Source of the DNA: Myxococcales bacterium
Lineage (GTDB): Bacteria; Myxococcota; Myxococcia; Myxococcales; JAJYLH01
Reading direction: 5' to 3'
Length of the DNA stretch: 64,000 bases
Assembly (NCBI GenBank): GCA_021787845.1
Contig: JAJYLH010000010.1
Span: forward strand, 1 to 64,000
Shown here: one piece after another, positions 1 through 64,000 of the stretch
How positions within the stretch are numbered: the first letter of the stretch is position 1
Layout: every line of letters begins with the position of its first letter
Notes under the pieces: generated by a model
What the model saw: the letters and a program-made list of their open reading frames with translations, nothing else
Database searches by the model: none
Told to the model about the DNA's origin: nothing
Translations under genes and position numbers: made by a program

Positions 1-126
1 GGGTACCCCTTGCGGCCCGCTGCGTTCACATCGACGCGCGAGGGGTACCCCTTGCAGCCCGCCGCGTTCACATCGACGCGCGAGGGGTACCCCTTGCAGC
101 CCGCCGCGTTCACATCGACGCGCGAA
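1..126. repeat. 42-bp tandem repeat, three copies, cut by the window edge
   Basis: Three near-identical 42-bp units begin at 1, 43 and 85. Each starts with the perfect palindrome GGGGTACCCC, less its first G in copy 1, and contains GCGTTCACATCGACGCGCG. The first copy starts at base 1, so the array may continue to the left. The unit length is a multiple of three and one frame is open through all copies, but codon use and the lack of a start argue for an intergenic array rather than a gene tail. Copies differ at only a few positions, so expansion is recent or homogenised. Confidence 0.8.
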
Positions 127-185
127 GGGGGGCCACCGATGTGCCCCCTTGGCCAGGGCTTTCAAGATGGTTCCGTTCCATCGTA

Positions 186-252
186 GGGCAGGGGCTTGTC
201 CCCTGCCGAGCGGGGTGCCGAGTTCGAAGTCGGCGGGGGACAAGCCCCCGCC
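186..252. repeat. Interspersed palindromic element, family A, copy 1
   Basis: Two arms, GGGGCTTGTCCCC at the left and GGGGGACAAGCCCCC at the right, form a long imperfect hairpin. The same module recurs at 472-543 and 6507-6563, always between genes. It behaves like a REP/MITE-type non-coding repeat. Confidence 0.65.
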
Positions 253-427
253 CACCAGCATTGGCGAAAGGGGCTATCCGGTTCGCTTAAGGTTGAGGAC
301 CGGATCCGGCGCCACGCTCCCCCTCCCCCGCAAAGGGCGCGGGAGAGGGGCCTTACGTGTGCCTTCGCGAAGGCAGTCTTTTCCGGCTCCGCGCTGTTTC
401 AAATGGGAATCGAAATTGGAGTTGGAG

Positions 428-447
428 CCGGACACTGACGTGTCCGG
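428..447. repeat. 20-bp palindrome CCGGACACTGACGTGTCCGG (family B)
   Basis: Nearly perfect 20-bp palindrome. An identical copy lies at 573-592, a one-base variant inside topA at 1463-1482, and a compensated variant (G:C in place of A:T in both arms) at 50487-50506. Confidence 0.65.
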
Positions 448-471
448 GTGCAGGCAGGGACTTCAAGAACC

Positions 472-543
472 GTAGGGCACGGGCTTGCCCCCCGCCGCAC
501 GCTGACGCCGCCCCCAACGGCGGAGGACAAGCCCCCGCCCTAG
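472..543. repeat. Interspersed palindromic element, family A, copy 2
   Basis: TAGGGCACGGGCTTGCC at the left pairs with GGACAAGCCCCCGCCCTA at the right. It forms the centre of the larger nested inverted repeat and matches the copies at 186 and 6507. Confidence 0.6.
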
Positions 544-572
544 AATCCTCATTCGCGTTGCCGTGCCTGCAC

Positions 573-592
573 CCGGACACTGACGTGTCCGG
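573..592. repeat. 20-bp palindrome (family B), second copy
   Basis: Identical to the copy at 428-447, but its flanks are inverted (CACCC upstream, GGCTCCA downstream). The same flanks surround the copy found inside topA. Confidence 0.65.
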
Positions 593-823
593 CTCCAATT
601 TCGGCCGAGAAAGAGCATGATCATGAACGTCATCTCGTTCCCACCACCCACGCGAAACGGCGCAGAGCCTCTTTCCCTCCCTCTCCCGCGTTCTTTGCGG
701 GGGAGGGGTTGGGGAGGGGGAGCGGCGCGCCGGATCGGGTCCTCAACCTGAGCGAATCGGAAAGCCCGTGAGCGGACTTTCCTGGGCCTCGACCGCAGGA
801 GGTGGTCTGCGAGACCTCGCTGG

Positions 824-3800
824 TTACTTCGTCGCGCTCCTGCCGCTCGCAGCTTTCTTTCTCGTCGGAGGCGCCGATGCGCTCTTCTTCGCGGCGGCGG
901 CGCGGCGGGGGCGAGCGGGCTTCGCGGCGAGAGGATCCTTCCCCATCGCGAGGAGCTTCTGCGCGCGCGCTTCGAGGAGCTCCACCGCCTCCGCGATCGT
1001 CAGGCTCGTCGGGGCCTTGCCCTTGGGCAGCGACGCGTTGAGCGTCCCGTCGGTCACGTAGGCGCCGAAGCGGCCGGGCATCACCTTGAGCGGCGCGCCG
1101 GTCTTCGGGTGCGCGCCGACCTCGGCGAGGGCGCCTCGGCGGGTCTGGCCGCGCCGCGCTTTCGGTTGCGCGAAGATGCCGACGGCCTCGTCGACCGTCA
1201 CCGTCGCCAGCGCCTGATGGTTCGGCAGGCTGCGCGTCTCGGTGCCCATCTTCAGGTACGGCCCGAAACGTCCGTCCTGCGCCGTGATCGGCTCGCCGGT
1301 CGTCGGATGTGCGCCGATCGTCCGCGGGAACGACAGGAGCAGCCGCGCCTGGTCCAGCGTCAGGCTCTCCGGCGTCATCCCCGGCCAGAGGCTCGCCATC
1401 TTCGGCTTCGGAGCTGCGGTCTTCGCCTTTTTCTTGCCGTTTCCCGAGGGGCCCTTCTTCACCCGGACACTCACGTGTCCGGCTCCATCTGCGTTGCGCT
1501 CGTGTCCGGCTCCATCAGCGTTGCGCCCGTGCCCAGCTCCATCAGCGTTGCGCCCGTGTCCGGCTCCATCAGCGTTGCGCCCGTGTCCGGCTCCATCAGC
1601 GTTGCGCTCGTGTCCGGCTCCATCTGCGTTGCGCTCGAGTCCGGCTCCATCTGCGTTGCGCTCGAGTCCGGCTCCATCGTTGCGCTCGCCGTTCGCCACA
1701 CCGTCTTCCATGTTGCCGAGCTGCACGTAGGGCCCGAACCGTCCGACCTTCAGGTAGATGGGCTTGCCCGTTTCGGGATCGGTCCCCAGCGCGCGGTCCG
1801 ACAGCTTCGACCGCTCGAGGATGCGATGAACCATCTCCGTCGACAGCTCGTCGGGCGGGAGGTCGGCCGGGACGTTCGCGCGCGGGCCGTCGTCGCCTTG
1901 TTGCAGGTACGGCCCGTAGCGGCCGACGCGCACGACGATTTCATGCCCGTCTTCATCGTGCCCGAGCGGGATCGACGTGATCGACCGCGGGTCGATTTCT
2001 TCCCAGCCGGTGCCGATGCGCTTCTTCAGACCCTCGTTGAGAATCGTGTGGCCGTTGCCGTTCGTCGCGTGGCCAGTGCCGAAGTAGAACTCCTTGAGCC
2101 ACGGCGTCGCCTGGCGCTCGCCCGACGCGATGAGGTCCAGGTCCTCTTCCATGTGGGCGGTGAAGTCGTAGTCGACGAGCTCCCCGAAGTGGCGCTCCAG
2201 GAGGTTCACCACCGCGAACGCGGTGAACGTCGGGACGAGGGCGGTGCTCTTCTTCCAGACGTACTCGCGGTCCAGAATCGTCTGGATGATCGACGCGTAC
2301 GTCGACGGCCGCCCGATGCCGCGCTCCTCCAGCTCCTTGATGAGCGACGCTTCCGTGTACCGCGCCGGCGGCTGCGTCTCGTGGCCCTTCGCCTCCATCG
2401 AGACCGCGTCGAGCTCCTGCCCCTCGCGCAGCGCCGGCAGGACGCGCTCCTGGTCCTCCAGCTCGCTCTCCGGATCGTCCGAGCCCTCGACGTACGCCCG
2501 CCAGAAGCCGGGGAAGGTGATGACCTTGCCCGACGCGGTGAACGTCGCCCGCTCCCCGTCGGCGTCGGCGGTGAAGGTCACGTTCGTCCGCTTGCCCGTC
2601 GCGTCCTTCATCTGCGAGGCGACCGTGCGCTTCCAGATCAATTCGTAGAGCCGGAGCGCGTCGCCATCGAGCTCACCGCGAAGCTCGTCCGGGGTCCGGA
2701 AGACCGCTCCTGCCGGGCGGATGGCCTCGTGGGCCTCTTGAGCGCCCTTGACCTTCTTCGCGTAGACGCGCGGCGACTCCGGCAGGAAGTGCGCGCCGTA
2801 CCGCTCGGCGACCAGGTTTCGCGCGGCGGTGATCGCCTGCTGCGAGAGCGTCGTCGAGTCCGTTCGCATGTAGGTGATGTAGCCGTTCTCGTAGAGGCTC
2901 TGGGCGATGCGCATCGTCCGCTGGGCGCCGAACCGGAGCTTGCGCGCCGCCTCCTGCTGCATCGTCGAGGTGATGAACGGCGGGTAGGGCCGCTCGACGA
3001 ACGGCTTCTCGGTGACGGTCGCGACCGTGAAGACCGCCGTCCGGAGCGCGACCGCGACCCGCCGCGCTTGCGCCTCGTCGATGAGCCGCACCGCGTCCGG
3101 GTTGTTCAGCGCGCCCGTCTCGGGATGGAAGTCCTTCCCAGTGGCGACGCGCTTGCCGCCCAGCTCGGTCAGGTGCGCCGCGACCTTCTCCTTGGGCTCG
3201 CGCGTCGCCAGGATGCCGTCGACGTCCCAGAAACCCGCCTTGACGAACCGCATCCGGGCGCGCTCGCGATCGACCACGAGCCGCACCGCGACCGACTGCA
3301 CCCGCCCCGCGGAGAGGCCGCTCTGCACCTTGCGCCAGAGCACCGGCGAGACCTCGTAGCCGTAGAGCCGGTCGAGGATGCGCCGCGCCTCCTGGGCGTC
3401 GACGAGCTGGTGGTCGAGCCCGCGCGGGTTCTGCAGCGCTTCCTCGATGGCCGGCCGGGTGATCTCGTGGAAGACCATCCGCTTCACCGGCACGTCCGGC
3501 TGGAGCACCTCGAGCAGGTGCCACGCGATCGCCTCGCCTTCGCGGTCTTCGTCGGTCGCGAGGTAGAGCTCGTCCGCGCCCTTCGCGAGGTCCTTGAGCT
3601 TCTTCACCTGCGTGCGCTTCTTCGCCGGCACGATGTAGACCGGCGCGAAGTCGTGCTCGACGTCGACGCCGACCCGCGCCCAGGGCTGGTCCTTCACCCG
3701 CGCCGGAATCTCCGCCGCCGTCGACGGCAGGTCGCGCACGTGGCCCATCGACGCTTCGACCTGGAAGCCGGCGCCGAGAAACCGGGAAATCGTCCGCGCC

Positions 3801-3838
3801 TTGGCGGGGGACTCGACGATGACGAGCGACCTTTTCAT
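824..3838 (-). CDS. topA: DNA topoisomerase I (type IA)
   Basis: About 1004 residues. It relaxes negatively supercoiled DNA by single-strand passage. The start MKRSLVIVESPAKA is the canonical Toprim opening, and GGGAGG lies upstream of that ATG. The longer frame further upstream is not part of the protein. The catalytic tyrosine is Y323 in GYITYMRTDS. After the core come several RFGPYVQLG-type C-terminal repeats rather than zinc fingers, ending in a Lys/Ala-rich tail. Residues about 718-789 are an odd, low-complexity insertion of nine-residue repeats encoded by the 27-bp tandem array at 1474-1686. It lies between C-terminal repeats, so the core should be intact. topA follows dprA by 58 bp, a common pairing. 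Confidence 0.96.
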   Translation of the reverse strand: MKRSLVIVESPAKARTISRFLGAGFQVEASMGHVRDLPSTAAEIPARVKDQPWARVGVDVEHDFAPVYIVPAKKRTQVKKLKDLAKGADELYLATDEDREGEAIAWHLLEVLQPDVPVKRMVFHEITRPAIEEALQNPRGLDHQLVDAQEARRILDRLYGYEVSPVLWRKVQSGLSAGRVQSVAVRLVVDRERARMRFVKAGFWDVDGILATREPKEKVAAHLTELGGKRVATGKDFHPETGALNNPDAVRLIDEAQARRVAVALRTAVFTVATVTEKPFVERPYPPFITSTMQQEAARKLRFGAQRTMRIAQSLYENGYITYMRTDSTTLSQQAITAARNLVAERYGAHFLPESPRVYAKKVKGAQEAHEAIRPAGAVFRTPDELRGELDGDALRLYELIWKRTVASQMKDATGKRTNVTFTADADGERATFTASGKVITFPGFWRAYVEGSDDPESELEDQERVLPALREGQELDAVSMEAKGHETQPPARYTEASLIKELEERGIGRPSTYASIIQTILDREYVWKKSTALVPTFTAFAVVNLLERHFGELVDYDFTAHMEEDLDLIASGERQATPWLKEFYFGTGHATNGNGHTILNEGLKKRIGTGWEEIDPRSITSIPLGHDEDGHEIVVRVGRYGPYLQQGDDGPRANVPADLPPDELSTEMVHRILERSKLSDRALGTDPETGKPIYLKVGRFGPYVQLGNMEDGVANGERNDGAGLERNADGAGLERNADGAGHERNADGAGHGRNADGAGHGRNADGAGHGRNADGAGHERNADGAGHVSVRVKKGPSGNGKKKAKTAAPKPKMASLWPGMTPESLTLDQARLLLSFPRTIGAHPTTGEPITAQDGRFGPYLKMGTETRSLPNHQALATVTVDEAVGIFAQPKARRGQTRRGALAEVGAHPKTGAPLKVMPGRFGAYVTDGTLNASLPKGKAPTSLTIAEAVELLEARAQKLLAMGKDPLAAKPARPRRAAAAKKSASAPPTRKKAASGRSATK
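1463..1686. repeat. In-frame 27-bp tandem repeat seeded by a family B palindrome inside topA
   Basis: Eight units of 27 bp start at 1474, 1501, 1528, 1555, 1582, 1609, 1636 and 1663; the last lacks 3 bp. Typical content is CGTGTCCGGCTCCATC followed by AGCGTTGCGC. On the coding (minus) strand each encodes a variant of NADGAGHGR. The array abuts CCGGACACTCACGTGTCCGG at 1463-1482, the same palindrome and flanks found in intergenic DNA at 573. Unit length is nine codons, so copy-number change keeps the topA frame. Confidence 0.85.
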
Positions 3839-3896
3839 GCCTTCGATGCCTCCCTCATGCGTAAGCGAACGAACATGCCCCTGACCCAGCCGCCGT

Positions 3897-5024
3897 TCAG
3901 CGGCGCAGAAAGTACTTCCCCGGCCTCGTCGCGCACAGGCCCGAAAGCTCGAGCGACAGCAACTCGACGAGAGCCTGCGCGGAATCCAGCCCGGCTTCGT
4001 GCGCGAGGTCGTCCACGTGACGCGGGCTCGGGCCGAGCGCGGCGAGCAGCTTCTGCGCACCCGGCGAGAACCGCGACAGGTCGACCACGGCCTTCTCCGG
4101 CTCCGCCGCCGGCTCCGCGACCGCCAGGTTCAACGCCCGGAAGACCTCGGCGCCGGTCACCAGAGCTTTCGCTTCGCCCGACGAGAGCAGCGCGTTCGGC
4201 GCCGCCGCGAGCGGCTCGTCCGCCCGGCCCGGCACCGCGAACACTTCCCGCCCCGCGCGCTTCGCCGCCGCGCAGGTCGAGAGCGCGCCGCTCGTCGCGC
4301 GACCTCGGGTGATCACCACCGCGTCCGACAGCCCCGCGATGGTCCGATTGCGCCGCGGGAAGTGCCCCGGCTGCCCGCCGCCGTCGAGCGCGAACTCGCT
4401 GACCACCGCGCCCGACTTCGCGATGCGCCGGTACAGCGCCGCGTGATCGGCCGGGTAGGGTTTCAAGAGCCCCGTGCCGACCACCGCCACCGTCCGCCCG
4501 CCCAGCTCGAGCGCACGCTCGTGCGACGCCTGGTCGACCCCGAAGGCGCCGCCGCTGACGACCTCGACGCCGCCCGCGCACAGCCGCGCGACCAGCCGCC
4601 GTGCCTGGTCGATGCCGTAGTCGTCCGACGAGCGACTGCCGACGACCGCCACCCGCCGCGCGTCATCGAGCTCGCCGAGCACGTACAACACCGGCGGCGG
4701 CGACGGCGCCTCCGCGAGCAGCGGTGGATATCCCGGCTCGGTCAGGGTCAGCACCGTCGCGCCGATTTCCCGCGCCTTCGCGAGGAGCCACGCGCCGCGC
4801 TTCTCCAGGTCCGGCGCCGCCTGGAGCGACTCGACCACGTCCGCGCGCAAGCCCTCGATCGACGCGAGCGCGCGGCCTCCCTGCGCCGCCGCCGCCGCGA
4901 GCGAGCCGTACGCCTGGCGCAGGAGGTCGAGCGACTTGCCCCCGACGCCGGCGAGCCCGCTGAGCGCCGCGAGGGCCGCCCGCTCGGACTCATCGACTCT
5001 TGGTCTCGCCGCTCGCTCCGCCAC
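3897..5024 (-). CDS. dprA: DNA-processing protein A
   Basis: About 375 residues. DprA binds incoming single-stranded DNA and loads RecA during natural transformation. It begins with a helix-hairpin-helix-like segment (LSGLAGVGGKSLDLL). The Rossmann-like core contains VAVVGSR, SGGAFGVDQASH and FPRRNRTIAGLSDAVV, and a C-terminal winged helix follows (RHVDDLAHEAGLDSAQ). I choose the GTG at 5024. The longer frame starts at a TTG that is itself the -35 box of a good promoter (5058-5087), so it would not be transcribed. It is first gene of a dprA-topA unit. Confidence 0.93.
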   Translation of the reverse strand: MAERAARPRVDESERAALAALSGLAGVGGKSLDLLRQAYGSLAAAAAQGGRALASIEGLRADVVESLQAAPDLEKRGAWLLAKAREIGATVLTLTEPGYPPLLAEAPSPPPVLYVLGELDDARRVAVVGSRSSDDYGIDQARRLVARLCAGGVEVVSGGAFGVDQASHERALELGGRTVAVVGTGLLKPYPADHAALYRRIAKSGAVVSEFALDGGGQPGHFPRRNRTIAGLSDAVVITRGRATSGALSTCAAAKRAGREVFAVPGRADEPLAAAPNALLSSGEAKALVTGAEVFRALNLAVAEPAAEPEKAVVDLSRFSPGAQKLLAALGPSPRHVDDLAHEAGLDSAQALVELLSLELSGLCATRPGKYFLRR

Positions 5025-5057
5025 CCGCCCACCTGTCCAAGGGCCAAAGGGGCGCGC

Positions 5058-5087
5058 TGTATACGCACCGGTCGGAACGAACGTCAA
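5058..5087 (-). promoter_or_regulatory. Probable sigma-70 promoter of dprA-topA
   Basis: On the minus strand TTGACG (5087-5082) is followed by an 18-bp spacer and TATACA (5063-5058). This lies about 34 bp upstream of the GTG start and predicts a leader of roughly 27 nt. It is one of the few AT-rich hexamer pairs in a GC-rich region. Confidence 0.65.
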
Positions 5088-5282
5088 GCGAGGGGGCGGA
5101 AAGCGGCTCCGACGCGCGCGCGAGCGAACTCGAACGTCAATCCGCGGGGCAGTCGCTCGGTGGCAGAACGTAGGATGGGTGGAGCGGAGCGGAGCCCATC
5201 AGCGACGGCCGCCAACGATGGGCCGCGCTACGCTCCGCCTTCCCACGGCCTCGCCGCGCGAGGGGCTCGACGGTCGGGGCCG

Positions 5283-6257
<975 letters not shown>

Positions 6258-6267
6258 GGCGGTCGCG

Positions 6268-6296
6268 TGTAGAACACAACCGTTTTCGAATTTCAA
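6268..6296 (-). promoter_or_regulatory. Possible promoter of the FKBP lipoprotein gene
   Basis: On the minus strand TTGAAA (6296-6291), a 17-bp spacer and TCTACA (6273-6268) lie in a locally AT-rich patch. The start site would fall only about 4 nt before the ATG, so the message would be almost leaderless, which weakens the call. Confidence 0.35.
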
Positions 6297-6506
6297 GCTT
6301 TTCTTTCGGCCGACCTCCGCCGCGAGACGGGCACCCGGGCGCGCGGCACTCGGCTGGCGGCGCGGCCATCACGACGCAGGCGTCGAGCGATGCTCGGCGC
6401 TTGGCCCGGCGGCTCCGGATCGCGTTTCGCCTGGAGCAGCGGAATCTCGCCTGGCGCGGAAGAACCAGGCTATCCGGTCGACGCACTTGGAGCCGGTCGA
6501 TCGTCG

Positions 6507-6563
6507 TAGGGCGGGGGGCTTGGTCGCTGCCGGAACGCCATGGCGGAGGACAAGCCCCCGCCC
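6507..6563. repeat. Interspersed palindromic element, family A, copy 3
   Basis: TAGGGCGGGGGGCTTG pairs imperfectly with GGACAAGCCCCCGCCCC. It matches the modules at 186-252 and 472-543. Confidence 0.6.
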
Positions 6564-6806
6564 CACGGTGCTGCCGAACAGGAATGTGAACCGGACACGC
6601 CTCGTCGAACGATGGCTTCGACACTCCTCCCCTTGACATTCGCGAGGCCCAGCGTGTACTACGCGCGGCGGCGCGGTCGAGGGTCCGTCCGAGCGGACGT
6701 CCGACGGCGCGAGGAGGCAGCGGACCAGGGATAGGCGGCATCCATCGCGAGATCCGGCGGAGGCGCGGGCGGCCTCGTGCTCCGAACCGGGGTGGGAGTG
6801 GTATCC

Positions 6807-7688
6807 ATGACCCGACGGGCCGACGTTCTCAACGGAGCCATCCGCAGAACGCTCTTCTACTATCTCCTCTTCTTGATCCTGGTGGTGCAAGCCCTCTTCG
6901 TGTTGGTCGGCGTCTTTCGCATCGACTTCGACTTCGACCCCGCCTTGAGGGTGTGGGTCGTGACCGCGGTGATTCCCGTCAGCGCGACGGCCGTCGCGGT
7001 GTGGTGGGACCGGCGAAAGCTCGCCTCGTACGCGCTGGAACCCTGGTATTTGTGGGGGATCTGGGGACCGATCCTGTTCGGATTCTGGGCGGGCGGCTAC
7101 TTCCTCGTCGGTTGGCTCACGGACCCGTCGCGCGCCGCCATGCTTCCGCCGGAGTGGAAGCGCTTCGACCTCTTCGTCCCCTTCGCCCCGTCGTTCGTCT
7201 TCCTCTACGTCATCGTGTATCCGCTCTTCCTCCTGCCCATCGCCCGCGCTCGCAAGGCGGCGACGCTCCAGCGGCTCTTGGTCGGCTACGTGCTGATGCT
7301 GACGGTGAGCTATCTCGTTTTCCTGATCACGCCGGTGACGTACCCGCGCTTGCACACGATGCCGCCACACACGCTGTCGTTCGCCTCGTGGACCCTGCAC
7401 AAGGTCTGGGGCGGCGACCCGCCGTGGAACTGCCTGCCGTCCACCCACTGCGCGGTGGCGATGCTCTCGGCCCTCGCCATCGCGGAGACCGACAAGCGCC
7501 TGGGCGTCTGGGCCATCGTGACCGCGCTCGCGATCGGGGTGTCGACGGTCTACACCAAGCAGCACTACATCGTCGACGTCATCGCCGGCTTCAGCCTCGC
7601 CGGGGCGACCTTCGGGATGCTGCGCTGGATCTGGCGAAACCCCGAGCACGTGCCCGAACGCGCGCGCGAGCTGATGGCCAGGGATTAG
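6807..7688 (+). CDS. PAP2-superfamily integral membrane phosphatase/phosphotransferase
   Basis: About 293 residues with five or six hydrophobic spans. The signature histidines sit in LPSTHCAVAML (motif 2) and VYTKQHYIVDVIAG (motif 3), as in the PAP2 family near inositol-phosphoryl transferases. It probably removes or transfers a phosphate on a lipid or prenyl phosphate at the membrane. I start at the ATG at 6807, preceded by GGGAG; a GTG 30 bp upstream is also possible. It stands alone between two palindrome-bearing intergenic regions, so the substrate is not given by context. Confidence 0.8.
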   Translation: MTRRADVLNGAIRRTLFYYLLFLILVVQALFVLVGVFRIDFDFDPALRVWVVTAVIPVSATAVAVWWDRRKLASYALEPWYLWGIWGPILFGFWAGGYFLVGWLTDPSRAAMLPPEWKRFDLFVPFAPSFVFLYVIVYPLFLLPIARARKAATLQRLLVGYVLMLTVSYLVFLITPVTYPRLHTMPPHTLSFASWTLHKVWGGDPPWNCLPSTHCAVAMLSALAIAETDKRLGVWAIVTALAIGVSTVYTKQHYIVDVIAGFSLAGATFGMLRWIWRNPEHVPERARELMARD

Positions 7689-7812
7689 AGGGCGATCGCC
7701 TTCGTTCAGGTCCGGCGCGGGTTGTTCTCCCTTCGTGCCACGATCCCGATCGTTTCCCGTCGAGCTTGCGAAGCCCAGCCGAATCCGCTGGCATGACGAA
7801 TCCGCAAGCGCC

Positions 7813-7831
7813 CACGGGCGAGGCGCCCGTG
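7813..7831. repeat. Short hairpin CACGGGCGAGGCGCCCGTG
   Basis: A 19-bp inverted repeat in the gap after the PAP2-type gene, resembling the GGGCG/CGCCC palindromes at 48353-48422. It could act as a terminator stem but lacks a T-run. Confidence 0.4.
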
Positions 7832-7967
7832 CGACGATTCCGATCATTTTCCAGGTCGAGCTCGCGTTGCGGGCGCGAGCCCGCGCTGGGTGGCGACGCT
7901 CCTGCTCAGTTGACAGGCCACGGGCGTTCGTGGCATCGCTCCGGCCGATTTTCGTGGAGGTCGTCCC

Positions 7968-8930
7968 ATGCGCACGTGGCCCCGCGTTCTGACGCTGATG
8001 TCCCTCGCGCTCTGGGCCTGCGGCGGCAACGGGGTCAACGGGCTGAAGAACAAGCCGCCGATCGCCAACGCCGGTCACGACCTCGCCTCGGTGGTCGACG
8101 AGGCCATCCGCTTCGACGGTTCGGCCTCGAGCGATCCCGACGGCAACATCGTCGCCTACGACTGGACCTTCGGCGACGGCGCGCGCGCGAGCGGAAAGGT
8201 CGCGATACACGCCTACAGCGCTCCTGGACAGTACAAGGTCGTGCTCGTCGTCACCGACAACGACGGCGCGACCGGCCAGGCGTCGATCACCGCGACCATC
8301 ACCCGCAACGACGCGCCGCCGGTCGCGCTGATCGCGATCAGCCCCAACCCCGCGCAGGTCGGCCAGACGGTCGGCTTCGACGGCTCGGGCTCCACCGATG
8401 ACGGCAGCCTCGTCGCCTACGCCTGGGATTTCGGCGACGGCCAGACCGCCTCGAGCGAGCGCACGACGCACACGTATCCCGACGCCGGCAGCTACTCGGT
8501 CAAGCTCACGGTGACCGATGACGCCGGGCTCACCGGCGAGGCCAGCGCCACCGTCGTCGTCCAGGCGCCGCCTCCTCCTCCGCCGACGCCGATTTTTCCT
8601 GCGACCTACGACTACCAGGCGGATTCATCGACCGACTCGTGCTACGGCTGGCAAGCGGATCCGCTCCAGTTCACCGACACGGACCCCAACAATCCCGCCG
8701 CGACGCTCACCATTCAGGAAGGCTCGGGCCTGCTCAGCGCGACGTACGTCGGAACCTACTCGAACGCGACCCGCGCCTTCACCGCGACCTACAGCGCGAT
8801 GGGTCTGGGCGCCCAGACGCTCGCCGGAACCTTCTCGACCGACTTCAAGACGTTCACCGGGACGTACACGGGTGGAAGCTGCCCGTCGGGATACGTCGTC
8901 CAGGTCGATGGCTGGCGCGTCAGTCCCTGA
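7968..8930 (+). CDS. Lipoprotein with two PKD domains
   Basis: About 320 residues. The signal peptide ends in a lipobox-like LALWAC, so it is probably anchored in a membrane. Two PKD beta-sandwich repeats follow, each with the sequence order FDGS(A/G)S, D(G/D)G(N/S), AYDWTFGDG or AYAWDFGDG, and a G.Y.V.L.VTD ending. A Pro-rich spacer and a C-terminal domain of about 110 residues with no family I recognise complete it; that domain has two cysteines (SCYGW, GSCPSGY). The ribosome site GGAGG precedes the ATG. A cell-surface binding or structural role is inferred from PKD architecture only. Confidence 0.85.
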   Translation: MRTWPRVLTLMSLALWACGGNGVNGLKNKPPIANAGHDLASVVDEAIRFDGSASSDPDGNIVAYDWTFGDGARASGKVAIHAYSAPGQYKVVLVVTDNDGATGQASITATITRNDAPPVALIAISPNPAQVGQTVGFDGSGSTDDGSLVAYAWDFGDGQTASSERTTHTYPDAGSYSVKLTVTDDAGLTGEASATVVVQAPPPPPPTPIFPATYDYQADSSTDSCYGWQADPLQFTDTDPNNPAATLTIQEGSGLLSATYVGTYSNATRAFTATYSAMGLGAQTLAGTFSTDFKTFTGTYTGGSCPSGYVVQVDGWRVSP

Positions 8931-8953
8931 TCGCCGAGCCCGAGCCCTGCCGC

Positions 8954-9592
8954 TCAGCGCTCGGTGGACGCGCCGCTCGGCCGCATGACGCGCAGGTCGA
9001 AGCTGACCAGCACCGCAGGCGTCACCTTCATCGCGCCGAAGAAGAACGTCGGCGGCTTGATGCCGAAGTCGGTCATTACGAGGCGCCGGCTGCCGGTCAG
9101 GTGCAGCCCGCCCTTCGTCGCCGTGCCCCGGACGGTGAGCGTCACCGGTTTCGTCACCCCCGCGATCGACAGTGTTCCCTTCGCGCGCACCGCGAAGTCT
9201 GTGCCGCGCCCGGGAACCAGCTCGTAGGAGCTCATCGTGAAGGTGATCGACGGATGTCGCTTCGCCTCGAGCGCCTGGTACATGTTCCCGTCGAGCCCGC
9301 GGTCGCCGCTCGACAGCGTCCGCACCGGAACCGAAACCGTCATCCCGGTCACCGCGCGGGCGCGCACCAGCGCTTCCGGTCCCCGCGCGCCCTGCGCCTG
9401 GACCGCCATCCGCGCGCGAAACGTCGAGGTCTTCGCCGACCACTTGTGCAGGGTCGATTCGCCGTCCACGCGAATGACACCGGTTGCGCTCCAGCTTTGC
9501 GTCACCGCTACGCCGCGCGCCGGAGCGAGCGAGACCGTGGCGAGCACCGCCGCGGCCGCCCCGAGGATTGCTCTCTCCTGTCGCCCGCTCAT
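8954..9592 (-). CDS. Secreted YceI-family protein
   Basis: About 212 residues with an N-terminal signal peptide (AAAVLATVSLAPARG). YceI domains are small lipocalin-like barrels that bind polyisoprenoid or amphiphilic lipids in the periplasm. Typical features are STLHKWSA, LDGNMYQALEAKRHPSITF, GTLSIAGVTKPVTL and GIKPP.FFFGAMKV near the end. The start overlaps the stop of the upstream SRPBCC gene by ATGA, so the two are translationally coupled. The ligand is unknown. Confidence 0.88.
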   Translation of the reverse strand: MSGRQERAILGAAAAVLATVSLAPARGVAVTQSWSATGVIRVDGESTLHKWSAKTSTFRARMAVQAQGARGPEALVRARAVTGMTVSVPVRTLSSGDRGLDGNMYQALEAKRHPSITFTMSSYELVPGRGTDFAVRAKGTLSIAGVTKPVTLTVRGTATKGGLHLTGSRRLVMTDFGIKPPTFFFGAMKVTPAVLVSFDLRVMRPSGASTER

Positions 9593-10200
9593 CGCGTCCC
9601 CCCTTTCGGCTGAGCACCGCCGCGCGCCCGCCGGCTTCGCCGCAGAATCTCCGAGCGCACCTCGGTCAGTAAGCTGGTCACGGTCGCCCGGAACGTGCCG
9701 ACGCCCTTGAACAACGGCGGCCGGCTGCGCGGCCGGGTCTGGAGCCGGTAAGTCACCGCCACGCCGCCGGGGGCCTTCGCGAGGTCCCAGTCGCCCTCGT
9801 ACAGCGTGAAATCGCTGTGCAGCACGTCGCGGAAGGCGATGGTCCGCCAGGGCACCTCGTGAACGTCGAGCACCACGTGGAAGGGCCTCTCGAAGATGAA
9901 CGCCCGCGCCACCATCGTCTGCGCCACGAGGATTCCCCGGTCGCGCAGGCCCAAGATCTCGCTGCGGCGCATCGAGGAGACGAACCGGCTCAAGTCGCCG
10001 TAGTCCGTCAGCACCTCCCAGGTCTGTTGGAGCGTCGCCGCCACGGTGAAGCGCCCTCGGACCGTGTAGAGCCCGTTCGCCTCCCGCACCTCGACGCTGG
10101 GGAGCGGGAGCGCCGGCGCTTCCCGCGGGCTTGCCGACCCGGCGCCCGCCGAGGCGAAGACGCCGAGCAGGACCGCCAGCGTTTGGCAGCGGCGCTCCAT
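9589..10200 (-). CDS. Secreted SRPBCC (START/polyketide-cyclase-like) protein
   Basis: About 203 residues. An N-terminal signal peptide (LAVLLGVFASAGAGSAS) precedes a ligand-binding SRPBCC domain with the typical TLQQTWEVLTDYGDLSRFV start and a C-terminal long helix (FRATVTSLLTEVRSEIL). The family holds hydrophobic ligands in a deep pocket. It sits between a porin gene (12 bp upstream) and a YceI gene (4-bp overlap), so the three may handle one hydrophobic solute in the envelope. That is an inference from gene order. Confidence 0.8.
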   Translation of the reverse strand: MERRCQTLAVLLGVFASAGAGSASPREAPALPLPSVEVREANGLYTVRGRFTVAATLQQTWEVLTDYGDLSRFVSSMRRSEILGLRDRGILVAQTMVARAFIFERPFHVVLDVHEVPWRTIAFRDVLHSDFTLYEGDWDLAKAPGGVAVTYRLQTRPRSRPPLFKGVGTFRATVTSLLTEVRSEILRRSRRARGGAQPKGGTR

Positions 10201-10212
10201 GGCTCGAGGTGC

Positions 10213-11496
10213 CTAGAACTGAGCTTGAAGCTGTAGCCGTCCCTCGACGACGTTCTGCCGGCCGACGGAACCGCCCTTGGAGAGCAGCGCCGCCTCGTCG
10301 GGGAACTCGGTGCCCACGTAGGAGCCGACCTTCGGCTCGGTGAAGACCGGCACGTGCAGGAGGATGGGCAGGTCGGCGGTCACCTTCAGGTAATTCCCAA
10401 CGATGTAGTACGAGACGGCCGGGGTGATTTCGTGAATCGGCTGGCCCCCGCTGACCGGGGTCTTGCCGACGGCGAAGCTCGGGTCGGGGAAGAGAACCGC
10501 GTAGCGTAGGCCCGCCTGGAGCGGCCCCCGCGCGACCGACGCCTGCAGCCGCAAGCCCGCGAGCGCGACCGCGCCGAAGATGTTCGAGAACTTCGCGTAG
10601 TCGAACTGCGCTTCGCCGCTGACCGTCGCGAGGCCGACCGGGAGGCGGACCAGGCCGTCCGCGCCCGCCTGCACCCAGTCGCCCTGGTTGAGCGGGTGGA
10701 CGGCGATGTACGGGTTCCAGTCGGAATCGAGCAGGAGCGACTTGTCCGACGCCTTCACGTTCAGCACCGACGAGTGGCCGATGAGGGAGTCGCGCATGAA
10801 GAGCGCGTTCGCGTCGAGGCTCCACTGCGGCGCCTTGAGGTCCCGGACCGTTTCCGAAAGGTAGAAGGGGTCCTCCTGCGCATTACCGATGCCGATTCGC
10901 GCGACGAGCATCGGCACGCCCAGCGCTTCCGGCAGGTAGTGCGCGGGCGGCACGTCGCGGCCGCCGCCGGTGAAGATGCCGGCGACCAGCGTGAAGAGGC
11001 CGGGCTGGGTGACGAACGCCGCGCCGACGTCGCGGCCGATTTTGAAGCCGAGGAAATCGATCGACCGGTCCGCGAAGAGGAGGTTGCCCGAGTAGGTGAG
11101 CTCTTCGCGGCCGTACGGCACCTTGAACTGGCCGAATTTCAGGTAGGTCCGGTGGCCCGTGCCGAGCCAGACGTTCACCGCCATGTCGAGCAGCCCGATG
11201 GAGACGCCCGGCGTCGGCGCGAGCACCGGCTGCTCGGGACCCAGACCTTCCTCGAGGACGAACGAGAAGCGGTCGAAATGCGCTCGCACCCGCAGCCGCG
11301 CTTCCGGCACGAAGAGGTAGACGCGCGCGTGGTTCCGGACGGGGTCGTTCAGCTCCTGGCCGAACCCCAGCTCCTGCACCAGCCCGCCGACCCGCACGTG
11401 GCAGGTCTTGCCCTTCATCGCGCAGACGTCAGCGCGGGCCGCTCCGGCGATGAGCAGCACCGCTCCCGCCAGACAGAATGTCCACCGGCGCTCCAT
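10213..11496 (-). CDS. Outer-membrane porin, phosphate-selective porin O/P-like
   Basis: About 427 residues. It has a signal peptide (LAGAVLLIAGAARA), then alternating beta-strand segments, and it ends in the aromatic residue typical of outer-membrane barrels (LQLQAQF). The segment TYLKFGQFKVPYGREELTYSGNL resembles the conserved GQF..P.G.E strand of OprO/OprP-like porins. A strong purine-rich ribosome site precedes the ATG. It heads a three-gene unit with the SRPBCC and YceI proteins. Substrate specificity cannot be read from sequence. Confidence 0.78.
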   Translation of the reverse strand: MERRWTFCLAGAVLLIAGAARADVCAMKGKTCHVRVGGLVQELGFGQELNDPVRNHARVYLFVPEARLRVRAHFDRFSFVLEEGLGPEQPVLAPTPGVSIGLLDMAVNVWLGTGHRTYLKFGQFKVPYGREELTYSGNLLFADRSIDFLGFKIGRDVGAAFVTQPGLFTLVAGIFTGGGRDVPPAHYLPEALGVPMLVARIGIGNAQEDPFYLSETVRDLKAPQWSLDANALFMRDSLIGHSSVLNVKASDKSLLLDSDWNPYIAVHPLNQGDWVQAGADGLVRLPVGLATVSGEAQFDYAKFSNIFGAVALAGLRLQASVARGPLQAGLRYAVLFPDPSFAVGKTPVSGGQPIHEITPAVSYYIVGNYLKVTADLPILLHVPVFTEPKVGSYVGTEFPDEAALLSKGGSVGRQNVVEGRLQLQAQF

Positions 11497-11635
11497 TCTC
11501 CCCCCCCTTTCGCTCGGCGCTGCAGCACGTCGAGCGCCATGACGATAGGAAGCCTCTCAGGTCCTCGCATGCCGCGGGCACCGCCTTTCCCACCCGGGGA
11601 AACGGAACTCTTCGTTGCGTCGCGCCCGCTGACCG

Positions 11636-11681
11636 CGATCGGACCGATCGGTCGGAGCGGACCGATCGGTCCGATCGGCGC
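11636..11681. repeat. CGATCGG-type palindromic cluster (family C), copy 1
   Basis: Overlapping palindromes built from CGATCGGACCGATCGG and GGACCGATCGGTCCGATCGG. Related clusters lie at 34086-34104, 35781-35822 and 41531-41575, all between genes. Confidence 0.6.
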
Positions 11682-11795
11682 GAGTGTGCGCCGCAGCGCG
11701 GCGGGCAGGCGCGGTTCGGACGAGCGCCGTCAGACGCTCGCCGTCCGCGAGATGGAGCCACGCGCCAAGGGCATCGGCACCGCTGCCGGTGCCCG

Positions 11796-12638
11796 TCAGC
11801 CCTTGACGCTCCCCGCCGTCAGCCCGCCGACCAGATGCTTCTGTAGCGCGTAGAAGAGAATCATCACCGGGATGCTCGTGAAGATCGCGCCCGCGGCGAA
11901 CGAGCCCCAGTCGGTCTGGAACTCGCCGACATAGCGCTGCAAGGCGACCGGCAGCGTGAACAGCGTCTGGTCGTTCAACAGCGTCGCCGCGAGGATGAAC
12001 TCGTTCCAGGCGGTCATGAAGGAGAAGAGCGCCGTCACCACCAGCGCCGGCCGCGCGAGCGGGAGCACCACCCGCAGGAACGTCGTCCATCGGCTCGCGC
12101 CGTCGACGTAGGCCGACTCTTCCATCTCCTTGGGAATCGTGTCGAAGTAGCCCTTGAGCATCCAGGTCGAGAAGGGCACCGAAGTCGAGGCGTAGACGAC
12201 GACGAGACCGGTCAGCGAGTTCAGAAGGTGCACGCTCTTCAGGATCAGGTAGAGCGGAATCATCATCACGATGCCGGGAAACACCTGCGTCAAGAGGAGC
12301 GACGCGAGGCCCGCTTCCCGTCCTGGAAAGCGGAAGCGGCTGAAGGCATAGGCAGCGGTGCAGGCGAGCAGGAGCCCGACGACGGTGGTGGCGATGGCGA
12401 CCGCGAGCGAGTTGAAGAGCTGCCGGCCGAAGAGCCAGTGGCCGGCGCCGTCCACTTGGGTCGCGACCATGGTGAAGTTCGCGAGGGAGAAGACGTGCGG
12501 GATGGGCGAGGCGGAGCTGTCGAGCTGCTGTGAGCCGGAGAGGGCGATCTTCACCACCCAGAGCACCGGGTAGAGCGCGAAGACGCTCGCGAGGACGAGC
12601 ACCGCATGGGGCCAGGCGTCGCGCCAGAGCTTCCTCAT
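11796..12638 (-). CDS. malG: Maltodextrin-type ABC transporter permease (MalG-like)
   Basis: About 280 residues with six predicted membrane spans. It forms half of the membrane channel of an ABC importer for oligosaccharides. The cytoplasmic EAA loop that docks with the ATPase reads EESAYVDGASRWTTFLRVVLPLARP. Close MalG style is shown by VWVVKIALSGSQQLD near the N-terminus and TLPVALQRYVGEFQTDWGSF near the end. Its ATG overlaps the stop of the fused MalE-MalF gene by 4 bp. It is last in the starch/maltodextrin operon. Confidence 0.92.
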   Translation of the reverse strand: MRKLWRDAWPHAVLVLASVFALYPVLWVVKIALSGSQQLDSSASPIPHVFSLANFTMVATQVDGAGHWLFGRQLFNSLAVAIATTVVGLLLACTAAYAFSRFRFPGREAGLASLLLTQVFPGIVMMIPLYLILKSVHLLNSLTGLVVVYASTSVPFSTWMLKGYFDTIPKEMEESAYVDGASRWTTFLRVVLPLARPALVVTALFSFMTAWNEFILAATLLNDQTLFTLPVALQRYVGEFQTDWGSFAAGAIFTSIPVMILFYALQKHLVGGLTAGSVKG

Positions 12639-14856
12639 CGTACCGCCTCCGCGCGCCGCGCGATGCGCTGGCTCACGACGCTCCACCCGAGGAGGATGAC
12701 GAAGATGAGGGCCGCGTACGCTGCCGCATAGCCGAATTGCTCCTGCCTCTGGAAAGCCCAGCGGTAGGCCTCGGCGATGAGGATGTCGGTGCGGTTGTCG
12801 GGAGCGCCGCCGCTGACCAGGTAGATGACGTTGAACGCGTTGAAGGTCCAGACCATGCCGAGCAGGACCGCTGGAATCAGCGCCGGCTGCAAGAGGGGCA
12901 GGGTGACGTGCCGGAATTGCGCCCAGGCGCCGGCGCCGTCGACCTCCGCCGCCTCGTAGAGGTCGCGCGGAATCGACTGGAGCGCGCCCAAGCAGACCAC
13001 CATCATGAACGGAAAGCCGAGCCAGGCGTTGGTGCAGACGTCGGCGAAGAACGCGGTGCCGAAGGAGCTGAACCAGGCGACCGGATGGAGGCCGAGGAGC
13101 TTGAGCATCGCGTTGATCGCCCCGAACTGCTCGTGGAACATGCCTTTCCACAAGAGCGCGGTGATGTAGTTCGGCACCGCCCAGGGGATGATCAAGAGCA
13201 CCCGGTAGACCGCCTTGAGCTTCAAGGTTGGCTTGTTCAGGAGCAGCGCGAGGCCGAGGCCGAGGGTGACGTGGATGGCGAGATTGACCACCGTCCAGGC
13301 GACGGTCACCACCAGCGAGTAATAGAACGATAGCGGTTCCGTCAGTCGGAAGCGGTGCTGCCCTAGGATGTCGCCGAAGTTCGCCCAGCCGATGAAGATG
13401 AAGTGTCCCTCGTGGTGGCGAAAGAAGCTCAGGCCGAGGCCGATGGCGAAGGGCACGAAAATCAGGATGAAAGTCGCGATCATCGCTGGCGCGGCCCAGG
13501 ACCAGCCGAGGCGGAAGCGCTTCCCCTCACCGCGGCGGGCGACCCCGGCGAGCCAGCGAATGACCAGGGCGAGGATGCCGAGCGCGAGGCCGAACAGGAG
13601 GAACAGGTAGGGCAGGGGGCTCTTGGCCGGCGCGGAAAGCGGGTTGATGGCGTAGAAGCGGTGCTCGGCGGCGAGGGCGGCGGCTTTCGGGGTCGAGCCG
13701 CGCAGGACCATCTTCAGCGCCAGCTTCCCCGCTTCCCAGACGTCGAGCATTTCCGATCGCTTGGGGATGGGGACCGCCGTCTCGGCCTGCTGCCGGAAGG
13801 CGTTCAAGAACAGGTCGTGCTGGAGTCGCGGGTCGGTCCAGGCGGCCTTGCTCGCGACCACCTGCCGCCCGACGGCGGCCCGGATGAGCGCGCTTTCGGT
13901 CCCTGCCAGGTACTCGGCGAGCAACAGCGCTTCTCTTGGGTGTAGGGCCTTCGCGGAGACGTAGACCGCCTCGTCGTTCAAGAAGGGGCTGGCCGGCTTT
14001 CCGGTGGCGCTCACGACGGGCAGCGGCGCAACCGCATAGTGAATCGACCGATCGATCTCCGCGGCGAACCAGGGACCGTCGATCACCATCGCGGCGTGGC
14101 CCTGGTTGAAGAGCCGGGTGACCGTCGCATCGTCCGGCTCCTTGGGAAGGATGCCACGGCGCGAGAGATCCTGGACGAAGGCGAAGGACTGGATCGCTCC
14201 CGGTGAGCTCAAGCCCACCCGCCCGTCGGGGTAGAAGAGGACGCCGCCGAAGCCCAGGTACCAGGGAGCGTGATTGAAGAAGTTGTCCGCCGTGTACGCG
14301 AGGCCGAAGGAACCGGAACCGGTGCGGGACTGCGCGAGGCGCACGAGCTCGTCGGTGGTCTTCGGCGGCGCTTTCACGAGCGCGGTGTTGTAGAAGAGCG
14401 CGAGGGTCTTGAACGCGAGGGGCAGACCCCAGATGTGTCCGTCGAAGGAAAGCGGCTTCACCGTCTGCGGGAGAAAGCTCGCCCATTTGGCCGCGCCCAC
14501 CTTGCCGTCGAGCGGCGCCACGATGCCGGTCTTCGCCCAGCCGCCGAGCCGGTCGTCGGCGAAGATGAACAGGTCCGGCCCATTGTCGTTGGGAATCGCG
14601 GTCGAGAGCTTGGAGGCGAAGCTCTCGTACGGGTTCGCGAGCGACTCGACGCGGATGTCCGGATGCGCCGCCTCGAACCGCTTCACGCTCTCGTCGAGCG
14701 CCTGCTGCTCCCCGCCGCGATAGCTGTGCCAGAGGCGAATCGTCACCGGCGAGGCGTTTGCCACCGGCGCCAGGGACGTTACGGATAGCAAAAGCGCAAG
14801 CGCCATGAGAAAGCGCTTCCGATTTGCGTTTCGTGCCCGCGAGAATCCGAGCGCGT

Positions 14857-14860
<4 letters not shown>
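12635..14860 (-). CDS. Fused solute-binding protein and MalF-like permease
   Basis: About 741 residues, made of two proteins that are normally separate. Residues 1-37 are a signal peptide ([16 protein letters not shown]). Residues about 38-415 form a periplasmic sugar-binding domain of the MalE family ([39 protein letters not shown]-type lobes). A membrane span at about 420-445 leads to a MalF-like permease with the EAA loop [22 protein letters not shown] at about residue 645. No separate binding protein is encoded nearby. The permanently tethered receptor should act without diffusing in the periplasm. Both neighbours overlap by ATGA. Confidence 0.92.
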
Positions 14861-15960
<1,100 letters not shown>

Positions 15961-15975
15961 GGTGCGCGCTCCTTT

Positions 15976-18201
15976 TCAGTCGATCGCGGGCTTCTCGATG
16001 AGCGCTCCGTTCCAGGTGACGTCGACTTCCTTCTCGTCGGTGCGCACCGCGAGGTAGCGGTTGGGCGACGACTCCCAGAGCACCGTGCCGTCGGCGTGCC
16101 GGACCGCGAGCTTGAAGGCGCAGATGTCGTGCACGCTCAAGGCGACGGTTCCGGTGTAGGCGCCGCCGGGCGTCATGGAGAGCGGGACCCCTTTCGCTGG
16201 GCGCCAGTCGCCGAGCGGCACCGAGCCGACCACCACCACCTTGTCCTTGGGTCCCGCCGGCACCCCGGTCGCGCGCACGGCCAGGCGCACGTCACGCGCG
16301 CGCGCGCCGGTCCAACGGGGCACGAAAGCGCCGTCGCTCTGCGTCCGGCGGCGGGTCATCGTCATCACCGCGCCAGCGGTGCCCGGCTGGGACCCGGCCG
16401 TCAGCGTCAGGGTGAGCAGGTGCCCTCCCGAAGAGCGTCGAATCAGGACCAGGCCGTCTTGCGGACTCGACACCGCGACGCGGGCATCACCGCGATACAG
16501 GTCGGCGTGCTGCTCGCGAAAACGCGCGGTGTCGGTGAGGATGTGGTCGTCCCGCCGCGGCGCGGAAAAATCGAGGTCCGCGCGGTTGGCGGGATCGCTC
16601 CTGCCCGGCTGGAGCTTCTCGGTGCCGTAGGTGATCGAGGTGATGCCGCGGGCCTCGGTCGCGAAGAAGAGCGCGTTTCTCGCCTTGGCGAGGTCGCCGC
16701 CGCAGGCCGAGACGAGCCGCGGCAGGTCGTGGTTGTCGACCAGGCTCACGAGCCCCTGCGGCTGGTCGTAGACGTCGTCCTGCGAGAGGATCGAGCCGAT
16801 GCGCTCCGGCGGCGCGCCCTTGCAGAACACGTCGATGGTCGCGAAGTACAAGGGGAAGTCGAACATCGCGGAGAAGTGGCCGGCGCGCATCACGTGGGCC
16901 ACCTGCGGCGGGTCGCCGTCCAGGTCTTCGCCCAACAGGAAGAAGTTCGGCCCGGCGTACCCGCGAATCGCGTCGTTGTAGCGGGCCCAGAACGACAGCG
17001 GGATGTGCTTGACCGCGTCGAGGCGAAATCCGTCCGGGTGGACGAGGTCGATCCAGCGCTCCGAGGTCTTCAGCAGATACCGGTAGACGGCGGGGTTCGA
17101 CTGGTCCCAGTCGGGGAGCCCGTCGACGTCGAAATCGGTGAGCTGCCGCGGGTCGCTCCAGTTCGTGATGCTGCCGTTGTGGTGGAACCAGTCGGGGTGC
17201 TCCTTCGGCAGCGGCGAGTCGTAGCCGACGTGGTTCAAGACGATGTCGAGGAGCAGCTTCATGTGGCGCGCGTGCAGGGCGTCGGAGAGCTTTCGCAGGA
17301 GGGCAGCGGTCCCGAACCTCGGCTCGACCCTGGCGAAGTCGTCCACCCAGTAGCCGTGGTAGGCGCCGTGGCCCATGAACTTCGTCGTCTGCATCTGGAA
17401 GACCGGCGAGAGCCAGACGGTGGTGAAGCCGAGCTTCTGGATGTAGTCGAGCTTGTCCAGCACCCCCTGGAGGTCGCCGCCGTGAAACGCTTGCGGGTCG
17501 TGGCGATCGATGGCGCCGTCGTTCGCCTTGTCGCCGTCGAAGAACCGGTCGACCAGGACGAAGTAAATGGAATCGCCCGGACCGATGCCCGCTGGTGACC
17601 AGGAGCGCACGAGCTTTCCCGATCCGCTGCCGCTATCTCGAACGGACTGCGGCGCCCCGCCGAGGAACTGGTCGGCCAGGTGCCCGACGCGGTCGGCGAT
17701 CTGCCGGGAGACCAAACCAATCGCGTCGGGCGCGGCTTGGAAGTCGTAGTCGAGCACCGCCGGCAGATCGACGTCGACGCTGACCGCGTCGTTGAGGTCG
17801 CCTGGCCTGGCCATCGTCGCCCGGGCGCTGACCGTCCACCGGTAGCGGCCGTTCAAGAGAGTGTCGTAGGTGGCGCGCGTCTCGATGAGCAGCAGCGCTT
17901 GTGCTCCTGGGTTCGCCCGTGCGAGCAGCTCCAGCCGGCGCCGGGTGATGCGCGCCGCCGCGAAGCTCGTCGCCCAGTCGGCCGCCGGACGTGGCTGGAC
18001 GACGAGATTGCGCGCGTCGAGGATGGCGCGCACCCGCTCGATGAGCTGGGCGGGCGCCTGGGTGACGCCGGTCGTCGCCTCGGAATCGAGGACGAACGCC
18101 GCGGCGACCGTGGTGGGGGAGCTCGCGCGCGCCACCGGCCGCGACGTGATGCAGGCCGTCGCGAGGAGCGCGAAGAGCGCGCAGGACCGCTTCAGAACCA
18201 T
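15976..18201 (-). CDS. Alpha-amylase lipoprotein (GH13) with C-terminal starch-binding domain
   Basis: About 741 residues. The start at 18201 gives a lipoprotein-type signal (ALLATAC). A region of about 200 residues with no clear family precedes the GH13 barrel, which opens SIYFVLVDRFFDGDK. Catalytic residues are visible: nucleophile D395 (GFRLDAVKH), acid/base E425 (LLGEDLDGD) and stabiliser D492 (LVDNHDLPR); region I is DIVLNHVGYD. The last ~100 residues look like a CBM20 starch-binding domain (VVVVGSVPLGDWRPAKGVPL, FKLAVRHADGTVLWE). It cuts starch or glycogen outside or in the periplasm. Its start overlaps the porin gene by 10 bp. Confidence 0.9.
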   Translation of the reverse strand: MVLKRSCALFALLATACITSRPVARASSPTTVAAAFVLDSEATTGVTQAPAQLIERVRAILDARNLVVQPRPAADWATSFAAARITRRRLELLARANPGAQALLLIETRATYDTLLNGRYRWTVSARATMARPGDLNDAVSVDVDLPAVLDYDFQAAPDAIGLVSRQIADRVGHLADQFLGGAPQSVRDSGSGSGKLVRSWSPAGIGPGDSIYFVLVDRFFDGDKANDGAIDRHDPQAFHGGDLQGVLDKLDYIQKLGFTTVWLSPVFQMQTTKFMGHGAYHGYWVDDFARVEPRFGTAALLRKLSDALHARHMKLLLDIVLNHVGYDSPLPKEHPDWFHHNGSITNWSDPRQLTDFDVDGLPDWDQSNPAVYRYLLKTSERWIDLVHPDGFRLDAVKHIPLSFWARYNDAIRGYAGPNFFLLGEDLDGDPPQVAHVMRAGHFSAMFDFPLYFATIDVFCKGAPPERIGSILSQDDVYDQPQGLVSLVDNHDLPRLVSACGGDLAKARNALFFATEARGITSITYGTEKLQPGRSDPANRADLDFSAPRRDDHILTDTARFREQHADLYRGDARVAVSSPQDGLVLIRRSSGGHLLTLTLTAGSQPGTAGAVMTMTRRRTQSDGAFVPRWTGARARDVRLAVRATGVPAGPKDKVVVVGSVPLGDWRPAKGVPLSMTPGGAYTGTVALSVHDICAFKLAVRHADGTVLWESSPNRYLAVRTDEKEVDVTWNGALIEKPAID

Positions 18202-19688
18202 GCCTCGGCCTCCAGCGCGATCACCTGGTGCCAGTGGCGCTCGACCGTCTGGAACGTGTTGTTCTCGTCGAGCGTCGTTACGAACGAGTTGCCGAACGCG
18301 TTGTTCTGCGTCGAGTGCTGCAAGCCGTAGAGGAGGCGCAGGCTGGGCCGGGTGTAGATGCCCGTGCCCAGCGGGCTGAAGACCGGGCCCACCTTGAGCT
18401 GCTCGGTCACGCGCACCGGCGAGTCGCCGTGCTGGAGCCCGCGCGGGTCGCTGACGCCGTCGGTGTTCGCGAAGATCGAATCCCAATGGTCGCGGTACTC
18501 GTTGCCGTTGAGCGAGTCCTCGTAGGCGGCGCTCCCCTCGATGAGGAAGTGGAGGGTGTCGGTGATGAAGGTCTCGAGCCGCACCACGGTCGAGGCGTAG
18601 ACGCGCGCGTAGTCGCTCGGCGCGACGCGGTTGTCGTTGTCCCATTCGTGGCCGTAGAGCAGCCCCCACGCGAGCTCCAGCCGCTCCGGAATCAGCTTGA
18701 AGCGCGCTTCGTTCCCGGCTTGGAGCTCGTAACGGTCGTCGGTGATGTCGTGGACGTAGATGGTGTACGTCTTGCCGCCGTAGGTCTCGGTCGTGAACTG
18801 GTCTGGGGGGAAGCGCTTCAGGTGGACGTAGAAGCTGTCCCATTCAAGCGGACCCAGGCCCCCGAAACCGAGATACCCGACGAGCTTGCCGAACTCCGAC
18901 GAGCGCGGGACCGGTTTCGGAAAGAAGTCGCTGTCCGCCGGGTGCGCTTCGAGATAGCTCTTCGCCACCTCGCCTCGGACGAAGTCGGCGTAGTCGATGC
19001 CCGGGGTCGCGTAGGGCGCGTACTTGTTGCCCACCACCGACGGCTCGTACATCAGCTCGCCGCCGACGCCGATTTCGAAGTGGTTCGACACGTGGACGAG
19101 GAGCGACGCGCCGCCGGTGAAGATGGTGTCGTACTGCGCGCCGCGGATGGCGTACCCGGAGTCGCCCAGGCCGACGAGGAGGTTCACCGTCTTCGTCTGG
19201 TAACGGGCGGACGCGCCGACGGTTCCGGTGAAGAGCTGCGCCGGCCGCATGTCGTAGAGGCCGAGGTCGCCCCAGTAGTCGTAGAGCGTGCCGAACTGCC
19301 AGGTCAGGTTCTTGAGGAGGAGGTTGCCCGCCTGGACGTAGAGCTGGCTGACGCGGAAGTTCGCGAGGGAACCGTTACCGGTGTCGGCCCCCTGGACGCT
19401 GCCGCCCTCGACGCGGGCGTGCAGGGTGGTCCACGGCGCGTCACTGCCGGCCTGTTCCTGCAACAGGTCGAGCTTCAGGTCGAGGGCGGCGTAGGGGCCT
19501 TCGTTCAAGAGCCGGCCGTAGAGATTCCAGTAGCCGAGCTGCCCCCCGGCGCCCTCGAAATCCGGCCGGGTGGCGATGCGGAGGTAACCGGCAGCGCCGT
19601 AGGGTTGCTGGGCCGCTTCCCCTCTCGCGACGCGCGCGAAGGCGAGGCACGACAACGCCACGATCAGCTCGACCCGGTGCCAGCGCAT
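18192..19688 (-). CDS. Outer-membrane carbohydrate porin heading the starch operon
   Basis: About 498 residues. A signal peptide (IVALSCLAFARVARG) is followed by beta-barrel-like alternation and a terminal phenylalanine (ALEAEAWF), typical of outer-membrane proteins. Long aromatic-rich strands (TWQFGTLYDYWGDLGLYDM) fit a sugar channel. It overlaps the amylase gene by 10 bp and heads the five-gene operon, so it most likely admits maltodextrins to the periplasm. I do not see enough to call it LamB proper. Confidence 0.75.
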   Translation of the reverse strand: MRWHRVELIVALSCLAFARVARGEAAQQPYGAAGYLRIATRPDFEGAGGQLGYWNLYGRLLNEGPYAALDLKLDLLQEQAGSDAPWTTLHARVEGGSVQGADTGNGSLANFRVSQLYVQAGNLLLKNLTWQFGTLYDYWGDLGLYDMRPAQLFTGTVGASARYQTKTVNLLVGLGDSGYAIRGAQYDTIFTGGASLLVHVSNHFEIGVGGELMYEPSVVGNKYAPYATPGIDYADFVRGEVAKSYLEAHPADSDFFPKPVPRSSEFGKLVGYLGFGGLGPLEWDSFYVHLKRFPPDQFTTETYGGKTYTIYVHDITDDRYELQAGNEARFKLIPERLELAWGLLYGHEWDNDNRVAPSDYARVYASTVVRLETFITDTLHFLIEGSAAYEDSLNGNEYRDHWDSIFANTDGVSDPRGLQHGDSPVRVTEQLKVGPVFSPLGTGIYTRPSLRLLYGLQHSTQNNAFGNSFVTTLDENNTFQTVERHWHQVIALEAEAWF

Positions 19689-20041
19689 CGGGCCGAAACG
19701 CTACCCGAAAACCGAGCCCGGCGGGATGATCGTCGACCCTGGAAGCGAGGCGCCGGCCAGAGCTCTTGACGAGCGGCGTCAGTCGCTACGCGTCGCTGAT
19801 CGACAGGCCGTCCTCGCGCCCCCGGGCGGGTGCGGTCGACAGCGTGGCCTCCTCGGAACGAAGGTCGTTCGGCCGCCCGGAGCAGTCGGCCCGAGCCGGA
19901 AGCGGTCGCTCGTCGGTCGAGGTCGCGCCCTGCCAGGGACCGGTGCCCGAGCAGTCGGCTGCGCGCCAGAACGTTCCGGTGATGGTGCAGGTGCACATCG
20001 GTCGCCCCGGTGCCGAGGCTGTGCACGCTTCGCGTTCGGCG
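19689..20041. other. 353-bp gap between the starch operon and the acyl-CoA synthetase gene
   Basis: It should contain the promoter for the leftward starch operon and the 3' end of the leftward synthetase gene. A minus-strand frame of 70 codons at 19786-19998 with four early cysteines exists but has weak start context. No repeat or RNA gene is obvious. Confidence 0.5.
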
Positions 20042-21883
20042 CTAGGCGGCTTCGCCGCCGTACATGCCGTCCAGCGCCTCGCGATACTTCTCGTTGCAGA
20101 ACTTGCGCTTGACCTTGAGCGTCGGGGTCAACTCGCCGGTCTCCTGCGAGAAGTCGCGCGGCAGGACCTTGAACTTCTTGATCGTCTCGTAGCTCGGGAG
20201 CGTCTTGTTGAGATCGTCCAGCGCCGCCTGCACCTCGGCGCGGATTTCCGGCTTCTGCGAGAGGTCGGCGTAGTCGGTGAACGAGACCGCCTTCTCCTGC
20301 GCGACCGCCTTCGCCCGCTCCTCGGTCACCGTCACCAGCGCCACCAGGTACTTGCGCTTGTCGCCGTGCACCATCACCTGGCTGATGATCGGGCTCGACT
20401 TGAGCGCGTTCTCGAGGTTCTGCGGCGCCACGTTCTTCCCGCCGGCGGTGACGATGATGTCCTTCTTGCGGTCGGTGATCTTGAGGTGGCCGTCGCCGTC
20501 GATCTCGCCGATGTCGCCCGTCGCGAACCAGCCGTCGTCGAGCAGCACCTCTTTCGAGGCCTCGGGGCTCTTCCAGTAGCCCTTCATCACGCCGCGACCG
20601 CGGATGAGGATTTCCCCGTCGGGCGCGATCTTCAGCTCGGTCCCGGGCACCGGCGGACCGACCGTGCCGAGCTTGTTCTGGTGCGGCCGGTTGACGCAGG
20701 TCGCGGCACAGGTCTCGGTCAGCCCGAACCCCTCGAGAATCTGGATCCCGACCAGGTCGAAGAACCGCGCGATCTTCCTGGAGAGCGGCGCCCCTCCCGA
20801 GACGAAGAAGCGCAGCCGCCCCCCGAAGCGGGCGTCGAGCTTCTCCTTGATTTTCGGGAGCACCAGCTTCTTCCCGACCGTCAGCTTGAGCGAGCCGTAG
20901 CTCTTCCCCTCATCCTGCGCCAGCGCGTACTTCTCGAACTCCGAGAGCGTCATCCGGAAGAGGCGGCCCTTCAGCCCAGGGGTACCGCTCCCGTCCGTCA
21001 CGACCTTGTTGAACGCTTTCTCGAACACCCGCGGCACCGCGCACATGAAGGTCGGGCGCGTCTCCCCCATGTTGTCCATCAGCTTTTCCAGGCTTTCGGC
21101 GAAGGCCATCACGTGGCCGAGCTTGAGCCAGACACCCTTCAACACCTGCGCGAACGAGTGCGCGAGCGGCAGGAAGAGGAGCTGCACGTCGGTCGCCCGG
21201 ATGATCTCGGTGGACGCTACCGCTTCCGCTTCGTAGACGAACGCGTCGTGGGCGAGAACGACCCCCTTGGGCCTCCCCGTGGTGCCCGAGGTGTAGATGA
21301 TGGTCGAGACGTCGTCCTTGGTCAGTGCCCGGATACGCTCGTCCAACAGCGACGGATGCGCCTTGGCGAAGTCGTCGCCGTCCGGGTAGAGGCTCTCCAG
21401 CGAGCGGATGAAGCCAGAAGCGCCGTCGCTCACCTCGCCGGTGTACTGCACCACCATCTTCAGGTTCGGCAGCTCCCCTCGCACTTTCAGGAACTTCGCC
21501 GCTTGCGCCGCGGTGTCGACCAGGACGAACGACGCGCCGGAATTCTCGACGATGTACTGGCACTCGTCCGGCAAGTTCGACTGGTAGATGGGCACCGTCG
21601 CCGCGCCGACCGCCTGGATGCCGAGGTCGCAGAACACCCATTCGACGTGGGTGTCGCCCATCAGGCAGACGCGGTCGTCCTTCTCGACGCCCAGCGCCAA
21701 GAGCGCGTGCGCGACCCGCCGGGCGCGGTCGGACAGCTCGGTCCAGGTGAGCTCTTTCCAGGCGCCGCCTTCCTTGTATCGAGCCGCCGGCGCGTCCGGT
21801 GTCGCCTGCACCCGCGCGGCGAACATCCCGACCAGCGTCGTCGCTTCCTGTGCCCGCGCTTCCAGCTCTTCCTTCGCAATCAT
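20042..21883 (-). CDS. Long-chain fatty acyl-CoA synthetase
   Basis: About 613 residues of the adenylate-forming family. It activates fatty acids with ATP and joins them to coenzyme A at the inner membrane. The AMP-binding P-loop reads IIYTSGTTGRPKGV, the A5-type motif is EGFGLTETCA, and the later motifs are DGWFATGDIGEIDGDGHL and DRKKDIIVTAGGKNVAP. The C-terminal lysine lies in GELTPTLKVKRK. I choose ATG 21883, which has GGGAG at good spacing, over a GTG 12 bp upstream. An 18-bp palindrome directly upstream suggests repression. A FadJ-type gene at the right end of the window could act in the same pathway. Confidence 0.93.
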   Translation of the reverse strand: MIAKEELEARAQEATTLVGMFAARVQATPDAPAARYKEGGAWKELTWTELSDRARRVAHALLALGVEKDDRVCLMGDTHVEWVFCDLGIQAVGAATVPIYQSNLPDECQYIVENSGASFVLVDTAAQAAKFLKVRGELPNLKMVVQYTGEVSDGASGFIRSLESLYPDGDDFAKAHPSLLDERIRALTKDDVSTIIYTSGTTGRPKGVVLAHDAFVYEAEAVASTEIIRATDVQLLFLPLAHSFAQVLKGVWLKLGHVMAFAESLEKLMDNMGETRPTFMCAVPRVFEKAFNKVVTDGSGTPGLKGRLFRMTLSEFEKYALAQDEGKSYGSLKLTVGKKLVLPKIKEKLDARFGGRLRFFVSGGAPLSRKIARFFDLVGIQILEGFGLTETCAATCVNRPHQNKLGTVGPPVPGTELKIAPDGEILIRGRGVMKGYWKSPEASKEVLLDDGWFATGDIGEIDGDGHLKITDRKKDIIVTAGGKNVAPQNLENALKSSPIISQVMVHGDKRKYLVALVTVTEERAKAVAQEKAVSFTDYADLSQKPEIRAEVQAALDDLNKTLPSYETIKKFKVLPRDFSQETGELTPTLKVKRKFCNEKYREALDGMYGGEAA

Positions 21884-21897
21884 CGATGCTCCCACGC

Positions 21898-21915
21898 GAA
21901 TCAGAGGTCTGATTC
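21898..21915. promoter_or_regulatory. Operator-like palindrome before the acyl-CoA synthetase
   Basis: GAATCAGAGGTCTGATTC has perfect 8-bp arms around a 2-bp centre and ends 15 bp upstream of the ATG. It is AT-rich against its surroundings. Its size and symmetry fit a site for a TetR- or GntR-type regulator such as those controlling fatty-acid genes, but no regulator gene is in the window. Confidence 0.55.
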
Positions 21916-22017
21916 ACCGCTCGCGTGCCGTTCGGCCCCGGTCGGCGGCAACGCCTCGCGACGCAGCCCGGCAGCGGATCCAACCAGGGCCAGCGCTGCC
22001 GGGAGCCGAAACCGCTC

Positions 22018-22836
22018 CTACAGCTTCCAGCCCAGCCGGGCGATCGACGCGCGGGCGTACTGCTGCGCGCGCAGCTCCTCGGGCAGGTCATACTGGCCCA
22101 GCTTCGCCGCGAGCACTTCCTGGTACAGCCGCTTCGCCTCGGCCTCGTCGCCGTGGTCGTCGCGCTTGGCGAGCGTGTCGGCGAGATAGACCTTGGCGCG
22201 CAGGTCGTCCGGGAAGAGCGCAATCGCCTTGCGCAGGTACTTGGCCGACTGGTCGAGGTCCCTCTTGGGCCACGGCAGCTCGTACTTCTCCCGGCCGAGC
22301 GCGTTCCAAACGCCCGCGTTGTCCAGCGTCGGATCGAGCTTCGTCACCTCGACCAGCGGGTCGTGGAACTTCGACTCCAGCCCCTGCCACAGCGCGGTGA
22401 CGATGCTGACCGCGTGGGCGTACTCGCCGATGCACAGGCTCGTCCAATAGAGCGCTTCCGGGTTCTTCGGCGCGACCTTCTTCGCCCGCTCGCCCGCCTC
22501 GCGTCCCTCGATGGCGAGCTTCTCTTTCCGGTCCTTGTTCGTCGTGCTCTCCGCCGCCCACCAAAGAGCGCGCGCCAGCCGCCAGCCGACGTCGACCGAG
22601 TCCGGATGGGCCTTGTCGAGCGGGCGCAAGAGGTTGATGGCCGCCTGGATGTTCCCCGGCTGGTTGCGGGTCTGGTAGAGCGCATCCGCTTTCTGGCAGC
22701 CCTGCTTCACATCGGCAGGGGCGCTGGCCGGCGGCGGCGGTGCTACCCAGGCGCCAGACGCCAGGGCCTGGCTCGACGAGGCGATCATCAAGGCGAACGC
22801 GAGGGCGAGGCCCGAGCGGGCGAGCGTCTTCGGCAT
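22018..22836 (-). CDS. Secreted helical repeat protein, TAtT (TRAP-associated)-like
   Basis: About 272 residues. A signal peptide (ALAFALMIASSSQALA) precedes helix-turn-helix repeats of the TPR kind. The pattern ALYWTSLCIGEYAHAVS, ALGREKYELPWPKRDL and YLRKAIALFPDDLRAKVYLADTL resembles the T-component family linked to TRAP transporters (the LPWP stretch and following A..L.P are characteristic). No TRAP permease is nearby, so the partner is unknown. It begins at ATG 22836 with GGAG upstream and ends 135 bp before the acyl-CoA synthetase gene. Confidence 0.7.
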   Translation of the reverse strand: MPKTLARSGLALAFALMIASSSQALASGAWVAPPPPASAPADVKQGCQKADALYQTRNQPGNIQAAINLLRPLDKAHPDSVDVGWRLARALWWAAESTTNKDRKEKLAIEGREAGERAKKVAPKNPEALYWTSLCIGEYAHAVSIVTALWQGLESKFHDPLVEVTKLDPTLDNAGVWNALGREKYELPWPKRDLDQSAKYLRKAIALFPDDLRAKVYLADTLAKRDDHGDEAEAKRLYQEVLAAKLGQYDLPEELRAQQYARASIARLGWKL

Positions 22837-22943
22837 GGCTTGGCTCCGAGAGAAGGAAACGGGCGGCCCCGACGTAGCAGGTCCCTGCCCGTCTGGCAAG
22901 GCTGAGCGCGAGCAGACCGGCCTCGCTAGGATGCGCGCTGCCG

Positions 22944-23810
22944 ATGGTGCCGCGGTCCCGCAAGCTCCTCTTCATCGCCCTGTGCGCTCAGTGGGCGTGC
23001 GCGCTGATTCCCGTCGCCCCGACCTTGCCCGACGAGCGCGTGGTCCAGGCCGGCGGCGAGCGCTTCGTCGTCCGGTTTCAGGAGGTCGACCGGAAGACCG
23101 CGCTCGGGGTCGCCCACTCGCTCGAAATCGCCGAGCCGCGCGTCACCCGGTGGGGACGGTTTACGGCACCGGTCTCGATCCTCGTCCGCCCGACCCACGA
23201 CGCGCTCGAGCACGCCGTCCATCGCCTCGACTATCCCTGGCTGCGCGCGTGGGCCCGCTACGACAGCATCGACCTGCAGAGCCCCCGCACCTGGAGCTAC
23301 CTGGGCTCGGTCGACGCCCAGGTCACCGAGCTGTTGACGCACGAGGTCACCCACTGCCTGATGTACCAGCTCTCCGGCACCGCTTCTGATTGGATGTACA
23401 AGCGGATTCCGCTCTGGTTCCGCGAGGGGATGGCCTCGGTCACCGCCCACCAGGGCTACCGGCGGCCGACCGACGAGGAACTCTGGCGCTACCTGCGCGA
23501 GAACCCCGGCAAGGACCCGATTCGCGACGCGGACGCGCTCTACCAGACCGAGGACGACATCGTCTACGGCGCCGCCCACCGGGCGTTCGCCTTCCTCGAC
23601 GAGCGCTACGGCGACGGTGCCATTCGCGACCTACTCTCGCGGATGCGCGCGGGCGCGGACTTCGACGCCGCCTTCCACGCGAGCATCGGTATCACTGCTA
23701 GCGCCTTCGTCGACGACTTCATGAACTACATCCGCTGGCAAGGCTGGCGCGGGAAGAAGGCAGCTCAGCCGGAACGCGGGCAGCCGCCCGCCGTCGGCGC
23801 TGGCGAGTAG
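22944..23810 (+). CDS. Secreted gluzincin-type zinc metallopeptidase-like protein
   Basis: About 288 residues with an N-terminal hydrophobic export segment (LLFIALCAQWACAL). The zinc site is complete: H133-E-V-T-H137 and E161 in WFREGMA, the HExxH...E plan of gluzincins (MA clan). The region after it is helical (AAHRAFAFLDERYGD, DLLSRMRAGADFDAAF), as in peptidase-MA-like proteins. The cysteine in the export segment is not in a clear lipobox. The ribosome site is weak. Substrate unknown. It is divergent from the TAtT-like gene. Confidence 0.78.
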   Translation: MVPRSRKLLFIALCAQWACALIPVAPTLPDERVVQAGGERFVVRFQEVDRKTALGVAHSLEIAEPRVTRWGRFTAPVSILVRPTHDALEHAVHRLDYPWLRAWARYDSIDLQSPRTWSYLGSVDAQVTELLTHEVTHCLMYQLSGTASDWMYKRIPLWFREGMASVTAHQGYRRPTDEELWRYLRENPGKDPIRDADALYQTEDDIVYGAAHRAFAFLDERYGDGAIRDLLSRMRAGADFDAAFHASIGITASAFVDDFMNYIRWQGWRGKKAAQPERGQPPAVGAGE

Positions 23811-24031
23811 TCGATTCCCCGATGCCAGCGGGACCGAAGCCGCTCACCTCAGCGCCATCTCGAAGCGCAGCCGAAGGGCGGTCGAGGAGCGGCTCGGATA
23901 AGCCAGCGCTCACGCCGTGGCTTCAGGCTCCACGCGCTTGAAAAGCTTGCGGCCCGCCCGCCCGGCGCGCAGATTCGCGCGGCGCTCACCCGCGGATCGC
24001 CGATCCGCCGAGCGCCGCAGGGAGGCTGCCG

Positions 24032-25672
24032 ATGGCTGGCCGTCGTTCGTCCATTCAGGCGCGCCGCTCGGGTTCGCCCGAGGCCAAACGTTCGCCCGCC
24101 CGGGTGAAGGCGAAGAGCGCCAACGCTCCGGCGCGTGGCAGGCCGAAGGCACGCACGGCGGGGAAGGGCGGTCGATCCGCCGCAGCGGCACCCCGAAGGC
24201 CCTCCGGGAAGGCGACACCGCTTCTGGCACCCACGACGCCGCTCGCGCTCGCCCAGCCTCGGGTGCCCGCCCGCATCCTCTCGCTGCCGGAAGTGGAGAG
24301 GTTGCTCTCGCTCGCGATGTCCCAGGGCGGCGACTTCGCCGAGGTCTACGCCGAGCGCACGGTGGTGACCGCCTTGAGCCTCGACGAGGGGCGAATCCGC
24401 TCCGGGCAAGCATCCGAGACGACGGGCGTCGGCATCCGGGTGGTCAAGGGCGTCCAGGTCGGCTACGCGTATTCTGACGACCTGGACGGCGAGGCGCTCT
24501 CGCGGACGGCCCGGACCGCGGCCCAAATCGCGCAAGGCCACGGGGAACCGCCCCCGGTCAAAGTCTCCCGCACCCCTGCCCCCGAGCACTACCGCATCGC
24601 CCGGGCTCCGAGCGACGTGCCGCTCTCCGAGAAGGCTTCCCTCCTCCATCGCGCCGACGCGGCCGCCCGCGCGTTCGACCCGCGGGTGCGCCAGGTGATG
24701 GGCGCCTGGGCCGACTCGACGAAGAGCATCCTCGTCGCGAACACCCTCGGCCACTACGCGCAAGACCTCCAGGATCTGTGCCGACTGCACGTCTCCGTCG
24801 TCGCCATCTCGCCCGCGGGCGAGCGGCGCACCGGCTTCTTCGGCGGCGGCGGCCGGGTGCCGTTCGGCCATTTCCAGTCGTTCTCGCCCGAGGCGGTCGC
24901 CCGCGAAGCCGCCCGCCAGGCCATCGCGATGATCGGCGCGGTCGACGCGCCCGCCGGCCCGCAGACTGTCGTCCTCGCGCCGGGCTGGAGCGGTATCCTC
25001 CTCCATGAAGCCGTCGGACACGGGCTCGAGGCGGACTTCATCCGCAAGAAGACCAGCCTCTTCGCGGGCAAGCTCGGCGCGCGCGTCGCGAGCGACCTGG
25101 TGACGGTCCTGGATGACGGCACCGTTTCCGGCGGGCGCGGCTCGCTCAACGTCGACGACGAGGGCCACCCCGGCGAACGCAAGGCGCTGATCGAGAACGG
25201 CATCCTCACGGGCTACCTCTACGACGGCCTGAACGCGAAGCTGATGTCGGCCCACTCCACCGGTTCCGGCCGGCGGGAGAGCTTCCGCCATGCGCCGATG
25301 CCGCGGATGACCAATACCTTCCTCGCGGCGGGCGAGTCGGACCCGGAGGAGATCGTCCGGTCGGTGAAGACGGGCCTCTACGCGGCGCACTTCGGGGGCG
25401 GCCAGGTCGACATCACCAACGGCAACTTCGTCTTCGAGGTCAACGAGGCCTACCTCATCGAGGACGGAAAGCGCACCCGCCCAGTGAAAGGGGCGACGCT
25501 CATCGGCACCGGTCCCGTGGCCCTCCAGAGGATCTCGATGGTCGGGAACGACCCCCAGCACGATCCTGGCCTCGGCACCTGCGGAAAGAACGGCCAGAGC
25601 GTGCCGGTCGGCGTCGGCCTGCCCACCGTGCGCATCGACGAGGTGACCGTCGGCGGCACCCAGGTCGGCTGA
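24032..25672 (+). CDS. tldD: TldD-type metalloprotease with a long basic N-terminal tail
   Basis: About 546 residues. TldD normally pairs with PmbA/TldE to form a protease that trims modified peptides and unfolded chains. The zinc motif is H325-E-A-V-G-H-G-L-E; other conserved parts are GIRVVKG, SLNVDDEGHPGERK and TNTFLAAGESD. The first ~75 residues are an Arg/Ala/Ser/Pro-rich, probably disordered tail absent from the usual ~480-residue enzyme. The ATG at 24032 has GGGAGG upstream; no later start fits as well. No pmbA partner is next to it. Confidence 0.92.
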   Translation: MAGRRSSIQARRSGSPEAKRSPARVKAKSANAPARGRPKARTAGKGGRSAAAAPRRPSGKATPLLAPTTPLALAQPRVPARILSLPEVERLLSLAMSQGGDFAEVYAERTVVTALSLDEGRIRSGQASETTGVGIRVVKGVQVGYAYSDDLDGEALSRTARTAAQIAQGHGEPPPVKVSRTPAPEHYRIARAPSDVPLSEKASLLHRADAAARAFDPRVRQVMGAWADSTKSILVANTLGHYAQDLQDLCRLHVSVVAISPAGERRTGFFGGGGRVPFGHFQSFSPEAVAREAARQAIAMIGAVDAPAGPQTVVLAPGWSGILLHEAVGHGLEADFIRKKTSLFAGKLGARVASDLVTVLDDGTVSGGRGSLNVDDEGHPGERKALIENGILTGYLYDGLNAKLMSAHSTGSGRRESFRHAPMPRMTNTFLAAGESDPEEIVRSVKTGLYAAHFGGGQVDITNGNFVFEVNEAYLIEDGKRTRPVKGATLIGTGPVALQRISMVGNDPQHDPGLGTCGKNGQSVPVGVGLPTVRIDEVTVGGTQVG

Positions 25673-25790
25673 CTTCGCCCGTCGAGCACCTCACGATTGC
25701 CCTGCCAGAACGACGGCGCCGAATCCTTCGGCGCGTTGCCACGCTCTAAGTGAGGCGAGCGCGGCGACAAGGCGCCGCAGGAGGATCTCG

Positions 25791-26186
25791 ATGGAAGCAG
25801 CGCCGGCCACCAAGCCGCTGACGATCACGGAAGACAACTTCGAACAGTTCGTCACCCAGGACGGCATCGCGGTCATCGACTGGTGGGCGCCCTGGTGCGC
25901 GCCGTGCCGGATGTTCGCGCCGGTGCTGGACAAGGCGGCGGTCAACCACCCGCAGATGCGCTTCGGGAAGGTGAACACCGACGAGCAGCGCTCGCTCAGC
26001 GCGGCCTTCGACATCCAGTCGATTCCGACGCTGATGATCTTCCGCGATCACATCCTGCTCTTCTCCCAACCGGGAGCGCTGCCGGCTAGCGCCTTCGAGG
26101 ACCTGCTCTCGCAGGTGCAGAAGCTCGACATGGACGAGGTGCGCCGGAAGGTCGCCGAGAAGCAGCAGGACAAGGCCAGCGCCTGA
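25791..26186 (+). CDS. Thioredoxin
   Basis: About 131 residues. A standard thioredoxin fold with the redox site W35-C-A-P-C39, in place of the usual WCGPC, and the cis-proline in IQSIPTLMIF. It reduces disulphides in the cytoplasm; there is no signal peptide. A short charged helix (DEVRRKVAEKQQDKA) extends the C-terminus. AGGAGG sits close to the ATG, so expression may be high. It lies between tldD and an oxidoreductase gene on the same strand. Confidence 0.93.
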   Translation: MEAAPATKPLTITEDNFEQFVTQDGIAVIDWWAPWCAPCRMFAPVLDKAAVNHPQMRFGKVNTDEQRSLSAAFDIQSIPTLMIFRDHILLFSQPGALPASAFEDLLSQVQKLDMDEVRRKVAEKQQDKASA

Positions 26187-26241
26187 ACGACCCTGCTCGC
26201 CGGTTGACCGCGCGGCGCCTTTCCGAATAGAGCCTGGGCCG

Positions 26242-27318
26242 ATGAGCCAGGTGGTGGTCGTCGGGGGGGGCGTCGCGGGGCTGTCGGTCGCGTCGGCGCT
26301 CGCGCGCAGGGGAAGAGCGGTCCTGCTCTACGAGCGCGAGACGCAGCTCGGCGCGGGCTCGAGCGCGAAGAGCGCCGCGATCTTCCGGCTCGCCGTCGAA
26401 GAACCGGTCAACGTCCAGCTCGCGCTGCGCGGGCGGGAAATCGGCCGCCGCCTTTCGCCGGAAGGTACCATTCGCGCGCTCGGCGGCTTCTATCCATGCG
26501 CCGCCGACGACGAGCGGCAGCGCATCCTCGAAGCAGCAGCATTCACCGGCGTGCGTGAGGCACGCCCAGACGAGCTTCCGGCGCCGCTCGGGCACCGCGA
26601 TCGACCGGCGCTGTTCTCTCCCCAGGATGGCGCCATCGACGTCCACACGCTCATCCACGGGCTGGCGCGGGAAGCGCGATTGGCGGGAGCGAAGCTACTG
26701 ACCGGCACCGCTGCGGAGGCATTGGACTATTCCGCCGGTCGGGTCGCCGGGGTGCGGGTCGCCTCGGAAGTCGTGCCCGCCGAGGTGGTGGTCGACGCGA
26801 CCGGCGCCTGGAGCCCGGACTTCGCGCCGACCGACGTCGGCATCCGGCCGCATCGCCGCCACCTCTTCGTCCTCGACACGCCCCACGCCAGCGCTTTCGC
26901 CCAGGTCGTCTGGGATCTCTCGACTCACCTCTATCTGCGCCCGGAATCGGGCGGCCTCCTCGTCAGCCCCTGCGACGAAGAGCCGATGCCAGCGACCGAC
27001 CACGTGCCGACCAGCAGCGAAGCCGGTTCCCTCCTCTTCCAGAAGCTCGCCACCTGGGCGCCCGCGCTCCAGGACGCGCGCGTGCGCACGGTCTGGGCCG
27101 GCCTCCGACCGCTCACCGCCGACCATCGTTTCGTCGTCGGGTTCGATCCGCGCGTGCCGGGCCTCTTCCGCCTCGGGGGGTTCGGCGGCCACGGGATGAC
27201 GGCCGGCGCCGCTGCCGGTGAGCTCGCCGCCGCGATGCTCTGCGGCGAGAGTCCGCCCGAAGCACGCGAGCTCGACCCCGCGCGGTTCGCCCGCGTCCCG
27301 TCCTCATGCGCGCCCTGA
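26242..27318 (+). CDS. FAD-dependent oxidoreductase of the DAO/glycine-oxidase family
   Basis: About 358 residues. The N-terminal dinucleotide fold reads VVVVGGGVAGLSVASAL, with the following acidic residue in LLYERE. A DAO-type substrate domain follows (SSAKSAAIFR, VDATGAWSP), and the FAD-closing C-terminal segment is GLFRLGGFGGHGMTAGAAAGELAA. It probably oxidises an amino acid, amine or similar small molecule. The gene starts 55 bp after thioredoxin and ends 14 bp from the convergent lipid A operon. Confidence 0.82.
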   Translation: MSQVVVVGGGVAGLSVASALARRGRAVLLYERETQLGAGSSAKSAAIFRLAVEEPVNVQLALRGREIGRRLSPEGTIRALGGFYPCAADDERQRILEAAAFTGVREARPDELPAPLGHRDRPALFSPQDGAIDVHTLIHGLAREARLAGAKLLTGTAAEALDYSAGRVAGVRVASEVVPAEVVVDATGAWSPDFAPTDVGIRPHRRHLFVLDTPHASAFAQVVWDLSTHLYLRPESGGLLVSPCDEEPMPATDHVPTSSEAGSLLFQKLATWAPALQDARVRTVWAGLRPLTADHRFVVGFDPRVPGLFRLGGFGGHGMTAGAAAGELAAAMLCGESPPEARELDPARFARVPSSCAP

Positions 27319-27332
27319 CACCCGAGATCGCC

Positions 27333-27629
27333 TCAGCTCTTCGGCGCGGCGCCGCCGGCTGGCTGAACCGTGGTCGCCGCGGCGGATGACTTTCGTCGTC
27401 GGCGCTCGACCAGCACATTGCCGAAGATTGCGAAGAGAAGCGCTCCGCCGACCCCGGAACCGATTTCCCAGTGCACCATCGCTCGCGTTGCCGCGACGAT
27501 CTGTGGAGTGCAGATCTGTCCGCGCATGACGGAGCTGCCCCAAGTGGTAGCGGTGGGAGCCAACCACAGCGAGACCATGAATCCCGCACCGAGGCCGATC
27601 AGGAGCAGTAGAGCGGTCCGTTTGAGCAT
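27333..27629 (-). CDS. Small two-span membrane protein at the end of the lipid A operon
   Basis: About 98 residues. Two hydrophobic segments (ALLLLIGLGAGFMVSLWL and GSGVGGALLFAIFGNVLV) flank a periplasm-sized loop with one cysteine (GQICTP). A basic RRRRK stop-transfer tail follows the second. An excellent ribosome site (AAAGGAGGG) fixes the ATG at 27629; a start 15 bp upstream would put that site inside the gene. It begins 11 bp after the acyltransferase stop, so it is co-transcribed. I do not recognise the family. Confidence 0.75.
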   Translation of the reverse strand: MLKRTALLLLIGLGAGFMVSLWLAPTATTWGSSVMRGQICTPQIVAATRAMVHWEIGSGVGGALLFAIFGNVLVERRRRKSSAAATTVQPAGGAAPKS

Positions 27630-27640
27630 CTGCCCTCCTT

Positions 27641-28555
27641 TCATGCGGAAGCGGTGGTGCTACCCTGTTGCGCTGCCGCCCTGGCCTCGGCCTCGGCCAG
27701 CTTCCATCGCCGGTGGACCCAGAACCATTCGGACGGGTGCTCGCGGACGATGCTTTCCAGGTCGCTCGCGAGCATCTGCGAATGGCGCTGCAGACGTTCG
27801 GCCAGGGTCGGCGCTTCGGGCACCGGGAACGGCCCGCGAAAGTGCACGGTGTAGACGTCGTCGGGGTCGAGCGTCATCCAGCCCGCGTAGACCGGGGCAC
27901 CGCTCCTGAGTGAGAAGAGCGCCGGTGCTGGCGACGTCGCGGCGCGGCGGCCGAAGTACTCGACCGCGACCGCCTTGTCGCTCGCGCGGTGCTGGTCGAT
28001 GATCAGCGCCAGCACATCGCCGCGGGCGAGCACGTCGAGCCCGGCCTCGAAGCTGCCGCTGGCCGGCAGCTCGCCGAAGACCTTCTTGCGCGTGTCGTGC
28101 AGGCGCTGGTTGAGCTTGCCCTTGAGCGTCTTCGTGATCGCGACGAACCGGTAGCCGCGGCGGCCGGTCTCGTAGCCGAGCAGCTCCCAGTTGCCGAGGT
28201 GCCCCATGCAGAACACGATGCCCTGGCCCCCGCGAAGGACGTCATCGATGGGTTCGACGCCATCGAAGCGCACGAGCGAGCGGATCTCGTCGGGCGTCAT
28301 CCGCGGCATCAGCAATACTTCAATCGCCAGTCTCCCAAGCTGACGGTAGCAACCCTTTGCAATGGTGCGACGCTCGCGTTCGCTCTTCTCGGGAAAGGCG
28401 TGCGCGAGGTTCGCGAGCACGATCTTTCGCCGGACGCGCACCAGGTGGAAGACGAAGCTGCCGAGCGCGCGGCCGAAGGCGATCGCGCGGCGCAACCCGA
28501 GGCGGTGGAGGCACCACGAGACCAGGTCGATGAGGAGGAGCACGAGCGTCGTCAT
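27641..28555 (-). CDS. lpxL: Lipid A late acyltransferase (LpxL/HtrB family)
   Basis: About 304 residues. It adds a secondary acyl chain to Kdo-lipid A at the inner membrane. One N-terminal membrane helix (TTLVLLLIDLVSWCL) anchors it. The catalytic H-X4-E motif is HLGNWE in FCMGHLGNWELLG. Other family landmarks are DQHRASDKAVAVEYFGR and HPSEWFWVHRRWK near the end. The start overlaps the lpxK stop by ATGA. Acyl-chain specificity and the LpxL versus LpxM position cannot be told from sequence. Confidence 0.92.
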   Translation of the reverse strand: MTTLVLLLIDLVSWCLHRLGLRRAIAFGRALGSFVFHLVRVRRKIVLANLAHAFPEKSERERRTIAKGCYRQLGRLAIEVLLMPRMTPDEIRSLVRFDGVEPIDDVLRGGQGIVFCMGHLGNWELLGYETGRRGYRFVAITKTLKGKLNQRLHDTRKKVFGELPASGSFEAGLDVLARGDVLALIIDQHRASDKAVAVEYFGRRAATSPAPALFSLRSGAPVYAGWMTLDPDDVYTVHFRGPFPVPEAPTLAERLQRHSQMLASDLESIVREHPSEWFWVHRRWKLAEAEARAAAQQGSTTASA

Positions 28556-29601
28556 GCGGTTCCCCGCGGGCGTGCGAAGCGCCGGACGACCGCGTCGAGG
28601 GCAGAAGCGTCGCCGATCACCTCGACCTCCATCGCGAGCGCACGCCATCGGTCGGGGCTCGCGAGCGGCTGGAGGCGGACCGCGTCCTTCTCTGTGGTAA
28701 CCAGGATCCCTGCTGCCTGGCGCTCGAGCGCCGCGACCTCGGCGGGCGTGAATCGGTGATGATCGCCGAATGCATGATGGCGATCGATCGATGCGCCGAG
28801 CGCGCGCAACGCCGCGGCGAACTCCTCCGGCCGCGCGATGCCGCTGACCGCGACGATCGGCCGGTGGCGCAGGGCAGCGAGCGGTTCCTGGGGCGCCAGG
28901 TCGAGGCCGGCGAGCGAGGTCGCGACGTACCGGCTGCGCACCAGCGGCTTCTCGAGAAGCTCGGCGGGAGGCTCGGCGGAGGCGCTCTCGCACCGCGTGA
29001 GCCAGGCGAGGGTGGCTCGGCGCGCTTGCGACGCCGGTTCGCGCAACGGGCCCGCGGGCAGCAGCCGCCGGTTGCCGAAGCCGAGCGTGGAATCGACGAC
29101 CAGGATGTCTTCGTCGCGGGCGAGCATGTGGTGCGAGAAGCCGTCGTCGAGGAGGGCGATGTCCACCTGGAGCGCTTTCGCCCTACAAGCGGCCTCGGCG
29201 CGATTCTCCGCCGCGATGACGACGAGCCCCGGGAGCTTTCGGGCGAGCCACACCGGCTCGTCACCGCCGTCGCTCGCGGACACGGCGCACGTCGCGCCAT
29301 CCGATACCACGACGAGCCCGTGCGACGACCGGCCGTAGCCGCGCGAGAGAACCGCGACCGCGAGGCCCGCCCGCATCAGCCGGCGCGCGAGCTCGAGCGT
29401 CACCGGCGTCTTCCCGGCGCCCCCCGCGACCAGGTTGCCGACGGACACGATCGGCAGCTCCGCTCTCGCCCGCCGAAACGCGCCAGACGCGACCAACCCG
29501 CGGTGCGCCCGCGCGCCCAGCCCGTACGCCCACGACAGCGGGGTCAGCGCCGCTGAGAGCAGGGGCGCTTCCCCTCGCCATGCGCGGGCGAGCGTCGACA
29601 T
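28552..29601 (-). CDS. lpxK: Tetraacyldisaccharide 4'-kinase
   Basis: About 349 residues. It phosphorylates the 4' position of the lipid A disaccharide to give lipid IVA, at the inner-membrane face. The Walker A is GNLVAGGAGKTPVT. Conserved ALLDDGFSHHMLARDEDILVVD and the C-terminal DHHRFTPAEV and LVTTEKDAVRL are present. The ATG at 29601 is preferred; a GTG one codon earlier is possible and no strong ribosome site is visible. It lies 160 bp after waaA and overlaps the acyltransferase gene. Confidence 0.95.
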   Translation of the reverse strand: MSTLARAWRGEAPLLSAALTPLSWAYGLGARAHRGLVASGAFRRARAELPIVSVGNLVAGGAGKTPVTLELARRLMRAGLAVAVLSRGYGRSSHGLVVVSDGATCAVSASDGGDEPVWLARKLPGLVVIAAENRAEAACRAKALQVDIALLDDGFSHHMLARDEDILVVDSTLGFGNRRLLPAGPLREPASQARRATLAWLTRCESASAEPPAELLEKPLVRSRYVATSLAGLDLAPQEPLAALRHRPIVAVSGIARPEEFAAALRALGASIDRHHAFGDHHRFTPAEVAALERQAAGILVTTEKDAVRLQPLASPDRWRALAMEVEVIGDASALDAVVRRFARPRGTA

Positions 29602-29761
29602 CACTCGCGCCCGTTCCGCTTTGAAGCAGGCCAGGACCGCTCATCCTGAGCGCGCCAGGAGCCTGAGCCCTGCCGACGATGCCCCGCGCTCATCCCTCGA
29701 CGGCGCTCGGGAGGAACAGAACCCGCCGACGCGGCGCGCCCCGAACCGTGCAGCCCCGACA

Positions 29762-31048
29762 TCACGCGGCCTTCGCCGAGCCGCGCGGCTTCGGCAGCAG
29801 CTTCGCGATGAGCTTCGCGTCGCGCAGGCTGGCACCGCTCACCGACGACACCGCGCGCCGGGCGAGCTTGCCGAGCTCGACGAGCTGTTCCGGCTTGGAG
29901 AGCAGCTCCCGTGCGACGCTGACCAGGTGGGTGCCGTCCTTCACCTGGATGCCGCCGCGCCCGACCAGCACCTGCACGCTGTCGTGAAAATTCTCCATGT
30001 GCGGGCCGAAGAGCACCGCTTTCCCACAGGCCGCGGGCTCGACGATGTTCTGCCCGCCGCGGTCGGTGAACGAGCCGCCGACGAAGACCAGCGACGCGAG
30101 CCGGTAGGCGGCGACCAGCTCGCCGATGGTGTCCAGGACGATCACCGGCGCCCGGGTCGGCGCCTTCGACGACCTGAGCGACACTTCGAGCCCGCGCTGG
30201 GCGGCGAGCGCGGTCACCCGCTGGACCCGCTCCAGATAGCGCGGCGCGATGGCGAGCCGCAGCCGGGGCGTCTCGCGTTTGAGCTCGACGAACGCGTCGA
30301 GCAGCACCGCTTCCTCTCCCTCGTGCGTCGAGCCGGCCACCCAGAGCAGGTCGCCGGGCTGGAGCAGGAAGGCCCTCGCCAGCGCTTCCGTGGAGCTCTG
30401 GGCGGTCGAGAGCAGGAGCGCGTCGAACTTGGTGTTGCCGGTGACGATGACGCGCTTCGGAGGGGCCCCGAGGGTGAGCGCGCGCTCGCGTTCGGCGTCT
30501 TCGCGCATCAAGAGGAGGTCGAATTGCCGGAGGACGTTGCCGATCAGCCGGAACAGCCGCCGGTAGCTCCGGACGTTGCGCTCGGAGAAGCGTCCGTTCG
30601 TCAGGACGATGCGCCCGCCGCGTTTCTTCACCGCGCGAATCAGGTTCGGCCAGACCTCGGTGTACTCGAGCACCAGCACGTCCGGGCGGATGGCGCGCAC
30701 CGCGGCGTGGGTGGAGAACGGCAGGTCGTAGGGGACGAAGGTCATCGCGTCGGCGTCGGCAAAGCGGGTCTTCGCGATCGCCTCGCCGGAGTTGGTCATC
30801 GTCGAGACGATGGTGACCACCTCCGGCCGCAGCCGCTTGAGCTCGCGATGAATCGGGAGCAGCGCCAGGAGGTCGCCGGCCGAGGCGCCGTGCAGCCAGA
30901 CGCGCGGACCCGCGCGGCCGGTGAGAAAGTCCGGTGGGTAGCGGCCCAGCCGCCGGGCGACACCGCCGCGGAGCTTCGGGTGGAGGACCAGCACCGGCCA
31001 CGCGATCGCGAAGAGCAGCAGGCTAGCGACAGCGTAAACGAAGGGCAT
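29762..31048 (-). CDS. waaA: Kdo transferase (WaaA/KdtA) with a Glu-to-Asp change in the active site
   Basis: About 428 residues, GT30 family. It transfers Kdo from CMP-Kdo to lipid IVA. An N-terminal membrane helix precedes the acceptor motif. There the usual SVGE-type sequence reads HGASAGDLLAL, so D59 stands where the catalytic-base glutamate is expected. The rest is typical: VLVLEYTEVWPNLI, VTGNTKFDALL, WVAGSTHEGEE, FVGGSFTDRGGQN.EPAA. The ATG at 31048 lies just after the msbA stop; a TTG overlapping it by 4 bp is an alternative start. Confidence 0.94.
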   Translation of the reverse strand: MPFVYAVASLLLFAIAWPVLVLHPKLRGGVARRLGRYPPDFLTGRAGPRVWLHGASAGDLLALLPIHRELKRLRPEVVTIVSTMTNSGEAIAKTRFADADAMTFVPYDLPFSTHAAVRAIRPDVLVLEYTEVWPNLIRAVKKRGGRIVLTNGRFSERNVRSYRRLFRLIGNVLRQFDLLLMREDAERERALTLGAPPKRVIVTGNTKFDALLLSTAQSSTEALARAFLLQPGDLLWVAGSTHEGEEAVLLDAFVELKRETPRLRLAIAPRYLERVQRVTALAAQRGLEVSLRSSKAPTRAPVIVLDTIGELVAAYRLASLVFVGGSFTDRGGQNIVEPAACGKAVLFGPHMENFHDSVQVLVGRGGIQVKDGTHLVSVARELLSKPEQLVELGKLARRAVSSVSGASLRDAKLIAKLLPKPRGSAKAA

Positions 31049-31056
31049 CAGGGCTC

Positions 31057-32886
31057 TCAAGCCTCGGCAGCGGACCTGGCCTCCATCGGCCCGCCGCTGG
31101 CGATGGCGAGCATCCGCGCGTATTCGCCGCCGGCCTCGACCAGGCGGCCGTGGGTGCCCTCCTCGATGATGCGGCCTTCCATCAACACCACGATCCGGTC
31201 GGCGCGGCGGATGGTCGACAGCCGGTGGGCGACGACCAGGACCGTCCGGTCCTCCATCAACCGCTCGAGGGCGCGCTGCACCTCGGCTTCGCTCTCGCTG
31301 TCCAGGGAGCTGGTCGCCTCGTCGAGAATCAGAATCGGCGCGTCCTTGAGAATCGCCCGGGCGATGGCGAGCCGCTGCCGCTGGCCGCCGGAAAGGGTGA
31401 CGCCCTTCTCGCCGATGCGCGTGTCGTAGCCGTGGGGCAGCGCCAGGATGAAATCGTGCGCGTCGGCCGCCCGCGCGGCGCGTTCGATCTCCTCGCTCGT
31501 CGCTCCCGGCCGGCCGTAGGCGATGTTCGCCGCGACCGATTCGTTGAAGAGCAGCGTCTCCTGCGTCACCACCGCGATCTGCGACCGCAGGCTCTTGAGC
31601 GTCATCGCCTTCAGGTCGACGCCGTCGATCGAGAGGCGGCCTTCGGTCGCGTCGTAGAAGCGCGGCACCAGGTTGACGAGCGAGGTCTTCCCCGCGCCGC
31701 TGGGGCCGACGAGCGCGACCACCTCGCCTTTCTTCACGGTGAGGTCGATGCCGGAGAGCACCCGCCGTGGCTGCCCATCTTCACCGGTGTAGTCGAGCGA
31801 GACCGCTTCCAGGGAGAGCGCGCGGGCGAGGGGCGGCACCTCGCGGGCGCCGGGCAGGTCGGTGATGTCGTTCTGCGCGTCCAAGAGCTCGTAGATGCGG
31901 TCCGCGCCGGCGAGGCCCTGCATCATGAAGTTGCCGACCCGGCCGAGCGACTTGGCCGGCTGGATCATCAGCATCACGGTGGCGACGAAGCTCATCAGCG
32001 TCCGCCCGTCGAGGGCGTGCGCGTTCATCGCGTGGCCGGCGTAGGCGACCGCCGCGGAAAAGCCGACGACCGCCAGTACCTCCATCGTCGGCGTCGAGGT
32101 CCCGCGGATGAGCAGGCTCTTGCGCATGGTCCGGATGTAGCGCTGCACCGCTGCCGAGAAGCGCTCCCGCTCCTTGTCTTCCATCGCGAACGCCTGCACC
32201 ACCCGAATGCTCTGCAGCGCCTCGTGGGTCGTCTGCATCACCTCGCTGATCGCCTCGTTCGATTTCACCGTGATGCGCTTGAGCGACCTGGCGAAGCGCA
32301 CGACCGGGACGATCATCAGCGGCAGCGCGCCAAAGGCGATCAGCGCGAGCCGCCAGTCGAGCCAGAACGCCTCGCCCAACAGAACCAGCACCTGCAACGT
32401 GTCGCGGCCGTAGCTCGCGAGCGCCCAGACGATGGCGTACTCGATGGACTGCACGTCGAGGCCGACGCGCGAGTAGAGGTCGGCGGTGTGGCGCTTCGCG
32501 TAGAACGACGGCGAGAGCGAGACGAGCTTCGAGAAGACGTCGCGGCGCAGGTCGGCGACCACGTCCTGGCCGACGGTGCCCATCAGGTAGAACTGGCCGG
32601 CGTAGCTCAGGCCCTTGACGAGCGCGATGACGACGATGACGACCGGCAGCGCCATCAGGACGGTGGCGCGGTCGACATGGGAAGGGCTGAAGCTCGGCAG
32701 GACCGCTGCTACGGTCGACGGAATCGCGAGCTTCCAGTCGCCGGTGACGAGGAATGCCAGCACCGGGCCGACGAGGAACGCGTAGGCCGCGGTGGTCAGC
32801 GCGAGCAGAATCATGCACGCGAACGCCCACCCGACGCGCAGGCGGTAGGGCTTCAGGTAAGCGAGCAGGCGTCGGTAGCGGTTCAT
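31057..32886 (-). CDS. msbA: Lipid A export ATP-binding/permease protein
   Basis: About 609 residues: six membrane helices then one ATPase domain, a half-transporter that works as a homodimer. It flips lipid A-core across the inner membrane. Walker A is GPSGAGKTSL, Q-loop VVTQETLLFNESV, signature [13 protein letters not shown], Walker B ILILDEATSSLDSESE and switch VVAHRLSTIRRAD. Position between lpxB and waaA supports the lipid A assignment over other exporters of this family. Confidence 0.94.
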   Translation of the reverse strand: MNRYRRLLAYLKPYRLRVGWAFACMILLALTTAAYAFLVGPVLAFLVTGDWKLAIPSTVAAVLPSFSPSHVDRATVLMALPVVIVVIALVKGLSYAGQFYLMGTVGQDVVADLRRDVFSKLVSLSPSFYAKRHTADLYSRVGLDVQSIEYAIVWALASYGRDTLQVLVLLGEAFWLDWRLALIAFGALPLMIVPVVRFARSLKRITVKSNEAISEVMQTTHEALQSIRVVQAFAMEDKERERFSAAVQRYIRTMRKSLLIRGTSTPTMEVLAVVGFSAAVAYAGHAMNAHALDGRTLMSFVATVMLMIQPAKSLGRVGNFMMQGLAGADRIYELLDAQNDITDLPGAREVPPLARALSLEAVSLDYTGEDGQPRRVLSGIDLTVKKGEVVALVGPSGAGKTSLVNLVPRFYDATEGRLSIDGVDLKAMTLKSLRSQIAVVTQETLLFNESVAANIAYGRPGATSEEIERAARAADAHDFILALPHGYDTRIGEKGVTLSGGQRQRLAIARAILKDAPILILDEATSSLDSESEAEVQRALERLMEDRTVLVVAHRLSTIRRADRIVVLMEGRIIEEGTHGRLVEAGGEYARMLAIASGGPMEARSAAEA

Positions 32887-32916
32887 CGCAAAGTCAGCCG
32901 CGCGGGCCGGCGCATT

Positions 32917-34074
32917 CTAGCGGGCGAGAGCGGCGGGCGCGCCGGAAAGCAGCCGGTCGAGCACCACGTTCGCGACCCGGTCCGACGCGCCCGGCGTTCC
33001 CAGGCTCGCCCGCACCCGCGACAGCTTCTCCTTCATCGCCGCCCGTTCGGCGGTCGCGGTCAAGAGCGGCAACGCGCGCGCGGCGAGCGAGTCGGCGGTC
33101 ACCGCCCGCTGCACCAGCTCCGGCACCACCTCGGCGCCCTCGAGGATGTTCGGGAGCGCGATGAACTTCGCGCGCACGAACAGATGGTAGACGAGAGCGG
33201 TCAAGAGGGACACGCGATAGGCGACCACCATCGGTGCCTCGGCGAGGGTCGCCTCCAGGGTGGCAGTCCCGCTCGCGACGATCGCCGCGTCGCAGGCGCC
33301 GAGGAGCTCGCGCGCCTCGCCGTCGAGGAGCCTGGGAGCGAAGCCGCTCTCCTCCGCGAGGCGATCGATCAGCCCGCGCGGAATCGTCGGCGCCACCGGC
33401 AGCGCGACCTCGACCGACGGAACCTCCCGGGCGATGAGCTTCGCCGCGCCGAGCATCGCCGGGAGCAGAGTCGCCACCTCGAACCGCCGCGAGCCAGGCA
33501 GGAGCGCTAGCAGGGGGCCTGCGGATCCCGCGAGTAGCGTCTGGCGCAAATTCGCGATCGTCTCGCGCGGCGGCTCGTGCTCGAGGAGCGGATGGCCGAC
33601 GAAGGTCGCCCGGGCGCCCCGCTCGCGATAGAAGCGCTCTTCGAAGGGAAGGATGCAGCACATCTCGTCGACGTGGCGGGCGACCGTCTTCACCCGCCCC
33701 CGGCGCCAGACCCAGACCGTCGGCGAGACGTAGTAGACGACCCGGACGCCGAGCCGCTTGAGCTTCTTCGCCAGGCGGAGGTTGAAGTCCGGCGCGTCGA
33801 CCAGGAGCGCTGCCTCAGGGCGGCGGCGCTTCGCCAGCTCGACGAGCCCGTCCATCACCTGGAAGATGCGCCGGAGCTTCGGCAACACCTCGCCGATGCC
33901 CATCACGCTCAGCTCGGCGACGTCGAAGAGGGTCTCGACGCCCGCCTCCCGCGCGCGCGCGCCCGCGAGGCCGAAGGCCTGGAGCTCGGGGTCTTTCGCC
34001 CGGAGGGAGCGCACGACGCCCGAGAGCAAGAGGTCGCCCGACGCTTCGCCGCAACTGACGAGGAGAGAGGTCAC
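32917..34074 (-). CDS. lpxB: Lipid A disaccharide synthase
   Basis: About 385 residues, GT19. It joins UDP-2,3-diacylglucosamine and lipid X into the tetraacyl disaccharide. Family landmarks are SCGEASGDLL at the N-terminus, LLVDAPDFNLRLAKK, YYVSPTVWVWRRGR, LLPGSRRFEV and ASGTATLEATLAEAPMVVAYR. The start is a GTG. It is followed 30 bp later by msbA and preceded by lpxI, the enzyme that makes one of its substrates. Confidence 0.95.
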   Translation of the reverse strand: MTSLLVSCGEASGDLLLSGVVRSLRAKDPELQAFGLAGARAREAGVETLFDVAELSVMGIGEVLPKLRRIFQVMDGLVELAKRRRPEAALLVDAPDFNLRLAKKLKRLGVRVVYYVSPTVWVWRRGRVKTVARHVDEMCCILPFEERFYRERGARATFVGHPLLEHEPPRETIANLRQTLLAGSAGPLLALLPGSRRFEVATLLPAMLGAAKLIAREVPSVEVALPVAPTIPRGLIDRLAEESGFAPRLLDGEARELLGACDAAIVASGTATLEATLAEAPMVVAYRVSLLTALVYHLFVRAKFIALPNILEGAEVVPELVQRAVTADSLAARALPLLTATAERAAMKEKLSRVRASLGTPGASDRVANVVLDRLLSGAPAALAR

Positions 34075-34085
34075 GTCAGCGTCCG

Positions 34086-34104
34086 CCGATCGGTCCGATC
34101 GGAC
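34086..34104. repeat. CGATCGG-type palindrome (family C), copy 2
   Basis: CCGATCGGTCCGATCGG in the 84-bp gap between lpxI and lpxB. It interrupts what is otherwise a tightly spaced operon. Confidence 0.55.
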
Positions 34105-34158
34105 GTGAGATGGCCGGCGGCCGCAGGTGACGGCGTCGCCCGCCGGGAACCGGTGCCA

Positions 34159-34983
34159 TCACGCGCTCGGTCCAACGCCGAGGACGACCAAGCCGCCCTT
34201 GTCGGCGAGGCGAATCATCTCGTCGCGGTCGGCGAGGAGGGTCCCGCCCGCTTCCACCGCGAGCACGCTCACCTTGTGCTTCAGGCAGACGCGAACCGTG
34301 CCAGAGCCGGCCGCCGGGAGGTCGAAGCGCTCGTCCTGGCCGGGCTTGACCACCTTCACCACCACCGCGCCCTCGTGCGCGAGGTCCGCCCCACGGGCGA
34401 TGCACGCGTCGGTGCCTTCGATCGCCTCCAGCGCGAGCGGCGCGCGCTCCTTCACCACCACCGTCTGGCCGACGTCGAACTTCCCGAGCCCCTTCGCCAG
34501 GTCGAACCCGTAGCGCACGTCGGAGAGCTGCTCTCCCGTCGGGCGGCAGCGCCCCAGCACTCCTTCTGGCGCCCGCAGCTCGCCAAGGTACGGCGTCGAC
34601 GGGACGATGGCGATGCCGTGCGCCTCCAGCTCTCGCGCGATGGCGCGCAAGAGGTTGTCGTCGGAGCGCACCGCGACCTGCGCGAGCATCCTCAGGCCCC
34701 AAAGGTCCGGCCGGACGCCGGCGAAATACGAAGCCTTGGTGACGCCGCCGAGCAGCACCGCTTCGCGCACTCCCCGCGATTCGAGCGCGTCGATGAGCCG
34801 CCTCACCTGGCCGAGCTTGAGCCAGGTGACGTGCGTCGCGAGCTCGTCGATCTCCCGGTCGGTCTCGCCCTCGTGCGCCACCGCGACCAGCTCGCGCCCG
34901 CTCGCTCGCACCGCGCGCGCGAACGCCAGCGGGAACGCGCCCGACCCGGCAACGAGCCCCATCGGTCCCGAGCCCGAGCTCAT
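34159..34983 (-). CDS. lpxI: UDP-2,3-diacylglucosamine pyrophosphatase, LpxI type
   Basis: About 274 residues. It cleaves UDP-2,3-diacylglucosamine to lipid X, the step done by LpxH in enteric bacteria. The DUF1009-type sequence is clear: GLVAGSGAFPLAFARA at the N-terminus, THVTWLKLGQVRRLIDAL, EAVLLGGVTK, DNLLRAIARELE and the C-terminal GTDACIARGADL and LPAAGSGTV. The ATG at 34983 overlaps the lpxA stop (ATGA). The lpxA-lpxI-lpxB order is the usual setting for LpxI. Confidence 0.94.
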   Translation of the reverse strand: MSSGSGPMGLVAGSGAFPLAFARAVRASGRELVAVAHEGETDREIDELATHVTWLKLGQVRRLIDALESRGVREAVLLGGVTKASYFAGVRPDLWGLRMLAQVAVRSDDNLLRAIARELEAHGIAIVPSTPYLGELRAPEGVLGRCRPTGEQLSDVRYGFDLAKGLGKFDVGQTVVVKERAPLALEAIEGTDACIARGADLAHEGAVVVKVVKPGQDERFDLPAAGSGTVRVCLKHKVSVLAVEAGGTLLADRDEMIRLADKGGLVVLGVGPSA

Positions 34984-35753
34984 CGGGCGATGCCGCGCTC
35001 GGAGTTCTCGATGAACCGGACGAAGTGGTCGATCTCGGGATTGCCGGCGAACTCGGCGTTCACCCGCGCCAGCGCTTCTCGCAGGCCGAGACCGCTTCTG
35101 AAGACCATCTTGTACGCGGCCTTGATGCGCGAAACCGCGTCGGGCGTGAAACCGGCGCGGGTCAGGCCCACCGTGTTCAAGCCCGCGAGCTGCGCACGGT
35201 CTCCTTGAGCGGTGCAATAGGGCGGGATGTCCATCGCCACCATCGAGCCGCCGGAGATGAACGCGTGCCGCCCGATGCGCGCGAATTGGTGGACGCCCGC
35301 GAGCCCGCCGAAGTTGACGTGGTCCTCGACCAGCACGTGGCCGGCGAGCGCGGAGGAGCCCGCGAGCACCACGAAGTCGCCGACCTGGCAGTCGTGGGCG
35401 ACGTGGCTGTTCGCCATCAAGAGGCACGAGGAGCCGACGCGGGTGACGCCCCCCCCTTGAGCGGTGCCGAGGTGCACCGTGGCGAACTCGCGGATGCGGT
35501 TGTGGTCGCCGATGACGAGCTTCGTCGGCTCGCCGGCGTACTTCAGGTCCTGGGGAATCGCACCGAGACAAGCGTGCTGGAAGACGTGGTTGTCGGCGCC
35601 GAGGGTGGTGTCGCCCTCGATCACCGCGTGGGCGCCGATGCGCGTGCGCGCGCCGATTCTCACTTGCGGCCCGACGACCGCGAAGGGTCCGACCTCCACC
35701 GTCGGGTCGAGCTCGGCTCCCGGGAAGATCACCGCCGTCGGATGGATCGCCAT
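34980..35753 (-). CDS. lpxA: Acyl-[ACP]-UDP-N-acetylglucosamine O-acyltransferase
   Basis: About 257 residues. First enzyme of lipid A synthesis: it puts a 3-hydroxyacyl chain on UDP-GlcNAc. Left-handed beta-helix hexapeptide repeats fill the first ~190 residues. Conserved AIPQDLKYAGEPTKL and the catalytic-histidine stretch ANSHVAHDC are present. AGGAG lies before the ATG at 35753; a TTG 21 bp upstream would include that ribosome site and is rejected. fabZ, often found between lpxD and lpxA, is missing here. Confidence 0.95.
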   Translation of the reverse strand: MAIHPTAVIFPGAELDPTVEVGPFAVVGPQVRIGARTRIGAHAVIEGDTTLGADNHVFQHACLGAIPQDLKYAGEPTKLVIGDHNRIREFATVHLGTAQGGGVTRVGSSCLLMANSHVAHDCQVGDFVVLAGSSALAGHVLVEDHVNFGGLAGVHQFARIGRHAFISGGSMVAMDIPPYCTAQGDRAQLAGLNTVGLTRAGFTPDAVSRIKAAYKMVFRSGLGLREALARVNAEFAGNPEIDHFVRFIENSERGIAR

Positions 35754-35780
35754 CGTCTTCTCCTGAAAGCGCAACGCCGA

Positions 35781-35822
35781 GCGGACCGATCCGACGGATC
35801 CGCCCGATCGGTCCGATCGGCC
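35781..35822. repeat. CGATCGG-type palindromic cluster (family C), copy 3
   Basis: GGACCGATCCGACGGATCC and CGATCGGTCCGATCGG lie side by side in the 84-bp gap between lpxD and lpxA, the place where fabZ often sits. Confidence 0.55.
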
Positions 35823-35837
35823 GTGAACAACGGCGCT

Positions 35838-36914
35838 CTAGCCCTCGTCCCCTTCGCCTCGGCCGATGCCGAGCCGGCGCTTGATCTCGCGCAGGTCGCG
35901 CATCATCCGCGGAATCCGCCCGAACGCGAGCGCCGCCCGCCGCCACGCCCTCGCGTCGATGGCCGGCGTGCCGAGCACGGTCGCGCCCGCCTCGACGTCG
36001 CCCATCGCGCCGCTCTGCGCGCCTAGCCTCGCGAGGTCCCCGACGCGCACGTGCCCGATGACCCCGACCTGGCCGCCCATCATCACCCCGGTCCCGACGA
36101 CGGTCGACCCGGCGATGCCCGTCTGCGCCGCGAGCAGGCACATCGGCCCCAGCTTCACGTTGTGGGCGAGCTGGACCAGGTTGTCGACCTTGCTCCCGTG
36201 GCCGACCACGGTCTCGCCCAGGGTCGCCCGGTCGACGCAGGTGTTCGCGCCCAGCTCGACGTCGTCTTCGAGACGCGCGATGCCGGCCTGCGGGACTTTG
36301 CGGTGAACGGGACCGCTTCCGTCCCCTTCGGGGTCGAAGGCGAAGCCGAAGCCGTCGGCGCCGACGACGACGCCCGGATGGAGAATGCAGCGCGCCCCGA
36401 CCTCGCAGCGGTCGCGCACGACGACGTGCGGCCAGAGCACGGAGCCGGCGCCGATGCGGGCGTCTTCGCCGACGTAAGCGAACGACCGGATCCAGGCGCC
36501 GGGGCCCACCTGCGCGCCCGCCTGGACCACCGCGAGCGCCTCGACGCGGGCGGTCGGGTCGACGCTTGCCTCCGGGTCGACGACGGCGCGGGGGTCGATG
36601 CCCGGCTCGGGGCGCGGCGGGGGGTGAAAGCGGGTCGAGATCTTCGCGAAGGCCGCGTAGGGCGAGGCGTGCACGAGGAGCGCCCGGCCCGCGAGCTCAG
36701 GGAAAGCGGCGTCGCCCGGCGAGAGCACGATGGCGCCCGCGCGGGTCGTCTTGAGGAGCTTGCGGTAGCTGGGGTTCGCGTAGAACGCGACCTCGGCCGG
36801 CCCGGCCTCATCGAGGGGAGCGACACCGGTGACGCCGTGCTCCGGGATCCCGCCCTGAAGCCGGGCGCCGCACAGCGCGGCCAACTCGCCGAGCGTGCTG
36901 CCGGTCGCGGTCAC
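35838..36914 (-). CDS. lpxD: UDP-3-O-acylglucosamine N-acyltransferase
   Basis: About 358 residues. It adds the N-linked 3-hydroxyacyl chain in lipid A synthesis. A uridine-binding N-terminal domain (VAPLDEAGPAEVAFYANPSY) is followed by the hexapeptide beta-helix. The catalytic histidine lies in VDNLVQLAHNVKLG, and GADGFGFAFD is conserved. The GTG at 36914 overlaps the ompH stop (GTGA), so the two are coupled. Confidence 0.94.
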   Translation of the reverse strand: MTATGSTLGELAALCGARLQGGIPEHGVTGVAPLDEAGPAEVAFYANPSYRKLLKTTRAGAIVLSPGDAAFPELAGRALLVHASPYAAFAKISTRFHPPPRPEPGIDPRAVVDPEASVDPTARVEALAVVQAGAQVGPGAWIRSFAYVGEDARIGAGSVLWPHVVVRDRCEVGARCILHPGVVVGADGFGFAFDPEGDGSGPVHRKVPQAGIARLEDDVELGANTCVDRATLGETVVGHGSKVDNLVQLAHNVKLGPMCLLAAQTGIAGSTVVGTGVMMGGQVGVIGHVRVGDLARLGAQSGAMGDVEAGATVLGTPAIDARAWRRAALAFGRIPRMMRDLREIKRRLGIGRGEGDEG

Positions 36915-37486
36915 GGGCGCTTGCCGTGCCTCGGGTGCGCGGCCTTCTTGCCGCCGTTGTAGCGGAGGTTGTAGCGACGGATCAGCTCGTTGGTCAGGTC
37001 GTCGGCGGGCGGGGCGTAGAAGAGGCCGGCCTCGTTCTTCTCGAACACCAGCGTGTAGCCGTCCTGCTGGGCGACCTCCTTCACGACCGGCTGCAGCTTG
37101 GTGATGAGGTCGGCGAGGACCTTCTGCTCGCGGTCCGAGAGCTGCTGCTGGAGGCTCATGTAGAGCTTTTGCGCGGCGGCCATCTTCTCGGCGATTTCTT
37201 CCTGCGCCTGCTGCTTGGCGTCGTCGCTCATCACCGGCGCGGTCTCCTTGTACTTCTCCTCGAGTTGGTCGATCTGCGCCTTCTGCTCGTCGAGCTGCTT
37301 CTGCTTCGCCTTGAAGTCGGCCTCCAGGCGGCCCTTGGCGACCTTGGCGTCGTGGACCTCGGCGAGGATGCGCTTGACGTCGAAGTAGCCGACGCGGGTC
37401 TTGGCCTGGGAAACGCGGGCGCATGCGACCGAGGCGACCAGGGCGCCCAGCCCGAGCCAACGGCGATCGAACGAACGGGAAAACAT
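36911..37486 (-). CDS. OmpH/Skp family periplasmic chaperone
   Basis: About 191 residues. A signal peptide (LGALVASVACARVSQA) is followed by the short VGYFDVKRIL strand and a long charged coiled coil with many Gln/Lys/Glu (about residues 50-140), the arms of the Skp jellyfish trimer. It escorts unfolded outer-membrane proteins to BamA, whose gene lies just upstream. The ATG at 37486 has GAGGAG upstream. A C-terminal basic tail (GGKKAAHPRHGKRP) is longer than in Skp. Confidence 0.88.
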   Translation of the reverse strand: MFSRSFDRRWLGLGALVASVACARVSQAKTRVGYFDVKRILAEVHDAKVAKGRLEADFKAKQKQLDEQKAQIDQLEEKYKETAPVMSDDAKQQAQEEIAEKMAAAQKLYMSLQQQLSDREQKVLADLITKLQPVVKEVAQQDGYTLVFEKNEAGLFYAPPADDLTNELIRRYNLRYNGGKKAAHPRHGKRP

Positions 37487-37692
37487 CACGGAGGCTCCTC
37501 GCCGGGCGTCCTCTGACGGCGATGGGCCTTGGGACGAAGGGAAGGGGCCCGGCGCGCGAAGAAGAACCGGTCGCGGCCGCGAACCCTTTCGCGCCCGGAC
37601 CGAAAAAGCGGGCGGACCCTAGCGGCGGGGCGGCGGCGCTGTCAAGGCGCCCGCGAAGGGGGTACGCGCGAGCGCCCGACCGGCCTCGGCGT

Positions 37693-40128
37693 CTAGAAGA
37701 AGTTCCCGATGGTGAAGTCGAACCGCGACGGCTGATCGATCGGCCGGCGGGTGAGCGGGAATCCCCACTCGAACCTGAGCGGCCCGAGCGGGGTGAACCA
37801 GCGCACGCCGACGCCGACGCTCATCAGGAGCCCGAACTTGCCAGGAGCGCTCGGGTCGAGGAGGGTCTGCTGCTCCGAGTAGACGTTGCCGGCGTCGAAG
37901 AAGACCACCCCCCGCAGGCCGGCCTCTTCCAGGAGCGGGAACTCGAGCTCCCAGTTCGTCAACAGCTCCTTGTCGCCGCCGACCAGCACCGTCTGGGTCG
38001 GCTCGTTCGGCTGGAGCTTTCCCGCCGGCAGCTCCGGCGAAATGGTCCGGTAGTCGTAGCCGCGCAGGGAGTCGATGCCGCCCTCGAAGAACCGCTCGGA
38101 CAGCGGCACCGGTGTCGCTCCCCCGGCGTGAATCCAGCCGACCGTCGAGTTGAGCTTGGCGACGATGCCGAACGGCAGCGGCAGGTAGTAACGGAAGATG
38201 CCGACGTAGCGTTCGAACAGGTTCTGCGACCCGAAGAACGGCTCGGCGAACTCGCCCGACCCGGAGAGCAGGAACCCGGCCGAGGGGAAGAGCCGGTTGT
38301 TGCGTTTGTCGTAGTTGAACGAGAGCTTGAAGGAGCTGGTCCGGCCGCCGGTGAAGGCGCCCGCGAAAGGAACGATGCCGCTCGAGGTCGCGACCACGTC
38401 CACCCATTGGAGGGTGTAGGTCGCGAAGACGCGGAAGTCGTGGAACAGCTCGTAGCCGCCGGTGATGTCGCCGCCCAGGGCGCTGCGGTCGAAGAGGTTC
38501 CCGTAGATTTCGAGGGTGTTGTACAGGTCGAACGCCAAGGTCCAGCGGGTGTCGAGGAAGTACGGGTCGGTGTAGCTGAGGGAGAAGATCCGCCGCAGGT
38601 TCGAGAGCTGCGCCATCAGCGCGCCATCGACGCCCCAGCCGAGGAGGTTGTTCTCGGAGACGTTGGCGTTCAAGAGGATCGGCTCCTGGTTGGAGAAGCC
38701 CAGGCCCACCTGGAAGGTGCCGGTCGCCTTCTCCTTGACCCGCACCGTCAGGATCATCGTATCCGGCCGTGAGCCCTGCCTGGACGAGATGTCGACCGAG
38801 TCGAAGTAGCCGAGCGCCGTCACCCGCGCCTTCGACTCGCGAATCGCCTGGCCGGAGTAGATGTCGCCCTCGCTGATGGTGAGCTGCCGCCGAATCACGA
38901 GGTCCCGGGTCTTGGTGTTCCCGACGATGTCGATCCGCTCGATCATCACCTTCTTCCCGGGGTCGACGACGAAGTCCAGGTCGACCGACTTCGCCTGCAC
39001 GTTCACCCCGGTCTGCGGCGTCACCTGGACGTACGCGTAGCCTTGGTCGCGGTAGTGGTCCTGAATCGCGAGCAGCGTCTTCTGCAGGAGCCGGCTCGAA
39101 AAGCGCTCGCCCTGGTGCATCGCGAGGAGCGGGCGCACCTGTTGGCCCTGCCCGAGGAGCTTGCCGCTGACGCCGACCTTGCCGAAGTCGTAGGGCTCGC
39201 CCTCCGAAATCGGGATGTTGATGTAGATGTACTTCTTGTCCGCCGAGAGGCTCACCGCCGGATGCCCGACGCGAACGTTGATGTAGCCCTTGTTGTAGTA
39301 GAGCGACTGGATGATCAAGAGGTCGCGCTGGAAGACCTCCTGCTTGTAGGTCCCCGCGCCGGTCAGAAAGGAGAGCAGTGAGCCCTCCCGGGTACCGAGA
39401 GCGCTCTTGAGCTCATCGCTGGTGAGGGCGTGGTTCCCCTCGAAGGTGATCCGCCGCACCTCGACCTTCGCGTGCTCGACCACGTCGAAGAACACGTCGA
39501 CCTGATTGCGCCCCGGCGCCGGCACGATGCGGCTCGTCACGTCGGCGAGGTAGAAGCCCTTGTCGGCGTACTTGTCCTCGAGCTTCCGTACCGTCTTGTG
39601 CACCCGTTCCAGGTCGAGAATCTGGAACGGCTTCACCAGCAGGAGCTTCTTCAGGTCGTCCGAGTCGATTTCGGTGTTCCCCTCGACCTTCACCGCGTCG
39701 ACCAGCGGCTTCTCCACCACGATGAAGGTGACCACCGGTCCCCGGGGCGAGGGCGAGACGTCGACGTCGATGTCCGAGAAGAACCCCTGGCGCCACAGGG
39801 TCTGGATGTCCTGGCGGATCTTCTGCGGGTCGACTGGCTCACCAGGCTTGGTCACGAGCAGCGGCAAGATCGCGCTCGGCTCGATGCGCTGGTTGCCCGA
39901 CACCTCGACCTGCGCGATCGGCGGCCCCGGATCGGCAGCGACCTCGACGGCGGCGCTGTCGCTCGGCGAGTCCTGTGCCCGCGCGACGGCGACGCAGAGC
40001 AGGAGCGGTGCCGCCCACGCGACGAGGGCCAGGAATCGGAATCGAGCCCGCGCTGCGTTGCCGACGTGCAAATTCGCTCTCAGGCTCTTGGAGGGGGACG
40101 CGGTGCGCGCCGCCACGAAGGCGCGCAC
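37693..40128 (-). CDS. bamA: Outer-membrane protein assembly factor BamA
   Basis: About 811 residues. It inserts beta-barrels in the outer membrane. A signal peptide (LVAWAAPLLLCVAVARA) is followed by five POTRA domains (e.g. IAQVEVSGNQRIEPSAI, VDAVKVEGNTEIDSDDL, VRRITFEGNHALTSDEL) and a 16-strand Omp85 barrel. The loop-6 signature is SLRGYDYRT, and the protein ends in ...FTIGNFF. The start is uncertain: GTG 40128 has AGGGG upstream, but GTG 40116, TTG 40155 or a later TTG are possible; all keep the signal peptide. It heads the lipid A operon. Confidence 0.93.
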   Translation of the reverse strand: MRAFVAARTASPSKSLRANLHVGNAARARFRFLALVAWAAPLLLCVAVARAQDSPSDSAAVEVAADPGPPIAQVEVSGNQRIEPSAILPLLVTKPGEPVDPQKIRQDIQTLWRQGFFSDIDVDVSPSPRGPVVTFIVVEKPLVDAVKVEGNTEIDSDDLKKLLLVKPFQILDLERVHKTVRKLEDKYADKGFYLADVTSRIVPAPGRNQVDVFFDVVEHAKVEVRRITFEGNHALTSDELKSALGTREGSLLSFLTGAGTYKQEVFQRDLLIIQSLYYNKGYINVRVGHPAVSLSADKKYIYINIPISEGEPYDFGKVGVSGKLLGQGQQVRPLLAMHQGERFSSRLLQKTLLAIQDHYRDQGYAYVQVTPQTGVNVQAKSVDLDFVVDPGKKVMIERIDIVGNTKTRDLVIRRQLTISEGDIYSGQAIRESKARVTALGYFDSVDISSRQGSRPDTMILTVRVKEKATGTFQVGLGFSNQEPILLNANVSENNLLGWGVDGALMAQLSNLRRIFSLSYTDPYFLDTRWTLAFDLYNTLEIYGNLFDRSALGGDITGGYELFHDFRVFATYTLQWVDVVATSSGIVPFAGAFTGGRTSSFKLSFNYDKRNNRLFPSAGFLLSGSGEFAEPFFGSQNLFERYVGIFRYYLPLPFGIVAKLNSTVGWIHAGGATPVPLSERFFEGGIDSLRGYDYRTISPELPAGKLQPNEPTQTVLVGGDKELLTNWELEFPLLEEAGLRGVVFFDAGNVYSEQQTLLDPSAPGKFGLLMSVGVGVRWFTPLGPLRFEWGFPLTRRPIDQPSRFDFTIGNFF

Positions 40129-40476
40129 CTTAGACGACCCCTGGAAGGTAGACAAGGGCGTTGCGGAAGGCGAGGCCGACGACCGCCGGCGGGGGCCGGG
40201 ACGACAGAGGCGTGCAGAACCGGTCCCGCCGTCGGCTGGTGACGCCGCACGACGGGGCGGACAGCTTCTCCGGTTGACCGCACCTGAACGAGAGCGCCTT
40301 CACAAGTCGGCGGTGGCGGGCCGCTGCCCGCCAGAAATGCACACCTGTCCTTGTCTCGCGCGCCAGGGGCCCGCGACCACCGAGTCAGCGAGTCGCTGGT
40401 GGGGTCAACCGGATGTGCAAGACGGAGCGGAACCCGCGAGTGTCCGCGCGCTCGCAGTCTCGCGGCCTTCGCTGGG
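40129..40476. other. 348-bp intergenic region with an inverted/direct repeat element
   Basis: It lies between bamA and the phosphopantetheinyl transferase gene, both on the minus strand. The ends CCGGTTGACCGCAC (about 40270) and GTCAACCGGATGTGC (about 40411) form an inverted pair. The interior, about 40290-40410, is an imperfect copy of the sequence at about 41385-41510. The bamA promoter must lie here, but I cannot pick it out. Confidence 0.5.
40268..40425. repeat. Interspersed element D, copy 1
   Basis: The core shares CACAAGTCGG, GGTGGCGGGCCGC, CCAGA.ATGCAC, GTCAACCGGA and intermediate stretches with copy 2 near 41385-41515, by eye about three-quarters identical. The two copies lie in the same orientation and flank the phosphopantetheinyl transferase and the 52-residue gene. 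Confidence 0.5.
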
Positions 40477-41085
40477 TTACGGGAGCGCTCCCGCCAGGCA
40501 GAGGAGGTGCCCCTCGATTTCGAACCAGCGAACGCGCGCTTCGGCGGTGAAGGCCGTGGGCACGTTCTCGCGCCGCTCGACGCGAAGGGGGACCCGCGTC
40601 GCCGTCAACACGCCCTCCCCCGTGCGTTTGCCCAGCGCTTCCCAGGCGGTCCAGAGCAGCATCGACTCGGGGAACGGCGAAACCGAGCCAGGTAGGAGCG
40701 CCGTCCCTAGACCAGACCGAATCCGCTCGGCGACGACCCGGGCGGCCGGTCCCTCGCGGGCGAAGGCGAGCAGGTCGACGCCGACGGGCGCGCGCGCCAC
40801 GGCCGCGCACGCGAGCGCGCGATCGTGCGCAAGGGACACGAACCAGTCGCCGGGGGGATCGAGCCGCGGGCGACCCCGACCGTCCTGCAGCACCGACGGC
40901 GGCGAGCCGGCCTCGGCGGTGAGAAAGGCCTCCCGCGCGGCGGCCCGACCGGCCCTGAGCTCCTGACGTCGCGTCTGGCTCGGCGCCGCGTCCGCGAGGC
41001 CGCGCTCCGCCGCGCTCAGCTCGTCGTCGGAAACTTCGAGCGCCAGCGCCCGAGCGACCAGGACGGCGTCGTCCAGCCGAAGCAT
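40477..41085 (-). CDS. 4'-phosphopantetheinyl transferase-like protein
   Basis: About 202 residues, Sfp-like. It would move phosphopantetheine from CoA onto carrier proteins. The order of motifs fits: FVSLAHDRALACAAVA, then PVGVDLLA with the metal-binding Asp, then WTAWEALGKRTGEG matching the W..KEA..K helix, where the first lysine of the usual KE is Trp. The start is unsure: ATG 41085 lacks a good ribosome site and the frame is open further upstream. It is divergent from the 52-residue gene. Confidence 0.75.
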   Translation of the reverse strand: MLRLDDAVLVARALALEVSDDELSAAERGLADAAPSQTRRQELRAGRAAAREAFLTAEAGSPPSVLQDGRGRPRLDPPGDWFVSLAHDRALACAAVARAPVGVDLLAFAREGPAARVVAERIRSGLGTALLPGSVSPFPESMLLWTAWEALGKRTGEGVLTATRVPLRVERRENVPTAFTAEARVRWFEIEGHLLCLAGALP

Positions 41086-41187
41086 CACGGGGAAGCGATG
41101 TACCACGCGCGGCCGAAATATTGACGCCTCCTCCGGGGCCGCTACCGTCTTTGCCGGAAAGGCTTTCGCCGCGAAGGAGACCGTCCG

Positions 41188-41346
41188 ATGCGCGAGAAGA
41201 CCTCGATGAAGTGGCACGAGATCATCAACGAGACGCCGCGACAGGACCTCGCGTTCTTCAACCTCTTTCAGGAGTACGCCGACGCCGTGAAGGAGCGTGA
41301 GTCGAAGAAGCGGCAGGAAGCCTACTGGCCGTTCGACCGCGAGTAG
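41188..41346 (+). CDS. 52-residue uncharacterised protein
   Basis: The frame encodes MREKTSMKWHEIINE... ending AYWPFDRE. It has an excellent ribosome site (AAGGAGA, 8 nt before ATG) and codon use like the neighbours, with G or C at nearly all third positions. The sequence is highly charged and predicted helical (FFNLFQEYADAVKERESKKR), with aromatic residues at the end and no export or membrane signal. I do not recognise it. It lies between two copies of repeat element D, divergent from the phosphopantetheinyl transferase gene. Confidence 0.6.
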   Translation: MREKTSMKWHEIINETPRQDLAFFNLFQEYADAVKERESKKRQEAYWPFDRE

Positions 41347-41384
41347 CGGCAGCGGTTGCGGGGGGCTGCGGCGCCAAGGGTGGC

Positions 41385-41515
41385 CGTGAGAGCGCCGGCA
41401 CAAGTCGGTGGTGGCGGGCCGCGGGCCCACCAGAGATGCACCCTTGTCCTCATTTCGCGGGCCAGCGGCCGCTGAGCCAGCGAGCGGCTGGCGCCGTCAA
41501 CCGGAAATGCCATCT
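41385..41515. repeat. Interspersed element D, copy 2
   Basis: It matches the element at 40268-40425 in direct orientation, from AGAGCGCCGGCACAAGTCGG to GTCAACCGGAAATGCC. GTCAACCGGAAAGGC also occurs at 50527, at the edge of another element. Confidence 0.5.
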
Positions 41516-41530
41516 CGCATCGAACGAACA

Positions 41531-41575
41531 ACCGATCGGACTGATCGGACGGATCGGTCCGATCGGTCGATCGAC
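41531..41575. repeat. CGATCGG-type palindromic cluster (family C), copy 4
   Basis: ACCGATCGGACTGATCGG and GGATCGGTCCGATCGGTCGAT lie just upstream of sppA. The longer reading frame that passes through them is not part of SppA. Confidence 0.55.
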
Positions 41576-41606
41576 CCGCGCGATGCCTAAGCTAAGCTTG
41601 AGGCCG

Positions 41607-43289
41607 ATGCGCCCCTTGCTTCGTCTTCTTCGAAACGTGGCGGTGGCGTTGGTCGCCGCGTTCGCAGCGCTCTTTCGGCTGCTGCTGCGGCCGCAGCCGG
41701 TCGAGTTCGTCGTCGTCGAGCTCGACGGCCTCGTCAGCCGCGGCGATCGCGACGACCTACCCGGGCTCGCGCATCGCCTGCCGCGTGGCCGCCACGTGCG
41801 CTCGGTCGCCGAGCTCCATCGCGCGCTGGACCTGCTCGCGGCGATCCCCTCGCTCCGTGGCGTCGTGGTGCGGCTCGGCCACGTGCGCTGCGGCATCGCG
41901 GTGCTGCGGGAATTGCGCGCCTCGTTCGCCGGGTTCGCTCGCTCGGGGAAAGCGCTGCTGTTCCACGCCGAAGCGCTCGACCTGCGCGGCTACTGGCTCG
42001 CCTCGGCCGGAACGGTGTGGCTCGTGCCGCGTGGCCGGCTCGAGCTCGTCGGCTTTTCCGCGGCGGCGACCGCGGCGGCGCGCCCGCTCGCGCGGCTCGG
42101 CCTGAAAGCACACGTCGTCAAGGCCGGCGCGTTCAAGTCGGCAGGGGAGCTCGTCGGCGCCGGGGAGGTCAGCGAGCCGGCGAAAGCGCAGCTCGACGAG
42201 CTCGTCGGCGACCTCGAGGCGCTCTTCGTCCGCGATGTCGCGTCGTCGCGCGGGATGGCGGAGGACACGCTCCGCCGCGCGATCGATGACGGTCCCTTTT
42301 CCGCCGCCCGCGCGGTCGACGAGGGGCTGTGCGACGGGTCGTGCTACGCCGACGAGCTGCCAGAACGGCTGGGCTCGCTCGGCGAGGGCAAGTCGCGCCG
42401 GGCACGCATCGGTCCCTTCGCCGCGGCGTTCGCCGCCCATCCCGCGCCCGTCGATTGGAGGCCGCTCGTCGACCGCCGGCGGACCGTCGCCGTGCTCGAC
42501 CTGGAGGGCGCCATCGTTTCCGGCAAGAGCCGCACGCTGCCCTTCGTCGCCGCCACCGCCGGGAGCGACACGCTCGTCGAGGCGTTGACCGCGCTGCGAC
42601 GCGACCAGCGCGTCAAGGCGGTCGTCCTGCGCCTCGATTCGAGGGGCGGGAGCGCTCTCGCTTCCGACGTGATCTGGCGAGCGGCCCGGAAGCTCGGCGA
42701 AGAGAAACCGCTCGTCGCCTTTCTCGAAGACGTCGCGGCGAGCGGCGGCTACTACATCGCCGCGGCCGCCCGGCGCATCGTCGCCGCGCCGACCTGCATC
42801 ACCGGCTCCATCGGCGTCTTCGCGGTTCGGCCGGACGCCTCGCAAGCGCTCCTCGAGGCCGGAGTCGATCGCGCGCTCGTCCTGCGCGGACGCCATGCCG
42901 CGATCTATCGCCCCGATGCACCGCTCGACGACTCTGGCCGCGCGGCGATCGAACGCGACATCGCGGCGACCTACGACGACTTCCTTTCGGTCGTCGCCGA
43001 GGGCCGGGCGCTGTCCAAGGAACGGGTCCACGAGCTGGCGCAAGGCCGCGTCTACCTCGCACCCCGCGCGAAGGATCTCGGCCTCGTCGACCGGCTCGGT
43101 ACGCTCGACGACGCGATCGACGAGGCCCGCGCGCTCGCCGAGCTGCCTTCGCCGGTCCGCGTGGTGCGGCACCCCTCCCGCCAGGCGGGCTGGCGCCAGA
43201 TCTACCGGGCGCTCAAGCGCGACGGGATGAGGCTCTTTCTCGCCGAGCCCGCCCGCGTCTTGGCCGAATGGCGGGGAGAGAGGCCCTAG
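41607..43289 (+). CDS. sppA: Signal peptide peptidase SppA, double-domain type
   Basis: About 560 residues, membrane-anchored by an N-terminal helix (NVAVALVAAFAALFRLLL). It degrades cleaved signal peptides. As in the 67-kDa enzyme, the catalytic lysine is in the first half (K177 in KAGAFKSAGE) and the serine in the second (S379 in VAASGGYYIAA). GSIGVFAVRPD and the Ser/Lys spacing fit. The start is ATG 41607 with TGAGG upstream; ATG 41583 is an alternative. The stop is immediately followed by the start of the vWA-like gene. Confidence 0.92.
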   Translation: MRPLLRLLRNVAVALVAAFAALFRLLLRPQPVEFVVVELDGLVSRGDRDDLPGLAHRLPRGRHVRSVAELHRALDLLAAIPSLRGVVVRLGHVRCGIAVLRELRASFAGFARSGKALLFHAEALDLRGYWLASAGTVWLVPRGRLELVGFSAAATAAARPLARLGLKAHVVKAGAFKSAGELVGAGEVSEPAKAQLDELVGDLEALFVRDVASSRGMAEDTLRRAIDDGPFSAARAVDEGLCDGSCYADELPERLGSLGEGKSRRARIGPFAAAFAAHPAPVDWRPLVDRRRTVAVLDLEGAIVSGKSRTLPFVAATAGSDTLVEALTALRRDQRVKAVVLRLDSRGGSALASDVIWRAARKLGEEKPLVAFLEDVAASGGYYIAAAARRIVAAPTCITGSIGVFAVRPDASQALLEAGVDRALVLRGRHAAIYRPDAPLDDSGRAAIERDIAATYDDFLSVVAEGRALSKERVHELAQGRVYLAPRAKDLGLVDRLGTLDDAIDEARALAELPSPVRVVRHPSRQAGWRQIYRALKRDGMRLFLAEPARVLAEWRGERP

Positions 43290-44879
43290 GTGAAAGCGCT
43301 CTGGGCGGCGTTGGCGGTTCTCGTCGCGGCGCCCGCCGTGACCGCCGACCAGCCGGGGTCCGCGGTCCTGGTTCTCGATGCCGCAAGCGCGACGACCCGC
43401 GGACGCTATCGGCGTCGATACGTCCACGAACTGCGGGCGGCGCGAGACGCGCTCGGAAAGATGGCGGCTCCCGGCGGCGCGCTTCTCGCGGTCCGCGCCA
43501 TGGGCGGGAAGCGGCGGGGCGGCTGCCGTTCGACAAGGGGCCTGATCCGCTTTCAGAGGACGACGGCGCATTCGCTCTGGGAAGGCGGTCTCGGTGTGCA
43601 CCCGCGCGGACCGCGCGCGGTGGCGGCGGCGCTCGACGACGCGGCGGACGACCTCGATCGCGGGCGCCGGCCGAGAACGGTCGTGCTCCTCGCGGCCGGC
43701 CCCGACGAGTGCGGCGGCGACCCTTGCGAGGAGGCGAGCGAGCTGCGGCAGGACGGCGCCATCGACCTCGTTCGGGTGATCGCGCTCAACCGTCGCGCGG
43801 CCCGGAGGCTCGCCTGCCTGGGCCCGGTGTCGGTCGCGAGGACGGGTCGCGCGCTCGCGCGCGGGCTCTTCGAGGCTCTCCGGGCCGCGTTCGCGCCCGC
43901 CCGCCTCGTCGTGACCGCGACGAGCGCCGGCCGGCCGAGCGGCGGCGCGGACGTCGAGGTGTACGCGCCCGGCGACGACGTTCCTCTCGCCCGCGTAGAG
44001 AGCGGCACCGCCCTTGCCCTCGCCGCCGGCCGCTACGACGTGCGGGTGTCCGACGACCTCGCCGCCGGCCCCCGAGTCGCCTGGAAGCGGGGAGTCCTGC
44101 TGGCGGCGGCGGCGCGGACCGCCTTGCAGGTGCCGCTCGGGAAGGGACCGGCGACGGTGCTGGTCCACGTGCGGCTGAACGGGCGGGCGGCGCCGACGGG
44201 AACGCGGGTGTTCCTCTTCCGACCGGGCCGCCGGACCTACAGCGTCGCCGACGGCTTTCCAGACGAGACCTTCACGACGCCGCCGGGCACCTACGACGTG
44301 CGCGCCGAGATTCCGGCGACGCTCGGCGACATCGTGGTCTGGAAGCCGGCGGTCGAGTTCGTGGGCGGGAAGACGGTGGAGATTCAGCTCGACGCGGTGC
44401 AGGAGCTGGGCCTCGTCCGGGCGCGCGCGGTCAGCGGCCGGGACGCGCTGCCGTTCACGGTGGTCTCGGTCCTGCCGAACCGCTCGCGGGGCGACTCCGA
44501 CGCGGACATCGACGCGGGGCGCGACGCGCGGCTGCCGGTCGGAGTCTACACGCTCACCGCGCAGTACGACACCCCTCTCGGCACCCTGCGCGGCTTCGTC
44601 GACGACGTGGTGGTCGAGGCGAGCGGCGTGGCGAAGGCGACGGTCGACGTCGGGCCGACCGCGAAGATTCGAATCGATCTCGACGGCCCCCAGCCGCCGG
44701 GTGGAACCATCGCATTCACCCGGGCTGGCCACCGCCGCGTGCTCGGCTGGGTCGACCTGGGCGAGCCGTGGCGCCTGCCGGTCGGCTGCTACGACCTCTA
44801 CGACGGAGCGCGCCGGCTCGCGAAACACGTCGTGCTCTCGCCGGGAGAGAACCAGCACCTGGTTCTGCACGTGCGCTAG
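43290..44879 (+). CDS. Secreted vWA-like protein with beta-sandwich repeats
   Basis: About 529 residues, starting with a GTG directly abutting the sppA stop, with GGGAGAGAGG before it. A signal peptide (AALAVLVAAPAVTA) precedes a vWA-like fold (SAVLVLDAAS..., TVVLLAAGPDECGGDPCEEA). The MIDAS DxSxS is not intact, since the site reads DAASA. From about residue 205 on there are four or so beta-sandwich segments, each with a P.G.YDV or G.Y.L turn (LAAGRYDVRVSD, TPPGTYDVRAEI, LPVGVYTLTAQYD, LPVGCYDLYDG). Function unknown; coupling to sppA suggests an envelope role. Confidence 0.72.
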   Translation: MKALWAALAVLVAAPAVTADQPGSAVLVLDAASATTRGRYRRRYVHELRAARDALGKMAAPGGALLAVRAMGGKRRGGCRSTRGLIRFQRTTAHSLWEGGLGVHPRGPRAVAAALDDAADDLDRGRRPRTVVLLAAGPDECGGDPCEEASELRQDGAIDLVRVIALNRRAARRLACLGPVSVARTGRALARGLFEALRAAFAPARLVVTATSAGRPSGGADVEVYAPGDDVPLARVESGTALALAAGRYDVRVSDDLAAGPRVAWKRGVLLAAAARTALQVPLGKGPATVLVHVRLNGRAAPTGTRVFLFRPGRRTYSVADGFPDETFTTPPGTYDVRAEIPATLGDIVVWKPAVEFVGGKTVEIQLDAVQELGLVRARAVSGRDALPFTVVSVLPNRSRGDSDADIDAGRDARLPVGVYTLTAQYDTPLGTLRGFVDDVVVEASGVAKATVDVGPTAKIRIDLDGPQPPGGTIAFTRAGHRRVLGWVDLGEPWRLPVGCYDLYDGARRLAKHVVLSPGENQHLVLHVR

Positions 44880-44888
44880 AGGGTCGGC

Positions 44889-44935
44889 CGGCGCGGCGCC
44901 GACCGGTCCTTCGGACCGCCGCCGGCGACCGATAG
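44889..44935. terminator. Possible bidirectional terminator between convergent genes
   Basis: Two stems, GTCGGC...GCCGAC and CGGTCCTTCGGACCG (6-bp stem, tight loop), lie in the 78-bp gap between the convergent vWA-like and glycosyltransferase genes. There is no clear T-run. Confidence 0.4.
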
Positions 44936-44957
44936 CGCTGTCGTTGGGCGGATCCGA

Positions 44958-46130
44958 TCACGGGCTCCGCGGCGGAATCGGCGCGCCCTGGGACAGCGCG
45001 CGCAGGATCCGTCCGACGCGTTCGAAGTGGCGGTCCCAGGTGAGGTCGAGCGCCTCGACGCGGGCGATGCCTCGAACGCCAAGGCGCGCTCGCAGGTCGA
45101 CGTCGGTGGCGAGCTGCTCGAACCGGTCGGCGAAGGCGCGGCCGTCGAAGAGGGGGACGACCATCGCCGCGTCGCCGCACAGCTCCCGGGCGACCGCGGT
45201 GTCGCTGACGACGCTCGCAAGCCCGCTCGCCATCGCTTCGACGAACGGTTGCCCGAACGATTCGGTCAGCGTGTGGAAGGCGAAGGCGTCGTGCTCCGCG
45301 AGCAGCGAGGGCATCCGCTCGTGCGGCACGCGGCCGAGGACGCTGAGCCAACCCTCCTCGAGACCCCTCCTGGCGAGCCTGCGGTCGTCGTCGATGCCCG
45401 GAGTCCAGTCGTGGCCTGGGTCGAACGGCGTGTCCAGCATCGTCAGGCGCGCGCGGACGCCTCGTCGCCGAGCTTCGAGGACGCCGACGAGGATCGGCCA
45501 CATCGGCTTGTGCCGCGCGATCAGCGAATGAGCGACGATGCGCAGGCTTCCGGGCGCGCTCGGCACGCGGCGGGCCGAGTCGATTCGGTATTGCGCGACG
45601 TCGACGCCGTAGTGGCAAGCCTCGACCCGGCCCTCGAGGTCGGGCCGCGCGCGCACGACGAGGGCCCGCATCGCTTCGCTGGGCGCGAGCACGTGCGCCG
45701 CGACCTCCGCCGACGACAGGCACAGCGCGCGGCGAAGGAGGGTGCCCAGGCGCTCGAGCTGCGGGACCTTCGGGAGCACGTGCTCGGCGTAGAGCGGGTC
45801 GAAATAGATGGCGTTGCGCAGCAGCACCAGTTGGGGAAACGAGCGGGGCTGGAGGGTGAAGTTGGCGCTGGCGAAGAGCGCCGGCTGAGGCCGCGCCGCG
45901 AGCGCGCGATGGATGGCGGGAGCCGTGGCGAGAATCGCGCTCAGACCCGCGAGCGAGCCCCGGGGGCGGAGCCATCTCAGCGGCCCGGCGTCCAGCGGCA
46001 CCGCTTCCGGGGGGGCGACGAGCGTGATCCCCTCTGGCGCGAACGAACGGGGCAGCCGCCGCGCCAGCTCGCGGGTGTAGGTCAGCACGCCGCCGAGCCG
46101 GGCCGGAATGGACTCGACGACGACGTTCAT
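44958..46130 (-). CDS. Glycosyltransferase, GT4 family
   Basis: About 390 residues, GT-B fold. The N-terminal domain has the GGVLTYTRELARRLP start of GT4 enzymes. The C-terminal nucleotide-sugar domain has LRIVAHSLIARHKP and the E-x7-E motif in FHTLTESFGQPFVEAMASGL. It acts in the cytoplasm on a lipid-linked or LPS acceptor. The ATG overlaps the stop of the preceding glycosyltransferase by 4 bp. Donor and acceptor are unknown. Confidence 0.88.
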   Translation of the reverse strand: MNVVVESIPARLGGVLTYTRELARRLPRSFAPEGITLVAPPEAVPLDAGPLRWLRPRGSLAGLSAILATAPAIHRALAARPQPALFASANFTLQPRSFPQLVLLRNAIYFDPLYAEHVLPKVPQLERLGTLLRRALCLSSAEVAAHVLAPSEAMRALVVRARPDLEGRVEACHYGVDVAQYRIDSARRVPSAPGSLRIVAHSLIARHKPMWPILVGVLEARRRGVRARLTMLDTPFDPGHDWTPGIDDDRRLARRGLEEGWLSVLGRVPHERMPSLLAEHDAFAFHTLTESFGQPFVEAMASGLASVVSDTAVARELCGDAAMVVPLFDGRAFADRFEQLATDVDLRARLGVRGIARVEALDLTWDRHFERVGRILRALSQGAPIPPRSP

Positions 46131-47197
46131 CGGGAGGAGACGCCGAGCAGCGCGCGCCAGCGGCGGGCGAACAGGTCGAACGAATACCGCTCGTCATAGA
46201 AGCTTCGCAGCCGCTGCGGCTCGAGCTCGCCGCGGTGGAGCCGCTCGCCGACGCGCTCGATCGCCTGCGCGAGCGCGCGCGGATCCCCGTAGCGGCACAG
46301 CTCGCTCACCTCCGGGGACAAGACCTCGGGAATCGCGCCCGCCGCCGCGCCGATGCAGGGCCGGCCGGCAGCGAGCGCTTCGAGCAGGACGATGCCGAAC
46401 CCCTCCTGGGCGCTCGGCAGGCAGAGCAGGTCGGCGCGATCGATCTCCCGGCGCTTCTGCTCCTCGCTAGCCCTGCCGGTGAACACGACCCGGCGGTCGA
46501 CCCCGTGGCGGGCGGCGAGCGCCTCGAAGGCGGGCCGTCCGGGGCCGTCGCCGACGACGCGGACTTCCCAGGAATCGGGGAGAAACCGCGCCGCTTCGAC
46601 GAGCGTCGCGATGCCTTTCATCGGCTCGGCGGTGGTCAGACGGCTGACGCAGACGACCCGGCGGCGGTCGGCGGCCGGTCGCGGCGAGACCGGCGCTTCC
46701 GCCTGGCGCCCGGCGGTCAGCGGCACCACCTCGATCGCCACGTCCCGGCGCAGCCGGTCGCCGTTGCACTCGAGAAATTGGTCGCGCGTGAAGACGGTCG
46801 TGAAGACGAGCCGGTCGACGGCGCCCAGCCCGAGGGCGTGCCGGAGCGACAGCCGCTGCCACATCTCGCGGCCGTGCGCGAGGACGGTGACGCGCGAGCG
46901 CCGGCGGTGCGGGAGGGCGGCGAGCGGCGTCGTGAGCCCGACGTGCGCGAAGAGGAGCTCTCCCTCGTCCAGCAGGCATTCCCGAACGGTCATGAGCGCG
47001 TAGGGACCCTGGCGCGCGAGGCGGGTGACGCTCGCGCTCGCGGGCAGCGGGTGGCGCGGCTCGTGGCGGTCGAGGTCGAAACATCGCACCGGTGCCGGGT
47101 CGAGCGCCTCGACGATGGTTCTCGCGTACGAGGCGATGCCGCCGTCGATGAGCAGCGCCGGGCAGAACAGGCGGATGGAGCGTTCGCGGGCGGGCAT
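46127..47197 (-). CDS. Glycosyltransferase, GT4 family
   Basis: About 356 residues. ALLIDGGIASYARTIVEAL opens the acceptor domain, and VVCVSRLTTAEPMKGIATLVEAA begins the donor domain. The E-x7-E motif lies in LPSAQEGFGIVLLEALAAGRP. The preceding GT2 gene ends 2 bp before the ATG, and the next GT4 overlaps. Three transferases in this unit suggest a short oligosaccharide or core extension. Confidence 0.89.
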   Translation of the reverse strand: MPARERSIRLFCPALLIDGGIASYARTIVEALDPAPVRCFDLDRHEPRHPLPASASVTRLARQGPYALMTVRECLLDEGELLFAHVGLTTPLAALPHRRRSRVTVLAHGREMWQRLSLRHALGLGAVDRLVFTTVFTRDQFLECNGDRLRRDVAIEVVPLTAGRQAEAPVSPRPAADRRRVVCVSRLTTAEPMKGIATLVEAARFLPDSWEVRVVGDGPGRPAFEALAARHGVDRRVVFTGRASEEQKRREIDRADLLCLPSAQEGFGIVLLEALAAGRPCIGAAAGAIPEVLSPEVSELCRYGDPRALAQAIERVGERLHRGELEPQRLRSFYDERYSFDLFARRWRALLGVSSR

Positions 47198-47199
47198 CC

Positions 47200-48087
47200 C
47201 TAGCCGTCCCTCGGGCGGCCGGCCAGCCGGCGCGCGCCCACCGCGCAGAAGTGAACGTCGACGAGGACGTTGTAGGCGAGGTCGTGGAGCAGGTGGTAGG
47301 CACCACCGCCAAAGCCATCCTTGTAGCCTTGCTGGAAGGTCATGACGTACGAGAAGCGCGCCAGCGACCGCCAGAAAGGCGGGAGCGCCGCGTACAGACG
47401 GCGCTTGTCGAGCCGCGCGCGAGCGAGAGCACCGGCGGGCGGCGTCGGCGACCACAGCTCGTCCCACAGCGCCTGGGCCTCGACCGGCGCATAGGCGCGG
47501 TGCTTCTTCACCCACCGACCCAGGCCGCTCTCGTTGCGATGGCCGACCAGGGTCTCGAGGTCCACCTCCTCGCCGTCGACCACCAGGTGCTCGTTGACGA
47601 CCCGTTCGTCGCATCTTCCCCGGCCGCGCTTGACGATGCGCAGAATCCGGTTGTCCTGCATGCCGCCGAACGCGACGCGGGCGTTTCCCCACGCGAGCCA
47701 GCGTCGAATCGCGAAGCCCGCGACGTGCTCGCCCGCCCGCGCGATGGCCTGGGCCAGCTCGTCGAGAAACGGGCCGTCGACGAACTCGTCGGCGTCGAGG
47801 AAGAAGACCCAGCCGGCCGAGATCGGGAGATGGTCGAGCGCCCAGTTGCGCTGCGCGGCGAAACCCGGCCAGGGGTTCTCATGCACCATCGCGCCGGCCG
47901 CCCGGGCGAGGTCGATGGTGCGGTCGGTCGAACCGGAGTCGAGCACGAACACTTCGCGGGCGCGGCCGGCGACGCTGCGAACGGCGCGCTCGACGTTCTT
48001 CTCCTCGTCCTGGGTGAGGATGACGACCGCCACGTCGAGGGGGGCATCGTTCTCGGGCGCGCTTTGCCGGTCGCCTCGCTCGCCCAT
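47200..48087 (-). CDS. GT2 glycosyltransferase, WaaE/KdtX-like
   Basis: About 295 residues. The GT-A domain starts VAVVILTQDEEKNVERAVRSV and carries the metal-binding FLDADEFVD (DxD). EVFVLDSGSTDRTIDLARAAGA is the signature of the WaaE/KdtX branch, which adds glucose to LPS inner core. The C-terminal amphipathic region (LHDLAYNVLVDVHF) fits membrane association. It is the first of three leftward transferase genes. Core-LPS function is inferred from similarity only. Confidence 0.87.
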   Translation of the reverse strand: MGERGDRQSAPENDAPLDVAVVILTQDEEKNVERAVRSVAGRAREVFVLDSGSTDRTIDLARAAGAMVHENPWPGFAAQRNWALDHLPISAGWVFFLDADEFVDGPFLDELAQAIARAGEHVAGFAIRRWLAWGNARVAFGGMQDNRILRIVKRGRGRCDERVVNEHLVVDGEEVDLETLVGHRNESGLGRWVKKHRAYAPVEAQALWDELWSPTPPAGALARARLDKRRLYAALPPFWRSLARFSYVMTFQQGYKDGFGGGAYHLLHDLAYNVLVDVHFCAVGARRLAGRPRDG

Positions 48088-48439
48088 CCCGCAGGAACTC
48101 CGCGCGTCTAGATTGCCGCGGAGCGAGTAGCAGGAACCCGACACCGGGTCAAGGCGACGAACGCACTGAAACCAGGCGCTCCAACGGCCGTTTGCGACCA
48201 AGGACTCGCCGTCTCGAGGACCTTGCGGCGAGGCTCGATCGTGGGGGGAAGCGGCCTTCCTTCGAGTTGCAACCCGCTCATCCTGATGGGCGGATCTGCC
48301 GTCACAGCCAGTGTTAATCGTTGCGAAAGTATCTTCACCTCGCATCGTCAGTCGTGGCACGGGCGTCCCCGCCCGTGTAGCCTTCGTTGTGGCTTTCACA
48401 GGCGAGGACGCCTGTGCCACGAGACCCCGACCCCGAACC
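48088..48439. other. 352-bp divergent intergenic region with a hairpin repeat
   Basis: It separates the leftward glycosyltransferases from the rightward amidotransferase gene and must hold promoters for both. A locally AT-rich stretch, about 48308-48345 (GTTAATCGTTGCGAAAGTATC), is the best promoter candidate, but I cannot fix boxes. A palindromic repeat sits at 48353-48422. Confidence 0.5.
48353..48422. repeat. Interspersed hairpin repeat (GTGGCACGGGCGTCCCCGCC type)
   Basis: GTGGCACGGGCGTCCCCGCC at the left and GGCGAGGACGCCTGTGCCAC at the right form nested palindromes ending in complementary GTGGCAC/GTGCCAC. It lies 18 bp before the amidotransferase ATG, so it could shape the 5' leader. Confidence 0.6.
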
Positions 48440-50341
48440 ATGTGCGGCATCGCTGGTCAAATCGCCTCTCGCCCTCCGCACCTCGAGCCGGCGCTGCACA
48501 CCCTCGTCCATCGCGGTCCCGACGACGAGGGGCTCCAGATCTTCCGCGCGGGGGACTGGCACGGCGCCCTGGGTTTTCGCCGCCTGGCGATCCTCGACCT
48601 GACACCGACGGGGCACCAGCCGATGTCCAACGAGGACGGCACGGTGTCGGTCATTTTCAACGGCGAGATCTACAACCGCCCCGAGCTGCGCGCCGCGCTC
48701 GAAGGACAGGGGCACCGCTTCCGGGGAACGTCCGACACCGAATGCCTGGTCCACGGCTATGAAGCCTGGGGCGACGCCGTCCTCGAACACCTGCGGGGGA
48801 TGTTCGCCCTCGCCGTCTGGGACGCCCGCCGGGAACGGCTCCTGCTCGCGCGCGACCGCATCGGCATCAAGCCGCTGTATTACTGCCTCGATCGCGGCGG
48901 CATCGCGTTCGCCTCCGAGATGAAGGCGCTCTTCGCGCTCGGCGCGCCGCGCGAGCTCGACCCGGCGTCCGTCGCCGAATATTTGCGCTACCTGTACGTT
49001 CCTCCGCCGGCCACGTTCTATCGCTCGATCCGACAGCTTCCGCCGGCGCACCTGCTGGTCTGGGAAAAAGGCGCCGTCCGAGTCCAACGCTATTGGGACC
49101 TGGCGCGGGTCGAGCCGGTGCGACGCCGCGCCACCGAGCTACGCGAAGTGGTGCGCGCGACGCTCGAGGAGGCGGTGCGGCTGCACCTCGCTTCCGACGT
49201 CCCTCTGGGCACCTTCCTCTCGGGCGGCGCCGACAGCTCCACGATCGCGGCGATGGCCGCGAAACTCTCCCCGACCCGGCTCAAGACCCTCACCCTCGTG
49301 TTCGGCGAGAAGGCCTACGACGAGGCGGCCTATGCGCGCGCGGTCGCCGCCAAGTACCAGACCGAGCACACGGAAATCGCGGTCCAGGCGAACTTGGTCG
49401 AGACGCTCCCGGCGATGCTCGACGCCTTCGATGAGCCGTTCGGCAATCCGACGGCGCTTCTCCTCTACCTCTTGGCGCGGGAGACCCGGCGGCACGTGAC
49501 GGTCGCTCTCGCTGGGGACGGCGGCGACGAGATGTTCCTCGGCTACCCGCGATATCAGGGGATCTGGCTCGCCGACCACCTTCGACGGATTCCTCCCGGT
49601 CTTCGCCGCATCGCCCTGCGGCCGCTCGCTGGGCGGTTGAGCGACTCCCTGGAGGGGCGCCACGTGTTTCGCCGAGCGCGGGAGTTCCTCGAGTCCGCCG
49701 AGCTGGCGCCGGAGGCCGCGTACCAGCGTTGGGTGGCCTATCGATCATTGGACCAGGCGCTCGATCTGTTGCATCCGGACCTCCGGCGGCCGGCCGCGGC
49801 GGAGGCGAGGCGAGATTTCCTCTGGCAGGCCTTCGCCGACGCACCCGAGGACGCAGCGCCCGGCCGCGCCGCCTTCGTCGACGTGCAGAGCTTCTTGCCG
49901 AACAACGTGCTCGCTTACAGCGACCGGATGAGCATGGCGCATTCGTTGGAAATCCGGGTCCCCTTCTGCGACCACAAGGTCGCCGAGCTCGCGGCCTCCA
50001 TTCCCGCGTCCCAGCGGATGCCGTCCGGGAGGCTCAAGGCGCTCTTGCGCAGCTCGGTCGCCGATCTCTGGCCTGACGTGGTCCGACGGCGAAGGGACAA
50101 GGTCGGGCTCAACCCGCCGCTCGGCGTGTGGCTTCGCCGTGACTTGGCCCCGCTCGTCGAAGAGACGCTGTCGCCAGCGGCGCTCGGGCAGAGCGGCCTG
50201 CTCGACCCGGCGGCCGTCGGCGCGCTGCTGGCCGAACACCGGCTCGGTCGCCGTGATCGGTCGCTCGAGGTCTGGTCGCTGATCGTCCTGGAGTCTTGGC
50301 ATCGTTCACTGACCAAGGCGTCCGGACCCGGCCCGTCTTGA
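48440..50341 (+). CDS. Asparagine-synthase-like glutamine amidotransferase
   Basis: About 633 residues. The catalytic Cys2 follows Met in MCGIAGQI, starting a glutamine-hydrolysing Ntn domain (VFNGEIYN-type stretch SVIFNGEIYN, RDRIGIKPLYY). The C-terminal ATP-binding synthase domain has GTFLSGGADSSTIAAM and ALAGDGGDEMFLGYPRY. In polysaccharide loci such AsnB-type enzymes amidate sugar carboxyl groups. That role is inferred from the neighbours; a free asparagine synthase cannot be excluded. The upstream open frame is not part of the protein. Confidence 0.9.
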   Translation: MCGIAGQIASRPPHLEPALHTLVHRGPDDEGLQIFRAGDWHGALGFRRLAILDLTPTGHQPMSNEDGTVSVIFNGEIYNRPELRAALEGQGHRFRGTSDTECLVHGYEAWGDAVLEHLRGMFALAVWDARRERLLLARDRIGIKPLYYCLDRGGIAFASEMKALFALGAPRELDPASVAEYLRYLYVPPPATFYRSIRQLPPAHLLVWEKGAVRVQRYWDLARVEPVRRRATELREVVRATLEEAVRLHLASDVPLGTFLSGGADSSTIAAMAAKLSPTRLKTLTLVFGEKAYDEAAYARAVAAKYQTEHTEIAVQANLVETLPAMLDAFDEPFGNPTALLLYLLARETRRHVTVALAGDGGDEMFLGYPRYQGIWLADHLRRIPPGLRRIALRPLAGRLSDSLEGRHVFRRAREFLESAELAPEAAYQRWVAYRSLDQALDLLHPDLRRPAAAEARRDFLWQAFADAPEDAAPGRAAFVDVQSFLPNNVLAYSDRMSMAHSLEIRVPFCDHKVAELAASIPASQRMPSGRLKALLRSSVADLWPDVVRRRRDKVGLNPPLGVWLRRDLAPLVEETLSPAALGQSGLLDPAAVGALLAEHRLGRRDRSLEVWSLIVLESWHRSLTKASGPGPS

Positions 50342-50786
50342 GCCAGCCCGGAATGGTGTCGCTCCTGTCCGGGTCGTCGCGATGGGTTTCTTCCACGCTT
50401 ACCCGCTTGACGCACTTGCCCTGATGTTGGAGTTGGCGGGTCCATCCATATCAGTGTCTGGGTCGGATGCGGCGTCCCGAGCCAACCCGGGCACTGACGT
50501 GCCCGGCTTCAACGTCCGGCAAGTGCGTCAACCGGAAAGGCATGGTTTGTTCTGCTTCCGCGGCTCGCTCGAGCGGAGGGCACAGCTCGCCTTCGAGCGG
50601 ACGGCCGCCTAGCGCTGCCGGCAGGAAATCGCCCGGACGCCGCGCGGGTTCTCGACCGGCCGGCGATGAAGCTTCGCGCCCAAAGGCACACAAAGCCTGG
50701 CGCATCTGCTACACGGCGCGACCGGAGGCGTGGGTCGCCGAGAGGGCGCGACGGCACTGCGGGCGGGCACGACCAAGAGGCCGACG
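50342..50786. other. 445-bp intergenic region with a MITE-like element
   Basis: It lies between the amidotransferase gene and the UbiA-HAD gene. It contains the 125-bp inverted-repeat element at 50407-50531. No gene is visible. The promoter of the arabinose-donor module is probably here or the module is read from upstream. Confidence 0.55.
50407..50531. mobile_element. MITE-like element with perfect 14-bp terminal inverted repeats
   Basis: TTGACGCACTTGCC at 50407-50420 is the exact reverse complement of GGCAAGTGCGTCAA at 50518-50531. Inside is the palindrome CCGGGCACTGACGTGCCCGG (50487-50506), a family B variant in which both arms changed together so pairing is kept. It has no coding capacity, so any movement would need a transposase from elsewhere. 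Confidence 0.5.
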
Positions 50787-52247
50787 ATGGCGAAGACGGC
50801 GACGAGCGTGGTCGAACAGGCGCCGGCACGGGCGGCACCAGCGCTGCCGCTGTGCGTGGACCTCGACGGCACCCTCATCGCGACCGACGTCTTCGTCGAG
50901 TCGACCCTTGCGGTGGTCGCCCGCCATCCGCTCTGGGTGCCGCGCCTCGCGCTGCTCTTCCTGCATGGCCGCTCGCGGGCGAAGTCCTTCGTCTCCGAGC
51001 ACGGAGAGCTCGACGTCGAGGCTCTGCCGTATCGCGAGGACGTGCTCGAGTTCCTGCGCGAGGAGCGGGCGAAGGGGCGGACGCTCGTGCTGGCGACGGC
51101 GGCCCATCGCCTCCTCGCGCAAAAGGTCGCCGCGCACCTCGGCCTCTTCGACGACGTGCTCGCCAGCAGCGGTTCGACCAACCTGAAGGGCACCCACAAG
51201 GCGGAAGCGCTGGCGCAGCGCTTTGGGGAAAAGGGCTTTTCGTACGCGGGCGACGCGCGGGTGGACCAGGCCGTGTGGGCGCGCGCGGGCGAGGCCGTCG
51301 TGGTCGGGTCAGCGGCGCTCGCGCGACGGGCGGCGCGAACGACCCCGGTCGCGAAGACGTTCGCGCCCGAGCCGCCAGGGCTCAAAGCCGCCGTCAGGGC
51401 ACTGCGCGTCCATCAATGGCTGAAGAACCTGCTCGTCTTTCTGCCTGCCTTCGCGGCGCATCGGCTGCGCGACCCGGCGACCCTCGTCGCCGCGCTCATC
51501 GCCTTCTGGGCCTTCAGCCTCTGCGCCTCGGCGGTCTACGTCGCGAACGATCTCGCCGATCTGTCGAGCGACCGGCGGCACCGTTCCAAGCGAACCCGGC
51601 CGTTCGCGTCGGGCGCGGTTCCCATCGCCGCCGGCCTGGGAGCGATACCGCTCCTGCTCCTTTCGTCGGCGGTCCTCGCGACTTTGCTGCCGCCGTCGTT
51701 CGGCCTCGTGCTCGCGAGCTACTTCGTCCTGACGACGCTCTACACCTTCTCGCTCAAGCGGATCGCGCTCGTCGACGTGCTCGCTCTCGCCGGACTCTAC
51801 GCGGTGCGCATCTTCGCCGGCGGCGCGGCGGCCGAGGTCGCGGTCTCGCCTTGGCTCATCGCATTCGCGCTCTTCCTCTTTTTGTCGCTGGCGCTCGTCA
51901 AACGAGTCTCGGAGCTGCAAGCGGCGACGAACGGCGGCGCGTCGCTCTCCGGTCGCGGCTACCAGCCCGGCGACCTCGAGGTGCTCCGCCAGATGGGCAT
52001 CGCGAGCGGCTACCTCGCGGTGCTGGTCCTCGCGCTGTACCTCCAGAGCGCGAAGGTCGAGGGCCTCTACCGGCGGCCGGAGCTGCTGTGGCTCGCGTGT
52101 CCGCTCCTGCTCTTCTGGGTGAGCCGCGCCTGGCTCGTCACCCACCGCGGCGAGATGCACGACGACCCGGTCGTCTTCGCCCTCCGGGACCCCTTGAGCC
52201 TGGCGGTCGGCGTGCTCACGGTGCTGATCGTGGTGCTCGCGACATGA
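50787..52247 (+). CDS. HAD phosphatase fused to UbiA prenyltransferase (polyprenyl-P phosphoribosyl transferase)
   Basis: About 486 residues. Residues about 20-210 are a HAD domain (D25-L-D-G-T, LVLATAAHRLL, SYAGDARVD). Residues about 225-486 are a multi-span UbiA domain. RVHQWLKNLLVFLP and N254-D-L-A-D...SDRRHRSKRTRPFASG closely follow the mycobacterial enzyme that transfers 5-phosphoribose from PRPP to decaprenyl phosphate. The HAD part could then remove the 5-phosphate. The stop overlaps the DprE1-like start by ATGA. Start ATG 50787 has AAGAGG upstream; an earlier GTG is possible. Pathway role is inferred with the two next genes. Confidence 0.88.
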   Translation: MAKTATSVVEQAPARAAPALPLCVDLDGTLIATDVFVESTLAVVARHPLWVPRLALLFLHGRSRAKSFVSEHGELDVEALPYREDVLEFLREERAKGRTLVLATAAHRLLAQKVAAHLGLFDDVLASSGSTNLKGTHKAEALAQRFGEKGFSYAGDARVDQAVWARAGEAVVVGSAALARRAARTTPVAKTFAPEPPGLKAAVRALRVHQWLKNLLVFLPAFAAHRLRDPATLVAALIAFWAFSLCASAVYVANDLADLSSDRRHRSKRTRPFASGAVPIAAGLGAIPLLLLSSAVLATLLPPSFGLVLASYFVLTTLYTFSLKRIALVDVLALAGLYAVRIFAGGAAAEVAVSPWLIAFALFLFLSLALVKRVSELQAATNGGASLSGRGYQPGDLEVLRQMGIASGYLAVLVLALYLQSAKVEGLYRRPELLWLACPLLLFWVSRAWLVTHRGEMHDDPVVFALRDPLSLAVGVLTVLIVVLAT

Positions 52248-53575
52248 CGGCGGCTCGTCGCATCGACTCCTGGGGGAGGGTGCTCCACGCCCGCCAGCTC
52301 CCGGTGCCCCTCGCCTGGCGCGACGTCTCCTTGGAAGCGCTGCCGGACAGCTCGCTCTTGGCGCACGGGCTCGGCCGGACGTACGGCGACGGATGCCTGA
52401 ACGATGGGGGAGCGCTCCTGCTCACCCGCGGGCTCGACCGGTTCATCGCCTTCGATTCGAAGACGGGGATCCTGCGTTGCGAGGCCGGCGTGTCGCTCGA
52501 AGAAATCATCCGCCTCGCCCTGCCGCGCGGGTGGTTCCTCCCGGTGACCCCGGGCACCAAGTACGTCACAGTCGGCGGCGCCATCGCGAACGACGTCCAC
52601 GGCAAGAACCACCATCGCGCGGGAACATTCGGGCGCTTCGTGCGGGCGTTCGAGCTCGTGCGTTCCGACGGGCGGGTCGAGTGCACGCCAGAGAAGAACG
52701 CGGACCTCTTTCGCGCGACCGTCGGCGGCTTGGGGCTGACCGGTCTCGTCACCTGGGCCGAAATCCAGCTCAAGCCGGTCACGAGCGCTATCGTCGAGCA
52801 GGAGGTCACGAAGTTTCGTTCGCTCGACGAGTTCTTCGCGCTCAACCAGGAGGCGGACCACAAGTTCGAGTACACCGTCGCGTGGATCGACGGGCTCGCG
52901 ACGGGACGTTCCCTCGGCCGCGGCCACTTCATCTCGGGCAACCACGCGCCCGCGGACCTGGCGCACCCCGGAAAAATCCGCGCGAAGCCGCTCCTCCGGG
53001 TGCCCTTCGACGCGCCGAAATGGCTCTTGAATCCCGTCACCATCCGCCTGTTCAACACGGCCTACTACCACCGCCAGCTCCGGCGCGTTTCCCGGTCGAC
53101 CACCTCGTTCGACCCGTTCTTCTACCCGCTCGACCTCGTCGGTGAGTGGAACCGCATCTATGGAACGGGAGGGCTCTTCCAGTACCAGTGCGCCGTCCCT
53201 CCCCAATCGATGCGCGAGGTGATTCGCGCCTTGCTCGTCGAAATCGCCCGCTCGCGCCAGGCCTCGTTTCTCGCGGTCTTGAAGACCTTCGGCGACCTGA
53301 AGAGCCCGGGCCTGATGTCCTTCCCGCGCCCGGGGGCGACGCTCTCGCTCGACTTCGCCAACCGCGGCGAAGTGACGAACGCCCTCTTCGAGCGGCTCGA
53401 CGCGATGGTCGAGGAATGCGGCGGGGCGCTCTACCCGGCGAAGGACGCGCGGATGAGCCCCGCGCGGTTCCGCCGGTTCTTCCCCGCCTGGGAGGAATTC
53501 GCGCGCCACCTCGAGCCGCGGTTCTCGTCCAGCTTCTGGCGGCGGGTGACCGATGCGAAAGGCGCGCGGGCATGA
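52244..53575 (+). CDS. dprE1: DprE1-like FAD oxidoreductase (polyprenyl-phosphoryl-ribose 2'-oxidase)
   Basis: About 443 residues, vanillyl-alcohol-oxidase fold. It oxidises C2' of polyprenyl-phosphoryl-ribose, the first half of ribose-to-arabinose epimerisation. Motifs match mycobacterial DprE1: GLGRTYGDGCLND, TPGTKYVTVGGAIANDVHGK with H119 just before GKNHH, and the catalytic-type K400 in YPAKDAR. The mycobacterial cysteine hit by benzothiazinones is replaced by S368 (ATLSLDF). It overlaps genes on both sides by ATGA, so all three are coupled. Confidence 0.93.
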   Translation: MTAARRIDSWGRVLHARQLPVPLAWRDVSLEALPDSSLLAHGLGRTYGDGCLNDGGALLLTRGLDRFIAFDSKTGILRCEAGVSLEEIIRLALPRGWFLPVTPGTKYVTVGGAIANDVHGKNHHRAGTFGRFVRAFELVRSDGRVECTPEKNADLFRATVGGLGLTGLVTWAEIQLKPVTSAIVEQEVTKFRSLDEFFALNQEADHKFEYTVAWIDGLATGRSLGRGHFISGNHAPADLAHPGKIRAKPLLRVPFDAPKWLLNPVTIRLFNTAYYHRQLRRVSRSTTSFDPFFYPLDLVGEWNRIYGTGGLFQYQCAVPPQSMREVIRALLVEIARSRQASFLAVLKTFGDLKSPGLMSFPRPGATLSLDFANRGEVTNALFERLDAMVEECGGALYPAKDARMSPARFRRFFPAWEEFARHLEPRFSSSFWRRVTDAKGARA

Positions 53576-54309
53576 AGCGGATTCTGGTGCTGGGCGCGAA
53601 CAGCGCGATCGCCCAGGGCGCCGAGCGGGAGGCCTCCCGCCAAGGCGATGCGCTCTTTCTCGTCGCGCGCAACGAGGAGCACCTGGCGCAGGTGGCCGAC
53701 GACCTGCGCGTGCGTGGCGCCTCCCAGGTTCACACGCTGGCCGCCGACCTGACGGACGCGACGCGGCATGAGGCGATTCTCGACGCGGCCGAGGCGGCGC
53801 TGGGCTCGGTCGACGGCGCGCTCGTCGCGCATGGCGTGCTGACCGATCAGCCGGCCGCCGAACGCGACCCGGAAGTGCTCCGCCGTGATTTCGACGTGAA
53901 CTTCCTCTCCGCCGCGTCGCTCTTGACGCACCTCGCGAATCGATTCGAAGCGAGAGGCTCGGGAGCGCTGGTGGTCATCTCCAGCGTCGCCGGTGACCGC
54001 GGGCGGCAGAGCAACTACGCCTACGGCTCGGCGAAGGCCGCCTTGAGCGCTTTTGCCTCCGGGCTGCGCAACCGCTTGGCGAAGAGCCGCGTCACCGTCA
54101 CCACGGTCAAGGCCGGCTTCGTCGACACGCCGATGACCGCGCACGTGGCGAAGAACGCGCTCTTCGCGTCCGCTGGCGACCTGGGCCGCGCGATCTACCG
54201 CTGCTTCGACAAGCCGCGCGACGTCGTCTACCTGCCGTGGTTCTGGCGGCCGATCATGGGCGTCGTGCGCGCGGTGCCCGAACGCCTCTTCAAGCAGATG
54301 AAGCTGTAG
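53572..54309 (+). CDS. dprE2: DprE2-like short-chain reductase (keto intermediate to arabinose)
   Basis: About 245 residues, SDR family. The NAD(P) site is ILVLGANSAIAQGAEREA and the catalytic YxxxK is in SNYAYGSAKAALSAF, preceded by SSVAGDRGR as in mycobacterial DprE2. It would reduce the 2'-keto intermediate to polyprenyl-phosphoryl-arabinofuranose. A C-terminal hydrophobic/basic tail (PWFWRPIMGVVRAVPERLFKQ) could touch the membrane. The next gene starts 11 bp after its stop. Confidence 0.92.
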   Translation: MKRILVLGANSAIAQGAEREASRQGDALFLVARNEEHLAQVADDLRVRGASQVHTLAADLTDATRHEAILDAAEAALGSVDGALVAHGVLTDQPAAERDPEVLRRDFDVNFLSAASLLTHLANRFEARGSGALVVISSVAGDRGRQSNYAYGSAKAALSAFASGLRNRLAKSRVTVTTVKAGFVDTPMTAHVAKNALFASAGDLGRAIYRCFDKPRDVVYLPWFWRPIMGVVRAVPERLFKQMKL

Positions 54310-54320
54310 GAGATCTCCCC

Positions 54321-56462
54321 GTGAAACAGGTCCTCCAGTCGTATCGCACCGGCGCCGTCAAGGTGACGGAGGTCCCCGCCCCCACGGAAGCGGAGCCGGG
54401 GGGCGTCCTGGTCCACACGACCGCGAGCCTGGTCTCGGCGGGCACCGAGCGCATGGCGATGGAGCTGGGCAAGAAGAGCCTCGTCGGCAAGGCGCGGGCG
54501 CGACCGGACCTCGTGCAGAAGGTGATGCAGAAGCTCGCGCGCGAGGGCGTGGTGGCGACCGCGCGCACGGTCTTCGCCAAGCTCGACGTGCCGAACCCGC
54601 TCGGCTACTCGTGCGCCGGGCGGGTGGTCGACGCCGACGACGCGCCGTTCTCGATGGGCGACCGGGTCGCCTGCGCCGGCGCCAAGGTCGCGAATCACGC
54701 CGAGATGAACGCGGTGCCGCGAAACCTCTGCGCCCGGGTGCCGGCGGGGATTTCCGACGAGGAAGCGTCGTTCGTCACCGTCGGCGCCATCGCCCTGCAC
54801 GGGGTGAGAACGGCAGCGGTGCAGCTCGGCGAGCGGGTGGCGGTCATCGGCCTCGGGCTCATCGGGATGCTGGCGATGCAGCTCTTGCGCGCGCAGGGGT
54901 GCAAGGTGCTGGGGGTCGACCTCGACCGGAAGAAGCTCGACCTCGCGAAGGAGCTCGGCTGCGATGCCGTGGGGCATCCCGGGGCCGAGGCGGTCGAGGC
55001 GATGGCGGCGATGTCGAACGGACGCGGCGCGGACGCGGTGGTCATCTGCGCGGCGACGAGCTCGGACGATCCGGTGGCGCTCGCGGGCGAGCTGGCGCGC
55101 GACCGGGCGCGCATCGTCGCGGTCGGCGCGGTCGGAATGAACCTGCCCCGGAGGCCCTACTACGACAAGGAGCTCGTCTTCCTGCAATCGCGCTCCTACG
55201 GCCCCGGCCGTTACGACCCGACCTACGAAGAGCGCGGGGTCGACTACCCGGCCGGCTACGTGCGTTGGACCGAGCAGCGAAACCTCGAGTCGTTCCTCGA
55301 GGCGGTCGCGTCGGGCGCGGTCGACGTGAAGCGCTTGATCACGCACCGGTTTCCCATCGAGAAGGCCGAGGACGCCTACCGCTTGATTTCCGGCGAATCG
55401 GGCGAGCCGTTTCTCGGCGTCGTGCTGACCTACAGCGCTAAAGGAGAGCCGGCGACGAACGTCGAGCTGCGCGGACCGGAGGCGGCCGCCGCGGCGCACG
55501 ATCGCGTCGGCCTCGCCTTCGTGGGCGCGGGCGCGTTCGCGACTGGGGTGCTGGTGCCGGCGTTCTCGAAGGTGACGGGAGCGAAGCTGGCCTCCGTCGC
55601 AAGCGCCCGGGGCGTCTCGTCGCGCCACCTCGCCGACAAGTTTCGCTTCGCCCGCGCGACCAGCGACCTCGACGCCCAGCTCGCGGACCCGGCGGTCGAC
55701 GCGGTGGTGATCGCGACACGGCACCATCTCCACGCCGCCCAGGCGATCGCGGCTCTGAACGCGGGGAAGCACGTCTTCGTCGAAAAGCCGCTGGCGCTTA
55801 ACGAGAACGCTCTTGCCGAGCTTCTGGCCGCGCGGGAGCGCGCCGGGCGGCTGTTGATGGTGGGCTTCAACCGTCGTTTCTCCCCGCTGGCGCGTGAGCT
55901 TGAGAAACGCTTGTCGTGCCGCAAGACCCCTCTCGTCCTGCACTACCGCATCAACGCCGGGCCGATAGCGCCGGAGTCGTGGGTCAAGGATCCGGCGGTC
56001 GGCGGTGGACGCATCGTCGGCGAGGCGTGCCACATGGTTGACCTGGTGTCGTTCCTCTGCGGGGCGGTACCGGTGCGGGTCTACGCGGAGCGCGCGGGGC
56101 AGAGCGACGACGACGTGTCGATCACGCTACGTCTGAGCGACGGATCGGTCGCGACCATCGACTACGTCGCGACCGGCGACCCGGCGTATCCGAAGGAGCG
56201 GCTCGAAGTGCTGGGCGACGGCGCTGTCGCTACCCTCGACGATTTTCGGACTCTCGATTTCGCCAAGGGCCGGCGCCAGCGGATGACGTCCTTGCTCAAG
56301 GACAAGGGCCACGCGGCGGAAGCGGTGGCGTTCGTCGAGGCGGTCAAGCGTGGCGGGCCGCCGCCGATTTCCTACGAGTCGCTCGCCGCGACGACGCGGT
56401 CGACGTTCGCGGCGCTCGAGAGCTTGGCGACAGGGCTGCCGGTGACCGTCGGGTGCTCATGA
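54321..56462 (+). CDS. Bi-domain oxidoreductase: zinc-type dehydrogenase fused to Gfo/Idh/MocA
   Basis: About 713 residues. Residues 1-375 are a medium-chain dehydrogenase (GYSCAGRVVDADD, VAVIGLGLIGMLAMQLL) and residues about 390-713 a Gfo/Idh/MocA sugar oxidoreductase (LAFVGAGAFATGVLVPAF, EKPLALNENAL). This fusion is known from polysaccharide gene clusters, often next to a heparinase-like gene, as here. The reaction on a sugar nucleotide or lipid-linked sugar is not established. Start is GTG 54321 with AGGAG. The ribosome site lies at the end of dprE2. Confidence 0.9.
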   Translation: MKQVLQSYRTGAVKVTEVPAPTEAEPGGVLVHTTASLVSAGTERMAMELGKKSLVGKARARPDLVQKVMQKLAREGVVATARTVFAKLDVPNPLGYSCAGRVVDADDAPFSMGDRVACAGAKVANHAEMNAVPRNLCARVPAGISDEEASFVTVGAIALHGVRTAAVQLGERVAVIGLGLIGMLAMQLLRAQGCKVLGVDLDRKKLDLAKELGCDAVGHPGAEAVEAMAAMSNGRGADAVVICAATSSDDPVALAGELARDRARIVAVGAVGMNLPRRPYYDKELVFLQSRSYGPGRYDPTYEERGVDYPAGYVRWTEQRNLESFLEAVASGAVDVKRLITHRFPIEKAEDAYRLISGESGEPFLGVVLTYSAKGEPATNVELRGPEAAAAAHDRVGLAFVGAGAFATGVLVPAFSKVTGAKLASVASARGVSSRHLADKFRFARATSDLDAQLADPAVDAVVIATRHHLHAAQAIAALNAGKHVFVEKPLALNENALAELLAARERAGRLLMVGFNRRFSPLARELEKRLSCRKTPLVLHYRINAGPIAPESWVKDPAVGGGRIVGEACHMVDLVSFLCGAVPVRVYAERAGQSDDDVSITLRLSDGSVATIDYVATGDPAYPKERLEVLGDGAVATLDDFRTLDFAKGRRQRMTSLLKDKGHAAEAVAFVEAVKRGGPPPISYESLAATTRSTFAALESLATGLPVTVGCS

Positions 56463-56492
56463 CCACCGCGAGCCGATGGGCAAGGAGCGACC

Positions 56493-58421
56493 GTGCGGCC
56501 GATGAGCGTGCCTGAGCGTTTTCGCCGCTTGGCGCGCACGGTCATCCGTCTGCACCCGGCGCAGATTCTTTTCCGTCCGGTTCACGTCGCCAGAACGCGT
56601 GTGCTGTCGCGCTGGCCAACGGCAGCGCAGCTTCTCGCCGGAAGCCCTACCGTCCAGCCAGCCGGGAGGATCCTTTCGTTCGACGGCTCGCTTAGTCTCG
56701 CGCTCCCAGGCATCGGGCCGGAGATCGAGCGGGCCGATCGCGCGCTGGAGGGCCACGTCGAGTTGGTGGGCTGCCGGATCCCGGTACGGCCGCCGCGGAC
56801 CGACTTCCTGGCGCCAGACGTTCCGAAGCTCATCCGCTACCAGCTCAACTACCTCGGCGTCGTCCGGTCGCTGGCGGTCGCGGCGCGTACCGCGGGCTTC
56901 GCGCACGGGCCCGCGGCCGCGCGTCTCGCGTGCGCGCACGCGCGGGAGCTCGTCGAACGGATTCCGCCGGGTCGGGGCGATGCCTGGGAGCCGTATGTCG
57001 TCGCGACCCGGCTCCTCAACCTGTTGCTGATGCGCGAGCTGCTGCGCCCGGTCAGCGCTGGCGCCGAGCGCGAGTACCTCGAGGGACGACTTCTCGCATC
57101 GCTCGGGCAGCACGCGCGATGGCTCTTCGGGACGCTCGAGCTGCACCTGCTCGGCAACCATCTCTTCACCGACGGGGCGGCGTTGTTCGTCGCGGGCTGC
57201 GCGCTCGACCTGAACGGCGCAGCGCTGTTCCGGGAGGTCGGCCGCGCGATCGTGGCGCGATCGCTCGCGGTCGACGTGCTCAGCGACGGCGGTCACGCTG
57301 AGCGCAGCCCGATGTACCAGGCGTTCTATCTCGACCAGCTCGAGCTGGTGCTTGCGGCGGCGAGGGCCAGCGGCACCGCTGAGCCGGCCGGGGCGCGCGA
57401 GGCAGCGGCGCGGATGGCGGCGCAGCTCGTGGCAACGGCGCATCCCGACGGCGACCTTCCGCTCTTCGGCGACTCGGTCTTGGCAGAAGCGCCGCTGCCC
57501 GGCGACCTGGCGGCGCCGTTCGGGCTCGGGGCCGATTCGCTCCGCCGGCGGCTCTTCGGAGATCTCGGACGCGCGGTTCGGGTCGACGGCGATCTCGTCT
57601 CGTTTCCCGCCACCGGGTGGCACGTCAGCCGCGGTCGCGCCGATCACCTGGTGGTCGACGCGGGGCCGCTCGGAACGCGTGATCAGCCGGGCCATGCGCA
57701 CTCGGACGCGCTGTCGTTCGAGCTGTCGCACCGCGGCCGGCGGCTCATCGTCGACGGCGGCGCCGGCCATTACGAGAACGACGAGGCGCGGGCGTACTTT
57801 CGCGGGCCGTTCGCGCACAGCGCGGTCAGCGTCGGCGGCGAAGGGCCCGACGAGCTGTGGGCATCGTTTCGCGCGGGCGCTCGCGCGACGGTCGCGCCGG
57901 TGGTCGTCACCCGCGTCGGGTCGATGCGGGTGTTCCAGGGAACGGTGCGGGCGGCGGCCGGGTGGAGGGCGGAACGGCTCCTGCTCCACGCGCCGGGGGA
58001 GCTGCTCGCGGCGTTCGACCGCGTCGAGCGCGTCGAGGCCGGCGCCGAGGTCCTCTCGCACCTGCTGTGGGCGCCCGAGGTCCGGCTGGCCGCGCAGGAC
58101 GACGTGACGATGGACGTGGAGCCGAGCGGCGGGCCGGTTCTTTCGCTTCGTCGCCTCGCCGGGCGATCATGGCGAGCTCGGCGGGGGGAGCTGAAACCGT
58201 TTCGGGGCTTCAGCTCGAGCCGCATGGGCCGATTCGAACCGTCGGACGCGCTCGAGATCGTGGCGGAGCCCTGGGGGGGCGCTTGGAAGGCAGCGTGGGC
58301 GCTACTGCTCTGCGCGTCGGCGCATGTCGAGCCGAACGAGGCAGGAGCGCTTCTGGTGGTGAGCGACGTTCGCGTGCGCGTCCAGCTCGACGAGGCCGGC
58401 CTGAGCTGGAAGAAGGCATGA
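56493..58421 (+). CDS. Heparinase II/III-family protein
   Basis: About 642 residues. A helical N-terminal part ((alpha/alpha)-toroid; GNHLFTDGAALFVAG, SDGGHAERSPMYQAFYLDQ) is followed by a beta-sandwich with GHAHSDALSFEL, the conserved heparinase II/III motif. These are polysaccharide lyases or modification enzymes. No signal peptide is seen, so it may act in the cytoplasm or be exported otherwise. GTG 56493 with AAGGAG at 6-nt spacing is preferred over ATG 56502. It lies 30 bp after the bi-domain oxidoreductase. Confidence 0.85.
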   Translation: MRPMSVPERFRRLARTVIRLHPAQILFRPVHVARTRVLSRWPTAAQLLAGSPTVQPAGRILSFDGSLSLALPGIGPEIERADRALEGHVELVGCRIPVRPPRTDFLAPDVPKLIRYQLNYLGVVRSLAVAARTAGFAHGPAAARLACAHARELVERIPPGRGDAWEPYVVATRLLNLLLMRELLRPVSAGAEREYLEGRLLASLGQHARWLFGTLELHLLGNHLFTDGAALFVAGCALDLNGAALFREVGRAIVARSLAVDVLSDGGHAERSPMYQAFYLDQLELVLAAARASGTAEPAGAREAAARMAAQLVATAHPDGDLPLFGDSVLAEAPLPGDLAAPFGLGADSLRRRLFGDLGRAVRVDGDLVSFPATGWHVSRGRADHLVVDAGPLGTRDQPGHAHSDALSFELSHRGRRLIVDGGAGHYENDEARAYFRGPFAHSAVSVGGEGPDELWASFRAGARATVAPVVVTRVGSMRVFQGTVRAAAGWRAERLLLHAPGELLAAFDRVERVEAGAEVLSHLLWAPEVRLAAQDDVTMDVEPSGGPVLSLRRLAGRSWRARRGELKPFRGFSSSRMGRFEPSDALEIVAEPWGGAWKAAWALLLCASAHVEPNEAGALLVVSDVRVRVQLDEAGLSWKKA

Positions 58422-58495
58422 GGCGCAGGCGCGCGGCGTAAAGCTCGCGGCGGCGACGCGACACCAAGCGGGCGCGCGATGGCGAAAGAAGCGGG

Positions 58496-59782
58496 ATGAG
58501 GATTCTGTACCTGAGCCAGTACTACCCGCCGGAGATGGGCGCACCGGCCGTGCGCGTCAGCCAGGTCGCGCGGGCCTGGGCGGCCGACGGGCATCTCGTC
58601 ACGGTGCTGACCGGCTTCCCGAACCACCCGACCGGAGTCGTCCCGCCCGAGTACCGCGGCTGGCCGTACGTGCGGCGCGAGAACGACCACGGCGTCGAGG
58701 TCGTGCGCACGCCCATCTACGCCGCCGCGAACAAGGGCCTCGTCCGCCGCAGCCTGAACTACCTCTCCTACGCCGCGAGCGCGTCGATTCTGGGGCCGTT
58801 TCTGACCCGGCGGCCAGACGTCGTCGTCGCGACGAGCCCGCAGTTTCTCACCGCCGTCGCCGGGTTCGAGCTGGCGAGGCTCCAGCGGGCGCCGTTCGTC
58901 TTCGAGGTCCGGGACCTGTGGCCGCGCTCGATCGTCGAGGTGGGCGCGATGAAGGCCGAGAGCCCTGTCGTCCAGCTTCTCGGACGCCTCGAGCTGTTCC
59001 TCTACCGTCACGCGGACCGCATCGCCGTCGTCACCGACTCGTTCGTCGACGAAATCGCCCAACGCGGCATCCCGCGCGAGAAGATCGTCGTCGCGAAGAA
59101 CGGCGTCGACCTCGACCTGTTCTCGCCGGGGCCGCGCGACAACGAGGTGCGCCGAGCGCTCGGCCTCGAGGGGAAGTTCGTCGCCGCGTACATCGGCACC
59201 CACGGGCTCGCGCACGGCCTCGGGACCATTCTGGAAGCGGCAGCGCTCTTGAGGGGCGACGACCGCTTCCGGTTCCTGCTGGTGGGGGAGGGCGCGGACA
59301 AGGCGGCGCTCGAGGAGCGCGCCCTGGCCGAGAATCTCGCGAACGTCATCTTCGTCGACAAGCAGCCCCACGAGCGGATTGCGCTCTACGCGCAGGCGGC
59401 CGACGCGACGATGGTGCTGCTCAAGGACAAGCCGCTCTTTCGCACCGTGCTGCCGTCGAAGATGTTCGAGCTGATGGGCTGCGCCCGGCCGATCGTGCTC
59501 GGGGTCGACGGCGAGGCGCGCCAAATCGTGGAGGGCGCGCGGGCGGGCTTGTTCGTGCCGCCGGAGTCGGCGCCGGCTCTGGTGCGGGCGCTCTGCCAGC
59601 TCGCGGACCACCCGGCGGAAGCGGAAGCGATGGGCGCCAGGGGCCGCGCTTGCGTCGAGGCGAGCTTCTCGCGGAAAGTCCTGGCGCGCCGCTACCTGGA
59701 CGAGCTGGCCCGCGTCGTGTCCAAGGACCGGACGGTGACCGAGACCGCTCCCGCCATGCCAGCGCCCGGCGAGGCCGCATGA
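58496..59782 (+). CDS. Glycosyltransferase, GT4 family, WbuB-like
   Basis: About 428 residues. The start MRILYLSQYYPPEMGAPAVR and GFPNHPTG, FEVRDLWPRSIVEVG and KNGVDLDLFSP are typical of the WbuB branch, several of which transfer aminosugars in O-antigen and capsule synthesis. The donor-site region is FRTVLPSKMFELMGCARPIV. The gene sits directly upstream of the initiating phosphoglycosyl transferase, so it may add the second sugar. Donor identity is unknown. Confidence 0.88.
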   Translation: MRILYLSQYYPPEMGAPAVRVSQVARAWAADGHLVTVLTGFPNHPTGVVPPEYRGWPYVRRENDHGVEVVRTPIYAAANKGLVRRSLNYLSYAASASILGPFLTRRPDVVVATSPQFLTAVAGFELARLQRAPFVFEVRDLWPRSIVEVGAMKAESPVVQLLGRLELFLYRHADRIAVVTDSFVDEIAQRGIPREKIVVAKNGVDLDLFSPGPRDNEVRRALGLEGKFVAAYIGTHGLAHGLGTILEAAALLRGDDRFRFLLVGEGADKAALEERALAENLANVIFVDKQPHERIALYAQAADATMVLLKDKPLFRTVLPSKMFELMGCARPIVLGVDGEARQIVEGARAGLFVPPESAPALVRALCQLADHPAEAEAMGARGRACVEASFSRKVLARRYLDELARVVSKDRTVTETAPAMPAPGEAA

Positions 59783-59798
59783 GAGGCGTCGGACTCGG

Positions 59799-61322
59799 AT
59801 GCTGACGTTCGTCGTCGCGTTCGCGCTCGCGTTCGCGGTGGCGGCGGCCACGACGCCCCTCTTGCGCGCCCTCGCGCCGCGCATCGGCGGCATCGACCGG
59901 GCAGAGAGCTCGCGCAAGGTCCACACGGTGCCGGTCCCCCGCATCGGGGGGGTGGCTATCGTCGTCGCCTTCTTCGCGCCGCTCTTCGGGCTCCTGCTCT
60001 ACCACACCGGTGTCGGTAAGCTCTTCTTGAGCGACATGGGCCGGGTGACGGGCCTTTTCGTCGGCGGCCTCGCCATCGCGGCGTTGGGGTTCTTCGACGA
60101 CCTGCGGGGTTTGGGCGCGAGGCAGAAGTTCGCGGTGCAATTCGCGGTTGCGGGCTTGATGTACGCGCTCGGCTACCAGGTCCACGCCATCTCGCAGCCG
60201 TTCGGCGCGCCGCTCCATCTGGGGCTCCTGTCGCTGCCGTTCACCGTCGTGTGGATCGTGGGAATCATCAACGCGATGAACCTCATCGACGGGCTGGACG
60301 GCCTTGCGGGCGGCGTCGCGATCATCGCGGTGGGGCTGACGTTCTCGGTCAGCTTCAACCGGCCGGACCTCCTGATGTGCCTCTTCATGGCCGCGCTGGG
60401 CGGCGCGCTGATGGGCTTTCTGCTCTACAACTTCAACCCGGCGACCATCTTCATGGGCGACACGGGGAGCATGTTCCTCGGGTTCATCCTCGCGACCACC
60501 TCCATCGCCTCGGGCCAGAAGAGCTCGGCGACGGTGGCGATGCTGGTGCCGATCGTCGGGCTGGGGCTGCCGATCGCGGACACCTTCCTCGCGATGTTCC
60601 GGCGGGCGCTGCGGGGCCGGCCGATGTTCTCGGCCGACAAGGAGCACATCCACCACAAGCTGCTGGCGCTCGGCCTGACGCACCGGGAGGCAGTGATCGT
60701 GCTCTACGGCGTGTGCCTCGCGCTCGCGGCCGCGGCCTTCTCCCTCACCTTCGTGAACAGCCACTCGGCAGCGATTCTGCTCGCCGGTCTGGGCGCCGTG
60801 TCGATCGTGCTCCTGCGGGCGCTCGGTTACCTCGCCGTCAGCCGCGAGGAGAGCCGGAGGAATGCCGCTGCCCGGGAGCGCAATCAGAGGGTAAGAGGGC
60901 TGGTGCATGACATCGGTGAGAAGCTGAAGGAGGCGCAGGGCGTCGAGGTGGTGTGGGACGCGGTCAAGTACCTGGCGCCGGCGCTGAGCGCGCGGGAGAT
61001 GACGCTGAGCGTGGTGGTGCGGCAGGACGAGGGCGAGCAGGTCCGAAACGTTCACACCTGGCGGGCGCCGGAGGTGGCCTCGGGGCCGCAGCGGTGCGTG
61101 GCGCGGGTCGACCTCGAGGCGCGGGCGAGCTCGGCCCAAGGCCCGGCGGGCGAGGTCGAGCTCGTGTGGACGGACGGGCGGCGAGCAGTCGAGCGCGACG
61201 ACGAGATCGCGCTGGAGATGCTGGTCGATCATCTGGAGACCGCGCTCCACCGGTTGCGCGACCGACCGGCGGCGCCGGCGCCCAACGTCATCGAGATGCG
61301 GCGGTCGAACCGAAGAAGCTGA
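59799..61322 (+). CDS. WecA/TagO-type polyprenyl-phosphate sugar-1-P transferase with extra C-terminal domain
   Basis: About 507 residues. It starts repeat-unit synthesis by moving a HexNAc-1-phosphate to undecaprenyl phosphate. Eleven or so spans carry the family motifs RKVHTVPVPRIGG, FFDDLRGLG, NAMNLIDGLDGLAGG, FMGDTGSMFLGF and KEHIHHKLL. The family usually ends near residue 350. Here a soluble segment of about 150 residues follows (VRGLVHDIGEKLKEA..., DDEIALEMLVDHLETAL), mixed alpha/beta and reminiscent of a GAF domain. The ATG at 59799 follows the GT4 gene by 16 bp. Confidence 0.91.
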   Translation: MLTFVVAFALAFAVAAATTPLLRALAPRIGGIDRAESSRKVHTVPVPRIGGVAIVVAFFAPLFGLLLYHTGVGKLFLSDMGRVTGLFVGGLAIAALGFFDDLRGLGARQKFAVQFAVAGLMYALGYQVHAISQPFGAPLHLGLLSLPFTVVWIVGIINAMNLIDGLDGLAGGVAIIAVGLTFSVSFNRPDLLMCLFMAALGGALMGFLLYNFNPATIFMGDTGSMFLGFILATTSIASGQKSSATVAMLVPIVGLGLPIADTFLAMFRRALRGRPMFSADKEHIHHKLLALGLTHREAVIVLYGVCLALAAAAFSLTFVNSHSAAILLAGLGAVSIVLLRALGYLAVSREESRRNAAARERNQRVRGLVHDIGEKLKEAQGVEVVWDAVKYLAPALSAREMTLSVVVRQDEGEQVRNVHTWRAPEVASGPQRCVARVDLEARASSAQGPAGEVELVWTDGRRAVERDDEIALEMLVDHLETALHRLRDRPAAPAPNVIEMRRSNRRS

Positions 61323-61331
61323 AGGGCAAGC

Positions 61332-61739
61332 ATGGGCCAGGAGCGCTTCGAGCTCTTTAGAGCGGTCCCGGAAGGCATTCGGGCGACGCCGCCGGGAGGG
61401 GTGTGCCCGAAGTGCCGGTCGCCGCGGGTGCACCGCAGCCGGACCCGCGGAATCTTCGAACGCGCACTGCGCGCGTTGGGGCCTTGGCGCGCGTTTTCCT
61501 GCTCGGCCTGCGGGTGGCGCGGCTGGGCGTGGCCGCAGGCCGGCAGCGTTCCCGCCGAGCACCCGGCCTCGCCGCTGGAATCCCCGCGGCGACGGCGCTC
61601 GCACCACCGCCGCCTCCGGGCCCCGCGCGCCGGGCAGCGGTCCCGCCTCGTCAGACAGGTGTTGCTCGCGCTTCTTCTTGGGGCCATCGCGGGCGGCGCG
61701 TTGGTCTATTGCCAGCAGTTCACGCCGCTCGGCCAGTAG
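61332..61739 (+). CDS. Small zinc-ribbon protein with a C-terminal membrane span
   Basis: About 135 residues. Two CxxC knuckles (CPKC at about 25 and CSAC at about 57, the second followed by GWRGWAWP) would bind one zinc. A strongly basic linker (RRRRSHHRRLRAPRAG) leads to a single membrane helix (VLLALLLGAIAGGALVYC). It starts 9 bp after the WecA-type gene and is probably co-transcribed. I know no function for it; a role in assembly or regulation of the polysaccharide enzymes is possible. Confidence 0.72.
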   Translation: MGQERFELFRAVPEGIRATPPGGVCPKCRSPRVHRSRTRGIFERALRALGPWRAFSCSACGWRGWAWPQAGSVPAEHPASPLESPRRRRSHHRRLRAPRAGQRSRLVRQVLLALLLGAIAGGALVYCQQFTPLGQ

Positions 61740-61808
61740 CGCTCCGGTCGACGCGGCCGATTCCGATTCGTCGCGAACCGCGTGGCGAGAGGCGAGAGGG
61801 AAAGGGCG

Positions 61809-64000
61809 ATGTCGAATCGGACCGCGAATGAACCTTCGTCGGGTGCGGTGTCGCTGGCCGTGGATGCCGACGGGGTGGCGCTGCTCACGTTGGACGTGCC
61901 CGGCGAGCCGGTGAACACGCTCTACTCGGAGCTGAAGGAGGAGTTTTCGGCGGCGATGGAGCGGGTGGAGACCGACGCGTCGATTCGCGCGGCGGTGCTC
62001 GCCTCGGGGAAGAAGGACAACTTCATCGCCGGCGCGCGCATCGAAGAGCTGCAGGCGCTTCGGACCCCGGAAGACGCGCGCGCGCGGGCGCTGGCGACAC
62101 AGGGTCTTCTGGCGCGGCTCGCGGCGTCGAAGAAGCCGGTGGTCGCCGCGATTCACGGTGCCTGCCTCGGCGGTGGGCTCGAGACCGCTCTCGCTTGCCA
62201 GTACCGCATCGCGACCGAGGCGAAGAAGACGGTCCTCGGCCTTCCGGAGGTGCGGCTCGGACTGCTGCCCGGCGCCGGCGGCACCCAGCGGCTCCCGCGG
62301 CTCACCGGCATCGCGGCGGCGCTGGACCTGATTCTGACCGGCAAGCACGTCCAGGCGGCAGAGGCGAAGAAGCTCGGGTTCGTCGACGAGGTGGTGACGC
62401 CGGCGATTCTCTTGGAGGTGGCGACGAAGCGCGCACGGCAGATTGCCGACGGCGAGTTGGATCCGGCGCGGCAGCGGGAGAAGAAGGTGTCGCTGCGGCA
62501 ACCGAAAGCGCTGCGGGAGAGGCTGCGCCGGCTCGCGCTGGAACAGAACCCTGCTGGCCGCCGGCTGCTCTTCCGGCAAGCGCGAGCGAAGCTGCTCGCC
62601 GACACGCACGGTCACTACCCGGCGCCGGAGCGCGCGCTCGACGCGGTGCGCGAAGGGGCCGAGCACGGGCTCGTGGCGGGGCTCGAGGCCGAGGCGGAAG
62701 CGTTCGGCGAGCTGGCGATGACCGACGTGTCGCACCGGCTGGTGGAGCTGTTCTTCGCGACGAGGGAGCTGAAGAAGGACAACGGCACCGACGATTCCGC
62801 GGTGCGGCCGCTGAAGGTGGAGAAGCTCGGTGTCGTCGGCGCGGGGCTGATGGGCAGCGGCATCGCCTTCGTCGGCGCCTCGGTCGCCGGCTTCGAGGTG
62901 CGGCTGCGCGACCGGGACGACGTGTCGCTCGGACGGGGGATGAGAGCGGTGCAGGCCCTCTTCGACGCCCGGGTGAAGGAGAAGCGGCTGGCGCGCCGCG
63001 ACCGGGACCAGAAGCTCGCCCGGGTCACCGGTGGCACCGACTATTCGGGTTTCGGTCGCGTCGATCTGGCCATCGAGGCGGTCTTCGAGGACCTGGCGCT
63101 CAAGCATCGGGTCATCGCCGAGCTCGAGGCGTGTCTGCCCGAGCGCGCGGTGATCGCCTCGATCACGTCGAGCCTGTCGATCGCGGAAGTCGCGCAGGGC
63201 GCGAAGCGACCGGAGCGGGTGGTCGGCATGCACTTCTTCTCGCCGGTCGAGAAGATGCCGCTCGTCGAGGTGGTGACGCACGCGAAGGCGGCGCCGGAGG
63301 CGGTGGCGACGGCGGTGGCGGCGGCGAAGGCGCAGGGCAAGACCGTCATCGTGGCGCGCGACGGGGTCGGCTTCTACGCCTCACGCATCCTCGCGCCGTA
63401 CCTGAACGAGACGGCCTATCTGCTCCAGGAGGGCGCGCGCATCGACGCGCTCGACGAAGCCCTGGTGCGCTTCGGCTTTCCGGTAGGGCCGATATCCCTC
63501 TTGGACGAGGTGGGCCTCGACGTCGCGGCGAGGGTCGGGCCGATCCTGGAGGCCGAACTCGGCGAGCGGATGAAGCCGGCCGCCGGGCTCGAGGCGTTCG
63601 TGCGGGCCGGCCGTCTCGGGCGCAAGGCGAAGAAGGGCTTCTACCTCTACGACGAGCGCGGTGTGAGCAAGAAGAAGCGCGGCAAGAAGGTGGTGGATCC
63701 GGCCGCTTACGAGGCGCTGCCGACCGGCGCCCGGCGGGAGCGGCCCTCCGCGGACGAGATGGCGGAGCGGCTCGTGCTCGCGATGGTGAACGAGGCGGTA
63801 CGGTGCTTGTCCGACGGCGTCCTGCGCAGCCCGCGCGACGGCGACATCGGCGCGATCCTCGGTTTGGGGTTCCCGCCCTTCCGGGGCGGTCCGTTTCGGT
63901 ACGTGGACGCCTGCGGGGCGACGGCCGTGGTGGATCGGCTGCGCCGTCTCGAAGAGCGGCACGGCATCCGCTTCGCGCCGGCGCCGCTGCTCACCGAGCA
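61809..64000 (+). CDS. fadJ: FadJ-type multifunctional beta-oxidation protein, 3' end beyond the window
   Basis: At least 730 residues; the frame is open to the last base. The N-terminal enoyl-CoA hydratase domain has GACLGGGLETALACQ and LGLPEVRLGLLPGAGGTQR, holding both catalytic glutamates. The 3-hydroxyacyl-CoA dehydrogenase domain follows with GVVGAGLMGSGIAFVG (NAD site) and the catalytic His in GMHFFSPVEKMPLVEV. A duplicated C-terminal domain ends near the edge (GLGFPPFRGGPFRYVDACG). E. coli FadJ has 714 residues, so little is missing. ATG 61809 follows GAGAGGGAAAGGG. The thiolase partner should lie outside the window. Confidence 0.94.
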   Translation, partial: MSNRTANEPSSGAVSLAVDADGVALLTLDVPGEPVNTLYSELKEEFSAAMERVETDASIRAAVLASGKKDNFIAGARIEELQALRTPEDARARALATQGLLARLAASKKPVVAAIHGACLGGGLETALACQYRIATEAKKTVLGLPEVRLGLLPGAGGTQRLPRLTGIAAALDLILTGKHVQAAEAKKLGFVDEVVTPAILLEVATKRARQIADGELDPARQREKKVSLRQPKALRERLRRLALEQNPAGRRLLFRQARAKLLADTHGHYPAPERALDAVREGAEHGLVAGLEAEAEAFGELAMTDVSHRLVELFFATRELKKDNGTDDSAVRPLKVEKLGVVGAGLMGSGIAFVGASVAGFEVRLRDRDDVSLGRGMRAVQALFDARVKEKRLARRDRDQKLARVTGGTDYSGFGRVDLAIEAVFEDLALKHRVIAELEACLPERAVIASITSSLSIAEVAQGAKRPERVVGMHFFSPVEKMPLVEVVTHAKAAPEAVATAVAAAKAQGKTVIVARDGVGFYASRILAPYLNETAYLLQEGARIDALDEALVRFGFPVGPISLLDEVGLDVAARVGPILEAELGERMKPAAGLEAFVRAGRLGRKAKKGFYLYDERGVSKKKRGKKVVDPAAYEALPTGARRERPSADEMAERLVLAMVNEAVRCLSDGVLRSPRDGDIGAILGLGFPPFRGGPFRYVDACGATAVVDRLRRLEERHGIRFAPAPLLTE

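Follow-up and report, generated by a model that had tools for sequence, protein, structure and literature searches.

REPs of the GTAG/CGTC type consist of a foot and a hairpin, are mostly intergenic, form head-to-head dimers, and in some cases lie in ORFs, where they encode tens of residues (Di Nocera et al. 2013, PMC3733652). The genes that carry such intragenic copies are often ones for DNA replication and repair, flexible linkers have been proposed as the sites, and the shorter Rickettsia elements RPE-4 and RPE-6 were classed as CGTC REPs inside genes (PMC3733652). Neither topA nor topoisomerase is mentioned in the main text of that paper. In Pseudomonas, a doublet, the REPIN, is the dispersed unit and tandem REP arrays also occur; the focus of that work was extragenic (Bertels and Rainey 2011, PMC3116915). 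Transposases of class 3, which occur with high-copy hairpins, were described as rare and as needing further work (Quentin et al. 2018, PMC6006769).

The locus analyzed here lies in the topA gene of a 64,000-nucleotide stretch of DNA, called the window below. Two features define the gene and its extra segment:

824 to 3838, minus strand: topA, DNA topoisomerase I, a complete ORF of 1004 aa.
1418 to 1690, minus strand: segment encoding the extra TopA residues, about 717-807, that are not in the TopA of same-order relatives.

The 1004-aa ORF scores 834 bits against TIGR01051 topA_bact (cut-off, 456 bits) and contains the Toprim and Topoisom_bac domains followed by four Toprim_C_rpt repeats. Matches to the TopA of relatives stop at about query residue 712 and restart at about 810, in several genomes with few bases between, and the gap at about 717-807 is also visible in the alignment with same-order relatives; it is these more distant relatives that provide the empty-site comparison. 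The extra residues, whose absence elsewhere the preliminary description proposed to check, are missing in eight same-order relatives with a TopA of the same type. Among these eight, L018 carries an unrelated lysine/alanine-rich insert in the same linker. The insert described here is about 90 Gly/Asp/Arg-rich residues long, occupies the linker between GRFGPY-type C-terminal repeats 2 and 3, and probably makes it a disordered one. A search of the whole genome with TopA gave a single topA match. The gene is generally held to be essential; if so, an insert in the sole topA must be compatible with function.

The insert contains a palindrome, CCGGACACTCACGTGTCCGG, at 1463-1482, which belongs to a larger element:

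1463 to 1486, minus strand: REP in topA, with a GGAG foot at 1483-1486 and a hairpin, CCGGACAC-GTGA-GTGTCCGG, at 1463-1482.
1446 to 1462, minus strand: 3' tail of this REP, beginning GTGAAGAAGGGCC and resembling the extended consensus GTRCAGGCAGGGCC.
424 to 596, unstranded: REPIN, an intergenic pair of REPs downstream of topA whose hairpins (428-447 and 573-592) stand head to head.
385 to 669, unstranded: 285-bp composite repeat holding this REPIN, with several near full-length genomic copies of 86-95% identity.

The element is translated as codons GAGHVSVR, and the location of the palindrome inside an intact 1004-aa ORF, first pointed out in the preliminary description, was confirmed. The identity claimed there with the copy at 573-592 did not hold, one loop base being different (TGAC there, TCAC in topA). 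The CACCC and GGCTCCA sequences described as flanks are indeed common to nearly all copies, but they are the GT tail and the GGAG foot of the REP itself.

The palindrome is a REP-type element present in about 250-300 genomic copies. With up to three mismatches it is found four times in the window, 0.04 matches being expected from shuffled sequences, and with up to one mismatch it is found 301 times genome-wide on both strands, while a reversed control pattern gives none. A strict pattern of foot, hairpin and GT occurs 246 times in this genome, and 146 other genomes of the class yielded no match to it; the relatives have five scattered one-mismatch matches in all, none with foot and tail. From 169 sampled copies, the design on one strand is GGAG (sometimes GAAG), CCGGACAC-GTSA-GTGTCCGG, and GT, followed by a weaker tail, RCAGGCAGGGC. 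A GGAG or GAAG foot is present in 155 of the 169; the stem is 8 bp and the loop 4 nt. In a consensus of 131 copies, GRAG, the hairpin and GT are near-invariant and information drops outside them. For the topA tail, about 1% of random window positions score as high over tail positions 3-20. The family thus has the properties by which REPs are recognized: i) high copy number; ii) a short palindrome with a conserved foot, GGAG instead of the usual GTAG; and iii) a mainly extragenic location, coding sites accounting for 5 of 86 sampled clusters. Neighboring REPs less than 400 bp apart are oriented head to head in 59 of 83 pairs, forming REPIN-like doublets; the topA REP is a singlet. Each REP variant, as read from its sequence, is free of stop codons in five of the six frames and can therefore be readily translated.

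The foot and hairpin, the dimers and the intragenic copies are shared with the REPs of PMC3733652, the foot here being GGAG and not GTAG or CGTC. Doublets and tandem arrays are held in common with the Pseudomonas REPINs, from which the family differs in sequence and in RAYT class.

A second palindromic family, GTAGGGCGGGGGCTTGTCCCC, is also present in the window, at 183-256 and 472-543, with 89 matches in the genome at up to two mismatches (control, 1). One GTAGGGCGGGGGCTTGTCCCC pair is nested within the REPIN at 424-596.

A TnpA-Y1-like gene is found on another contig (C84) between copies of the topA-type REP, one on its 3' side and four on its 5' side at 51-bp spacing. A transposase gene with copies of one REP on both sides is the arrangement that defines a REPtron. 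Its protein scores 21 bits with Pfam Y1_Tnp, slightly below the curated cut-off of 23. The nearest relatives are planctomycete proteins, with up to about 40% identity and class 3 TnpA-Y1 motifs, and the class-3 context is recognizable (HVH, WT, xVxxxQ). The catalytic position is His, where 79 of the 81 aligned sequences have Tyr, and no alternative Tyr is seen in the catalytic part of the protein in this alignment. Of the two hallmarks of class 3, HUH and a catalytic tyrosine in a Y----Q motif, the first is therefore present, as HVH, and the second is not. The Tyr to His change suggests that the transposase is inactive, and from its sequence the gene is probably a dead class-3 relative. A search of the genome for a second full copy gave none.

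A repeated exact hairpin was detected at 18 other class-3 loci, one of which (L127) is an N-run artefact. When this locus is removed, hairpin copies flank the gene in most cases. Their stems resemble the one described here, and their loops are mostly GTAA, GCAA, GTGA or GCGA, to be compared with GTSA here; most of them fit G-Y-N-A. This likeness is an argument that the REP family and a class-3 transposase belong together, though not that the transposase is active at present. The class-3 context, the planctomycete relatives and the high-copy hairpins at C84 recall the class 3 TnpA-Y1 genes and REPtrons of PMC6006769; the differences are the foot, CnGA there and GGAG here, and the His in place of the catalytic Tyr. 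The host, if it belongs to the Myxococcales, is probably outside the phyla stressed in that study.

Another transposase gene (contig C24 of the genome, L009, 1324-1788) matches the NCBIfam model for the REP-associated tyrosine transposase with 81.2 bits (cut-off, 80). It has a Y---NP motif and lies between two copies, in direct orientation, of a repeat of ~180 bp that starts with CAGTAGGATGGACAGTCC.

In topA, the REP is joined to a tandem array:

1475 to 1684, minus strand: in-frame minisatellite of eight units at 27-bp spacing, encoding (N)(A)DGAG(H/L)(E/G)R.

TRF reports a period of 27, 7.6 copies and 94% matches at 1474-1678, and the GGAG motif occurs eight times at a spacing of exactly 27 bp; the unit number is that of a draft assembly, in which short repeats may be mis-sized. 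On the coding strand, the unit AACGCWGATGGAGCCGGACACGRGCGC consists of 15 bp, the GGAG foot and the 5' arm CCGGACAC, without the 3' arm. Only the last unit runs on, into GTGAGTGTCCGG, to complete the REP hairpin. The duplicated segment ends exactly at the boundary between arm and loop. None of the eight units lacks the REP foot, and each retains the arm wholly or for the most part: the REP-proximal unit matches the consensus perfectly, the first two have CTC for the CAC of the REP, and a further unit carries two changes in its arm. The eight adjoining units and their exact spacing are as given in the preliminary description; the palindrome, described there as abutting the array, is its last unit, and foot and 5' arm recur in every unit. 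Elsewhere in the about 580 kb sampled, single arms lacking a partner hardly occur, and the half-REP array is apparently special to topA. Other REP arrays, with periods of 51, 72 and 112, duplicate the whole element; likewise, an array built from half a REP and its flank sets topA apart from the REPs of PMC3733652. The array region folds no better than shuffled sequences (z about 0), and the REP hairpin is within the predicted structure.

Since the units consist of foot and arm and the hairpin is whole in the last unit alone, the order of events appears to be the REP first and then an array from its half. We consider it very probable that this is an intragenic REP with a minisatellite grown from one REP half within topA. 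The steps would be as follows: i) a REP, perhaps mobilized by a class-3 RAYT, inserted into the TopA linker between C-terminal repeats 2 and 3 in a frame without a stop; ii) slippage during replication at the hairpin may have duplicated the 15 bp of 5' flank together with the foot and 5' arm; iii) more slippage among the 27-bp copies would have brought the array to eight units; and iv) the insert was presumably tolerated by TopA as a neutral change. The view of the palindrome as a dispersed element that entered topA, and of the in-frame 27-bp repeat as its outgrowth, is thus supported.

The reverse order is unlikely. In that case a repetitive TopA linker by chance held GGAGCCGGACAC, which offered a REP a site of homology for insertion or recombination. 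The genome does contain many coding tandem repeats unrelated to REPs, and the relative L018 has its different lysine/alanine-rich insert at the same linker. However, a chance 12-base match between the unit and the REP foot and arm would be needed, and the perfect REP-proximal unit together with changed arms in the others fits decay from a REP ancestor.

Tandem repeats are unusually abundant in this genome; outside the surroundings of REPs, TRF lists about 200 rows with a period of at least 15 in 560 kb (L046-L105). Many of the periods there are divisible by three, e.g. 18, 21 and 42. With tandem repeats so abundant away from REPs, growth of the topA array need not have depended on the hairpin. 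Near REPs, the density of arrays is about 2.6 times higher, counted from overlapping rows; a general role of REPs as seeds of tandem arrays was considered and not adopted, since TRF rows overlap and arrays abound throughout the genome. A 42-bp tandem repeat is also present at the contig start (window 1-138) and recurs near the end of contig C94 (L091, 17564-17745), as though the repeat at both contig ends had broken the assembly.

The genome search for the palindrome in other genes proposed in the preliminary description yielded four further coding REP sites, in a sample of about 580 kb around 86 REP clusters. A REP was called intragenic from a codon-usage score, with coding on both sides and one open frame. 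The coding score was revised twice before topA was recovered, its windows finally being set beyond the array; the threshold was fixed after topA had failed, and the resulting 5 of 86 clusters is therefore a descriptive count. The intragenic set is supported not by this count but by the score gap, the sites having at least 0.21 and the rest 0.0 or less. The hosts are:

topA;
a biotin-dependent carboxylase fusion (C82);
a membrane protein with a PMT_2 match (C94);
an unnamed 1267-aa protein (C84);
a 522-aa protein (C63).

An empty-site comparison is available for four of the five. Orthologues of the carboxylase are without the REPIN region, an adjacent paralogue of the PMT_2-like protein is without the REP region, and in the 1267-aa protein the REP is missing, by eye, from the second, homologous half. 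These intragenic REPs occupy linkers or loops amid conserved stretches. A 72-bp REP array on contig C92 (L089) was rejected as an intragenic candidate because it precedes the likely start of a permease.

Two of these genes contain further repeats. In the PMT_2-like gene (L091), a second, unrelated dispersed repeat is inserted at query residues 409-472; its translation matches many places in the genome on both strands, and the adjacent paralogue does not have it. In the carboxylase linker (L084), just upstream of the REPIN, there is a palindrome of the GGGGCTTGTC type together with a GTRRPLP peptide that is repeated, so that several repeat families have entered one linker.

The REPs in unrelated genes bear on a second alternative, in which unit number is adaptive and the array is a contingency locus whose length would set the distance between the C-terminal DNA-binding repeats of TopA and hence supercoiling. 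The site between C-terminal repeats 2 and 3 suits such a role, gains or losses of 27 bp keep the frame, and pairing of the lone 3' arm with one or another of the 5' arms would allow in-frame slips. Occurrence in unrelated genes points to neutral tolerance instead, and the several substitutions among units indicate that the array is not freshly homogenized; we regard adaptive unit number as improbable. It is quite improbable, too, that the REP hairpin in the sole topA acts as a source of in-frame 27-bp copy changes that heritably vary TopA repeat spacing and supercoiling between cells. A protein repeat arisen by chance or selection and unrelated to mobile DNA can be dismissed as hardly credible, for although tandem-repeat glycine-rich linkers are common in proteins and the genome has other coding arrays, hairpin, foot and tail fit a family of about 250-300 copies against zero control matches.

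The REP origin of the topA minisatellite also agrees with the other evidence by which it was to be judged, none of the relatives compared sharing the insert and other genomic copies being plentiful. Its resemblance to the Rickettsia palindromes, proposed in the preliminary description, is one of insertion mode: in both, dispersed palindromes lie in frame in protein genes. In kind, the element is a REP, with a foot, a short hairpin, doublets and a class-3 RAYT, and not a longer RPE-1-like one. RPE-1 measures about 100-150 bp and has no known transposase.

Intragenic REPs and the comparison with Rickettsia were already published in 2013 (PMC3733652). As far as our searches show, the GGAG REP family, its insertion in the sole topA and the in-frame minisatellite from half a REP are apparently new. 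The locus provides a dissected case of the passage from selfish palindrome to protein, by insertion into a linker followed by growth of a minisatellite from one half of the element, and within the same genome there are parallel insertions with empty sites. The route from selfish DNA to protein sequence is known but little studied. The family also adds to the poorly studied class-3 group of REPs, together with a candidate hairpin signature, the G-Y-N-A loop, whose presence can be looked for in further genomes.

Follow-up and report, generated by a model that had tools for sequence, protein, structure and literature searches.

A three-gene module predicted to make a lipid-linked D-arabinofuranose donor in a Gram-negative bacterium of the order Myxococcales

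Three adjacent genes in the window (the whole stretch of Myxococcales DNA that was analysed, 64,000 nt) very probably direct the synthesis of a polyprenyl-phosphoryl-beta-D-arabinofuranose donor from PRPP, as judged from their sequences and from a structural model. Donors of this type are most familiar from the tuberculosis bacteria. Lipid-linked D-arabinofuranose is the most likely product because the family, fold and active-site residues of the encoded proteins match those expected. The original prediction of three genes joined by ATGA overlaps proved exact in its coordinates; all three are on the + strand and both junctions read ATGA (Table 1). Gaps of 11, 30, 74 and 16 bp precede the four genes 3′ of the DprE2-like gene, and such short spacing makes a seven-gene operon likely. 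The presence of a WecA/MraY-type gene in this operon suggests lipid-linked polysaccharide synthesis. Homologues of lpxA, lpxB, lpxK, kdtA/waaA, msbA and bamA are found at 28.5–40.2 kb of the window, and these lipid A and outer-membrane genes indicate an LPS-type envelope, in agreement with the earlier description of the host as LPS-bearing.

Table 1. Genes and junctions of the module and its neighbours, in window coordinates.
Feature	Position	Strand	Remarks
Asparagine-synthase-type amidotransferase (XrtA/EPS-type)	48440..50341	+	Upstream neighbour of the HAD-UbiA gene
HAD (predicted phosphoribose phosphatase)-UbiA-fold (predicted polyprenyl-phosphate phosphoribosyltransferase) fusion	50787..52247	+	486 aa; start ATG 50787, stop TGA 52245-52247
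ATGA start/stop overlap, HAD-UbiA / DprE1	52244..52247	+	Sequence
DprE1-like FAD oxidase	52244..53575	+	443 aa, ATG at 52244
ATGA start/stop overlap, DprE1 / DprE2	53572..53575	+	Sequence
DprE2-like SDR reductase	53572..54309	+	245 aa, ATG at 53572
Zn-dehydrogenase / GFO-IDH-MocA fusion	54321..56462	+	11-bp gap after DprE2-like gene; probably same operon
Heparinase II/III-like protein	56493..58421	+	Probably same operon
GT4 (WcaI-like) glycosyltransferase	58496..59782	+	Probably same operon
WecA/MraY-type polyprenyl-phosphate sugar-phosphate transferase	59799..61322	+	Probably same operon

In the proposed pathway, the UbiA half of the fusion would use PRPP to place 5-phosphoribose on a polyprenyl phosphate. 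The HAD half would then strip the 5′-phosphate from the resulting polyprenyl-P-ribose-5-P to leave polyprenyl-P-ribose. Joining the two domains in one protein might channel this intermediate, as originally proposed. DprE1 would then oxidise C2 of the lipid-linked ribose with FAD, giving a 2-keto intermediate that DprE2 would reduce with NAD(P)H to the arabino epimer, polyprenyl-P-arabinose. The acceptor lipid is probably undecaprenyl phosphate, which in Gram-negative bacteria is a more likely carrier than decaprenyl phosphate. This sequence of intermediates had been predicted previously, and it draws good support from protein family, fold and the residues of the active sites. A flippase encoded elsewhere would carry the lipid-linked arabinofuranose to the periplasm, and a GT-C transferase, also encoded elsewhere, would most plausibly add the sugar to the polysaccharide of the downstream GT4/WecA-type genes.

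The chances that the product is destined for a surface polysaccharide are about even, and such a destination fits the local operon. It is also quite possible, at a little under an even chance, that the donor is as described and the acceptor is a protein (e.g., type IV pilin) or a glycan assembled elsewhere, rather than the polysaccharide of the local operon. In Pseudomonas paraeruginosa this donor serves to glycosylate type IV pilin (PMC12369383), relatives from the same order carry the module among unrelated genes, outside polysaccharide clusters, and the Wzx- and Wzy-type genes of the present genome are on contigs other than that of the module. Against this, polysaccharide-type genes lie directly 3′ of the module, where the intergenic distances are 11 to about 75 bp.

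The DprE1-like protein is similar over its full length to DprE1 in the PDB (E 7.3e-79). NCBIfam NF053785 is by far its best profile (E 1.6e-111), with a score of 373.7 bits that does not reach the cut-off of 500. Residues H119, K121 and K400 correspond to His132, Lys134 and Lys418 of the Mycobacterium tuberculosis enzyme, and the catalytic His/Lys residues are retained in all scorable homologues. The DprE2-like protein matches NF053786 (E 3.8e-52; 177.4 bits, short of the cut-off of 250) and exceeds the cut-off of NF005489 (288.9 bits; cut-off 267). Its best solved relative is mycobacterial DprE2 (21gq_C, 4.3e-25), the next family following at 1.2e-16, and its SDR YxxxK site is the sequence YAYGSAK at residue 149. 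The motifs quoted in the original prediction are all present, HGKNHH and AKDAR at residues 119 and 399 of the DprE1-like protein and SSVAGDRGR at residue 137 of the DprE2-like protein.

There is a slim chance that this oxidase/reductase pair acts on lipid-P-ribose to produce a different pentofuranose epimer, such as xylofuranose by inversion at C3, given that the identity of the DprE1-like protein to the mycobacterial enzyme is moderate and that Citrobacter O2 makes Xylf from the same ribose donor, using a different SDR epimerase (PMC11127046). However, the equivalents of His132, Lys134 and Lys418 are kept, and DprE1/E2 homologues have been linked to the Araf glycans of Gram-negative bacteria while ORF13-type epimerases go with Xylf glycans (PMC11127046), which favours arabinofuranose as the product.

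Domain profiles divide the fusion into a HAD domain (PF12710, residues 25–160) and a UbiA domain (PF01040). The protein scores 634.5 bits with the fusion family NF006088, well above the cut-off of 351, and 153.7 bits with the mycobacterial DPPR synthase equivalog NF008978, below the cut-off of 207. These matches, along with those to NF053785, NF053786 and PDB entries, bear out the family assignments made previously for all three proteins. The UbiA half has M. tuberculosis Rv3806c as its best PDB match by sequence (phmmer 3.5e-28), and the same protein (8j8j) was the top fold match (Foldseek 1e-10, TM 0.81 on target) when an AlphaFold model of the fusion (mean pLDDT 91.8) was searched. A UbiA motif, NDxxDxxxDR, is present at residues 254–263. 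In Rv3806c, PRPP and Mg2+ are contacted by Arg22, Lys28, Tyr70, Asn73, Asp77, Lys87, Arg90, Gln135, Tyr138, Lys143 and Tyr157 (PMC10994848), and ten of these eleven residues are identical in the fusion (R207, K213, Y251, N254, D258, K268, R271, Y319, K324 and Y338). The exception is Gln135, which contacts ribose O3 and is replaced by Thr, as it is in 35 of 38 related fusions. The retention of ten contacts is the strongest evidence obtainable in this analysis that PRPP is the donor and, judged from its residues, the UbiA half is very probably a polyprenyl-phosphate phosphoribosyltransferase. A conventional prenyltransferase of the aromatic or heme-O type, joined to an unrelated phosphatase, is highly improbable and was rejected: the PF01040 fold is common to all these enzymes, but the DPPR synthase score far exceeds those for heme O synthase (33.3 bits) and UbiA (21.7 bits), the Rv3806c phosphoribose contacts are kept, whereas the other UbiA protein of the genome (heme-O-type) has different residues at the equivalents of Y70, D77, K87, Y138 and Y157 and cannot be aligned over the R22/K28 region, and the fusion shares an operon with DprE1/E2. 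In the HAD half, D25/D27 (in DLDGT), T104 of motif II, K138 and D160 of motif III are invariant across 39 sequences, and by this alignment its catalytic residues are intact.

The earlier remark that no arabinosyltransferase was visible holds for the window and extends to the full 109-kb contig. ORFs were called in the window, on either strand, and in the remainder of the contig and were screened by hydropathy; no GT-C arabinosyltransferase and no candidate flippase gene emerged. Elsewhere in the genome are one GtrA, five LPG_synthase_TM, three Polysacc_synt (Wzx-type) and four Wzy_C matches, none of which could be tied to the module. In the genome-wide search for a GT-C arabinosyltransferase that had been proposed, at least 12 GT-C proteins (PMT_2 matches) were found, all unlinked and likewise not attributable to the module. 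Profile searches of the genome (NF041481, PF04602 and PF12250) gave no match, and EmbABC, AftA and full-length AftB of the mycobacterial pathway were not found. An AftB-like profile built from relatives recovered only a 72-residue, N-terminal AftB-like remnant, which does not continue in any reading frame of its strand.

In relatives, the module is adjoined by GtrA, SMR/EamA-like or LPG_synthase_TM proteins and by GT-C proteins, and in two of them (L081 and L094) the adjoining GT-C weakly matches the AftB arabinofuranosyltransferase profile (6.3e-6 and 7.5e-7). GT-C cluster profiles made from these neighbours were searched against a subset of the ORFs of the present genome. One ORF (L162, 8346-9986) matches a Sedimenticola-type PMT_2 protein at 1.3e-9, and was not assigned as the transferase, being too weak a match and unlinked to the module. 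On contig C52, some 2 kb separates a GtrA gene from a GT-C gene, and the gene in between resembles a poly(A) polymerase in its sequence; that the GtrA/GT-C pair supplies the flippase and transferase of the module is possible but unsupported. It is conceivable, if rather doubtful, that a glycan or glycoprotein with arabinofuranose, as yet undescribed, is present in the envelope across much of this large-genome Gram-negative order, the sugar being attached by a GT-C family other than EmbABC, AftA or AftB whose genes lie apart from those for the donor.

The novelty implied by the original prediction does not hold, and this is not a new system, since the chemistry, the fusion and the occurrence in Gram-negative bacteria were already known. 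A homologous HAD-phosphoribosyltransferase fusion from Citrobacter youngae has been assayed biochemically, converting PRPP to farnesyl-P-ribose in vitro, and its HAD Asp and Asn/Asp motif were mutated in the same study, which also defined a pentofuranosylation system with a flippase and a GT-C (Kelly et al. 2024, PNAS; PMC11127046). The C. youngae O1 protein, ORF15, is alike in having an N-terminal HAD domain, a UbiA-fold phosphoribosyltransferase, an N-D-x-x-D motif and an LPS-bearing host (PMC11127046), a likeness that rests on its published description (domain order and motif). ORF15 works without DprE1/E2, the product being ribose, or xylose with ORF13, whereas here DprE1/E2 follow the fusion. 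It also adjoins its MATE flippase and GT136 transferase, whereas the 109-kb contig shows no linked flippase and GT-C that would make up a three-component system of this kind. The predicted chemistry is the same as that of the mycobacterial decaprenylphosphoryl-arabinose pathway (Rv3806c, Rv3807c, DprE1, DprE2 and Rv3789), with which the phosphoribosyltransferase fold, PRPP contacts and DprE1 and DprE2 homologues are shared, but the mycobacterial phosphatase is Rv3807c and here it is a fused HAD. P. paraeruginosa, which is LPS-bearing, has known genes for D-Araf biosynthesis and pilin glycosylation (PSPA7_6245-6251, TfpW; PMC12369383). It is similar in having a Gram-negative, lipid-linked D-Araf donor and a proposed DPPRS orthologue, and differs in that its phosphatase is separate (PMC11127046) and its pilin acceptor is known.

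The module is widespread. At least 526 relatives of the fusion were detected in a scan of a genome collection, and among the best 80 of these loci the gene order HAD-UbiA, DprE1, DprE2 was seen in 51. Another five have DprE1 directly after the fusion but no DprE2 called after that, and four of these lie at the end of a contig or close to one. In two loci DprE1/E2 are upstream and on the opposite strand, five had no room downstream, and 17 were without DprE1. The shared gene order, together with the profile and PDB E-values, led to the rejection of chance ORFs as an explanation. Hosts among the relatives listed include Xanthomonas, Dyella, Burkholderia, Paraburkholderia, Pseudomonas, Vibrio, Verrucomicrobia, Planctomycetes and KSB1. 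Within the phylum of the window, 76 of 195 genomes exceeded the fusion-family cut-off, and 118 of 195 carried a DprE1 homologue at 1e-40. The three-gene module is common, and the present case is a well-supported further example of lipid-linked arabinofuranose synthesis outside the actinobacteria. In phylogenetic trees with thin sampling, the DprE1-like protein is placed beside that of a relative from its own order (support 0.98) and the fusion with a Methylacidiphilales MAG (support 0.97); these differing partners suggest that the module may be of mixed ancestry.

Cys387 of mycobacterial DprE1 is the covalent target of the nitro-benzothiazinones, a class of tuberculosis drugs. In the DprE1-like protein this position is occupied by Ser368, and in 63 of 67 aligned DprE1 homologues it is Ala; the environmental bacteria that carry the module are therefore predicted to be naturally insensitive to these covalent inhibitors.

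In four relatives (L049, L052, L055 and L060), the motif-I Asp pair is wholly or partly gone from the HAD half of the HAD-UbiA fusion, the predicted phosphoribose phosphatase, with variants ELEGVL, ALETL and ELDEVL in this group. The HAD half is also shorter, while the UbiA half is intact. DprE1 and DprE2 still adjoin the degenerate fusion in L052, where a separate phosphatase would therefore be required. The UbiA part also occurs without HAD in another family of the order to which the window belongs (L066, L067, L068 and L069), and DprE1 adjoins it in three of these four loci.

Some fusion loci lacking DprE1 carry a GMC-type FAD oxidoreductase 3′ of HAD-UbiA, directly after it in L075, L139 and L148, and farther downstream in L107. 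SDR epimerase-like genes lie close by in L075, L148 and L107, and together the two may represent an alternative oxidase/reductase pair for another pentofuranose.

Downstream of DprE2, a gene string is repeated in L076 and about 20 beta/gamma-proteobacterial loci, in the order SDR epimerase (PF01370), amine-oxidase-like protein (PF01593) and GtrA (PF04138), often followed by GT-C proteins. An N-terminal fragment of an AftB-like GT-C (DDAWISFRIARNLLEHG...EGMTNLLWTLLS) occurs in the same genome as the window (contig C153, approximately 137.4 kb), between a response regulator gene and its sensor kinase gene. No continuation was found in any frame of the same strand, and the fragment looks like a truncated remnant.

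Cys387 of mycobacterial DprE1 is the target of benzothiazinones. At the corresponding position, the DprE1 of the window has Ser (residue 368). Of 67 aligned homologues, 63 carry Ala there and one (L104) carries Cys.

Coordinates of the features described
Locus	Feature	Positions
Window	DprE1	52244-53575
L049	Fusion, degenerate HAD	9526-10998
L052	Fusion, degenerate HAD	9136-10458
L055	Fusion, degenerate HAD	4061-5569
L060	Fusion, degenerate HAD	6464-7807
L075	GMC-type FAD oxidoreductase observation	6491-8359
L076	String 3′ of DprE2	13502-16191
L178 (C153)	AftB-like fragment	1468-1740
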